DNA of 39,623 nucleotides from contig JAJFLR010000012.1 of NCBI GenBank assembly GCA_021772565.1, positions 1-39,623 on the forward strand, written 5' to 3'. A program made the position numbers and the translations under genes. The DNA comes from Opitutales bacterium (GTDB lineage: Bacteria; Verrucomicrobiota; Verrucomicrobiia; Opitutales; JAJFLR01). Below, in pieces: positions 1 through 39,623 of this stretch. The notes below the pieces were generated by a model, which did not search any database, was not told the DNA's origin, and saw nothing but the letters and a program-made list of their open reading frames with translations. The first letter of the stretch is position 1; the number at the start of each line of letters is the position of its first letter.

Positions 1-70
1 GCAAATTACCAGAAAACTTCTAGTTTACCAGCAGCAATACCTACATGCACTTCAACTTGATGAGTCTATC

Positions 71-101
71 TTTACAACTCCGCCATGATTACGGTTATAA
101 T
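71..101 (+). promoter_or_regulatory. Candidate sigma70-type promoter of the PEP-CTERM gene
   Basis: A perfect -10 hexamer TATAAT lies at 96-101. The best upstream match to a -35 box is TTTACA at 71-76 (spacing 19) or TTACAA at 72-77 (spacing 18). It sits about 40 bases before the start codon chosen for the first gene and no other gene is nearby. The spacing is slightly long, so the -35 assignment is uncertain. Confidence 0.45.
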
Positions 102-142
102 AAATAAGAAAAAACGAATAAAAATACTAAGGAATGTGTGAT

Positions 143-850
143 ATGAAGATACAAGTAATGAAAAATAACAGGAATGAAACAGAATCGTTATTTCCTATGA
201 AAACAAGAATTAAAAAATATGCTATTGGAGCACACGGTGTTGCTGCGACAGCAGCTGGAGTTGTTGGATTCACTGCGATATCGGAGGGTTCTGTCCAGGT
301 ATTTAATTTGGGTAGTCTTGAAAATAAAACATTCATAGCAGATGGAACTGGCACAGGAGGAAGTGCGACATTTGAGTATCTATTGGCTCAATCAGCGGAT
401 GCTGGTGATAAAATTACCATAACTGGTAATAATAATTATGTCACTTTTTTCGCAACTGGTGGGGCTCAATTATATCGAAATACTACAGGTTATGGTAATG
501 CAGATTATTTTTCTATTGGTACTGCAATATCAGGATCAGCAAGCCAGAATACCGGGTATTTGGTTTATAATAATAATACTAACTATGCACCTTGGAACGT
601 AGATCGATTCGGTGGGGCAGTAGCTTTCAAGGATGGTGATGGAAATAAAGGGTTTTTTAATATTACCTGGGATGTTTCGGCCAAAACACTAACTATACTT
701 GGAGGTAGTTTTGAAGACTCTGGTGGTGCATTGACCGTAACAGCAGTGCCAGAACCTTCAATTTACGCAGCAGCTCTTGGATTAGGTGCTCTTGGTGTTG
801 CTTACTATCGTCGACGTCCAGATGTTAAGACCCGCCCAAAGGCAGCATAA
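143..850 (+). CDS. PEP-CTERM sorting-domain secreted protein
   Basis: A 235-residue exported protein of unknown biochemical role. The N-terminus is basic (KTRIKK) followed by an Ala/Gly-rich hydrophobic segment, consistent with a signal peptide. The middle is rich in Gly, Ser, Thr and Asn with alternating polar residues, as in secreted beta-rich proteins. The C-terminus is a textbook PEP-CTERM tail: VPEPS at about residue 202, a hydrophobic Ala/Leu/Gly stretch, then YYRRR. Proteins with this tail are recognised by exosortase and placed at the cell surface, often alongside exopolysaccharide. No exosortase is in the window. Ten residues follow the Arg cluster, a little longer than usual. I chose the ATG at 143 because AAGGA at 129-133 is nine bases upstream; an in-frame ATG at 134 is too close to it, and an ATG at 197 would give a shorter signal peptide. 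A clear terminator follows. Confidence 0.85.
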   Translation: MKIQVMKNNRNETESLFPMKTRIKKYAIGAHGVAATAAGVVGFTAISEGSVQVFNLGSLENKTFIADGTGTGGSATFEYLLAQSADAGDKITITGNNNYVTFFATGGAQLYRNTTGYGNADYFSIGTAISGSASQNTGYLVYNNNTNYAPWNVDRFGGAVAFKDGDGNKGFFNITWDVSAKTLTILGGSFEDSGGALTVTAVPEPSIYAAALGLGALGVAYYRRRPDVKTRPKAA

Positions 851-894
851 ATCAATTATTGGTTGGTAAATTATTTCGATAACAACCAAATTAG

Positions 895-930
895 AAACCC
901 TCCAGATGAAATACTCTGGAGGGTTTTTAT
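895..930 (+). terminator. Rho-independent terminator after the PEP-CTERM gene
   Basis: A perfect 11-bp stem, AAACCCTCCAG at 895-905 and CTGGAGGGTTT at 916-926, encloses a 10-base loop and runs into a T tract. It lies 45 bases after the stop codon of the PEP-CTERM gene and separates it from the repeat region that follows. Confidence 0.9.
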
Positions 931-960
931 TTAGATAAAGATTTTCTCAAAGGAAATTTT

Positions 961-1236
961 TATAGCATCTGCCATTAGAAATTGGTAGATGTCGTTTTCA
1001 ACTCGGTACCGAAATACCTAAAAATTCTTTTCTTGTTAAGTTAATTTGGCAGATCCTATAGCAACTCGAATACATTAAATTGGGTAGGGACGACTGTCCG
1101 TTCGGCTGAGCTCACGGCCGAAGCCCAGTCGTCCGAGATTTCACATCAATATCATTTACGCAACCAATACACGGATGCCTCGGAGATGCATCCCTACCAA
1201 AATTCTTTTCGGAAATTATTAATGGCAGATGCTATA
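961..1236. repeat. MITE-like repeat, copy A, with TATAGCATCTGCCA ends
   Basis: The element starts with TATAGCATCTGCCA (961-974) and ends with its exact reverse complement TGGCAGATGCTATA (1223-1236). A third, one-mismatch copy of the right end lies inside at 1047-1060, so the first 100 bases could be an element on their own. The first ~56 bases and the last ~30 bases match, as reverse complement, the ends of copy B at 17112-17407. No ORF is present, so it would be a non-autonomous element. A different palindromic element is inserted inside it at 1083-1198. Confidence 0.75.
1083..1198. repeat. Nested GGTAGGGA palindromic element
   Basis: Bounded by GGTAGGGA (1083-1090) and TCCCTACC (1191-1198). 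The left half folds into a long hairpin (GGACGACTG against CAGTCGTCC, with inner TTCGGC against GCCGAA). The right half has a smaller GGATGC/GCATCC hairpin. Its GC content is visibly higher than the surroundings. Related elements occur at 17451-17580 and, by the outer ends only, at 27818-28011. It lies inside repeat copy A. Confidence 0.7.
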
Positions 1237-1299
1237 AGTGATATCTTGACTCAAATTATAAATAACTTAACTTATGCTGAAAATATTTAGGACAACTTA

Positions 1300-1341
1300 A
1301 GACAGTTCGCAAAACCCTGTCTCTAATCAAAACTACGAACG
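1300..1341 (+). promoter_or_regulatory. Candidate preQ1-I riboswitch aptamer upstream of queF
   Basis: P1 stem AGACAG (1300-1305) pairs with CTGTCT (1317-1322) around the loop TTCGCAAAACC, and is followed by an A-rich tail, CTAATCAAAACTACGAAC. This is the layout of the preQ1-I aptamer: a short hairpin with a UUCGC...AACC loop and an AAAACUA-type tail that folds back as a pseudoknot. A possible pseudoknot helix is GTTCG (1305-1309) with CGAAC (1336-1340). It precedes a full queuosine precursor operon, the expected target. The aptamer ends about 124 bases before the queF start, so the expression platform is not a simple overlap with a ribosome binding site. Further hairpins follow at 1368-1390 and 1396-1415; neither has a T tract. 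Recognised by eye, not by a covariance model. Confidence 0.72.
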
Positions 1342-1464
1342 TGATTAATAAATTAAATTTAAGTAACGATATAGGTGATTCCTGTCTATCACAAAATTCT
1401 CAAGTTATTGAGAATCCGTCCCGGATAAAAAGTTATCGAATTAATCACAACAATTACTATTGAG

Positions 1465-2340
1465 ATGCCTGCTACATTCGAAACAACAGGCTCATTAGGT
1501 CTCCCTACAAATTACCCGTTAAGGTATGACCCGAATATTCTTTGTGCAATATCTCGATCAATTAACAGAGAAAAATTGGCATGGAACAAAAATAAATCTC
1601 CCGTCACAGGATTTGATATTTGGCATGCCTATGAAGTTGGTTTTCTGTTGAATTCCGGTATGCCGGTTGTAGGTATTCTCAAACTTGTTTGTCCTTCTTC
1701 CAGTGATATGATGATTGAGAGTAAGTCTTTCAAATTATACTTAAACTCCTTTAATATGGAACGTTTGGCGAGAGTGAAATCTGATGCGATCGCCAATTTG
1801 ATAAAAACCGTTAAGGAAGATATTGAACTAAGGATAGACTCAAAAATAGAAATTAATTTTTACGAATATGAAAGTGAAAAAATCTGTTGTTTCAGTGAAT
1901 ATCAAATTATCGATGAGATGGATATTGGGGATAATGAAGAATTCAATTATTTATCTGAAAATCCAAAGCTGCTAAAATTATCTAATGATGGAGAACAAAG
2001 ATTGGCCTCACGTTTATTGCGCAGTCGATGTAAAGTAACAGGGCAACCTGATTGGGGCGATATCTATATTTATTTAAAAGGTAACAGAGGATTGGATCCT
2101 GCTAGTTTTTTGAAATATATTGTCTCAATTCGTGAGGATAAACATTTTCACGAAGAATTGTGCGAATTGATTTATACACGAATTTGCAATTTTATTCAAC
2201 CTGATCATTTGGCTGTGACATGTGTTTTTACACGGCGTGGTGGCATTGATATTACTCCGGTAAGGGCAACTTCTATAGACTTGATTCCACTTGCCCTGAT
2301 AAGTGCAAATATTTTAACTCAAAAAACTTTTCGCCAGTAA
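1465..2340 (+). CDS. queF: NADPH-dependent preQ0 reductase QueF, long form
   Basis: Reduces the nitrile of 7-cyano-7-deazaguanine (preQ0) to the aminomethyl group of preQ1, in the cytoplasm, for queuosine tRNA modification. The 291-residue length matches the long, two-domain (E. coli-type) QueF. The family segment ESKSFKLYLNS is at 85-95. The catalytic cysteine is C189 in RSRCKVTGQPDWG, with the conserved Asp at 196. The C-terminal half carries FHEELCE and FTRRGGIDI, also typical of the family. It is the first gene of queF-queC-queD-queE and lies below a candidate preQ1 riboswitch, which would give feedback control by the product. The ATG at 1465 fits the family N-terminus, but no clear Shine-Dalgarno sequence precedes it. 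Confidence 0.93.
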   Translation: MPATFETTGSLGLPTNYPLRYDPNILCAISRSINREKLAWNKNKSPVTGFDIWHAYEVGFLLNSGMPVVGILKLVCPSSSDMMIESKSFKLYLNSFNMERLARVKSDAIANLIKTVKEDIELRIDSKIEINFYEYESEKICCFSEYQIIDEMDIGDNEEFNYLSENPKLLKLSNDGEQRLASRLLRSRCKVTGQPDWGDIYIYLKGNRGLDPASFLKYIVSIREDKHFHEELCELIYTRICNFIQPDHLAVTCVFTRRGGIDITPVRATSIDLIPLALISANILTQKTFRQ

Positions 2341-2349
2341 TTTAATGAT

Positions 2350-3051
2350 ATGAAAACAGTTGTAATTTTTTCAGGAGGTCTTGATTCGACCACATTGTTA
2401 TACAGTCTAAAAGCTGATAACCATGAAATCTATTCTCTTAGCATCGATTATGGGCAGCGACATTCAATTGAATTACAGTATGCGGAAAATACAGTTCGAC
2501 GATTAGGGATACCCCATAGAATGATAAATTTAAAGTCGGTTGCGCAGTTGTTTCATGACAGTTGCCTAACCAATCAAAGTTTGGGTGTTCCGGAAGGACA
2601 TTATGAAGAAGAAAAGATGAGACTAACCGTCGTTCCAAATAGAAATATGATACTGTTATCCATTGCCGCTTCCTGGGCAATTTCATTAAAAGCCGACACA
2701 ATTTCCTATGCTGCTCATAGTGGAGATCACGCGATTTATCCTGATTGTCGCCCTGAATTTACTGACGCTATGGATCGTGCGATTCAGTTAGCGGATTGGC
2801 ATTCTGTGAAATTATTTCGGCCCTTTATTGATCTAGCAAAATCTGACATAGTAAAAATGGGCTCAAAACTTTCTGTTCCATTTGACCAAACATGGTCATG
2901 TTACAAAGGAAATGATCTCCACTGTGGTTGTTGTGGAACATGCATTGAGAGAAGAGAAGCTTTTTACCTTGCTGGTATAACTGATCCTACTGAGTACGCT
3001 GAATTAGCTCCGGACTTAACTGTATTAATTAAAAATAAATGGAAAATATAA
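2350..3051 (+). CDS. queC: 7-cyano-7-deazaguanine synthase QueC
   Basis: Converts 7-carboxy-7-deazaguanine plus ammonia to preQ0 at the cost of ATP. The 233-residue protein has the PP-loop ATP pyrophosphatase motif SGGLDSTT at residues 8-15 and the family segments YGQRH and PNRNM. The zinc-binding cysteines are C184, C192, C195 and C198, with an extra cysteine at 194. Length is normal. The start lies 9 bases after the queF stop and one base separates its stop from queD, so the que genes look like one operon. Confidence 0.95.
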   Translation: MKTVVIFSGGLDSTTLLYSLKADNHEIYSLSIDYGQRHSIELQYAENTVRRLGIPHRMINLKSVAQLFHDSCLTNQSLGVPEGHYEEEKMRLTVVPNRNMILLSIAASWAISLKADTISYAAHSGDHAIYPDCRPEFTDAMDRAIQLADWHSVKLFRPFIDLAKSDIVKMGSKLSVPFDQTWSCYKGNDLHCGCCGTCIERREAFYLAGITDPTEYAELAPDLTVLIKNKWKI

Positions 3052-3052
3052 G

Positions 3053-3496
3053 ATGTTAACCTGCCAAAAAATTTATTCTGATATTCCTTTTGCTCACAGA
3101 CAGCACAAACATCAGGGGCATTGCCGTTACATTCACGGTCATAACTGGAAAATTTCAATTACCTTTGGATGTCACAAGGTAGATGATAACGGATTTGTTG
3201 TCGATTTCGGTCGGCTTGAATATATAAAAAGTTGGATAGACAAAAATTTGGATCATGCAGTTGTTTTCTGCGAGGATGATCCACTAAAAGATAAATTAAA
3301 AGAAATTGATCCGAGTGCCTTAAAGCTTTTTGTAGTGCCTAATTGTTCGTGCGAAGGAATAGCTGAATATTTGACTACTGTCTTTAATGAGCAGGTGGAT
3401 TTAAATACTAACGGGCGCGTCTTTGTCTTGAGTGTTGAAGTTTTTGAAGACAGTAAGAATTCGGCAAAATATTTAAACAGTAAAATATCATCGTAA
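3053..3496 (+). CDS. queD: 6-carboxy-5,6,7,8-tetrahydropterin synthase QueD
   Basis: Makes 6-carboxytetrahydropterin from 7,8-dihydroneopterin triphosphate, the step before QueE. Zinc-binding histidines are H15 and the HGH pair H28 and H30; C24 just before them is the catalytic cysteine. A conserved Asp-His pair appears in NLDHAVVF. Where many homologues have a PTxEN motif this protein has CSCEGIAEYL, keeping the Glu but not the Pro-Thr. At 147 residues it is a little longer than the ~120 of E. coli QueD. The start is one base after the queC stop, which suggests coupled translation. Confidence 0.92.
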   Translation: MLTCQKIYSDIPFAHRQHKHQGHCRYIHGHNWKISITFGCHKVDDNGFVVDFGRLEYIKSWIDKNLDHAVVFCEDDPLKDKLKEIDPSALKLFVVPNCSCEGIAEYLTTVFNEQVDLNTNGRVFVLSVEVFEDSKNSAKYLNSKISS

Positions 3497-3518
3497 CTCA
3501 ATTCAGTTTTTAAATTTT

Positions 3519-4139
3519 ATGAAAAAATATCCGATTAGTGAGTTTTTTCATTCCTGGCAAGGTGAGGGATGTCATATGGGCAAGTCTGCCTTTTTTATTC
3601 GCTTGATGGGATGTCCTATTAAATGTGTTTGGTGTGACTCTGCTGAAACATGGAAGCCAGGTCATATGCCGGATACGGTTGAGCGCTATAATGCAGAAGA
3701 ACTTTTGCAATTTGCCGAAACGGGGAAATTTGAGTTTATCGTTATTACGGGAGGTGAACCGACCATTCATGATCTAACTGAACTGACAACTACTTTTTCT
3801 AATAACGGCTATAAGATACATCTGGAAACGTGTGGAGCTTTTAAAATATTCGGAAAATTTGATTGGGTAACAGTCAGTCCGAAATGGGCATCACTTCCGT
3901 TAGATGAAAATTTGAATATTGCAGACGAAATAAAATTAATAGTTGAAGAACGAGATTCTATTAAAAAATGGTGGGATATTATTAAACCCTTTACTAAAAC
4001 CGACAGTGTATGGTTACACCCGGAATGGAGTTTGAGAAACGTATCGGAAATAACTGAGGCAATAAATTTTGCTATAGCTGAATATGGGAAACCACTTAGA
4101 GTAGGTTTCCAATTGCATAAGCTCTACAATGCTACTTGA
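3519..4139 (+). CDS. queE: 7-carboxy-7-deazaguanine synthase QueE (radical SAM)
   Basis: Radical S-adenosylmethionine enzyme that contracts 6-carboxytetrahydropterin to 7-carboxy-7-deazaguanine. The [4Fe-4S] ligands are C32, C36 and C39 in GCPIKCVWC, preceded by WQGEG, a family hallmark. SAM-binding elements are ITGGEPT and LETCG, and VSPKWAS contributes to substrate binding in the family. Length of 206 residues is normal. It closes the que operon, 22 bases after queD. No Shine-Dalgarno sequence is visible. Confidence 0.94.
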   Translation: MKKYPISEFFHSWQGEGCHMGKSAFFIRLMGCPIKCVWCDSAETWKPGHMPDTVERYNAEELLQFAETGKFEFIVITGGEPTIHDLTELTTTFSNNGYKIHLETCGAFKIFGKFDWVTVSPKWASLPLDENLNIADEIKLIVEERDSIKKWWDIIKPFTKTDSVWLHPEWSLRNVSEITEAINFAIAEYGKPLRVGFQLHKLYNAT

Positions 4140-4246
4140 TATACTCAAAGTATCAATTTAAGCCTAACGAAAAAAAATTAAAAATTAATATCACACTTGC
4201 TGAATTTGAAATATTGTTCTAATTTAATTTAACTTTATATAAAATC

Positions 4247-4432
4247 ATGGAAATTGAAAAATCTTATATTACAGACAAAGAAGGATCTATTAAAAGTGTA
4301 GTCATAGACATTGATACGTTTAAAAATATCGAGGAAATTTTAATTGATCATGGTTTGGCAAAAGCCATGATCGACGTTGAAGATGATGATACTATTTCAG
4401 TAGAAGAGGCTAAATTATTATTGAATCAGTAA
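4247..4432 (+). CDS. Antitoxin of a RelE/ParE-type module
   Basis: A 61-residue acidic protein directly upstream of a RelE-like toxin, overlapping it by one base (TAATG). The pattern IEKSYITDKEGSIKSVVIDIDTF followed by a C-terminal helix ending EEAKLLLNQ matches small antitoxins paired with RelE toxins, in which the C-terminal helix wraps the toxin. No separate DNA-binding domain is evident beyond the N-terminal strand-helix region. Function is assigned mainly from context and shape. Confidence 0.7.
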   Translation: MEIEKSYITDKEGSIKSVVIDIDTFKNIEEILIDHGLAKAMIDVEDDDTISVEEAKLLLNQ

Positions 4433-4698
4433 TGGAAGTCTCTTTAAAACGAGCTTTCATCAAAGATTTAAGAAAGATTCCTGCAAATACTAAACAGAAA
4501 ATTGAATTGTTTGTTTTTGATGATGCGATACGTGCAAAGAGTATTGAAGAAATTAGTGACGTTAAGGCTATTAAAGGTTATTCTGGATATTTCAGGAAGA
4601 GATTTGGCGATTACAGGATTGGATTCAAAATCATTAGAAAAGAAATAATATTTTATAGGGTATTACATCGGAAGGACATATATCGTTATTTTCCATGA
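4432..4698 (+). CDS. RelE/ParE-family toxin
   Basis: An 88-residue basic protein with the compact RelE fold pattern: N-terminal helices with KRAFIKDLRKIP, then the beta-sheet core YSGYFRKRFGDYRIGFKI and the C-terminal LHRKDIYRYFP. RelE-family toxins cleave mRNA in the ribosome; ParE relatives poison gyrase. The RxxxGDYRIGF core and the C-terminal Arg/Tyr/Phe residues are typical of the RelE side. Its start overlaps the antitoxin stop, so the two are co-translated. The pair sits between the que operon and the polysaccharide cluster. Confidence 0.78.
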   Translation: MEVSLKRAFIKDLRKIPANTKQKIELFVFDDAIRAKSIEEISDVKAIKGYSGYFRKRFGDYRIGFKIIRKEIIFYRVLHRKDIYRYFP

Positions 4699-4835
4699 TA
4701 TTATTTCAAACATTTAACTAAAGCAGTTATCATGTCCTTCTCAATACAGTATCTAGTATATCATTTATAATTTTAATTAGAGCTTTTGGATTAGAGCTTG
4801 TTTTTTAGATCAAATTTTAAACGATGTGACTTCGA

Positions 4836-5777
4836 ATGGATAATAATAAATTTTTAAAAATTAGCGTTCTGGTCTGCACACACAATCCGAAGAGAGAGTA
4901 TCTCGAACCTACTATTGAGTCCCTTAAGTCACAAAGTTTGGATTATTCTGAATGGGAATTGATCATTATTGATAATCATTCGAGTCCGGTCGTAGCTGAA
5001 TCATATAATATTTCATGGCATGAAAATGGTAGAATTATCCGCGAAGATGAACTCGGTTTAACGCCGGCACGGTTGAGGGGAATTAAGGAAAGTAAAACAG
5101 ATCTACTGGTTTTTGTAGATGATGATAATATTTTGAATGCCGACTATTTACAAAATGCGTTAGTGATAAAAGATGAGTGGCGGCAGTTAGGTGCATGGGG
5201 TGGGGAAGTAGTGCCTCAATTTGTTGAGAAAGCGCCGGACTGGACAAAGCCGTACTGGTTTATGCTTGCTTTGCGTGAAGCTAAAAGAGATTGCTGGTCC
5301 AACCTATATACGGCTAACGAAACATTGCCGTGTGGAGCTGGCATGTGCGTGCGCAAAGAAGTTGCCGACGCTTACATTAAGTCGGCAAAAAATCATCCAT
5401 TAAAAGTTTATCTGGATCGTCGCGGCGAGTCGTTAGTTTCATCAGGTGATACCGATATAGCTTATACCGCTATTGATTGCGGTTTTGGTATGGGGCAATT
5501 TCAGGCATTATCCTTAAAGCATATCATTTCGCCGCAACGTTTGCAGCCGGAGTATTTTCTGAAATTATGGCACGATATGAATTTTTCTCACCATTTAATG
5601 ACATTTATTCGAAACCTGGAAAACCCTCCCGTGTTATCTTTTAAATCAATGGTGAGAGAATACGTTCAGATGTTGTCAAAAAATTCGTTTGACCGTAAAA
5701 TGCATTTATCTGGATTGCGTGGAAAAAAGAAAGCCAGTAGATTTATTCGTGATTATGAAAAGAATTATAGCTCTTGA
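4836..5777 (+). CDS. Family 2 glycosyltransferase (GT-A fold)
   Basis: A 313-residue cytoplasmic glycosyltransferase. The N-terminus ISVLVCTHNPKREYL is the GT2 nucleotide-binding start; IIIDNHSSP and the metal-binding VFVDDDNIL (a DDD variant of DxD) follow. A later CGAGMCVRKE and SGDTDIAY (ED/D acceptor region) fit GT2 enzymes of surface polysaccharide synthesis. It opens the 11-gene polysaccharide cluster and its 3' end overlaps the acyltransferase start by 23 bases. Donor and acceptor sugars cannot be told from sequence alone. Confidence 0.85.
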   Translation: MDNNKFLKISVLVCTHNPKREYLEPTIESLKSQSLDYSEWELIIIDNHSSPVVAESYNISWHENGRIIREDELGLTPARLRGIKESKTDLLVFVDDDNILNADYLQNALVIKDEWRQLGAWGGEVVPQFVEKAPDWTKPYWFMLALREAKRDCWSNLYTANETLPCGAGMCVRKEVADAYIKSAKNHPLKVYLDRRGESLVSSGDTDIAYTAIDCGFGMGQFQALSLKHIISPQRLQPEYFLKLWHDMNFSHHLMTFIRNLENPPVLSFKSMVREYVQMLSKNSFDRKMHLSGLRGKKKASRFIRDYEKNYSS

Positions 5778-6858
5778 CGGGATTCGAGGAATAGCGATTT
5801 TATTAATAATTGTCTGGCATTACTGCTCTAATCAGGCTCAGTTTGAAAGTGCTGGTTATGTTTTGCATGCTACCAAACTATTTTGGAGTGGGGTAGATTT
5901 GTTCTTTGTATTGTCCGGTTTTTTAATTGTCGGTATATTGCTTGATAAACGTGATACCTCTAATTACTACAAGGTTTTTTATATTAGACGTTTTTGTCGT
6001 ATCTTACCACTTTACTATTTATTGGTTATTGTACATTACTTTCGTGAATTTAGTATGCATGGTGGTATTGATTATATTAAAGATAATATAGGTTCTCTCT
6101 TTGTATATCTGCTCTTTTTACAGAACTTTTTAATGGCAGGCTTCGCATCTGCTCTTAAAATAGTTGGAACCGCAACTACGATTGGGCCGCATTGGCTAGG
6201 TGTTACTTGGTCGTTGGCGATTGAAGAGCAATTCTATTTAATTCTGCCGTTTTTAGTCAGGTTTTTAGGAAGAAAATCACTAATGATTGTTTTTGTATCA
6301 GTAGTAGTATCAGCGCCGTTTTTTAGATGGATTTTGTGCGAGGAAGCTGCAAAAGTATTAGCAATTGCTAGATCAGATTCAATTCTAATTGGAGGGATAC
6401 TGGCATTGCTGGTAAGGACTTCGTGGTTTTTGGAAACATGTAAAAAAAAGTATAATTCGCTCTTATTCTTTTTTATATTGATGCTTTCAGGCACGCTGGT
6501 AGTAAATTTTACTCAATCAAAGCAAGGAGACATATTTAACCATCTCTGGCTAAGTATATTTTTTGGTCTATTTATATTGATCCCTATAGTTAGACATGAT
6601 AGCTGGTTAACACAATCACTGGAAAACTCCGTTTTAGTCTGGTTTGGCCAACGGTCTTATGGAGTATACTTATTTCATCAACCCGTTAGTGGAGTAGTGC
6701 ATCAATTCTGGCATGGTGGGCCACCTCATTTTTCCAATTTGATTGAAATGCTACCTACTGTTATTTCACTTTTAATTACATTGTTGATGACAGAAATTTC
6801 ATTTCGTTATTACGAAAGCTATTTCATGAAGATCGGACACAAAATTAAATATACCTAA
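5755..6858 (+). CDS. Membrane acyltransferase, family 3 (OafA/YrhL-like)
   Basis: A 367-residue integral membrane protein that probably adds acetyl or another acyl group to a sugar of the polysaccharide. The family start is present: ALDGIRGIAILLIIVWHY, with the conserved Arg and His in the first membrane segment. RRFCRILPLYYLL is the Arg-x10-type loop and WSLAIEEQFYLILPF is the signature of the family. About ten hydrophobic segments can be counted. I chose the ATG at 5755, not the longer open frame from 5689, because the family N-terminus begins exactly there. This start overlaps the preceding gene. Confidence 0.9.
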   Translation: MKRIIALDGIRGIAILLIIVWHYCSNQAQFESAGYVLHATKLFWSGVDLFFVLSGFLIVGILLDKRDTSNYYKVFYIRRFCRILPLYYLLVIVHYFREFSMHGGIDYIKDNIGSLFVYLLFLQNFLMAGFASALKIVGTATTIGPHWLGVTWSLAIEEQFYLILPFLVRFLGRKSLMIVFVSVVVSAPFFRWILCEEAAKVLAIARSDSILIGGILALLVRTSWFLETCKKKYNSLLFFFILMLSGTLVVNFTQSKQGDIFNHLWLSIFFGLFILIPIVRHDSWLTQSLENSVLVWFGQRSYGVYLFHQPVSGVVHQFWHGGPPHFSNLIEMLPTVISLLITLLMTEISFRYYESYFMKIGHKIKYT

Positions 6859-6870
6859 CTTTTAATACAA

Positions 6871-8004
6871 ATGCGGATACTCTTCTGTAGCCCGAATAGA
6901 AAATTTTCCCGTGAGTTGGGTGGGTCTAAAGTTATGATTGAGCTTGCCGAAGAAATGAAAAAACTCGGATGCGACTATCATCTTTATGCGGGTGAAGATG
7001 GATTGAAAAATGAATCGTATGCGGAGGCTCTAAAAAAATATGTAATCGCAAATATAGATTCGTATGATATCGTTGAAGTCCCTGATGAACATTTTCCTTT
7101 TAATCGCGACCAATTTTCTAAAAAATCATTAATAATTGCCCGATCAGTTTTACTCGGGTTACATCTTGAAAATATAAAATTTAATGAAGCACCGATAACA
7201 ATTAAGAGTAAAATTAAACACTTGTTTATTGGTAATTCTATTAGAGAAAAACAAAAAAATGAGTACTCAGATCGTTTCGCCGATACTCGTGAAACTTTGA
7301 TAAATGCTGACTTTATTAATGTGGCTAACAGTCATGATCAAGAATTGTTGATTGCTTCTGGTCACGCTGAAAAAAAAATTATTGTACAACCTTATGGAAT
7401 TAACGAAACTTTATTTCGCGGCTTTGATGCGCTGAGTACTGATATTCCTAAAAACCATAAAATAGCTTTTGTTGGAACTTTTGATTATCGGAAAGGCTGT
7501 TATGATATAGTAAATTATTTTACTCAATTATCGTCAATGATTTCAAATTTACAATTAAAACTGCTTGGAACAAAAGGTATGATTCAAGATGAAACAACTG
7601 TGCTTAACATGTTTCCGAAAAAACTTAGAGAAAAAATTTTTGTTTTACCGCGGTATTCCAGTGATAAATTACCGGAGTTGCTTAAAGATTGTACTATGGG
7701 GATATTTCCATCTTATTTGGAGGGTTTTGGAATGGGTGTCATTGAAATGCTTGCTGCAGGATTACCTGTTTTTGCTTATGATGCACCGGGGCCGAGTGAT
7801 ATTTTACCCGGTAATTATTTAGCACCTCCAGGTAATGTTGATTTATTGGTGAGCAAGTCAAACGCTCTGTTAAACGATAACAATAAATTGCTACAGTCGC
7901 GATTATGGGCTAAAGAACATGCAAAAAGATATAGCTGGAAAATTATTGCTAATGATACGCTTAGTATCTATTCAAGTTTGTTGGATAATTTATCCAAACG
8001 ATAG
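6871..8004 (+). CDS. Family 4 glycosyltransferase
   Basis: A 377-residue GT-B fold glycosyltransferase. The N-terminal domain has a Gly-rich loop (RELGGSKVM). The C-terminal donor-binding domain has FVGTFDYRKGC and the EX7E motif EGFGMGVIE, which binds the nucleotide sugar diphosphate. It follows the acyltransferase by 12 bases. By analogy with other such clusters it adds one sugar to a lipid-linked repeat unit on the inner face of the membrane. Confidence 0.85.
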   Translation: MRILFCSPNRKFSRELGGSKVMIELAEEMKKLGCDYHLYAGEDGLKNESYAEALKKYVIANIDSYDIVEVPDEHFPFNRDQFSKKSLIIARSVLLGLHLENIKFNEAPITIKSKIKHLFIGNSIREKQKNEYSDRFADTRETLINADFINVANSHDQELLIASGHAEKKIIVQPYGINETLFRGFDALSTDIPKNHKIAFVGTFDYRKGCYDIVNYFTQLSSMISNLQLKLLGTKGMIQDETTVLNMFPKKLREKIFVLPRYSSDKLPELLKDCTMGIFPSYLEGFGMGVIEMLAAGLPVFAYDAPGPSDILPGNYLAPPGNVDLLVSKSNALLNDNNKLLQSRLWAKEHAKRYSWKIIANDTLSIYSSLLDNLSKR

Positions 8005-8044
8005 ATTAAGACGTTGATCAAATTTAATCTTTATTTTTTAGGCT

Positions 8045-9181
8045 TTGAAAATTGTATTTCTTACAAGTTCAATTAATCCAGGCAGAGATGCTGTAGGAGA
8101 TTACACTCTAAATTTAGCAAATGCGGTCGTATCATTAGGCCATGAGTGTCATATAATTGGTTATAATTTGAATTCAGCACCTGACAATAATTCAGATATT
8201 TTATGTCAGGAAGCGGGTGTTTCTATTATCCAATTGGCAGGCAATTTAAAATTAGCTGAACGTGGTAAGCAACTATTGTCAGAAATTGAAAATTATTCAC
8301 CTGATTGGGTAAGTATTCAATTCGTGCCTTTTGGATTTGATAAAAAAGGTATTCCAGATTTTTTCAAAAAAACATTTTCGCCAATTGCCAATAAAATATC
8401 GGTTCAGATGATGTTTCATGAAATATGGCTCGGTGAAAAACCAGGATTACCATTTAAACAAAAAATATTAGGCTACCTTCAAAAGAAATCTATCCTGTCT
8501 TTATTAAACAATATTAATCCCAAAGTAATTCAAACGAGTAATCCTGTTTATCAATCTGTGCTAAAAAGAGAAGGGTGGAATACCAAATTATTAAACATGA
8601 TCAGTAATTTTCCAGTCCTTGAAACTCCGAATTTTAATACTGCTTGGACATGGACTAAGAATAGACAAAATTATTTTGTTTTTGGGTTTCTTGGTTCTAT
8701 CTATAAGGAATGGGATTATCGACCATTCATTGATGCTTTAATTAAAATTCAGGAATTTTATAATAAAAAAGTAGCGTTAGTTTCTGTTGGGAGTATGGGT
8801 GCTGGTAAGAAAGCATGGGATCTGATGGCAAATGATGTTAGCGAAAAGTTTTTGGTGTATTCCGCAGGTATTCAATCAAAAGAAAATATTTCATCATTTT
8901 TGCAATCTGTTGATTTTGGAGTCGCTTTGACACCCATAAGCATCATTGGGAAAAGCGGTTCAGCGGCGGCTATGCTTGAACATGGTCTTCCGATAATTGC
9001 TTTACGAGATAATTTGGAATCCGAAATTGATATTACAGACCAAATTTATTCTGATCAAATATATAAATTTCAATCGCATCTTGATGAACAATTTCTAAAA
9101 GATATAGTTACATTAAAGAAAAGAATACCTCGTTCTCGTTTAAATGAAATTGCCGTACAGTTCATCAGTGACTTAAATTAA
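8045..9181 (+). CDS. Divergent GT4-like glycosyltransferase (TTG start)
   Basis: A 378-residue GT-B-like protein. The N-terminus KIVFLTSSINPGRDAVGDYT resembles the acceptor domain of GT4 enzymes, with FGFLGSIYKEW opening the donor domain. The usual EX7E motif is not clear: the matching region reads IIGKSGSAAAMLEHGLP, with only the second Glu kept, so catalysis or donor may differ. The only in-frame start upstream of the conserved region is TTG at 8045; no ATG fits. Confidence 0.72.
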   Translation: MKIVFLTSSINPGRDAVGDYTLNLANAVVSLGHECHIIGYNLNSAPDNNSDILCQEAGVSIIQLAGNLKLAERGKQLLSEIENYSPDWVSIQFVPFGFDKKGIPDFFKKTFSPIANKISVQMMFHEIWLGEKPGLPFKQKILGYLQKKSILSLLNNINPKVIQTSNPVYQSVLKREGWNTKLLNMISNFPVLETPNFNTAWTWTKNRQNYFVFGFLGSIYKEWDYRPFIDALIKIQEFYNKKVALVSVGSMGAGKKAWDLMANDVSEKFLVYSAGIQSKENISSFLQSVDFGVALTPISIIGKSGSAAAMLEHGLPIIALRDNLESEIDITDQIYSDQIYKFQSHLDEQFLKDIVTLKKRIPRSRLNEIAVQFISDLN

Positions 9182-9231
9182 TCATTTAGAATCCAATCTA
9201 TCATAGTTTTTGATATTATTATTATTATCTT

Positions 9232-10245
9232 TTGAAAATTTTACTAAGCAGTTATGTTTTTCCACCCAGTGTAGGTGGCATTGAAACACTCTCATTATTG
9301 TTTGCCCATAAATTTAAGGAGTTGGGCCATGAACTTAAAATTGCTACTGAAACTGTGGAGCAATCTGAAGTAGATAAAAAATTTGAAATTTATCGACGTG
9401 CCGGGTTTTTTAAACTCCGTGAATTATATAATTGGTGTGATGTTGCTTTGTTCAACAACATCAGTCTTAAATTAAATTTCCCGGCAATATTTACATCCTG
9501 CAAAACTATTAACTCAATACATACATGGATTCATACAACTGGTGCTGAGGCTACTTGGCAGAATAAATTAAAACAAAAAATTTTAAAGAAGGATCAGACT
9601 ATTTCTATTAGTGCAGCAATAGCAAATCACTTAAACACTCCTTCAATTATTATTCCCAATCCCTATCAGGAAGATAAATATTTTCTTGATGAAAAAATAA
9701 ATAAAACCAACGATCTAATATTTGCGGGAAGATTAGTTAAAGATAAGGGATGTGATGTTTTGATAAAAGCATTGGTTCATCTGCATAAAACAAATTTTTA
9801 TCCTAATTTGAGGATAATTGGTGAGGGAGAGGAGCAAGAAAATTTATCACAATTAATAAATGAAAATAATTTGAGTCATCAGATTGAATTTATGGGTCAA
9901 CTTAAACCTGAAGAACTTAATACGCAATATAGTGAATCCAATATTTTAGTCGTACCTTCAGTATGGGAGGAGCCATTTGGCCTCGTTGCTCTGGAAGCAA
10001 TTGCGTGTGGTTGTGTTGTTATAGCATCAAATTGTGGAGGCCTTCCCGATGCTGTAGGCCCGTGTGGGCTTTTTTTTACGAAAGGAGATGATGTTGAATT
10101 ATCTCTTCGTATTCGTGAATTACTGGAATCTCCGCAGAGAGTAAGAAGTTTATTAACACATAGAGACGAGCATTTATCTAAGCACAAGCCGGATCATGTT
10201 GCCAAACGTTACCTGGATGTACTACAATCAGCCTGCAACCAATGA
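9232..10245 (+). CDS. Family 4 glycosyltransferase (TTG start)
   Basis: A 337-residue GT4 enzyme. It begins KILLSSYVFPPSVGGIETL, a classic GT4 start with the Gly-Gly acceptor loop, and has FAGRLVKDKGCDVLI and the EX7E motif EPFGLVALE in the donor domain. The start is a TTG at 9232, the second TTG start in a row. Its last four bases (ATGA) overlap the next gene's start, so the two are translationally coupled. Confidence 0.87.
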   Translation: MKILLSSYVFPPSVGGIETLSLLFAHKFKELGHELKIATETVEQSEVDKKFEIYRRAGFFKLRELYNWCDVALFNNISLKLNFPAIFTSCKTINSIHTWIHTTGAEATWQNKLKQKILKKDQTISISAAIANHLNTPSIIIPNPYQEDKYFLDEKINKTNDLIFAGRLVKDKGCDVLIKALVHLHKTNFYPNLRIIGEGEEQENLSQLINENNLSHQIEFMGQLKPEELNTQYSESNILVVPSVWEEPFGLVALEAIACGCVVIASNCGGLPDAVGPCGLFFTKGDDVELSLRIRELLESPQRVRSLLTHRDEHLSKHKPDHVAKRYLDVLQSACNQ

Positions 10246-11387
10246 AAGTAGTTTATAATTCACCAAATCGATCACATCATTATCCTTATGCTTTGGCACT
10301 GCATAAAGGCAATTCTTTGCATGCATTTATTTCTGGAGTGAGTCGTTTGAGTTCCCGTTCACCTTTTCCTGAGATTAATAATAAACTTGTTAGAAAAGAT
10401 TTTTGGCAAAATATTTTTTTGGGATGTGTGAAATTAAAATTTCCTCGATTTATAACTAACAGTATCAATTTAAAAAGTAAAAATGCTATTGATGCAGCTT
10501 CATATCAATTTGCACGAAATGCAGATCTGTTTTTATTTTATAATGGCTGTGGTTTGAACACAATAAATAAATTAAAAGGAAGCAGTGTAATTACCGTTTG
10601 TGAGTGTGTGAATACGCATGTTGGATTTCAGATGGATATATTGGAGAAAGAGCACGCTCTTTGTAATCTTGGATTTCATAGAGATTATGAGAGGGAATAT
10701 GACAAACGAATTGCAGAATATGAAGCTGCAGATTTCCTGCTCTGCCCGTCAGACTTTGTGAAACAAAGTTTCTTATCCAAAGGTATATCTGAGAAAAAAA
10801 TTATTATTAATAATTATGGTATGCCTAATTTTGATGTGATTGAAAATGCCGAAGTTGATGAGGATGTTTTCAGAATCCTTTATGTGGGACAAATAATACC
10901 GAGAAAGGGGATTCGATATTTAATTGAGGCATTTAATAAGTTTGAACATCCCAGAAAAGAGCTATGGCTCGTAGGAGCAATAGGGAAAATCTCAGGCATC
11001 GAAAATATTAAAATACCAGATAATGTTTTATTAAAAGGTGTTTTACGGGGTGATGATTTAATCAACGCTTATCAAAAAGCATCGGTGTTTGCTCAACCCA
11101 GTATCGAAGAAGGGCTATCACTCGTGATAGGAGAAGCATTGTCATTTGGATTACCGATTATTGCTACAGAGAATACTGGGGCGAATGAATTGTTTAATGA
11201 TGGTGAGGCTGGGTATTTTGTCCCAATAAGAAATCCGCATGCCATAACGGAAAAATTATCATTGTTAGCACAGGATTTTGAAATTAGAAAAAAATTGTCA
11301 CTTAATGCTAAAAATATTGCTCAACAGTTAAATGGTTGGGAAGCCAGCGGAAGAGCACTTGTTAATAAATTAGAATCGTTACTTTAG
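10242..11387 (+). CDS. Family 4 glycosyltransferase
   Basis: A 381-residue GT-B glycosyltransferase starting on the ATGA overlap with the preceding gene. The donor domain shows LYVGQIIPRKGIRYLIEAF and an EX7E motif EGLSLVIGE, then GLPIIATENTGANEL. The N-terminal domain is less typical, with no obvious Gly-Gly loop after MKVVYNSPNRSHHYPYALA. It is seven bases upstream of the membrane polymerase-like gene. Confidence 0.84.
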   Translation: MKVVYNSPNRSHHYPYALALHKGNSLHAFISGVSRLSSRSPFPEINNKLVRKDFWQNIFLGCVKLKFPRFITNSINLKSKNAIDAASYQFARNADLFLFYNGCGLNTINKLKGSSVITVCECVNTHVGFQMDILEKEHALCNLGFHRDYEREYDKRIAEYEAADFLLCPSDFVKQSFLSKGISEKKIIINNYGMPNFDVIENAEVDEDVFRILYVGQIIPRKGIRYLIEAFNKFEHPRKELWLVGAIGKISGIENIKIPDNVLLKGVLRGDDLINAYQKASVFAQPSIEEGLSLVIGEALSFGLPIIATENTGANELFNDGEAGYFVPIRNPHAITEKLSLLAQDFEIRKKLSLNAKNIAQQLNGWEASGRALVNKLESLL

Positions 11388-11394
11388 ATAATTT

Positions 11395-12891
11395 ATGAGA
11401 CTGAGATTATTACGTCAGCTGATAATGGCTATGATAGTGATCCTTATATTTGAGGGGGTGATTCGTAAGCTTTTGCCTGGACCGCTGAGTAAATTATTTA
11501 TCCTGGTCAAAGATGGTATCGCACTCATGATTGCAGTTGGAGTATTGCAATCGGGTGTCAAAGGAATTGTTGGTCAGTTAATGATGTTGCATGCGGTATT
11601 TGCTATCGCACTTATACCATTGATTTTAAATACATTTTTGATCGACCCGGTACTAGCTTTTTTTGGCGCAAAACAATATTTACTATTTCATTTTATTTCA
11701 TACGGAATCGTCAAAGGTTTTAGTGATTTTGAGAGAACAGATTTTACCAGGCCTTATAAATTTATTGCTTTAACAATATACATAACTGCTCCAATTGCAC
11801 TAATACAACTTAAATTAGGTGCCGGCCATTGGTTAAACTTATCAGTTTCTGGAGAAGATTTAAGCGGGTTTTCAGCTGGTGGTAATTTGCGAGTCTCAGC
11901 TACATTTCCTTTCATTGCCCAATTTTCCTGGTACCTTATGGCGATTTCTTATGCATATGCTATTTCCTTTAGTTGGAAACCTAAAACAGGCCGCTTTAAA
12001 AAGTTATTTCACCTGCCAACAATGTTGTTACTGTTAATTGTCGCAAATTTCATAACGGGATCAAGAACAGCGGTAATGGGTAATTTAGTAGTTGTTGTAT
12101 TTGCCGGTGGCTTACTTATGGTTCGGGGGAGTAAGCGGGGTCAAAAATGGTTAATAGGTTTAGTCATATTTGGCGCAGTTGCATATCAGGGAGCTCAATA
12201 TCTATTCCCATCTGCATTTGTCGCATTTAAAGCTCGATCAAGTGATACAGCATCATTTGTCGATTCAGATGAGATGAAAACCAGAATTGAGCATGCCTTT
12301 CTGGGCTGGACCGGTGTTTACAAAAGAAAAAATGCCGGCGCTTTTGGCTTTGGGTTAGGTACGATGAGTAATGGGGTACAATCTTTGAGTAAATATGCTG
12401 ATGCATTACGGAAAAAGAAAATATGGGGAGAAACAGATTTGGCAAATACTGTATTGGAAGGAGGCTATTATCTAGTAGTAATTTGGATGCTATTTCGAGT
12501 ATCTATAATATTAATATGTATTAAAGTATATTTAAGTATTAAACACTCGAAGATAGTATTCTGCGCTGCATTTTTAACGGGATATATTATTTTCAATGGA
12601 TTAACAGGTACTTTTGGAATTCAACCTCCAACACTAATATGGTGGCATTTTGCAATAGGGGGGCTTATGGTTCTATCAAATTATGAAAAATTTTTAGTAG
12701 CAAAGAAAAGATCTGATATTAAATCAGCAAAACAAGAAAAATTTGATCAAAAAGAATTAGACCGAAATAAAGTTGAACTTGAAAATGCAAATAATATCAA
12801 AAGAGATGACAAAAATTTATTAGATGAAGATGCCGTAAGAAGAGAAACTGCACTCAATGAAGAATATAATAGAATAGTTAAATTAGAATGA
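11395..12891 (+). CDS. Wzy / O-antigen ligase-like polytopic membrane protein
   Basis: A 498-residue protein with roughly ten hydrophobic segments in its first ~430 residues, e.g. LIMAMIVILIFEGVIRK and MLLLLIVANFITGSRTAV. TGSRTA resembles the G-S-R-x-A segment of the O-antigen ligase/polymerase (Wzy_C) family, and a large non-membrane loop follows. The last ~60 residues are highly charged, rich in Lys, Glu and Asp, and probably cytoplasmic and helical; this tail is unusual. In this cluster it is most likely the polymerase joining repeat units in the periplasm, but ligase activity is equally possible. It overlaps the next gene by ATGA. Confidence 0.75.
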   Translation: MRLRLLRQLIMAMIVILIFEGVIRKLLPGPLSKLFILVKDGIALMIAVGVLQSGVKGIVGQLMMLHAVFAIALIPLILNTFLIDPVLAFFGAKQYLLFHFISYGIVKGFSDFERTDFTRPYKFIALTIYITAPIALIQLKLGAGHWLNLSVSGEDLSGFSAGGNLRVSATFPFIAQFSWYLMAISYAYAISFSWKPKTGRFKKLFHLPTMLLLLIVANFITGSRTAVMGNLVVVVFAGGLLMVRGSKRGQKWLIGLVIFGAVAYQGAQYLFPSAFVAFKARSSDTASFVDSDEMKTRIEHAFLGWTGVYKRKNAGAFGFGLGTMSNGVQSLSKYADALRKKKIWGETDLANTVLEGGYYLVVIWMLFRVSIILICIKVYLSIKHSKIVFCAAFLTGYIIFNGLTGTFGIQPPTLIWWHFAIGGLMVLSNYEKFLVAKKRSDIKSAKQEKFDQKELDRNKVELENANNIKRDDKNLLDEDAVRRETALNEEYNRIVKLE

Positions 12892-14051
12892 TATTAATAT
12901 TTGAAACACATCCAATTCAGTATAGAGCGCCTTTGTACCAAGAAATGAATCGACTTGGCGGTGTCGAGTTTTGTGTGATTTATGCCAGCGACTGTTCCGT
13001 TAGAGGACACGTTGATAAACAGTTTGGTGAAAAATTTAGTTGGGATGTGCCGTTGTTGCAAGGGTATGACTTTAAAGTTTTAAATAATGAAAAGGGTGAT
13101 CCACTGAATGGGTTTTTCAGTCTTCATGGTCGTGGTGTTTATCAATTACTAAAAGATATTAAACCATCAGCAATTCTAATGTGCAGCTTTCTTTATCAAT
13201 TTGATTTTGCAGCTTTGTTAGCAGCTAGACGATTAGGAATTCCCGTATTGATGAGGCATGAAACTCAGGATCACGCTTTCCCCCAAAAGAATCCATTAAA
13301 AGTTATTTTAAGAACTTTATTTTATAGAATTTTATATTCACAGGTAAAAACAGCATTTCCTATTGGGAAATTAAATCTGGAACATTATCGTAAGTATGGA
13401 TTATCAACTGACGATAATAACATCGTTAGTTACTCTGTGCCTGATCACTGCCAAAATTTGTCTTTGGAAGAAAAAGAAAATTTAAGAAACTCACTACGAG
13501 CCAAATTTAATATTCCAGTCGATCACTATTTGATTGGGTTTTCAGGAAAATTGATACCTAAAAAAAATCCCGATTTAATTTTAGAGGCGATTAAATTATT
13601 ACCCGATGCGCTACGACAGCGCACTCATGTATTATTTTTAGGATCGGGTGAATTAGCTGATGAATTAAAAAGTTATGCTAAAGAAAATTCTATTAATGCT
13701 ATTTTTCCGGGATTTGTGAATCAGTCGGAGTTAGTCTCATATTATCTGGCATTTGATACTATGGCATTGCCATCTAGACAAATGGGAGAGACTTGGGGAT
13801 TGGTTGTTAATGAGGGATTAATGGCAGGGTGTAGCGTTATTGTTTCTGATGCAGTTGGGAGTAGTTCAGAATTTGGTAATTGGCAACGTGTTAGCGTGAT
13901 TCATGTTGGAGATGCAGAAGGGTTTGCTGAAGCATTAACGGGGCATGCTCAATTTGATCATGATTTTAACTGGGCAACAGAAAAAATGAAACCCTATACA
14001 ATACCGGAAGTTGCTAAAGTATATGTTGATAAATTAAAACCTTATGGTTGA
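12888..14051 (+). CDS. Family 4 glycosyltransferase
   Basis: A 387-residue GT-B enzyme. It begins ILIFETHPIQYRAPLYQ, a start common to a subgroup of GT4 proteins found beside polymerase genes. The donor domain has GFSGKLIPKKNPDLI and the EX7E-type ETWGLVVNE. The start codon overlaps the membrane protein's stop, indicating coupled expression. Confidence 0.87.
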   Translation: MILIFETHPIQYRAPLYQEMNRLGGVEFCVIYASDCSVRGHVDKQFGEKFSWDVPLLQGYDFKVLNNEKGDPLNGFFSLHGRGVYQLLKDIKPSAILMCSFLYQFDFAALLAARRLGIPVLMRHETQDHAFPQKNPLKVILRTLFYRILYSQVKTAFPIGKLNLEHYRKYGLSTDDNNIVSYSVPDHCQNLSLEEKENLRNSLRAKFNIPVDHYLIGFSGKLIPKKNPDLILEAIKLLPDALRQRTHVLFLGSGELADELKSYAKENSINAIFPGFVNQSELVSYYLAFDTMALPSRQMGETWGLVVNEGLMAGCSVIVSDAVGSSSEFGNWQRVSVIHVGDAEGFAEALTGHAQFDHDFNWATEKMKPYTIPEVAKVYVDKLKPYG

Positions 14052-14105
14052 TACAATTGAATTTTAAATGCCAAAATAATGTTAAAGATTATAGCAATCA
14101 AATGA

Positions 14106-15263
14106 ATGCGGAACATTAAAAAAGTTGTTTTAATAAGTAACTACCGACTTGACTGCCAATTCAGTATGTTGCTCTTTGCTGAATTATTATTTCGTGAAAT
14201 TACAGAGGTAGGTATTAAAAGTGAAATTATTTACCCTGCAGAAATTTTGGGAAAACTGGCATTCGGCAAGCGTTTTTTAATTAAATGGTTAGGGTATATC
14301 GATAAATATCTTTTGTTTCCAATCCTGCTGAAAATTAAATTAAGGAAAATCAATGCTGAGACAAATGGGCAGTTTATAGTTCATGTAGCTGATCATTCAA
14401 ATTCAATTTATTATGACTCAATTAAAAATTATGCTCATTTAATAACGTGTCATGATTTAATGGCAATTAAATCAGCTCTAGGTCAGATACCTCAAAACAA
14501 AACTAAAACATTAGGTAAAAAATTGCAAAATTGGATACTCTCAAATCTCATAAAATATAAATACACAGTTTGTGTTTCTAATAATACTCGTAACGATTTA
14601 TTAAAATATAGCACTAGTGAATCTAATCAAATTCGCGTAATTTTTTCGTCGCTTAATTTTAAGTATAGACGTCTGGATTATGACGTGGCGAAAACAAATT
14701 TATTGAACAGGACAGATTTAAAAACTCCATTTATATTACATATTGGCTCCAATAATTGGTATAAAAATCGAATAGGAGTAGTTGAAATATTTAGTAAGGT
14801 TTTAGATCAGTTGGAAGATAAACAGTTATTTCTGGTATTGTGTGGTGAATCAATTTCAGGGAATATCAATGATCTTATTAAGCAAAAAAAATTAGAAAGT
14901 AATATTATTATATTAGAAAATTCTTCCAATACTGAATTGCAGTCTTTGTATTCGTTAGCTGAAGTATTTCTATTCCCATCAATTTATGAAGGATTTGGTT
15001 GGCCGCCGTTAGAAGCACAGGCGTGCGGTTGTCCTGTGGTTTCTTCGAATGGGGGCTCCCTGAAAGAGATTATCGAGGATAGTGCATTAGTATCCCATCC
15101 TGATGACCTGGATTTATTCGCCAGAAATATAGTTTCACTGATTCAATCAAAAACTTTGCGAGAATCCTGTATTGAAAAAGGATATAATAATTTAAATAGA
15201 TTTTCTACTGAAAAAATGGTTAGAGGTTACGTTGATCTCTATAATAAAATATTAAATAATTAA
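14106..15263 (+). CDS. Family 4 glycosyltransferase (mannosyltransferase-like)
   Basis: A 385-residue GT-B enzyme. The donor domain has LHIGSNNWYKNR and the EX7E motif EGFGWPPLE followed by GCPVVSSNGGSLKEI, a form often seen in mannosyl- or rhamnosyltransferases. CHDLMAIKSALG in the first domain matches the HD-type motif of that subgroup. The donor cannot be proved from this. The gap of 54 bases to the preceding gene is the largest inside the second half of the cluster. Confidence 0.85.
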   Translation: MRNIKKVVLISNYRLDCQFSMLLFAELLFREITEVGIKSEIIYPAEILGKLAFGKRFLIKWLGYIDKYLLFPILLKIKLRKINAETNGQFIVHVADHSNSIYYDSIKNYAHLITCHDLMAIKSALGQIPQNKTKTLGKKLQNWILSNLIKYKYTVCVSNNTRNDLLKYSTSESNQIRVIFSSLNFKYRRLDYDVAKTNLLNRTDLKTPFILHIGSNNWYKNRIGVVEIFSKVLDQLEDKQLFLVLCGESISGNINDLIKQKKLESNIIILENSSNTELQSLYSLAEVFLFPSIYEGFGWPPLEAQACGCPVVSSNGGSLKEIIEDSALVSHPDDLDLFARNIVSLIQSKTLRESCIEKGYNNLNRFSTEKMVRGYVDLYNKILNN

Positions 15264-15277
15264 TTGTCGGTGAAAAA

Positions 15278-16477
15278 ATGAAAATTCTGCGCTCACTTCC
15301 TACAATTGATCCTAAAGCCGGTGGTACTGTAGAAGCTGCAGCACGAATGAGTGAAGCACTTTCTAATGAAGGTGTGGAAATTGAATTCGTTTCGCTCGAT
15401 GATCCCAATGCATCGTATGTTAATAATTTTCCCTGGAAAGTTCATGCTGTTGGGCCGGGTCGTGGTTTTTATGGATTTACCAAGAGTTTGGACGATTGGC
15501 TTTTATCAAACCATACTAACTATGATGCCGTAATTATTGATGGGATATGGCAATACTCGAGTTACGGTGTTTGGAAAATTTTGCATAATAAAAATACCCC
15601 CTATTTTGTTTACCCACATGGAATGTTAGACCCTTGGTTTAAAAAAAATTATCCATTAAAGCATTTAAAGAAATGGCTATACTGGCCATGGGCGGAATAT
15701 AGAGTGCTTCGCGATGCCCGCGCAGTTTTATTTACTGCAGAAGATGAACGATTATTGGCGAAACAATCTTTTTGGTTATATAAATGCAATGAACATGTAA
15801 CGAGTTATGGTACTTCAAAACCATCCGGTGATCCCGAAAAACAAAAAGCTGCTTTTTTTAGCAAATATCCAGATTTAGAGGGTAAACGAATTCTTCTCTA
15901 CATTGGTAGAATTCATGAAAAAAAAGGAGCCGATTTACTATTGAAAGCTTATCTGAATTTATTGTCGGGATTAAGTTCCGATGAAATAAATAACACACAT
16001 TTATTCATGGCCGGGCCTCCCTCAACAGAAAGTTTTTCCAGTCAATTAAAAGAAATTGAAATTACCGAATTTGCCAAAATTAAATCCAAAGCTTCTTCAA
16101 TGCCAATAACCTGGGCAGGCATGATAGAAGGTGATATTAAGTGGGGAGCTTTCTATGCTGCTGATGCATTTGTGCTGCCTTCCCATCAGGAAAATTTTGG
16201 CATGGCTGTGGCAGAATCACTCGCTACCAGAACCCCGGTTTTAATTTCTAACAAAATTAATATTTGGAGAGAAATTGAAGCAAGTAATGCCGGTTTTGTA
16301 TCTAATGATGATTTGGCGGGAACCAAACAATTGTTGAAAAGTTGGTTTGAACTCGATAATGATAAAATAAATAAGATGTCACAAAATGCGGTTAATTGTT
16401 TTAATCAAAATTTTGATATAATAAATATTGCAAAAAATTTTAAACAATATTTGCAAAATTCTTTATCTGAAAATTAA
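15278..16477 (+). CDS. Family 4 glycosyltransferase
   Basis: A 399-residue GT-B enzyme. It begins KILRSLPTIDPKAGGTVEAA, with the acceptor Gly-Gly loop, then YPHGMLDPW, YIGRIHEKKGADLLLKA and the EX7E motif ENFGMAVAE. YPHGMLDPW-type segments are common in GT4 enzymes that work next to WcaF-type acetyltransferases, and such a gene follows ten bases later. GGTG at 15268-15271 may serve as a weak ribosome binding site. Confidence 0.87.
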   Translation: MKILRSLPTIDPKAGGTVEAAARMSEALSNEGVEIEFVSLDDPNASYVNNFPWKVHAVGPGRGFYGFTKSLDDWLLSNHTNYDAVIIDGIWQYSSYGVWKILHNKNTPYFVYPHGMLDPWFKKNYPLKHLKKWLYWPWAEYRVLRDARAVLFTAEDERLLAKQSFWLYKCNEHVTSYGTSKPSGDPEKQKAAFFSKYPDLEGKRILLYIGRIHEKKGADLLLKAYLNLLSGLSSDEINNTHLFMAGPPSTESFSSQLKEIEITEFAKIKSKASSMPITWAGMIEGDIKWGAFYAADAFVLPSHQENFGMAVAESLATRTPVLISNKINIWREIEASNAGFVSNDDLAGTKQLLKSWFELDNDKINKMSQNAVNCFNQNFDIINIAKNFKQYLQNSLSEN

Positions 16478-16487
16478 ATATACCGGT

Positions 16488-17039
16488 ATGACAAAAGTTC
16501 GACTTGATAAATTTGATGCTAAAAAAAATTTAGATCGCGGAAGATCTAAGTTAGTCGAAGTATTTTGGTATATTTGCAAATGTTTGTTTTTTCTCTCTCC
16601 ACTCCCATGGCCAATCTCCTTTAAAATATTTTTGCTAAGATTTTTTGGTGCAAAAGTGGGACACGGAGTTGTTATTAAACCTCGTGTCAATATTCACTTT
16701 CCATGGAAACTGGAATTAAAAGATCATGTTTGGATAGGTGAAGAGGTTTTTATATTGAATTTTGAACCAGTTGAGATTGGAAGTAACAGTTGCTTGTCGC
16801 AAAGAGTTTTTCTATGTGCCGGCAATCATGATTTTCGATCAGAAGATTTTGCTTATCGCAACGCCCCAATTAAAATAGAAGAGGGTGTTTGGGTGGGTGC
16901 TCAAGTATTTGTTGGACCCGGGGTTGTTATAGGAGAAGATGCCGTTATTTGTGCCGGATCAGTTGTTGTGAGCGATCAGCAATCGAGTATGATTTGTCGA
17001 GGAAACCCTGCAAAAGCTGTCAGCCCCCGTTGGAAATAA
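16488..17039 (+). CDS. WcaF-type hexapeptide acetyltransferase
   Basis: A 183-residue left-handed beta-helix acetyltransferase that probably O-acetylates a sugar of the polysaccharide using acetyl-CoA. The hexapeptide repeats run through VGHGVVIKPRVNI, HVWIGEEVFIL, VWVGAQVFVGPGVVIGEDAVI; the likely catalytic His is in CAGNHDFRS, a segment shared with WcaF and related enzymes. RGNPAKAVSPRW is the usual C-terminus. I chose the ATG at 16488 because the open frame upstream of it runs back into the preceding gene and is not family-like. Last gene of the cluster. Confidence 0.88.
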   Translation: MTKVRLDKFDAKKNLDRGRSKLVEVFWYICKCLFFLSPLPWPISFKIFLLRFFGAKVGHGVVIKPRVNIHFPWKLELKDHVWIGEEVFILNFEPVEIGSNSCLSQRVFLCAGNHDFRSEDFAYRNAPIKIEEGVWVGAQVFVGPGVVIGEDAVICAGSVVVSDQQSSMICRGNPAKAVSPRWK

Positions 17040-17111
17040 ATGCTTAGTTTATTCGTAACAACCAACCTTGAAAAGTTAATGAAAGATGAAGATTCTTAAC
17101 CAATAATATTT

Positions 17112-17407
17112 TATAGCATCTGCCAGAATAAATTTCCGAAATAGGGAGAATGTACAGTATCCAAAACAATTGGTAATATATTAAATTAAAGTCGTATAAT
17201 AGTTAGAAAAGTTCTGACTGAAAAGCCATGGATCGCCACGTCGCGCTGCTCCTCGCGATGACAAAGTAAAACCTAATTGTCATTGCGAGCTCTGCAATAG
17301 CAGAGTGTGGCAATCTATCTGACTTACGTTTATTGATTGCGGACACTGATTTATTTCGGTACCGAGTTGAAAACGACATCTACCAATTTATTATGGCAGA
17401 TGCTATA
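17112..17407. repeat. MITE-like repeat, copy B, inverted relative to copy A
   Basis: Begins with TATAGCATCTGCCA (17112-17125) and ends with TGGCAGATGCTATA (17394-17407). Its right ~56 bases are the reverse complement of the left end of copy A (961-1016) with very few differences, and its left ~30 bases match the right end of copy A, so B is A inverted. The middle differs: here it holds a GTCATTGCGAG-type element instead of the GGTAGGGA element. There is no coding capacity. A and B bracket 16 kb of genes. Confidence 0.75.
17229..17319. repeat. Nested GTCATTGC-type palindromic repeat
   Basis: The left half reads TGGATCGCCACGTCGCG...CTCGCGATGACAA (17229-17263) and the right half TTGTCATTGCGAG...GTGGCAATCTATC (17278-17319), an imperfect inverted repeat. 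The same pattern, with TTGTCATTGC and GCAATGACAA in the opposite arrangement, is seen at 27873-27964. Short repeats of this type are common in several bacterial phyla. It lies inside repeat copy B. Confidence 0.65.
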
Positions 17408-17450
17408 AACGCTGATTAAACACGGATTTTTAAATAAATTTAGATTAACA

Positions 17451-17580
17451 GGTAGGGACGATCCCGATTTTAATCGGGATCATCCGCAAGCGAATTCACA
17501 ATGATGCCATTTTTTTATATCCAACAAACGGATGCCTCAGCTTCGGCCGTGAGCTCAGCCGAAGCCGAGGCATCTCTACC
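17451..17580. repeat. GGTAGGGA palindromic element, second copy
   Basis: Runs from GGTAGGGACGA (17451-17461) to GAGGCATCTCTACC (ending 17580). A first hairpin is ATCCCGATTTTAATCGGGAT. A second, larger one pairs GATGCCTC with GAGGCATC around AGCTTCGGC/GCCGAAGC. The module TTCGGCCGTGAGCTCAGCCGAA is the reverse complement of the one at 1083-1198, and here it is in the right half of the element, not the left. It lies between repeat copy B and the end of the flavoprotein gene and could also stop transcription. Nothing coding is seen in 17040-17620. Confidence 0.65.
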
Positions 17581-17620
17581 TTGAATACAAGAAAAAAATC
17601 CGTGGCTAAAATATTATTGG

Positions 17621-19012
17621 TCAGAATTTATTCTCTAATTCTTCTAATATTTCCTCCATCGGATATGTCCATATTTCTGATAATGTTGGATGATACCAAT
17701 GGGCTTTGAGCATCGAACTAACTGTAGCTTTCAAAGTAACTGCTATTGTCAGTGAGTGAATTAATTCTCCGGCATCTTTACCGACACATTCTGCACCTAA
17801 TATAACCTCGTCCGTTCGAGAAACAAAAATTTTCACATAACCATACTTAGCCTCCATTAATATTGATTTCCCAAGATCATCGAACGGGTATTCAGCACTT
17901 ATAAAATCTAATCCATTTTCGATTAACAGTTTTTCAGAAAAACCGACAGTAGCCAGTTGAGGATCTGTAAAAACTACATTTACCATTGTATCATAATTCA
18001 GAGGTTGTGGATTTTTATTCAAAATATGTTTTGATGCTAGCTCCCCCTGCAGGACTGCAATATGAACAATTTCGTGTGGCCCGGCACAATCTCCTGTGGC
18101 GTAAATTTTAGCATTGGTTGTTTGCTGATATTCATTTGTTTTGATGTGTCCTGTTTTATTAATTTCGATACCAGCGTTCTCTAAACCAAGATTTGCGGTA
18201 TTGGGAATCCGGCCAAGTGCATTGAATAATTTTTCTCCTTTAACTGTGGTTTTCTTCCCTTCAAATTCAAATTCAACGTTTACAGATTCATTTTGCGCAA
18301 CGATTTTATTTATTTTTGTACCCGTAAATATTTTAATCCCTTCGTCCCTGAATGCTTGTGTGACAACATCTGAAGCTTGAGTGGAGGCATCCTTTAAAAT
18401 ATTTTTACTTCGCTGAATTACTGTGATATCGCTGCCCATACGATTTAAAAATTGGGCAAGTTCGCACGCAACTATACCACCCCCAAGTACAATTACAGAT
18501 TTGGGAATGTAATCAATATCCAGAACGTCATCACTCGTGATTGAGGCTACAGAATCAAGACCTGGAATTTGTGGAAAGTTTATTCGTGAACCTGTGGATA
18601 TAATAAAATAGTCAGCTGATAAAGTTTCTCCCGAGTTTAGTTCGATTGAATTCTCACTTACAAATTTGGCATCGCTTTTATATAAATCAAATCGGTCGGA
18701 TTCAAGTTCGTCTACTCGGTATTGAGTAAATTCGCCAATTAACTTTTTTTTGCGTTCATGGATCGCTTTTATATCTGGTTGGGCATCGGGAATACTTAGA
18801 CCAAACTTTTTCCCATTTTGTGCATGGTGCAAAACATCTGCGACATAAAGTAGAGTCTTTGAAGGCATACAGCCTTTTAAAATACATAATCCACCGAGTT
18901 GATCGCCACCGTCTACAATTGCTACATTCTCTCTGTGCTCACGGTATGTTCGAGCAGCAGCGTATCCGGCACTCCCGCCACCAATTACTATTAAGTCATA
19001 ATGTTTATTCAT
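17621..19012 (-). CDS. Dihydrolipoamide dehydrogenase-family flavoprotein
   Basis: A 463-residue FAD- and NAD(P)H-binding disulfide oxidoreductase. The FAD-binding GGGSAGYAAA is at residues 11-20, the redox disulfide is C43 and C48 in CILKGCMPSK, the NAD-binding VLGGGIVACELA comes mid-protein, ATGDCAG is the second FAD motif, and HPTLSE near the C-terminus supplies the catalytic His-Glu pair. The sequence between the cysteines (ILKG) differs from the usual LNVG of E3 subunits, and no lipoyl or other 2-oxo acid dehydrogenase gene is nearby, so it may be a related reductase rather than an E3. It has no N-terminal metal-binding domain or C-terminal Cys pair, which argues against mercuric reductase. 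Divergent from panC. Confidence 0.8.
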   Translation of the reverse strand: MNKHYDLIVIGGGSAGYAAARTYREHRENVAIVDGGDQLGGLCILKGCMPSKTLLYVADVLHHAQNGKKFGLSIPDAQPDIKAIHERKKKLIGEFTQYRVDELESDRFDLYKSDAKFVSENSIELNSGETLSADYFIISTGSRINFPQIPGLDSVASITSDDVLDIDYIPKSVIVLGGGIVACELAQFLNRMGSDITVIQRSKNILKDASTQASDVVTQAFRDEGIKIFTGTKINKIVAQNESVNVEFEFEGKKTTVKGEKLFNALGRIPNTANLGLENAGIEINKTGHIKTNEYQQTTNAKIYATGDCAGPHEIVHIAVLQGELASKHILNKNPQPLNYDTMVNVVFTDPQLATVGFSEKLLIENGLDFISAEYPFDDLGKSILMEAKYGYVKIFVSRTDEVILGAECVGKDAGELIHSLTIAVTLKATVSSMLKAHWYHPTLSEIWTYPMEEILEELENKF

Positions 19013-19128
19013 AATATCATTGTTAATAAATTTATTTCAATGATTCAGCCCTTTGATTGCAAATAAACAAATCACTGTTCATTTATAGAAATGTTAAATT
19101 AATAAAATATTTTAAAAGATAGTTAAAA

Positions 19129-19971
19129 ATGAAATCAATTGAGTCTATTGCCGAGTTACAATTAATAATTAAAGAATATCGTTCGGAAGGGAAAAGTATA
19201 GGACTAGTTCCAACAATGGGCTTTTTACATGAAGGGCATTTAAGCTTGATTGATCTGGCAAAAAAAAAATCTGACATTGTAATTGTTTCAAATTTTGTGA
19301 ATCAGCTACAGTTCAGTCCTAACGAAGATTTTAAAGTATATCCTCGTGACTTGATTCAAGATCTAAAGCTATGTCAGGAAAGAGGAGCTGATATCGTTTT
19401 TACACCACAACATGGTGAAATTTATCCAAAAGGATTCTCTACTTATATCAACGAAGAAAAAGTAAGCACTGATATGTGCGGCATTTCACGACCGGGACAT
19501 TTCAGGGGTGTAACTACTATTGTTCTTAAGTTATTAAATATTGTTCAACCGGATTATATTATACTGGGACAAAAAGATGCTCAGCAAATTGCAGTTGTCA
19601 GACGCATATTAATCGATTTGCACATCAATACCGAAGTGATAGTTGGCCCCACAATAAGAGAAGAGGATGGAATTGCTAAAAGTTCCCGTAATAATTATCT
19701 TTCGGAAGTTCAACGCCGAGATGCACGGGCGATTTACAAAGCATTATTAACCGGCAAAAAAATGTTTGATGATGGAACCCGCAATGTCGACCGGATTATG
19801 GCAGAAGTAATTCATGTACTAACTGAAGTGCGACGTATTCGAGTTATCTATGTTACAATTGTTAATATTGATACCATGAAACCTGTAAAAGAAATTGTCC
19901 CTGAAAAAACTATTATCGCTACTGCTGTCTGGATGGAAGAAGTCCGATTGATTGATAATATTATATTTTAA
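19129..19971 (+). CDS. panC: Pantothenate synthetase PanC
   Basis: Joins pantoate and beta-alanine with ATP to give pantothenate, a coenzyme A precursor. The 280-residue protein has PTMGFLHEGH (the HIGH-like ATP motif), FVNQLQFSPNEDF, GQKDAQQ and IREEDGIAKSSRNNYLS (the KMSKS-like motif). The family usually reads REPDGLAMSSRN here; the EE/AK changes are modest. Length is normal. It is a single gene: panB and panD are not adjacent. Confidence 0.93.
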   Translation: MKSIESIAELQLIIKEYRSEGKSIGLVPTMGFLHEGHLSLIDLAKKKSDIVIVSNFVNQLQFSPNEDFKVYPRDLIQDLKLCQERGADIVFTPQHGEIYPKGFSTYINEEKVSTDMCGISRPGHFRGVTTIVLKLLNIVQPDYIILGQKDAQQIAVVRRILIDLHINTEVIVGPTIREEDGIAKSSRNNYLSEVQRRDARAIYKALLTGKKMFDDGTRNVDRIMAEVIHVLTEVRRIRVIYVTIVNIDTMKPVKEIVPEKTIIATAVWMEEVRLIDNIIF

Positions 19972-20175
19972 AATTAAATATTGAATTATTATTTTAAGTT
20001 ACTTTTCTATATAGTCACAGTATATCAGTTTAACTTTCAATATTTGTGGTTCTTTATTGCTTTCTTTTATTAATATTATTCTTGAGATTATTATAATACT
20101 TTTAGGGAATTTAGGATGAAAAAGCTTTATAGCAATTTATATTTTAATCAGTGATCCATTTATAAATATGAAATA

Positions 20176-20925
20176 ATGAGTAAGAAATACGAATGGCATT
20201 ATTTAACTATGGATAATGATTATCAAATATCATTAAAATTAGTAAATCCTCCTACCAAAATTAAGGGATATTTTGTTTTTATTCATGGATATTTTAGTGC
20301 TAATAGTCTGGGGCCAAACCGATTGTTTGTTGATATTCAAGAACGGTTACTTCAAAGAGGTATAGTATCTATAAGATATGATTGGAAAGGTATGGGCGAC
20401 AGCACTGGCAATATTTGTGAAAACACTCTTAAGTCTACTGTTGAGGAAATTATTAAAACATTGAAATTCTCGAATATAGAAAATAGCAATAATGATGTTT
20501 ACTTTGTTGCCCATAGTTTGGGTTGTGCTGTTCTTCTAGAATATCTGAACTCTTATTTTTCTGTTAATCCAAAATGTGTTTTTTTAATTTCTCCAGGACC
20601 TTTTAGTGAAGAAGGTGTAAAAAAACTATGTCCATCATTTTCTTATGATTCAGAATATTTGTTCCGAAATGGTCTTAAAATAGGACTACAGTTTTTAAAA
20701 GACGTTATTAATAGCGAATTTTATGAAAAAGTTGAAAAACTAAAGTTTCCTCTAAGAGCCTTTGTTTCTGAAGACGATAATTTATTAGATATTAATAGTT
20801 TACATGAAATCAATAATACAAACTTAGAAATAACTACATTGTTAAAGGGGGGGCATAATTTTATTGACTATAATTCAAAATTGATTGTTGTTGATAAAAT
20901 TATTCAAACCATTGACGTTAGCTAA
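20176..20925 (+). CDS. Alpha/beta hydrolase (serine hydrolase)
   Basis: A 249-residue soluble hydrolase. The oxyanion loop is FIHGY (35-39), then YDWKGMGDSTG (69-79), a form of the RGxGxS motif common in this fold. The nucleophile elbow is AHSLG with Ser114. The acid is probably Asp200 or Asp201 (SEDDN) and the base His227 (GGHNF). The catalytic triad therefore looks complete. The substrate is unknown; the fold covers esterases, lipases and peptidases. The next gene starts one base after its stop, so the two form an operon. Both have strongly A/T-ending codons by eye. Confidence 0.8.
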   Translation: MSKKYEWHYLTMDNDYQISLKLVNPPTKIKGYFVFIHGYFSANSLGPNRLFVDIQERLLQRGIVSIRYDWKGMGDSTGNICENTLKSTVEEIIKTLKFSNIENSNNDVYFVAHSLGCAVLLEYLNSYFSVNPKCVFLISPGPFSEEGVKKLCPSFSYDSEYLFRNGLKIGLQFLKDVINSEFYEKVEKLKFPLRAFVSEDDNLLDINSLHEINNTNLEITTLLKGGHNFIDYNSKLIVVDKIIQTIDVS

Positions 20926-20926
20926 A

Positions 20927-22705
20927 ATGGATGATAATATAAATGCAATGCACTCAATTGATCCAGTTTTATTTGATTCTTCTGGGATTCCATGTGAATT
21001 TTTAGATAGAAATAGATTCCCAAATGAATACAATCTTATATATAATGATAAATCAAATTTGATTGATTCACTAGTTTTCAACTCAGATAATTATCTTTCT
21101 AATTTTAAAGACAAAGTACAAAATATTTCTAAAAATATCAAAGGATATAATGATTCTGATATTATAGTAAACAACTTAGAAGAAAGTTTAATCTCAATAA
21201 GGGTATCTATTGAAGGACAGTTAGAGCGTTCGATTAGTACTTGTTCAATAAAGAAAGCAATTTGTTATTTAGAATTATTACAAATTATTATTGATGAATT
21301 AGTATTACTTCTAAGGTATGCAAAAGATGAAAGAAAAATAACCGAATCTAAATACAATGAATTAATAGGAGAAAACTTTCTTGGTATTGAAGTAATTAAA
21401 AATTATTTCAGCAGCATTGAAGACAATAGTAAATTTAAGGAATTAAAGGAAAGTAATAAAGAGGTATATGATGAAGACGCATATTTTAAAATAAAAGCTT
21501 TAAAAGCAAAGACGTTTACTGAAGATATTGCTTTTCCCCAACTATTGGCACGTTGTAGAGAGGGAAACAATCGAGTAATAATATCTGCAGTAAATGATAT
21601 TTTTAGCGCTATAAGGGATTTAGATTCAATTAAGTATAATTGGTCATCAAGTGAAATTGGAATTGATCAATATGTAAGAAAAGCTTTAGCTTTTAGACAT
21701 CTAGCAATGGCATCCCTAATTATTGGCGAACCCAATAAAGCGGCATTTTATTTAGCAATTACTAATTTAAATATTAGGTGTATTCGAAATGATGAATATT
21801 TTAAAAAATTTCTTAACGAGCAAAAACGAGGGTATGCCGAACTGCACAAATTAATTAATAACCCTCAAATAGGTAGAGAGATTTTGGAAGGATCTGGGTT
21901 CAATATTGATAATATTGGGCAGTTTATAACTAGAAAAATTAATAGATTTAATTTTAATGATTCAACAATTAATATTTGGTTGGTGAATCATATTGAATGT
22001 GAAAAAGATATAAACTCTAAGTTTAGTGATCCTGATAATCCTACAATTAAAGGTAACGCTCAAGAAGCTGAAATATTAGAAATATTAAGCAATGAGGTTT
22101 CTCAAAACATTGATGTTAGTGATGATAGTATTTTGCATTTTTTGTGTTCCGATAAGCTGAAAAGTTATATTAAAAGTAATTTCATAAATAAATTTGAAGA
22201 ATCTGTGGATGATAAAATAAAAATTAAATTCGAATCTTCAGCTGAGATTAATTCTGTTGAGCAGGGAGGATTTAATGATTTATCTGAAGATACAGCTAGT
22301 GAAAATTACCCGACTGAATATAAATATCTCAGCAATTATAGAAAAAATAACGTTGATGGCTTTGAAATTAAATATCCAGATGGAAATAATAATATTGGAG
22401 AATCAGTAATAGATTTTGAGAAACGAGTAGCAAAAAAGATTATTGAATTTTTATTAAAACATCTAGTACACAAAAAATCTGAAAAAGAATTTAAAAATAG
22501 CATAAATAGTAAAGCATTCATTATTTATGGTGGTAATTCAACTGTAACTGCTATTTTGAATTTGATTCGATGTTTAAATGGTATATCAAATATAGATCAA
22601 AAATATAAATATTATCATATTGATAAAGGCGCAGTTTTTCATATTAAGATCAATTTAGACAGATCGGTTGATGTAGAAATTAAATCTACCAAGATTATAT
22701 TATAA
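20927..22705 (+). CDS. Large protein with a degenerate C-terminal histidine-phosphatase-like domain
   Basis: 592 residues. Residues 1 to about 345 are mostly helical by composition and not recognised. From about 349 the sequence follows the histidine phosphatase (phosphoglycerate mutase-like) pattern: NIWLVNHIECEKDIN stands where LVRHGETxxN is expected, then TIKGNAQEAEILEIL for the GxxQAxxL helix, GESVIDFEKRV for GES...FxxRV, and AFIIYGGNSTVTAIL for the VVSHGG strand. The nucleophile His355 is kept, but the Arg before it is Asn, the Gly after it is Ile, and the second catalytic His is Tyr534. This suggests an inactive or re-purposed domain. The ATG at 20927, one base after the hydrolase stop, is preferred to an upstream in-frame ATG inside that gene. 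Convergent with the deacetylase, 5 bases apart. Confidence 0.6.
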   Translation: MDDNINAMHSIDPVLFDSSGIPCEFLDRNRFPNEYNLIYNDKSNLIDSLVFNSDNYLSNFKDKVQNISKNIKGYNDSDIIVNNLEESLISIRVSIEGQLERSISTCSIKKAICYLELLQIIIDELVLLLRYAKDERKITESKYNELIGENFLGIEVIKNYFSSIEDNSKFKELKESNKEVYDEDAYFKIKALKAKTFTEDIAFPQLLARCREGNNRVIISAVNDIFSAIRDLDSIKYNWSSSEIGIDQYVRKALAFRHLAMASLIIGEPNKAAFYLAITNLNIRCIRNDEYFKKFLNEQKRGYAELHKLINNPQIGREILEGSGFNIDNIGQFITRKINRFNFNDSTINIWLVNHIECEKDINSKFSDPDNPTIKGNAQEAEILEILSNEVSQNIDVSDDSILHFLCSDKLKSYIKSNFINKFEESVDDKIKIKFESSAEINSVEQGGFNDLSEDTASENYPTEYKYLSNYRKNNVDGFEIKYPDGNNNIGESVIDFEKRVAKKIIEFLLKHLVHKKSEKEFKNSINSKAFIIYGGNSTVTAILNLIRCLNGISNIDQKYKYYHIDKGAVFHIKINLDRSVDVEIKSTKIIL

Positions 22706-22710
22706 TTGAA

Positions 22711-23565
22711 TTATTTGCATGAAAAACTATTAATTTTGCTAAGTACATCATTCGCGAACTTTTCTAAATAACTTTTAGTGAAGTCTGACAGTGATAATGA
22801 GTCATTTAATATTAAGGGCATAAGATCTAACGCAAATGTCATAGCATCGATGTTATCTATTTCATGAGATGAGTGATATGTAGCATTAGCATATCTTCTT
22901 CCTTCTGTAGCAAGGTCATATCTCTTGCCTCCACTGATCTGAGAGTCAAAAATTTCAACTAATGCTGAAGCAATATTTTTATATTTGTCTGTTGGCAATG
23001 CAATTTTGTCTTCATCTAAAACCCAATCTAAATCTCTCCAGACTTCACAACCATATGCTTTTTTAGGTCGTATTTCTTTAGGTAATTTACGTATTGCTTC
23101 TAAAGATTTCATAAGTACAGCTACATGCGTAAAATGTTTGTCCGCCGGATTATGAAGATATACCACTTCAGGTTTAGCAATTTCGCAAATTTTCATTATA
23201 TCATTTACGACATCATTATTATTTGCGTCTTTAACTGCTGAACTTGGATGTGCAAGTTGAATTTGTATTCCATACTCACCAACAAATGCTGCTTTACGTT
23301 GTTCTTGCTGACGAATCTCTTGCATTTGTTCATCAGTATAGTCAGCATAAATTCCTGCACGTGGACTTCCAGATCCATTTGTAACAACAACTCCAGAAAA
23401 CCACTTTTCTTTTTGCCCAAAACATTCAGCAATTCCGTTATATGCAAATATCTCAATATCATCTGGGTGTGTTGCAATACATAGATGTGTGGTTCTAGTA
23501 AGTGCTTTGTCTTGTTCTATTCCATCTGGTACAAAAATATCGGCTTTTGAATGACTAAATAACAT
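22711..23565 (-). CDS. PIG-L / LmbE family deacetylase
   Basis: A 284-residue zinc-dependent N-deacetylase-like protein. The metal and catalytic motif HPDD is at residues 33-36 (ATHPDDIEI) and the second metal site is HNPADKHFTH (H138, D142, H144, H147). Family members remove acetyl groups from GlcNAc-containing substrates, as in mycothiol, bacillithiol and GPI precursor synthesis. The neighbours on the genome scale include a ROK-type kinase, a GT4 glycosyltransferase and a HAD hydrolase, which together suggest a small glycoside pathway; that link is an inference. The cyclase gene separates it from the kinase. Confidence 0.85.
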   Translation of the reverse strand: MLFSHSKADIFVPDGIEQDKALTRTTHLCIATHPDDIEIFAYNGIAECFGQKEKWFSGVVVTNGSGSPRAGIYADYTDEQMQEIRQQEQRKAAFVGEYGIQIQLAHPSSAVKDANNNDVVNDIMKICEIAKPEVVYLHNPADKHFTHVAVLMKSLEAIRKLPKEIRPKKAYGCEVWRDLDWVLDEDKIALPTDKYKNIASALVEIFDSQISGGKRYDLATEGRRYANATYHSSHEIDNIDAMTFALDLMPLILNDSLSLSDFTKSYLEKFANDVLSKINSFSCK

Positions 23566-23693
23566 GTTTGTAAAATTTTATATTTAAATTTAATAAATCA
23601 ATTAAATGTTTATGAAAATCATATGTTTATATTTTTGTAGTATGTCGAATAAAATTTAAAATACTCTAATATTTATAGTTGATGGTTCGATTT

Positions 23694-26279
23694 TTATTCA
23701 AGTTTATTATTTTTTAATAGAATTAGTATTACTCTATTAAAAAATTCAAATATATCATTATTGGGTTCAATAATATACCCTTCAAATTTATCAGGATGTT
23801 TTAATATAACTTGTTCAAATGTAGGTTCATTTAGTTTGTTTGTTAATATTACACAAGGATGTTCGATTCTCTTTAGGTTATTTTGAAGAGAATTTATTTC
23901 ATCTAGTGTTAATTTTCTAGGGGGACCTTTTTGTATTTTTATTACTGGGTGGATTTCAGGATCTGAATTATTAACCCATTCTATAACATTACTCAACTTC
24001 GCTGCAGATACCAGCTTTCCAGAGATATTTGCAAGCGAGCCATATATCGTATAGTCAAATCCAATATCTAATTCTTTGAAATTTATAGGTTGAGTACTTC
24101 CAATAATACTATCACCTATAGTTAAGCCAAATCCTAAACCGAAATTTCTATCAAATCCAAATTTGAAGGTGTAACTTTTTATTAAGGACATAAATTCTTG
24201 ATAAATCTCAAGAACACATAAAACTGAATTTTCAATAGCGAGCTGAAATTTAATTGGTTTATCAATATCTATTATATTATCATAAATATTAAAAAAAGCT
24301 TGGATTCCATCTCCCATAGTTTTATCGATAACTGCGCCATATTTATATAGACACTCTATTGTTTTATTATGATAGTCATTAATGAAATCACTAAAAAGTG
24401 TTAATTTATTATGATGATCACAATTAATAGAAAAGGCTGTTGATCCTCTAATATCTATATTAAAAACTAAAATATTACTATATTTACTTGCATTTAATAA
24501 ATCGCCCTTACTTTTAATAATATTAAATACTTTGTCTGAATTGTAGCTAAAATGATATTTTAATATCATTTTAATGGGCTCATCGTTGATAGGCTTATTT
24601 TTTTCTTCCTTACTATGAAGTAAAGTTTTTCTGAAATTGATTACATCATGTACACTTCTACAAATTAGTGATACAGACCAAATCTCATCACTTAATAGAG
24701 ATGTGAAGTATCTTTTGCAAGTTGCCCATAGTATTGTTTTAATGCATTCATTACCTTCATTATCAAATGAGAATATAGGTATTCCAATACTAGTTGCAAC
24801 AGCAGGAATTGTATTTATGTAGTCTGCTAAATCCTTATGTGGTAAAGGTAGATTTGGTGATGAATAGTTAGTCCATTTTAAAAAGAGTTTTGACTTACAA
24901 TCTAATTCTCCAATTTTATGATCACATGTTAATTCTTTGCTATCTGAATTTTTGAATCTCAAATTTGCTAGAACCAGAATTTTATTTGGATTTTCATTGA
25001 TCCAGTTCGAATTACCTTTTTTCCTCGGCTTAGATAATGTTGGTATTTTATTGAACTGTGGATCACGATACCAGCTATCTTCTTTAAAATCCCATATAGC
25101 AGCATAAAACCCTAACTCATTTACACGCTTAATAATAGTATTATAAATAAATTTTTCATCATCAATAATACTATTATCATGCATCAAGTCATGCTGTGTA
25201 TTTATACAAATATTCAAGTCTTCATAAAATAGTATTTGCCTTACCACCGTTGCTGCGAATCGTGATATGTGCATTAACATCTGAATGTGTCTCATGTTAT
25301 AAGCGTTTGACTCGTTTGATTCTAGATTAATAACTCCAACAACTTTACCTTGGACAATTAGCGGTAAAGTAACCTCTGATATAGAGCCAATTTTTAAGTC
25401 AAGAAATTTTGGATATAAGCTATTATTATCCGAAATCTTAATATTATATTCATTCTTATTCTCTATTAATAATATTTGTCCGGTTCGTGCAACATAGTCA
25501 ACAATGCCGTTAGTGTTTTGGGGGATTTCAATACTTTTATTATTACAATAAAGTAGCTGTATAATATTATTTCTATCAACTTTATTTAGTGTACAAACTA
25601 TATTTTTACCGTTATTATTAGGATTGACAATTTTAACTGTTTCTTCAACAATTTCCTCATATAATTTTTCCCAACTATCCTTTTCACAAATTATGGTAGA
25701 GCCAAATTTTGATTGTAAAGATAAAATTAAAGACTGTATATTTATCAAATCCTCTTCATCAAGTATTGATCCTTTGCATAGCTCAAATAATAGATCAGAT
25801 ATTAAAATAATTTTATTTTTAATTACACATTCAAGATGCACCTTCTCTATTGGAAGTTTTTCACTATAATTTATAAAAATTACTGCTTGTGTGTCATATC
25901 CTTTAAAACCAGTATCTTTATTATAGTTAATAATTATTCGTATAATGTGTGTTACAGATTCTCTATTAAAAAATGGGGTTCCGTATAGAATCTTTTCAGA
26001 AAAATCATCTGGAATATTTTTATTAAATTTTTCTCCGTAGTAATTAGTAATATAGTGTTCATTTTTATTGATATCATAAAGAATTCTATCGACCTGGTGT
26101 TTATGAGTCAGTGGGCCTTTCATGAATTCAGGGTATTTAAATTCTCCTAGGTGAGAATATAGCCAATATATATCTGATGATGAATTTCGAATATAACAAG
26201 TCAGTAGATCAGCATTAAGTTTTTCAAATAGATCAATTAAAGCATTGTCCGCAAACTCTTTTATTTTATTTGATTTCAT
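23694..26279 (-). CDS. GAF-domain sensor with C-terminal class III nucleotide cyclase
   Basis: 861 residues with no membrane segment. A GAF-like region is at about 60-165, a clearer GAF domain at about 195-350 (GIVDYVARTGQ, VTLPLIVQGKVVGVINLES), and a third, divergent sensor-like region at about 370-550. The class III cyclase domain starts near 600: the first metal-binding Asp is D609 in NIDIRGST, the second D657 in DKTMGDG with Lys653 in the substrate-selecting position, and DYTIYGSLANISGKL aligns with the DYTxxGxxVNxAxRL motif. The transition-state Asn751 is kept but the usual Arg four residues later is Lys755. It likely makes a cyclic nucleotide in response to a ligand. Composition is very AT-rich. 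No cyclic-nucleotide-binding effector is recognised next to it. Confidence 0.78.
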   Translation of the reverse strand: MKSNKIKEFADNALIDLFEKLNADLLTCYIRNSSSDIYWLYSHLGEFKYPEFMKGPLTHKHQVDRILYDINKNEHYITNYYGEKFNKNIPDDFSEKILYGTPFFNRESVTHIIRIIINYNKDTGFKGYDTQAVIFINYSEKLPIEKVHLECVIKNKIILISDLLFELCKGSILDEEDLINIQSLILSLQSKFGSTIICEKDSWEKLYEEIVEETVKIVNPNNNGKNIVCTLNKVDRNNIIQLLYCNNKSIEIPQNTNGIVDYVARTGQILLIENKNEYNIKISDNNSLYPKFLDLKIGSISEVTLPLIVQGKVVGVINLESNESNAYNMRHIQMLMHISRFAATVVRQILFYEDLNICINTQHDLMHDNSIIDDEKFIYNTIIKRVNELGFYAAIWDFKEDSWYRDPQFNKIPTLSKPRKKGNSNWINENPNKILVLANLRFKNSDSKELTCDHKIGELDCKSKLFLKWTNYSSPNLPLPHKDLADYINTIPAVATSIGIPIFSFDNEGNECIKTILWATCKRYFTSLLSDEIWSVSLICRSVHDVINFRKTLLHSKEEKNKPINDEPIKMILKYHFSYNSDKVFNIIKSKGDLLNASKYSNILVFNIDIRGSTAFSINCDHHNKLTLFSDFINDYHNKTIECLYKYGAVIDKTMGDGIQAFFNIYDNIIDIDKPIKFQLAIENSVLCVLEIYQEFMSLIKSYTFKFGFDRNFGLGFGLTIGDSIIGSTQPINFKELDIGFDYTIYGSLANISGKLVSAAKLSNVIEWVNNSDPEIHPVIKIQKGPPRKLTLDEINSLQNNLKRIEHPCVILTNKLNEPTFEQVILKHPDKFEGYIIEPNNDIFEFFNRVILILLKNNKLE

Positions 26280-26307
26280 TTTTGATCTTATGTATTATAT
26301 AACTTAA

Positions 26308-27732
26308 TCACAATACTGATTTGTTTATTAGTGAAATTGTTTTTGGCAAGCTTGCAGCGGCTACCGCTTGTCCATGTCTTTTAAAAGTTTCATCGGGTGT
26401 ATTCAGTTCTATTTTTTTATACAAGTCTGTAAATTCGTCACGAAGAATTTCTTTGGCTTTATCAATTATAATTTCTCCACCTTCACCAGATGTGACTCTT
26501 CCTAAAATCAATAGATTATTTATATCATAAAACTCAGCGTAATGAGCAATTGAGTAGCCGAAATAAACTCCTATGGTTTGATAAATTTTTTTAGCACGCT
26601 CATCATTTTTTTTCATCAGGTTTTGGACTTCACTTAGTTTTTCTGCTAAGCTCATTTCTTCCGGTAAATTAATTCCGGCATTCGGCAACAGGCGACCAAC
26701 GCCCTGTTGTGAAAAATATTGGACGCCGCAACCTTTATCTCCAGACCATTCATCAATGGGTGCGTCATCACGATAATCAATTGGTACAAAAGCCAATTCA
26801 TTGAGCCAGTTTGTAATATTGCCATTTGGATTTACGTATCCTGCCGCTTGGCTGGTTCCCATACTGAGTCCAAGGACCCCATTTTTATTAAGTGACATCG
26901 ATCCGGCAAGGGCGGTGACCTCACCATCATTTGCCACTTCAAAGGGAATATTGTTCCAATCATTTCTTAATTTGGAAAATATTTTTCTTACATGGTTTTC
27001 AAAATTATCTGGTGCGACTCCTCTAAAAAGTGATGCGACTCGAACTTCATTTTCAATGTAAACTCCGGCAGCACTGCCACCAATCGCATCTACTCTGGGT
27101 AATTTATCAGCAGCTCTTTTTAGTGTATCACAAATACCCTCATAATGATATTGAGGATCTATCTCAAAATATGGGTTCCAGACCACTTCTTCAGTATGGA
27201 TTGGTTTTCCGTCAATGACTGCAGCACATTTGCGGTCACTTCCCCCAAGATCAAAACCAATTCGACAGCCATCTAAATTCCTTCCGAGAGATTTTGCCAA
27301 CTCATTTGGCTCCGGGAGTTCTTCAAAATTACGTGACTCAACAACAAATTTTTTGGCATAAACTTTTTGCCCCATAAACTCATAATCAAAAGCTCTTTCT
27401 CCTTCAGGGTGGTAAATTTTAGCTATAGTTTTAGCTACCTCAGGATCACCGCAAATGATGACTTTATATCCACCTCGCTGCCACAGTAATAACTTTATTA
27501 ATCTTTCAACGTACTTGATGTTCAATGAAATATTATCGTTCTGATGGACGAGAATTTTTGTTTTAATGACAGAAACAGTTCCGTCGCTCCTTTCAATTGC
27601 AATCCCAATATCTGTGGAATCAGAAGATTGGTTAACTCTTTCACGATACAGCTTATTCCAAATAACAGCAGGTGAAAATTCTGGATCAAGAATAGGCCTA
27701 TGTTTTAAAAATTTGGAAGTGTCTAAAATCAT
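26308..27732 (-). CDS. ROK/ASKHA-type sugar kinase-like protein
   Basis: 474 residues with the ASKHA ATPase fold: phosphate-binding GFDLGGSDRKCAAVIDG, GGSAAGVYIEN, ANDGEVTALAGS and GLSMGTSQAAGYV, the last being the adenosine-side loop. It is longer than typical ROK kinases (~300) because of ~190 N-terminal residues and an insertion. The ROK zinc-binding cysteine cluster is not seen. It would phosphorylate a sugar or amino sugar in the cytoplasm. I chose the ATG at 27732 because the 19 residues of the longer frame form an isolated hydrophobic stretch unlike the rest. The gene precedes the cyclase on the same strand. Confidence 0.7.
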   Translation of the reverse strand: MILDTSKFLKHRPILDPEFSPAVIWNKLYRERVNQSSDSTDIGIAIERSDGTVSVIKTKILVHQNDNISLNIKYVERLIKLLLWQRGGYKVIICGDPEVAKTIAKIYHPEGERAFDYEFMGQKVYAKKFVVESRNFEELPEPNELAKSLGRNLDGCRIGFDLGGSDRKCAAVIDGKPIHTEEVVWNPYFEIDPQYHYEGICDTLKRAADKLPRVDAIGGSAAGVYIENEVRVASLFRGVAPDNFENHVRKIFSKLRNDWNNIPFEVANDGEVTALAGSMSLNKNGVLGLSMGTSQAAGYVNPNGNITNWLNELAFVPIDYRDDAPIDEWSGDKGCGVQYFSQQGVGRLLPNAGINLPEEMSLAEKLSEVQNLMKKNDERAKKIYQTIGVYFGYSIAHYAEFYDINNLLILGRVTSGEGGEIIIDKAKEILRDEFTDLYKKIELNTPDETFKRHGQAVAAASLPKTISLINKSVL

Positions 27733-27817
27733 AATATATTTTTTAAATACGCTAACTAATAAAAAATATGCGTCAATAAAAAGGATCACGAAATTTTAGT
27801 AAAATAACGCTATAAAA

Positions 27818-28011
27818 GGTAGGGCTTGAGCTTGGAGGCTGTTGAAAAATAGCAAAAAGATATTGTACACTTTTGTCATTGCAAGCCATCAGCATGATGG
27901 CGCGGCAATCTATCAGCATTTCACGGTCTGGATTGCCGCGGCGCTTCGCTTCTCGCAATGACAATTGCGTAGTCTTACTGTTTTTCAACAGCCTCCAAGC
28001 GAAGACCCTAC
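27818..28011. repeat. Palindromic element with GGTAGGG ends and long terminal hairpin
   Basis: The left arm GGTAGGGCTTGAGCTTGG continues into AGGCTGTTGAAAAA (27818-27848); the right arm TTTTTCAACAGCCTCCAAG runs to CCCTAC (27981-28011). The arms are almost perfectly complementary, with a few mismatches. Inside the loop lies a second inverted repeat of the GTCATTGC family. The element fills the space between the divergent kinase and glycosyltransferase genes; nothing else is seen in 27790-28098. Confidence 0.72.
27873..27964. repeat. Nested GTCATTGC-type palindromic repeat
   Basis: TTGTCATTGC at 27873-27882 faces GCAATGACAA at 27955-27964, with further inner complementarity (GCGGCAATC against GATTGCCGC). 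It is the same family as the repeat at 17229-17319, but inserted in a different host element. Confidence 0.65.
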
Positions 28012-28098
28012 AAATTAAATTCAATCAGCAACTTTTACTACGAAACCTAAAAATTATATTGTCGTTTAAATAACAAAAATTACTCTATATCATAAATC

Positions 28099-29565
28099 AT
28101 GACATTACGCGTAGCAATTGTTCATTATCACTTAAATCTCGGAGGTGTCACTAAGGTAATTGAAAGCGCTGTTGCATCACTCACTGATTCTAATATTGAT
28201 GTTGTTGTTTTGTCAGGTGAACCTTACACAGGTGATAAGTTAGATAACGTTGTCGTTGTTGAGGGGCTTGGGTATTCAATTAATGATTCATCCAACTTAA
28301 CTTCAAAAGAATTAAAAAAACGTCTTATTGAAGGAGTATGTCGTGGTCTTGGTGGATTGCCCGATGTATGGCATGTCCATAATCACTCGTTAGGTAAAAA
28401 TGCTAAACTTCTTGGAGCAATAATTGAACTTATTGATGAAGGGCATAGATTTTTATTTCAGATTCATGATTTTGCTGAAGATGGTAGATCAGCGAATTAT
28501 AAAATTTTATTGAATGAGAAATATCAAAATCAAAAAAAATATACTGAATTACTTTATCCTGTGGGACAGCAGTGTCACTATGCTTTATTAAATAGTAGAG
28601 ATTATAAATTTTTGCTTGATTCTGGTATGGATAGTAATCGACTACATTTGCTTCATAACCCAGTTGTTATCCCGGCTGATTCTTTTCATCAGTCCAATAA
28701 AAAAATCGAACTGAGGAAATTTAAGCGTTACTTTTTTTATCCGGTGCGTGGAATACGTCGGAAAAATTTGGGAGAAATTTTACTGTTATCAATTTTTGCA
28801 AAGGAAGGGGATTGTTTTGTAGTCTCTTTAGAACCTGAAAATCCTGTTTGGAAACCTGTTTATGACCATTGGGTTAAATTGGCTAATGAACTAAGTTTAC
28901 CTGTTATATTTAACGCTGTAAATGATTATGATTACAGTTTTTCGGATTGGATTAATAATGCTTATGCTATTGTAACAACAAGTATAGCAGAAGGTTTTGG
29001 CATGGCTTTTTTGGAACCTTGGCTATTTTCAAAACCATTAGTCGGAAGGAATATAACTGATATAACAGTCGATTTTGAAGAAGCTTCTATTGATCTATCG
29101 TCATTATATTCAGAGATACCTATCCCACTAAACTTCTTTGAAAAAAATTTATTGCTTAACACTTTTACAAAAAAAATAGGTGCACACTTTGATGCTTATA
29201 ATATGAATATCACTGATGCTGAATTACAACATGCCACGCATTATTTTTTCAATGAAGGCAAAGTTGATTTTGGCAGACTGGATGAAGAGTTACAGGAAAT
29301 TGTAATTCGAAAATTATGTTCTGATACTTCACTAAGTAATAATTTAGCTATCAACTTGTATGCCAAGATTCCATCAATGGAAATTATCAGGAAAAATTCT
29401 ACAAATCTAAAAAATAATTTTGGCAATAAAAACTACGGAAAAAAACTAAAACAAATTTATATACAAATTGCTGCTGAGGAGATAGGTGAAATCTCATTTC
29501 TGAATGCTAACACCGTGCTTAATAAATTTTTAAATCCAGCTCATATAAATTTATTGCGGATTTAG
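28099..29565 (+). CDS. Family 4 glycosyltransferase
   Basis: 488 residues with a GT-B fold. The N-terminus VAIVHYHLNLGGVTKVIES carries the Gly-Gly loop, and the donor domain has YPVRGIRRKN and the EX7E motif EGFGMAFLE. A C-terminal extension of about 120 residues follows the catalytic domains; it is Lys/Asn/Leu-rich and not recognised. It is divergent from the ROK-type kinase and 41 bases upstream of the HAD gene, apart from the main polysaccharide cluster. Confidence 0.83.
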   Translation: MTLRVAIVHYHLNLGGVTKVIESAVASLTDSNIDVVVLSGEPYTGDKLDNVVVVEGLGYSINDSSNLTSKELKKRLIEGVCRGLGGLPDVWHVHNHSLGKNAKLLGAIIELIDEGHRFLFQIHDFAEDGRSANYKILLNEKYQNQKKYTELLYPVGQQCHYALLNSRDYKFLLDSGMDSNRLHLLHNPVVIPADSFHQSNKKIELRKFKRYFFYPVRGIRRKNLGEILLLSIFAKEGDCFVVSLEPENPVWKPVYDHWVKLANELSLPVIFNAVNDYDYSFSDWINNAYAIVTTSIAEGFGMAFLEPWLFSKPLVGRNITDITVDFEEASIDLSSLYSEIPIPLNFFEKNLLLNTFTKKIGAHFDAYNMNITDAELQHATHYFFNEGKVDFGRLDEELQEIVIRKLCSDTSLSNNLAINLYAKIPSMEIIRKNSTNLKNNFGNKNYGKKLKQIYIQIAAEEIGEISFLNANTVLNKFLNPAHINLLRI

Positions 29566-29606
29566 ATTTCTAGTTGTGGAAATACAAAGTATGAAATTAT
29601 TTTATA

Positions 29607-30503
29607 ATGAATAAATATAAATCCAATAATTGCATAGATTTAATTCGTAAATTTTCGTCACCTCTGTTACCAATACCAACAGAAATCTCTGCCAGTTTAA
29701 AAAAAATTCCTAATATCAAGGGAGTGGTATTTGATGTCTATGGAACTTTATTTATCTCAGCAGCTGGTGATATAAGTCTTGCTGAAAATAAAAACTATGA
29801 ATCGATATTGCGAAAAGTAATGGCTGATTTTGGTTTTAAGATGATAAATCAAGAAAAGCATTATGCTCATCTGTTTAATGAATTTATCCAAACAGCAGGT
29901 GAGGCTAAGCGCAGAACATTAAATATAAAATTTTCAGAAATTGAAATTCGTGAAGTATGGACGAATTTTATTGAAACGTTATTGAGGAGTGGTGATCTTG
30001 CCGGTGATATTGATAATAATACTATAGAAAACATGGCTGTTGCCTATGAGTGTCAGGTGAATCCGGTTTGGCCGATGCCAAATGTTGAGCAAGTTTTAAA
30101 TAATCTGCTTAGCCAAAATTTTTTGTTAGGTATTATCTCAAACGCTCAATTCTACACACCTTTGCTTTTTGAATCACTCTTGAACAAAAATTTAAATGAA
30201 TGGGGTATAGGTAAAAATCGTTCAGTGTGGTCTTACAAAATTTCTGAAGCAAAGCCATCAGTCAAATTATATGATGATTTAAAAAAACGATTATCTTTGT
30301 TGGGCACCAGTGCATCGGAAATTTTATATGTTGGTAATGATATGCGAAATGATATTTTGCCTGCTTCGATAGTTGGTTTTAAAACAGCATTATTTGCCGG
30401 CGACAAACGTTCATTAAGATTGCGCAAAGACGATGCAGATTGTTGCACCGTTGTTCCTGATTTAATCATTACAAATTTAAATCAGCTTCTAGAATGTGTT
30501 TGA
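29607..30503 (+). CDS. HAD-superfamily hydrolase
   Basis: 298 residues. The nucleophile motif is VFDVYGTLF with Asp43; motif II is ISNAQ, motif III KPSVKL, motif IV YVGNDMRNDILPA. A cap domain lies between motifs I and II. The second Asp of the DxD motif is replaced by Tyr45, as in haloacid-dehalogenase-type members (DAYGT), so a standard phosphatase role is uncertain. It follows the GT4 gene, a common pairing for a transferase and a phosphatase. The convergent rsmE gene ends one base away. Confidence 0.82.
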   Translation: MNKYKSNNCIDLIRKFSSPLLPIPTEISASLKKIPNIKGVVFDVYGTLFISAAGDISLAENKNYESILRKVMADFGFKMINQEKHYAHLFNEFIQTAGEAKRRTLNIKFSEIEIREVWTNFIETLLRSGDLAGDIDNNTIENMAVAYECQVNPVWPMPNVEQVLNNLLSQNFLLGIISNAQFYTPLLFESLLNKNLNEWGIGKNRSVWSYKISEAKPSVKLYDDLKKRLSLLGTSASEILYVGNDMRNDILPASIVGFKTALFAGDKRSLRLRKDDADCCTVVPDLIITNLNQLLECV

Positions 30504-30504
30504 G

Positions 30505-31275
30505 TTATGCTTTAAATACTTCAGTGAATTTATTGGCAACTAAGCCAATTGCTACTGTTGTCGCTGTTTCCACTTTTAGAACGTTTCTTCCCAGGTTTAT
30601 TGGTATGAATCCAAGCTCATTAATTTTGTTGTATTCAGCAGGCGAAAAATCTCCTTCGGGGCCAATTAATATTTTTACTTCAACCTGATTTTTGTCGTTA
30701 GTCTCTGCAATAAACTTTGTGATAATTGTATTTAGGCTAACCGTATTATTTTCAAGACTGGCTATCAAGCATAAACCGTTATGGGTATCTTGATTTAGAA
30801 AATCATTTAAGTGGATGATCTCACTTATTTGAGGTATATAACTGTTACCCGATTGTTTGCAGGCTTCGATAGTAGTGGTTTCCCATTTTTCAATTTTATT
30901 TTTCTGACGGACGTTATTATAACTCACATCACAGTTTTCTGAGTATACCGGTATAATTTTTTTAACACCTAGTTCTGTAGCCTTATGAATTAGGGATTCC
31001 ATAGTTTTCCCCTTGGCGATACACTGTACTAAAGTAATTGAGTAGGGGAGTGGTTCAATTGATTTTATTTCTTTAAAATCAAGATGAGCATTTTGATGAG
31101 TTATCTCAGACAGTTCACAAATTATTTCGGATCCGAATCCATTAAACAATGTGACAACCGTTCCGATTCGAGCGCGCACTACTCTAGCTAGATGATGGCT
31201 TTGTGTTGAATCTAAAATAATTCGCTTATCTTTAAATGGTAATTTAAAGGCGAAATAATATCTGTATTTAGGCAT
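30505..31275 (-). CDS. rsmE: 16S rRNA m3U1498 methyltransferase RsmE
   Basis: Methylates N3 of uridine 1498 of 16S rRNA. The 256-residue protein has an N-terminal PUA-like segment (DSTQSHHLARVVRARIG), the family stretch KGKTMESLIHKATELGV and the SPOUT knot LIGPEGDFSPAEY with LGRNVLKVETA at the C-terminus. All family hallmarks are present and the length is normal. Downstream of the HU gene on the same strand, but with a terminator in between. Confidence 0.94.
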   Translation of the reverse strand: MPKYRYYFAFKLPFKDKRIILDSTQSHHLARVVRARIGTVVTLFNGFGSEIICELSEITHQNAHLDFKEIKSIEPLPYSITLVQCIAKGKTMESLIHKATELGVKKIIPVYSENCDVSYNNVRQKNKIEKWETTTIEACKQSGNSYIPQISEIIHLNDFLNQDTHNGLCLIASLENNTVSLNTIITKFIAETNDKNQVEVKILIGPEGDFSPAEYNKINELGFIPINLGRNVLKVETATTVAIGLVANKFTEVFKA

Positions 31276-31311
31276 TATTGTTTATGCCAATTTTATAGGC
31301 TATCCCTATAA

Positions 31312-31343
31312 ACAAAAAGACCCGCAATAAATTGACGGGCCTG
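31312..31343 (-). terminator. Rho-independent terminator of the HU gene
   Basis: On the minus strand GGCCCG and CGGGTC pair (with one G-U), extended inside by CAA/TTG, and run into TTTTTG. It lies 21 bases after the HU stop codon and before the rsmE start. Confidence 0.85.
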
Positions 31344-31364
31344 TTTGAATTGTAGATAAGATCT

Positions 31365-31640
31365 TTATACGATTGCTTTAAGACCTGAACCTGCTTTAAA
31401 CTTTACAGCTTTAGAGGCTTTAATCTTAATTTTCTCGCGGGTTTGTGGATTGATACCAAGTCTGGCTGCACGTTTTACAATGGAGAAAGTTCCGAATCCC
31501 ATTAATTGAACTGCTTTATCTTTCTTGATTCCAGTTTTGATACCTTCTATAACTGCTTCGACTGCTTTTTCAGCACATGATTTTGTAGCCTCGTCTCCAA
31601 GACTTTTTTGAACTGCTGCAACTAATTCTGCTTTATTCAT
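31365..31640 (-). CDS. HU-family DNA-binding protein
   Basis: A 91-residue basic histone-like protein that binds and bends DNA as a dimer. MNKAELVAAVQKSLG is the usual N-terminal helix, GFGTFSIVKRAARLGINPQTREKI contains the beta-arm with the R-x-x-R-x-G-x-NP tip that enters the minor groove, and VKFKAGSGLKAIV is the C-terminus. Length is exactly as expected. It is a single gene with its own terminator. Confidence 0.95.
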   Translation of the reverse strand: MNKAELVAAVQKSLGDEATKSCAEKAVEAVIEGIKTGIKKDKAVQLMGFGTFSIVKRAARLGINPQTREKIKIKASKAVKFKAGSGLKAIV

Positions 31641-31824
31641 AATTTTTTTCTATTAATAGTGGTTTGTGATGTAATTTGCTATTTATAAAACGATTCCATT
31701 CCAATTATCTTATTCTTTTACAGTCAATAAAAATTTTCGTATTTTTAAACATTTATTTATCAGTAATTCCAGTGATATATCTTGTTGTCAGTTATAATTG
31801 TTTAATTTTTTCTTTTAAATAGAA

Positions 31825-32751
31825 TTAATAGAATATTGTAATATTTTTGTGGCCGTTAGGTGTAGTTGAGAATTCACTCACTTCAGCCTTAATTTTTTTT
31901 GAAATTAGTGCCAAGCCAATGTTATTTTTATCAGATTTAGCGACAGTTTTTAACATACCAATTTTTTTATCAACGTGATATATTGGGCACGGAAGTGCTT
32001 TAGTATCAATATTATCGCAAATACTTACTTTTGTTAAAATTCTATTTGCGTTACCCATGGAATGTAGGCGAGCCATGACTTCCTGCCCAAGATAACAGCC
32101 TTTATTAAATGATATTGCTGAATTTTCCAAGTTGCCCTCTTGAGGCAACTCACTTTTGCCGATGTCATTTGGTATTGATGGAATCAATGCATCAATTCTA
32201 TCTCGTTCAATCTCATTTTGATCGATCCAGTTGTTCTTAATTTCAGGAAATTTTTTTTCAATCTCTATTAATATTTTTGATAAATCATTATTATTAATAA
32301 TTAAATCATAATTATTTTTATTATTCCTTCTGCCATTAAATGAAAATCCAGATGATAAATTAACCCATTTATTTTCCTCAGGTTTTGTTGCTCCAAGACT
32401 CTTGAATATGCTATCTGAATTATCGCCATACCAGGTTAGTAATTTAACATTTTCCGTTTCATCAATCAGTGTGACATCATCTGCAATTATAAATTGACTT
32501 AGTTTTCCGATAATAACTTCGGCTTTGCTATTGTAACTAAACAAATAAAATACTTTGTCATTATTGATGACGAAACTATCTGCATGAACCTTGCCTTTTC
32601 TGTCTAACCACAGTCCGTAAGTGACAGAATTTTCATCTATTGAAGGTTTAAGATCATTGCTAAATTGACTTTGAAGGAAGTCTAATGAATCGTCACCTTC
32701 TACTTTTATCCATGCAGCTGGCTTGGATTGGTGTATTTTTAGATCGCTCAT
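31825..32751 (-). CDS. ygfZ: Folate-binding protein YgfZ/GcvT-like
   Basis: 308 residues of the YgfZ/CAF17 family, tetrahydrofolate-dependent proteins needed for repair or maturation of some Fe-S enzymes. The family signature K-G-C-Y-x-G-Q-E is present as NKGCYLGQEVMARLH. The N-terminus has WIKVEGDDSLDFLQSQFSNDL, a GcvT-like feature. Lies on the opposite strand from, and 87 bases before, the DAHP synthase gene. Confidence 0.9.
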   Translation of the reverse strand: MSDLKIHQSKPAAWIKVEGDDSLDFLQSQFSNDLKPSIDENSVTYGLWLDRKGKVHADSFVINNDKVFYLFSYNSKAEVIIGKLSQFIIADDVTLIDETENVKLLTWYGDNSDSIFKSLGATKPEENKWVNLSSGFSFNGRRNNKNNYDLIINNNDLSKILIEIEKKFPEIKNNWIDQNEIERDRIDALIPSIPNDIGKSELPQEGNLENSAISFNKGCYLGQEVMARLHSMGNANRILTKVSICDNIDTKALPCPIYHVDKKIGMLKTVAKSDKNNIGLALISKKIKAEVSEFSTTPNGHKNITIFY

Positions 32752-32838
32752 TTTTTAGATATTTATAAACAGTTTTTAATTGAACTTATATTCCTTAAGC
32801 AATAAACCAACAAATAATTAATAATATTATTTCAAACT

Positions 32839-33903
32839 GTGAAACAAGTATCAGACATAAATATTTTAAAATCGAGAGAATTACCTTCTCCTGATTTTTT
32901 CTGCAACGAATTAAAGCGAACTGAAAAACAGGCAGAATTTGTTGCTCAATCAAGAGAGCAAATTCATAAAATAATTTTTGGCTCAGATCACAGACATTTA
33001 TTAATTGTCGGTCCTTGCTCTATTCACGATATTAAATCAGGAAAAGAGTATGCTGAAAAACTAGCAGCGTTATCTTCTCGTGTTGCTGATAGAATAATGT
33101 TGGTCATGAGAGTGTATTTTGAAAAACCTCGAACAACTATTGGTTGGAAAGGGTTGATAATGGACCCACATTTGGACGGGACTTATGACATTCCACATGG
33201 TATAAAAATGGCTCGTGAGTTTTTGCTGAACGTTTTAGATTTAGGATTACCAACCGCTACAGAATTTTTGGATCCGATTACCCCTCAATATATTTCTGAT
33301 CTAACGTCTTGGGCAGCCATTGGAGCTCGAACATCAGAATCACAAACTCACCGCCAAATGGCCTCCGGCTTGTCGATGCCATTAGGATTTAAAAATAATA
33401 CGGCCGGAAATGTAATAGCTGCAATCAATGCAATTAAAGCTGCCTGTCAGCAACAAACTTTTTTAGGAATCAGTCATCAAGGTATTGCATCTGCCGTAAC
33501 AACTCGTGGAAATCCTAACTGCCATATTGTTTTACGTGGCGGAGACAATGGACCCAATTTTGAAAAAGAACACATTGAATCTACAGTAGCTCTCTTGAAA
33601 AAAAATAATTTACCATCGGCCGTTATGGTAGATTGCAGTCATGCAAATAGTTCTAAAGATCATACAAAACAAGGGGGCGTGTTAAAATATTTATTAGATC
33701 AAATTGAAAACGGCAACGATTCAATTATTGGCTCTATGCTGGAAAGTAACTTAGTTGCCGGAAATCAATCTTTCCCGTGTCCCAAAGAAGACCTTGTCTA
33801 TGGACAGTCAATAACTGATGCTTGCATTGACTGGGATTCCACAGAAAAATTAATTCTAGAATCTTATAAATCTTTAGAAAGTCGTTTTGCGGTGGCTACT
33901 TAA
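32839..33903 (+). CDS. 3-deoxy-7-phosphoheptulonate synthase (DAHP synthase, type I)
   Basis: First step of the shikimate pathway: phosphoenolpyruvate plus erythrose 4-phosphate to DAHP. The 354 residues match the E. coli AroF/G/H type. Active-site segments: GPCSIHD, MRVYFEKPRTTIGWKGLIMDP, ATEFLDPITPQY, GARTSESQTHRQMASGLSMP and SHANSSKDH, with metal ligands Cys, His, Glu and Asp among them. Which isozyme (which feedback inhibitor) cannot be told, so I give no symbol. The start is GTG at 32839; no ATG lies upstream in frame at a sensible distance. Confidence 0.94.
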   Translation: MKQVSDINILKSRELPSPDFFCNELKRTEKQAEFVAQSREQIHKIIFGSDHRHLLIVGPCSIHDIKSGKEYAEKLAALSSRVADRIMLVMRVYFEKPRTTIGWKGLIMDPHLDGTYDIPHGIKMAREFLLNVLDLGLPTATEFLDPITPQYISDLTSWAAIGARTSESQTHRQMASGLSMPLGFKNNTAGNVIAAINAIKAACQQQTFLGISHQGIASAVTTRGNPNCHIVLRGGDNGPNFEKEHIESTVALLKKNNLPSAVMVDCSHANSSKDHTKQGGVLKYLLDQIENGNDSIIGSMLESNLVAGNQSFPCPKEDLVYGQSITDACIDWDSTEKLILESYKSLESRFAVAT

Positions 33904-33933
33904 TAATTTAAAAATAAATCAAATTATCAAAAT

Positions 33934-34917
33934 ATGAAAGATCCTATCAGAGTTGCAGTGACCGGTGCCGCCGGTCAAATCGGTTATTCATTATTATTTA
34001 GAATTGCCTCAGGTTCCATGTTTGGCCCAGACCAGCCGGTCTGTCTGAACTTAATTGAAATTGAGCCCGCATTAAAAGCTCTTGAAGGAGTCGTTATGGA
34101 AATAAACGATTGTGCATTTCCATTACTCCAGGAAATTATTCCTACATCAAATTTAGACGAAGGTTTTAAAGATGTAAATTGGGCATTGTTAGTTGGAAGT
34201 GTTCCACGGAAAAAAGGCATGGAGCGTAAAGATTTACTCGGTATCAATGGTAAAATTTTCACATCACAAGGCAAAGCAATTGAAAAAAATGCAGCCTCAG
34301 ACATTCGCGTATTAGTGGTCGGTAATCCATGTAATACAAATTGTTTAATTGCCATGAACAATGCCAAAGGAATTCCATCGAATCGATTTTTTGCAATGAC
34401 ACGTCTTGATGAAAACAGAGCAAAACATCAATTGGCGCATAAAGCAGGTGTCAACATAACGGCTGTAACCAACATGACAATCTGGGGAAATCATTCGGCA
34501 ACACAGTATCCCGATTTTTATAATGCTAAAATTAATGGTCAAAATGCAGATCAAGTGATTGGTGATGAAGCTTGGTTGAAACAAGAGTTTATTCCAACAG
34601 TTCAAAAACGCGGTGCGGCAATTATCGAAGCGCGTGGCTTATCCTCTGCTGCTTCCGCTGCAAATAGTGTTGTTGATACTGTAAGGTCTCTAACTTATCC
34701 AACACCTGAAGGAAAGTGGCACAGTGTTGCCGTTTGCTCAGATGGAAGCTATGATACACCCGAGGGGCTAATGATTTCTTTCCCAATTAAAAGTGATGGG
34801 GAAAACTGGGAAATAGTTAAAAATGTTCCGATAAACGAATTTAGTCGCGAAAAAATTGATGCATCAGTTGCTGAATTATCAGAGGAGAGAGAATTGGTCA
34901 AAGAATTGATGGGCTAA
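33934..34917 (+). CDS. mdh: Malate dehydrogenase
   Basis: NAD-dependent interconversion of malate and oxaloacetate. 327 residues; [17 protein letters not shown] is the dinucleotide-binding start, [12 protein letters not shown] the substrate-loop arginine region, NPCNTN and [13 protein letters not shown] follow, and [12 protein letters not shown] carries the catalytic His. The pattern is that of the cytosolic-type (type 2) bacterial MDH. It lies 30 bases after the DAHP synthase gene on the same strand. Confidence 0.94.
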
Positions 34918-34926
34918 ACTTAGCAA

Positions 34927-34956
34927 TTGTTTAAGACTTGAAATTTGTTCTATAAT
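34927..34956 (+). promoter_or_regulatory. Candidate promoter, upstream copy of the tRNA promoter
   Basis: TTGTTT at 34927-34932 and TATAAT at 34951-34956, spacing 18. The surrounding block (TTTAAGACTTGAAATTTGTT through AGAATAGGCGACCTTAAC) is a near copy of the block before the intact tRNA at 36197-36260. It would transcribe the tRNA fragment and the sequence after it. Confidence 0.55.
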
Positions 34957-35015
34957 TAAAAGAATAGGCGACCTTAACTGATCATTGCTTTAAGTTTAGT
35001 TACGAAACTTAATTT

Positions 35016-35052
35016 GCCAGGGTAGCTCAGAGGTAGAGCAGAGGACTTATAA
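35016..35052 (+). pseudogene. 5' half of a tRNA gene, truncated after the anticodon loop
   Basis: 37 bases matching positions 1-38 of the intact tRNA at 36288 with two differences: A for C in the D loop and T for C in the anticodon loop, which would change the anticodon from CAT to TAT. The match stops exactly at the end of the anticodon loop. No 3' half complementary to the GCCAGGG acceptor strand is found before the intact tRNA, so it cannot make a normal tRNA. Confidence 0.75.
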
Positions 35053-35306
35053 ATCAATTAGAGAAAAAGATTCTCAAATAGACTCGGTTGGAGTCCAGTA
35101 GTAATAAGCTCTATAGTCAGGTTACAAATCAGACAAAATGACTTTACTATTCAATAATCTATAGCTAAACGGTATAGACCATTACTTCTAAAGTGAATTA
35201 GATAACTCTAGATTAGAATGTCGTTGATTAAAAATAACGGAGTTAAATTCATACTATCTTTTTGACACAAAAAATTCCATGAATATAAATTGTCGCGAAA
35301 GAATTA
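35053..35306 (+). other. Non-coding stretch with a series of hairpins after the tRNA fragment
   Basis: No ORF is seen. Four short hairpins follow one another: GAGAA/TTCTC (35061-35075), GACTC/GAGTC (35081-35095), TCTATA/TATAGA (35158-35178) and TCTAA/TTAGA (35187-35202). It is downstream of a promoter copy and upstream of the PIN gene, so it may be a structured leader or small RNA. I cannot assign it to a known RNA family; a group I intron was considered and not supported. Confidence 0.35.
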
Positions 35307-35798
35307 ATGAATGACAAACCAACAGTTTACATTGAAACAACTATACCAAGTTTTTTAACTTCTCGGCCATCAAGTGATCTTGTCGTTGCAGGGAAACAAG
35401 AGGTTACTCGACAATGGTGGGAAAACAGAAAGAATAATTATCATCTGTTTGTCTCACAGTTTCTTCTAGATGAAGTTTCAGGAGGAAATCCAGAGGTGGC
35501 ACAAAAACGAATAAAAGTAGTAGAAGGTATAGATTTGTTGGAAGTTGACGATGAAGTAATTCGTGTTGTTAAAATGATTATGTCTTCGGGTTTATTACCT
35601 GCAAAAGCTGAAACTGATGCCGCTCATATAGCTGTAGCTTCCCGACATGGAATTGATTTTTTAATCACTTGGAATTGTACACATATTGCTAATGCTGAAA
35701 TTATGAGTAAATTAAACTATATAGTTGCAGAAACCGGTTATTTTCTACCTACTATTTGCACACCCGACGAATTATTTGGAGGAACTAAAAATGAATGA
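35307..35798 (+). CDS. PIN-domain protein (VapC-like ribonuclease family)
   Basis: 163 residues. The start VYIETTIPSFL is a PIN-type first strand with Glu where classical VapC toxins have Asp; KAETDAAHIAVASRHGIDFLITWNCTHIAN carries the second set of acidic residues and the conserved Trp-Asn-x-x-His segment of this subfamily. PIN proteins are metal-dependent RNases and usually toxins of type II modules. The partner gene follows and overlaps, which is the reverse of the usual antitoxin-first order but usual for this subfamily as I know it. Confidence 0.78.
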   Translation: MNDKPTVYIETTIPSFLTSRPSSDLVVAGKQEVTRQWWENRKNNYHLFVSQFLLDEVSGGNPEVAQKRIKVVEGIDLLEVDDEVIRVVKMIMSSGLLPAKAETDAAHIAVASRHGIDFLITWNCTHIANAEIMSKLNYIVAETGYFLPTICTPDELFGGTKNE

Positions 35799-35991
35799 TG
35801 ATCCGATTGTAACTGAAGTCCGAAAACAACGAATGACAATTCTTGAGTCCTACGATTGGAATTTCGAGAAAATGTCTCGTGACGTAATGAAGCGACAATG
35901 GGAAAGTGGTCACAAAGTCGTGAGTCGCGGAAAAAAAACTCCACAACAAGGAATTGCTCCTAACGCTTATTCATTACGTGAGAGGTCTTAG
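35791..35991 (+). CDS. Small partner protein of the PIN-domain gene, putative antitoxin
   Basis: 66 residues beginning MNDDPIVTEVRKQRMTI, with SRDVMKRQWESGHKVVS further on. Proteins starting with this D-P-I-V-x-E-V-R pattern are commonly found right after PIN-domain genes of this type. It overlaps the PIN stop by 8 bases. GGAGG at 35778-35782 gives a good ribosome binding site 8 bases before the ATG at 35791; a longer frame from 35725 lies inside the PIN gene and is not used. Confidence 0.7.
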   Translation: MNDDPIVTEVRKQRMTILESYDWNFEKMSRDVMKRQWESGHKVVSRGKKTPQQGIAPNAYSLRERS

Positions 35992-36196
35992 ACAAAATTT
36001 TGTTGATTGCATTTAATCTTCAATTATTCGTTTTAGGAAAAAGTTTAAATAAATGCCTTATACTATTGGTTGAGCATTTTTGAAAACCTCCATAATTTAT
36101 ACAAAATTTATTTGAGTATTTTTGATATATTTGCGTATCATAAGAGCCTTTGTCTCAAGCACAAATCGTAACCATTGCTGTATAAGTGTGTAGCAT

Positions 36197-36226
36197 TTGA
36201 TTTAGACTTGAAATTTGTTTTATAAT
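36197..36226 (+). promoter_or_regulatory. Candidate promoter of the intact tRNA gene
   Basis: TTGATT at 36197-36202 and TATAAT at 36221-36226, spacing 18, 61 bases before the mature tRNA start. Near copy of the block at 34927-34956. The rest of 35992-36196 is non-coding and shows nothing else I recognise. Confidence 0.55.
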
Positions 36227-36287
36227 TAAAAGAATTAGCGAACTTAACATTTCTTGGTTAAGTGAAGAGCAGTGACACATTAAATAT

Positions 36288-36362
<75 letters not shown>

Positions 36363-36411
36363 TGATTATAAAAGACTTACGGAATTAGGCGTTATTTTTA
36401 CTGTGCGAGGT

Positions 36412-36436
36412 GACCACTTTTTGACCACTTTTTTGA
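36412..36436. repeat. Tandem GACCACTTTTT repeat just after the tRNA
   Basis: GACCACTTTTT is directly repeated as GACCACTTTTTT, 50 bases beyond the tRNA. A near copy, GACCATTTTTGACC, forms part of the hairpin at 38814-38833. Short repeats placed like this next to a tRNA resemble integrase or excisionase binding sites; that reading is an inference. Confidence 0.45.
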
Positions 36437-36556
36437 TTGGGGTAAATTTATTATCTTATTAATTTGAGGCACACTGATTTCCCTATCAATTGCCCACAAG
36501 TTATATAACCCTAAAATACTTGCTAATCCCACAACTTAAAATTGTCGGAGGAAAAA

Positions 36557-37132
36557 ATGAGCACACGGGGTTTGATTGGCTTTTACCATAAGGAAACAGA
36601 TAAACTGACTTACAACCATAGTGACAGTTATCCTGAATTTTTAGGAAAAAATATTTTATCAGAACTGAAAGAAGTTTCAGATTGGGGTTTGATAAAGGAT
36701 CGGGTTGAAAATCTGGTTGCTATTCCCGATAGTCGAGTAATCACTGATAATGATGCTTTAGTTCGTTCAGAGATTCGGCGTCATTTTGATGGAAATTATC
36801 AAGTTAATAATCCAAAAGATTATTATTCGTTATTCAAACCATTTCAGGGAAGGCTAAAACCATACCTAGATGGAAAACTTACATTTATGGCAACTGCGAA
36901 TGATTTTGTTTACGATAGTTTGTTTTGCGAGTGGGCATACATTGTTAATCTTGATACACAGAAATTTGAAGTATGGCGAGGTATTCAGAGCAAACCTGAC
37001 TTGGAAAGTCGGTATGATATGGAGTCTGATCGAATGGGCTATTACCCTTGTAAACTTTTGAAGGATTACAGTCTATTGGAATTGCCGGGCTATAATAAAT
37101 TCTACAATGACTGTAAAAAAATGCAAAAATGA
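36557..37132 (+). CDS. Uncharacterised protein, mobile-element type
   Basis: A 191-residue soluble protein with no signal peptide. It opens STRGLIGFYHKETDKLTYNHSDSYPEFLG; proteins with this T-R-G-x-I-G-F ... Y-N-H-x-D-S-Y-P start occur in phages and mobile elements, with unknown function. Trp, Tyr and acidic residues are frequent. The start at 36557 is set by a strong GGAGG at 36547-36551, one of the few clear Shine-Dalgarno sites in the window. It is the first gene after the tRNA. Confidence 0.65.
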   Translation: MSTRGLIGFYHKETDKLTYNHSDSYPEFLGKNILSELKEVSDWGLIKDRVENLVAIPDSRVITDNDALVRSEIRRHFDGNYQVNNPKDYYSLFKPFQGRLKPYLDGKLTFMATANDFVYDSLFCEWAYIVNLDTQKFEVWRGIQSKPDLESRYDMESDRMGYYPCKLLKDYSLLELPGYNKFYNDCKKMQK

Positions 37133-37274
37133 TAGATCTGACCTTTATGCATTAATAAATACATGATGAAGTTGATTGCCTAATAAATTTCGATGATTCA
37201 GTTGACGGGATTATATGATGTCTCCTTATCATACTTGTTTTGATATATGTGAAATATGCTTTAATAAAGAACTC

Positions 37275-37556
37275 TCAATATTTTTGTTTTTTAAGAATTT
37301 TTGCGGCTTCGACTCCATCTGTTGTAATTAAATACCGGCGATTATAGAATTTTTCATTATCGAGGAGTTCAACAATGTGTCGCTTCCTAAAACTGCTTAG
37401 TGTTTCTGAAACTTTATTAAGCTTAATACCGAGACTTTTTGCAATATGAGTAGGAGTTGCAGGTTTATTGAATTGATCGAGATAGAGCAATACACGTTTT
37501 CGTCTCGCACCTCGTCGAATCCAAAAGTAGGTCGTATAATCCCGATAACTATCCAT
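37275..37556 (-). CDS. Winged helix-turn-helix DNA-binding protein
   Basis: 93 residues. RRKRVLLYLDQFNKPATPTHIAKSLGIKLNKVSETLSSFRKRHIVELLD is a winged HTH, and NRRYLITTDGVEAAKILKK completes the wing. The layout is like archaeal-type single-domain regulators. Probably a regulator of the surrounding element. Likely DNA-binding; target unknown. Confidence 0.7.
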   Translation of the reverse strand: MDSYRDYTTYFWIRRGARRKRVLLYLDQFNKPATPTHIAKSLGIKLNKVSETLSSFRKRHIVELLDNEKFYNRRYLITTDGVEAAKILKKQKY

Positions 37557-37643
37557 ATAATAATGAGAGTTAGCTTATAAGATTAAAATAGGGATTCCCC
37601 GTTTTCCGAAACTATTATAAAGTTACGATTTAATTTTTTCATT

Positions 37644-37799
37644 ATGGCAAAACAGACAATTAACTTCATAAGTGAGTGGAAAAGAACCATCAAATCACTT
37701 GATGAAAATTCATCTCGCGATCTGGTTATTCAGGAATTTATGTCAGGTATAAAAACTAAAGCCGAATGTTGGCTTAAGGTGATGCGTTTATCAGAATGA
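37644..37799 (+). CDS. Small ORF, 51 residues
   Basis: ATG to TGA encoding a soluble, mixed-charge peptide starting MAKQTINFISEWKRTIKSLD and containing one Cys and two Trp. No ribosome binding site is visible and no family is recognised. It lies between two winged-helix genes on the other strand and ends 3 bases before the second. It may be real because the codon pattern is protein-like, but evidence is thin. Confidence 0.35.
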   Translation: MAKQTINFISEWKRTIKSLDENSSRDLVIQEFMSGIKTKAECWLKVMRLSE

Positions 37800-37802
37800 A
37801 AA

Positions 37803-38420
37803 TCAGGATTTCTTTGATGAATTATTCTGCACTCGATTCCTGAGTTCTTGATAAATTTGGTGACCTGCATCAGTGGTTTGATAAATTTTCGAATCATACT
37901 TATCCGCGTAACCAATACATTGTATTAGGTTTATATCAGACAATTCTTTTATTGATCGGATAGTTGTATTCAATGCAATGGGAACTTCTCTTTTTTTGAG
38001 AAGCCTTCGAATATTGGATGCTGTCTTAATGCTTTTATTGAAATAATTATTACATGCGATTTCCATAAAAACGGTCATTCGTGTCTTAGCTCTAACGACT
38101 TGTGCGAATCGTTGCCAATCAACTTTTTCGCTGGGAGGTTGTATTTCTATTTTGAATGCCTCATACAGTACACGACGCCCAATAATGGTTTTCGTGTATA
38201 ACCTTCCTGTAATATCACTGGGGTTCATACACTCGACTAAACCCTTTTCAGTAAATTGTTTTATGTTCCACCAGATATCGCCCAATAGTATACTTGGGTT
38301 GTATGGCAATGTAGCACGTAGTATTTCAGTCCCTGTCATTGGATATATCATAGTTTTCGCAATGATAGCACGTTGCTTACCATTCTTAATCCAGTCAGAT
38401 AACTCTTCTATTGACGTCAT
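37803..38420 (-). CDS. Tandem winged-helix regulator
   Basis: 205 residues with two winged-helix-like units. The first includes RAIIAKTMIYPMTGTEIL, NIKQFTEKGLVECM and GRLYTKTIIGRRVL; the second TASNIRRLLKKREVP, TTIRSIKELSDINLIQCI and SKIYQTTDAGHQIYQEL. Each pattern is recognition helix plus wing. Likely a transcription factor or element-copy regulator. It is on the same strand as the shorter winged-helix gene at 37275-37556. Confidence 0.65.
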   Translation of the reverse strand: MTSIEELSDWIKNGKQRAIIAKTMIYPMTGTEILRATLPYNPSILLGDIWWNIKQFTEKGLVECMNPSDITGRLYTKTIIGRRVLYEAFKIEIQPPSEKVDWQRFAQVVRAKTRMTVFMEIACNNYFNKSIKTASNIRRLLKKREVPIALNTTIRSIKELSDINLIQCIGYADKYDSKIYQTTDAGHQIYQELRNRVQNNSSKKS

Positions 38421-38586
38421 ATTAATATCTTGGAGAGTTCATTTAAAGATGATTTCCCTTGAATTTGCTTTATCTGGGTAAGGATTGGGATAAATTTTAT
38501 TGGATTCAGGATAAATCGTGTATTGCTTTCAATCGGTACGTATTGTGAGCAACGTTTTAAAAGATGTAAGAAAATAAGAGCTATGA

Positions 38587-38682
38587 ATGAAAAATCCTGA
38601 CATTACCTATGAAGAATTAATCAGCATGCCACTACCGTTACTCAAGGCAATTCATTCTATAATGGTGTTCAATAATCAATAG
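38587..38682 (+). CDS. Very small ORF, 31 residues
   Basis: Encodes MKNPDITYEELISMPLPLLK and about ten more residues. No clear ribosome binding site. It lies in the 520-base gap between the tandem winged-helix gene and the integrase-like gene, which otherwise holds only the hairpin at 38775-38833. Weakly supported. Confidence 0.2.
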   Translation: MKNPDITYEELISMPLPLLKAIHSIMVFNNQ

Positions 38683-38774
38683 GGATGAAATTGAAGGAAT
38701 TTAGCAAAAACTATTTAAAGTAGTATGAGTTTTTAAACTTTATACAGTGGCAGTTTTTAAATCATAACAAAAAC

Positions 38775-38833
38775 CTGGGGGGACAAAATTGGTCTAGTCC
38801 CATCACAAGCTTTGACCATTTTTGACCCCCCAG
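38775..38833. repeat. Large inverted repeat with 20-base arms
   Basis: Left arm CTGGGGGGACAAAATTGGTC at 38775-38794, right arm GACCATTTTTGACCCCCCAG at 38814-38833; 18 of 20 positions pair. The loop is 19 bases. The right arm has no T tract after it, so it is not a typical terminator. It lies ~110 bases before the integrase-like gene and shares the GACCAYTTTTTGACC core with the repeat next to the tRNA, so a recombination or regulatory site is possible. Confidence 0.6.
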
Positions 38834-38941
38834 TTGGGAGTCGCCCATTGGATGCGGGATTGCGGGAAAGGGTAATTTTCTAAAACTCCTAACGGATTGT
38901 GGGATGCACTTTAAAGCTGCCAAACTGTGTGGAGGTATTCA

Positions 38942-39433
38942 ATGGTTGTTGGAATAAAGAATGGAAGTTTGTATGACTATTATCTAGGTTTTAAATCAAA
39001 ATTTCTTACTGATAAGACAATTTGTGTTGAGAATCAAAAACTGTTTAGTAACTTTTTTAAAGAGCAGGAGTATAAACTAAAACGTATCAATCAACTTTCT
39101 CAATTAGATGAAGCTTGTTGCAAAACACTGATCTCATATATTCAGCGTCTTAGAAATTCAAATCGCTGGTTTAATAATAAGCCTTGGGAATTAGTGACCA
39201 AAGATGATATAAGGAGAGTATATGATGGATTAGAGGATGGTGTTATTGTCACACAAAAAGGAACACCATTTAAATGTCGTTCTGACTATTATAACAAAAT
39301 TTTCAAGGGGAAACCATTTCGTATGGTTGGGAAAGATCTGATTGCTAAATCTGTTATTGAATTTTGTAAGCCAAATGAATCAGAAGTCCGTTATGTTCTT
39401 GAAGCTGATTTTAGAAAGTTCAGACCTCAGTAG
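38942..39433 (+). CDS. Integrase core-binding-domain-like protein without catalytic domain
   Basis: 163 residues. From about residue 28 the pattern VENQKLFSNFFKEQEYKLKRINQL...KTLISYIQRLRNSNRWF...WELVTKDDIRRVYDGL followed by a second helical pair and EVRYVLEADFRKF resembles the N-terminal, SAM-like core-binding domain of tyrosine recombinases, as in archaeal-type integrases. The R...HxxR...Y catalytic domain is absent; the frame ends at TAG and no other frame in the last 190 bases continues it. It is therefore a truncated remnant or a stand-alone DNA-binding protein. GGAGG at 38931-38935 fixes the ATG at 38942. The 39434-39623 tail holds only a 35-codon basic ORF (39514-39621) that I do not trust. 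Confidence 0.5.
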   Translation: MVVGIKNGSLYDYYLGFKSKFLTDKTICVENQKLFSNFFKEQEYKLKRINQLSQLDEACCKTLISYIQRLRNSNRWFNNKPWELVTKDDIRRVYDGLEDGVIVTQKGTPFKCRSDYYNKIFKGKPFRMVGKDLIAKSVIEFCKPNESEVRYVLEADFRKFRPQ

Positions 39434-39623
39434 TATAGGGTCTGCGAGGCAGGGGTAAAACGCAAATACAAATCCTGTTTTTCAATTGCAAAGATGTATG
39501 TGTAAACACTCCCATGGATGATGGAAGAAATAATACCAAAACATCAACTATCACGGCAATGTATTATAGGCGTGGACAAGAAAAATCCAGTCTTTACGGT
39601 TTTTCGAGAGCTAAAAAATAAGC

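Follow-up and report, generated by a model that had tools for sequence, protein, structure and literature searches.

The C-terminal domain (residues 341-592) of a 592-residue protein encoded in a 39,623-nt stretch of Opitutales DNA (the window, which means here the whole stretch that was analysed) is, judged from its sequence, a divergent and degenerate histidine phosphatase (HP) of branch 1, the group of PhoE/phosphoglycerate-mutase-like proteins. We consider it probable, on balance, that this domain is non-catalytic and acts in binding or scaffolding, most likely within a two-protein unit formed with the alpha/beta hydrolase encoded directly upstream. What is new is the architecture; the domain itself belongs, in degenerate form, to a known superfamily. 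The genes and regions concerned are as follows.

20176-20925, plus strand: gene of a 249-aa alpha/beta hydrolase (Pfam Hydrolase_4, E 5.9e-8; Abhydrolase_6, E 4.3e-7)
20927-22705, plus strand: gene of the 592-aa protein, with an ATG start and no family-level database match
20993-21937, plus strand: predicted N-terminal helical region, residues about 23-337 (single-sequence AlphaFold2)
21947-22702, plus strand: histidine-phosphatase-like domain, residues 341-592 (profile, hhalign, Foldseek)
22711-23565, minus strand: PIG-L deacetylase gene, convergent, ending five bases past the stop of the 592-aa gene

The open reading frame of 592 residues given in the initial annotation is real and lies exactly at 20927-22705 on the plus strand. 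Its GC content by codon position (0.36/0.27/0.17) shows the pattern expected for a coding frame, and the overall GC of the 592 codons is 26.5%. The source genome measures 3.57 Mb and is 95% complete; PanC, encoded near the 592-aa gene, is closest to proteins of Opitutales MAGs (57%, 49%) and of an Opitutia MAG (54%), which places the organism most probably in the Verrucomicrobiota, within the Opitutales or close to them. Four consecutive genes at 20176-26279 (the hydrolase, the 592-aa gene, the PIG-L deacetylase and a GAF protein) have a GC3 of 0.17-0.20, below that of nearly all other genes in the window, and this AT-rich stretch may be acquired DNA. Promoter and terminator scans gave results near the level of shuffled sequences. 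The last of the four genes (23694-26279) encodes 861 residues, with a Pfam GAF domain and a C-terminus resembling class III nucleotidyl cyclases, as seen from a weak PADLOC match to PycC (E 0.002) and the motifs NIDIRGSTAF ... DKTMGDGIQAFF. PIG-L deacetylase, ROK-family, glycosyltransferase-like and HAD hydrolase genes are clustered at 22711-30503 and could form a small sugar or thiol pathway. At 4836-17039, an exopolysaccharide-type cluster was recognized by eye, with several glycosyltransferases, an acyltransferase, a polymerase-like membrane protein and a WcaF-type acetyltransferase.

Searches of Pfam, NCBIfam, PADLOC and PDB sequences returned no match to the 592-aa protein at family cut-offs, and the PHROGs search gave nothing useful. 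The HP model PF00300 had no match to it at E <= 10, so its curated cut-off of 21.7 bits was not reached. A weak match to the Cas10 palm (E 0.1) fell far under its own cut-off, and this identity was rejected. About 1,260 genomes, as well as collections of phages, plasmids and PDB entries, yielded no relative of the 592-aa protein. The genomes comprised about 860 of its own phylum, in overlapping sets (87 relatives, 384 of the class, 388 of the phylum), together with 395 genomes of a Bacteroidota sample and seven named genomes. The tblastn search against phages and plasmids and the exact-peptide scans of genome contigs and viral contigs were likewise empty. The few genome matches at E 0.001-0.1 were short; of these, the two that were inspected lay in unrelated loci, one of cell division/PBP and the other encoding a SusD-like protein. 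PF00300 was also absent throughout the own genome at E <= 10, where no other HP domain was found; for this genome the profile A7, which is circular for the 592-aa protein, was used only to look for another relative. In the sample of the order, PF00300 is present in 22 of the 35 genomes. An intact HP domain (PF00300, E 2e-41) fused to a cytidylyltransferase-like domain (PF01467, E 3e-16) was seen at the viral locus L162:834-1787, upstream of a terminase-like gene, and such PF00300-PF01467 phage fusion proteins occur in about 20 similar viral loci (L138-L169).

The homology of residues 341-592 to HPs was revealed by profiles built from PF00300 proteins of the order and of two other phyla and from five proteins of viral contigs, with the query left out. 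The 81-sequence profile scores the 592-aa protein at 13.6 bits (single-comparison E of 1.8e-6), while the best of 5000 shuffles reached 5.7 bits and other proteins of the window at most 2.0. Among 2,695 ORFs of the fetched loci, the 592-aa protein beats every non-HP ORF (the best clear decoy scored 10.7), and the ORFs that score above it either carry an RH[GAS] motif or belong to loci fetched as HP matches. With smaller profiles, scores of 9.1, 10.1 and 8.6 bits exceeded those of all 5000 shuffles, and two others, of 5.0 and 1.1 bits, did not. The score rose as the profile grew from 7 to 81 sequences, and the best-scoring stretch is residues 429-511. The HMM-HMM comparison with the HP family (hhalign, residues 331-592) yielded a score of 35.0 and a probability of 67%, with an alignment colinear from the RHG position to past GES; of the corresponding nulls, 300 shuffles reached at most 24.3, and 44 pieces taken from other proteins of the window at most 21.5. 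True distant homology is expected to give such a signal, colinear and increasing as the profile deepens. Similarity to the branch-1 HP superfamily above chance was thus found by both the 81-sequence profile and hhalign, the HMM-HMM comparison that the initial annotation had named as a check, and the phosphoglycerate-mutase-like pattern that it had read in the C-terminal part is more than chance.

The active site was analysed by comparing residue columns with those of 81 HP proteins. The motifs considered, all on the plus strand, are listed below.

21986-21994, plus strand: NHI at the RHG position (Asn354, His355, Ile356; columns of the 81 HP proteins)
22034-22054, plus strand: DNPTIKG, residues 370-376, matching the D.PLTxxG scaffold motif, with the Asp (82%) and Gly (100%) columns kept
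22145-22174, plus strand: CSDKLKSYIK, residues 407-416, matching S.L.RA..T (columns of the 81 HP proteins)
22253-22255, plus strand: Ser443 at the position of the general-acid Glu (LRE; Glu 80% column)
22397-22405, plus strand: GES kept as Gly491, Glu492 and Ser493, within the stretch 429-511
22523-22537, plus strand: IYGGN, residues 533-537, where the second catalytic His would stand, containing no His

The RHG columns are Arg in 100%, His in 100% and Gly in 95% of the 81 proteins; in the 592-aa protein they read NHI, as had been noticed from the sequence at the start, and the His at the nucleophile position, His355, is retained. The second catalytic Arg (100%) is Lys412, next to a kept Ser408 (Ser 100%). 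For the second His (98%), no alignment register offers a counterpart. The earlier view that it is replaced therefore holds, but its replacement by Tyr depends on the register: it is Tyr534 if HGG is laid on YGG, and Gly535 or Gly536 in the MAFFT registers. An altered catalytic site was thus correctly proposed, with losses wider than those first listed, as Lys412 and Ser443 have to be added. Of the features of a competent HP, the intact RHG, the second Arg, the second His and the general-acid Glu are all missing, and His355 is the one residue left of the four in the Arg-His-Arg-His set, which makes ordinary phosphatase chemistry unlikely. Asp370, Gly376, Ser408, Gly447, Pro484, Gly491, Glu492 and Arg500 are kept relative to the 81 proteins. 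Since the catalytic set is replaced while TxxG, Gly447, GES and Arg500 are preserved, the pattern is that of a folded pseudoenzyme and not of random decay. Altered active sites sometimes keep activity. In the 592-aa protein, phosphatase activity is unlikely given the loss of catalytic residues, the substitutions being those of a single copy in one genome with no orthologue found.

Structure prediction was informative to a different extent for the two halves. The single-sequence AlphaFold2 model of the whole protein has a mean pLDDT of 39 and is too poor to use. When the alignment included seven viral HP proteins, residues 341-592 reached a mean pLDDT of 70 and a pTM of 0.71. A Foldseek search with this HP-biased model gave 42 matches at E < 0.001, all of HP type, with TM of about 0.3-0.6; the best, with E from 9e-7 and TM mostly 0.4-0.6, were CobC, phosphoglycerate mutases, RosC, tau55 and phytases, and the matches to CobC, the mutases and the tau55 HP domain span E 9e-7 to 9e-4. 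Because the alignment carried HP proteins, the model is compatible with an HP fold and is no independent proof of it. The non-HP fold that would have spoken against the initial annotation did not appear, but this outcome was obtained with HP proteins in the alignment. As for the long helical region said to precede the HP-like domain, helices only are predicted there by single-sequence AlphaFold2, but at a pLDDT of about 50-60 at best, and a Foldseek search of the helical half found no significant match (best E 0.12, to designed repeats and TPR proteins).

The closest comparison is with the branch-1 HPs PhoE, CobC and cofactor-dependent phosphoglycerate mutase (PF00300; PDB 1h2e, 3hjg, 1e59), with which the 592-aa protein shares the order of motifs and, in the HP-biased model, the predicted fold. 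It keeps TxxG, GES and the nucleophile-position His of these enzymes; in contrast to them, the Arg of RHG, the second Arg, the general-acid Glu and the second His are replaced, a long helical N-terminal half is present, and the score lies below every curated cut-off. The HP domain of tau55 (TFIIIC; PDB 2yn0, 8ffz), found among the Foldseek matches, is an example of the fold placed within a larger assembly; however, tau55 is a eukaryotic transcription factor, and the link seen between it and the 592-aa protein is one of predicted fold. In PGAM5, for which the active quartet Arg-His-Arg-His was described (PMC5501728), an HP domain with an altered RHG is also preceded by an N-terminal part, regulatory in that protein, yet PGAM5 retains all four residues of the quartet and is active as a protein phosphatase (PMC5501728). 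A precedent for the loss of catalysis with retained binding comes from flea salivary proteins of the HP superfamily, which no longer have catalytic residues or activity and function as binders (PMC10728186). These proteins, however, are of the acid phosphatase type and are secreted by an animal, and the nucleophile His, kept in the 592-aa protein, is lost in them (PMC10728186). In the literature searched, few HP-superfamily pseudoenzymes are described, none of them bacterial.

The hydrolase gene upstream is intact. It encodes a nucleophile elbow (AHSLG) and candidate Asp (EDDN) and His (GGHNF) residues; the enzyme is probably active. One base separates its TAA from the ATG of the 592-aa gene; this spacing makes translational coupling of the two genes very likely, and the proteins would be co-translated. 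Gene order in this one genome points to a partnership of the hydrolase and the 592-aa protein as the most likely arrangement. No gene resembling that of the 592-aa protein neighbours the distant relatives of the hydrolase, found on plasmids and in one member of the order, and in 80 named genomes the surroundings of PanC contain neither the 592-aa protein nor the 249-aa hydrolase. It is proposed that the two proteins would be made together as a two-protein unit, in which the helical half and the pseudo-phosphatase half would hold or regulate the hydrolase, most simply as an adaptor or regulator. This regulation might be gated by a ligand in the old active-site cleft, and such a putative ligand need not be a phosphate, since both arginines are gone. 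A regulatory or scaffolding role is the most likely one for the 592-aa protein: as nearly all residues needed for catalysis are lost, its mode of action is probably binding and not phosphate cleavage. The preferred explanation has to accommodate the absence of a PF00300 match at E <= 10, the dependence of the AlphaFold2 model on the HP alignment, and the retention of His355. It also has to accommodate the failure to find an orthologue, as conserved substitutions would be the strongest sign that a pseudoenzyme is under selection. Its most specific form, in which a dead HP fused to a new helical domain would be a switch controlling the co-translated hydrolase, and the pair an undescribed two-protein regulatory unit, is tentative and rather doubtful.

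Other explanations share part of this evidence. The initial annotation suggested a sensor of a phospho-ligand, in which the dead HP domain would bind a phospho-metabolite or phosphoprotein and signal via the helical half. The predicted HP fold agrees with it, His355 and Lys412 could still contact an anion, and, by analogy, HP-fold pseudoenzymes may bind ligands (PMC10728186). However, the ligands of the flea proteins are amines and leukotrienes and not phosphates (PMC10728186), and the loss of both phosphate-binding arginines (Asn354 and Lys412 stand in their place), together with that of the Glu and the second His, weakens the idea, which we regard as unlikely and for which no support was obtained. 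Retention of His355 despite its changed neighbours would also be expected of an active enzyme with a changed reaction, where His355 takes a phosphoryl or other group and Lys412 and Tyr534 have new roles; yet the residues that act with the nucleophile, which vary little or not at all among the 81 relatives, were all lost together, no feature of the sequence points to a replacement mechanism, and we find this reading quite unlikely.

The gene might instead be decaying, or be recently acquired and fast-evolving with no settled function, which would fit the AT-rich stretch 20176-26279 with its low GC3 (0.17-0.20) and the lack of relatives among the genomes searched. This seems very unlikely in view of a frame open over 592 codons at 26.5% GC, the codon-position bias, the retained scaffold motifs and the equally intact gene of the GC-poor partner hydrolase. 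It is hardly credible that residues 341-592 are an unrelated alpha/beta domain resembling HPs by chance. Curated families without a match and two smaller profiles not above shuffles would agree with such a coincidence, but the deeper profile and hhalign exceed all nulls, colinear motifs run from NHI through to GES, and seven remote sequences gave a fold predicted with moderate confidence.

With the preferred reading of a degenerate HP domain acting by binding, the 592-aa protein shows how far an HP-like domain can diverge and so escape detection by curated family models. A genome in which no canonical HP was found, and in which the gene of such a protein adjoins that of an intact hydrolase, would provide a simple two-protein system for testing the role of a dead phosphatase.
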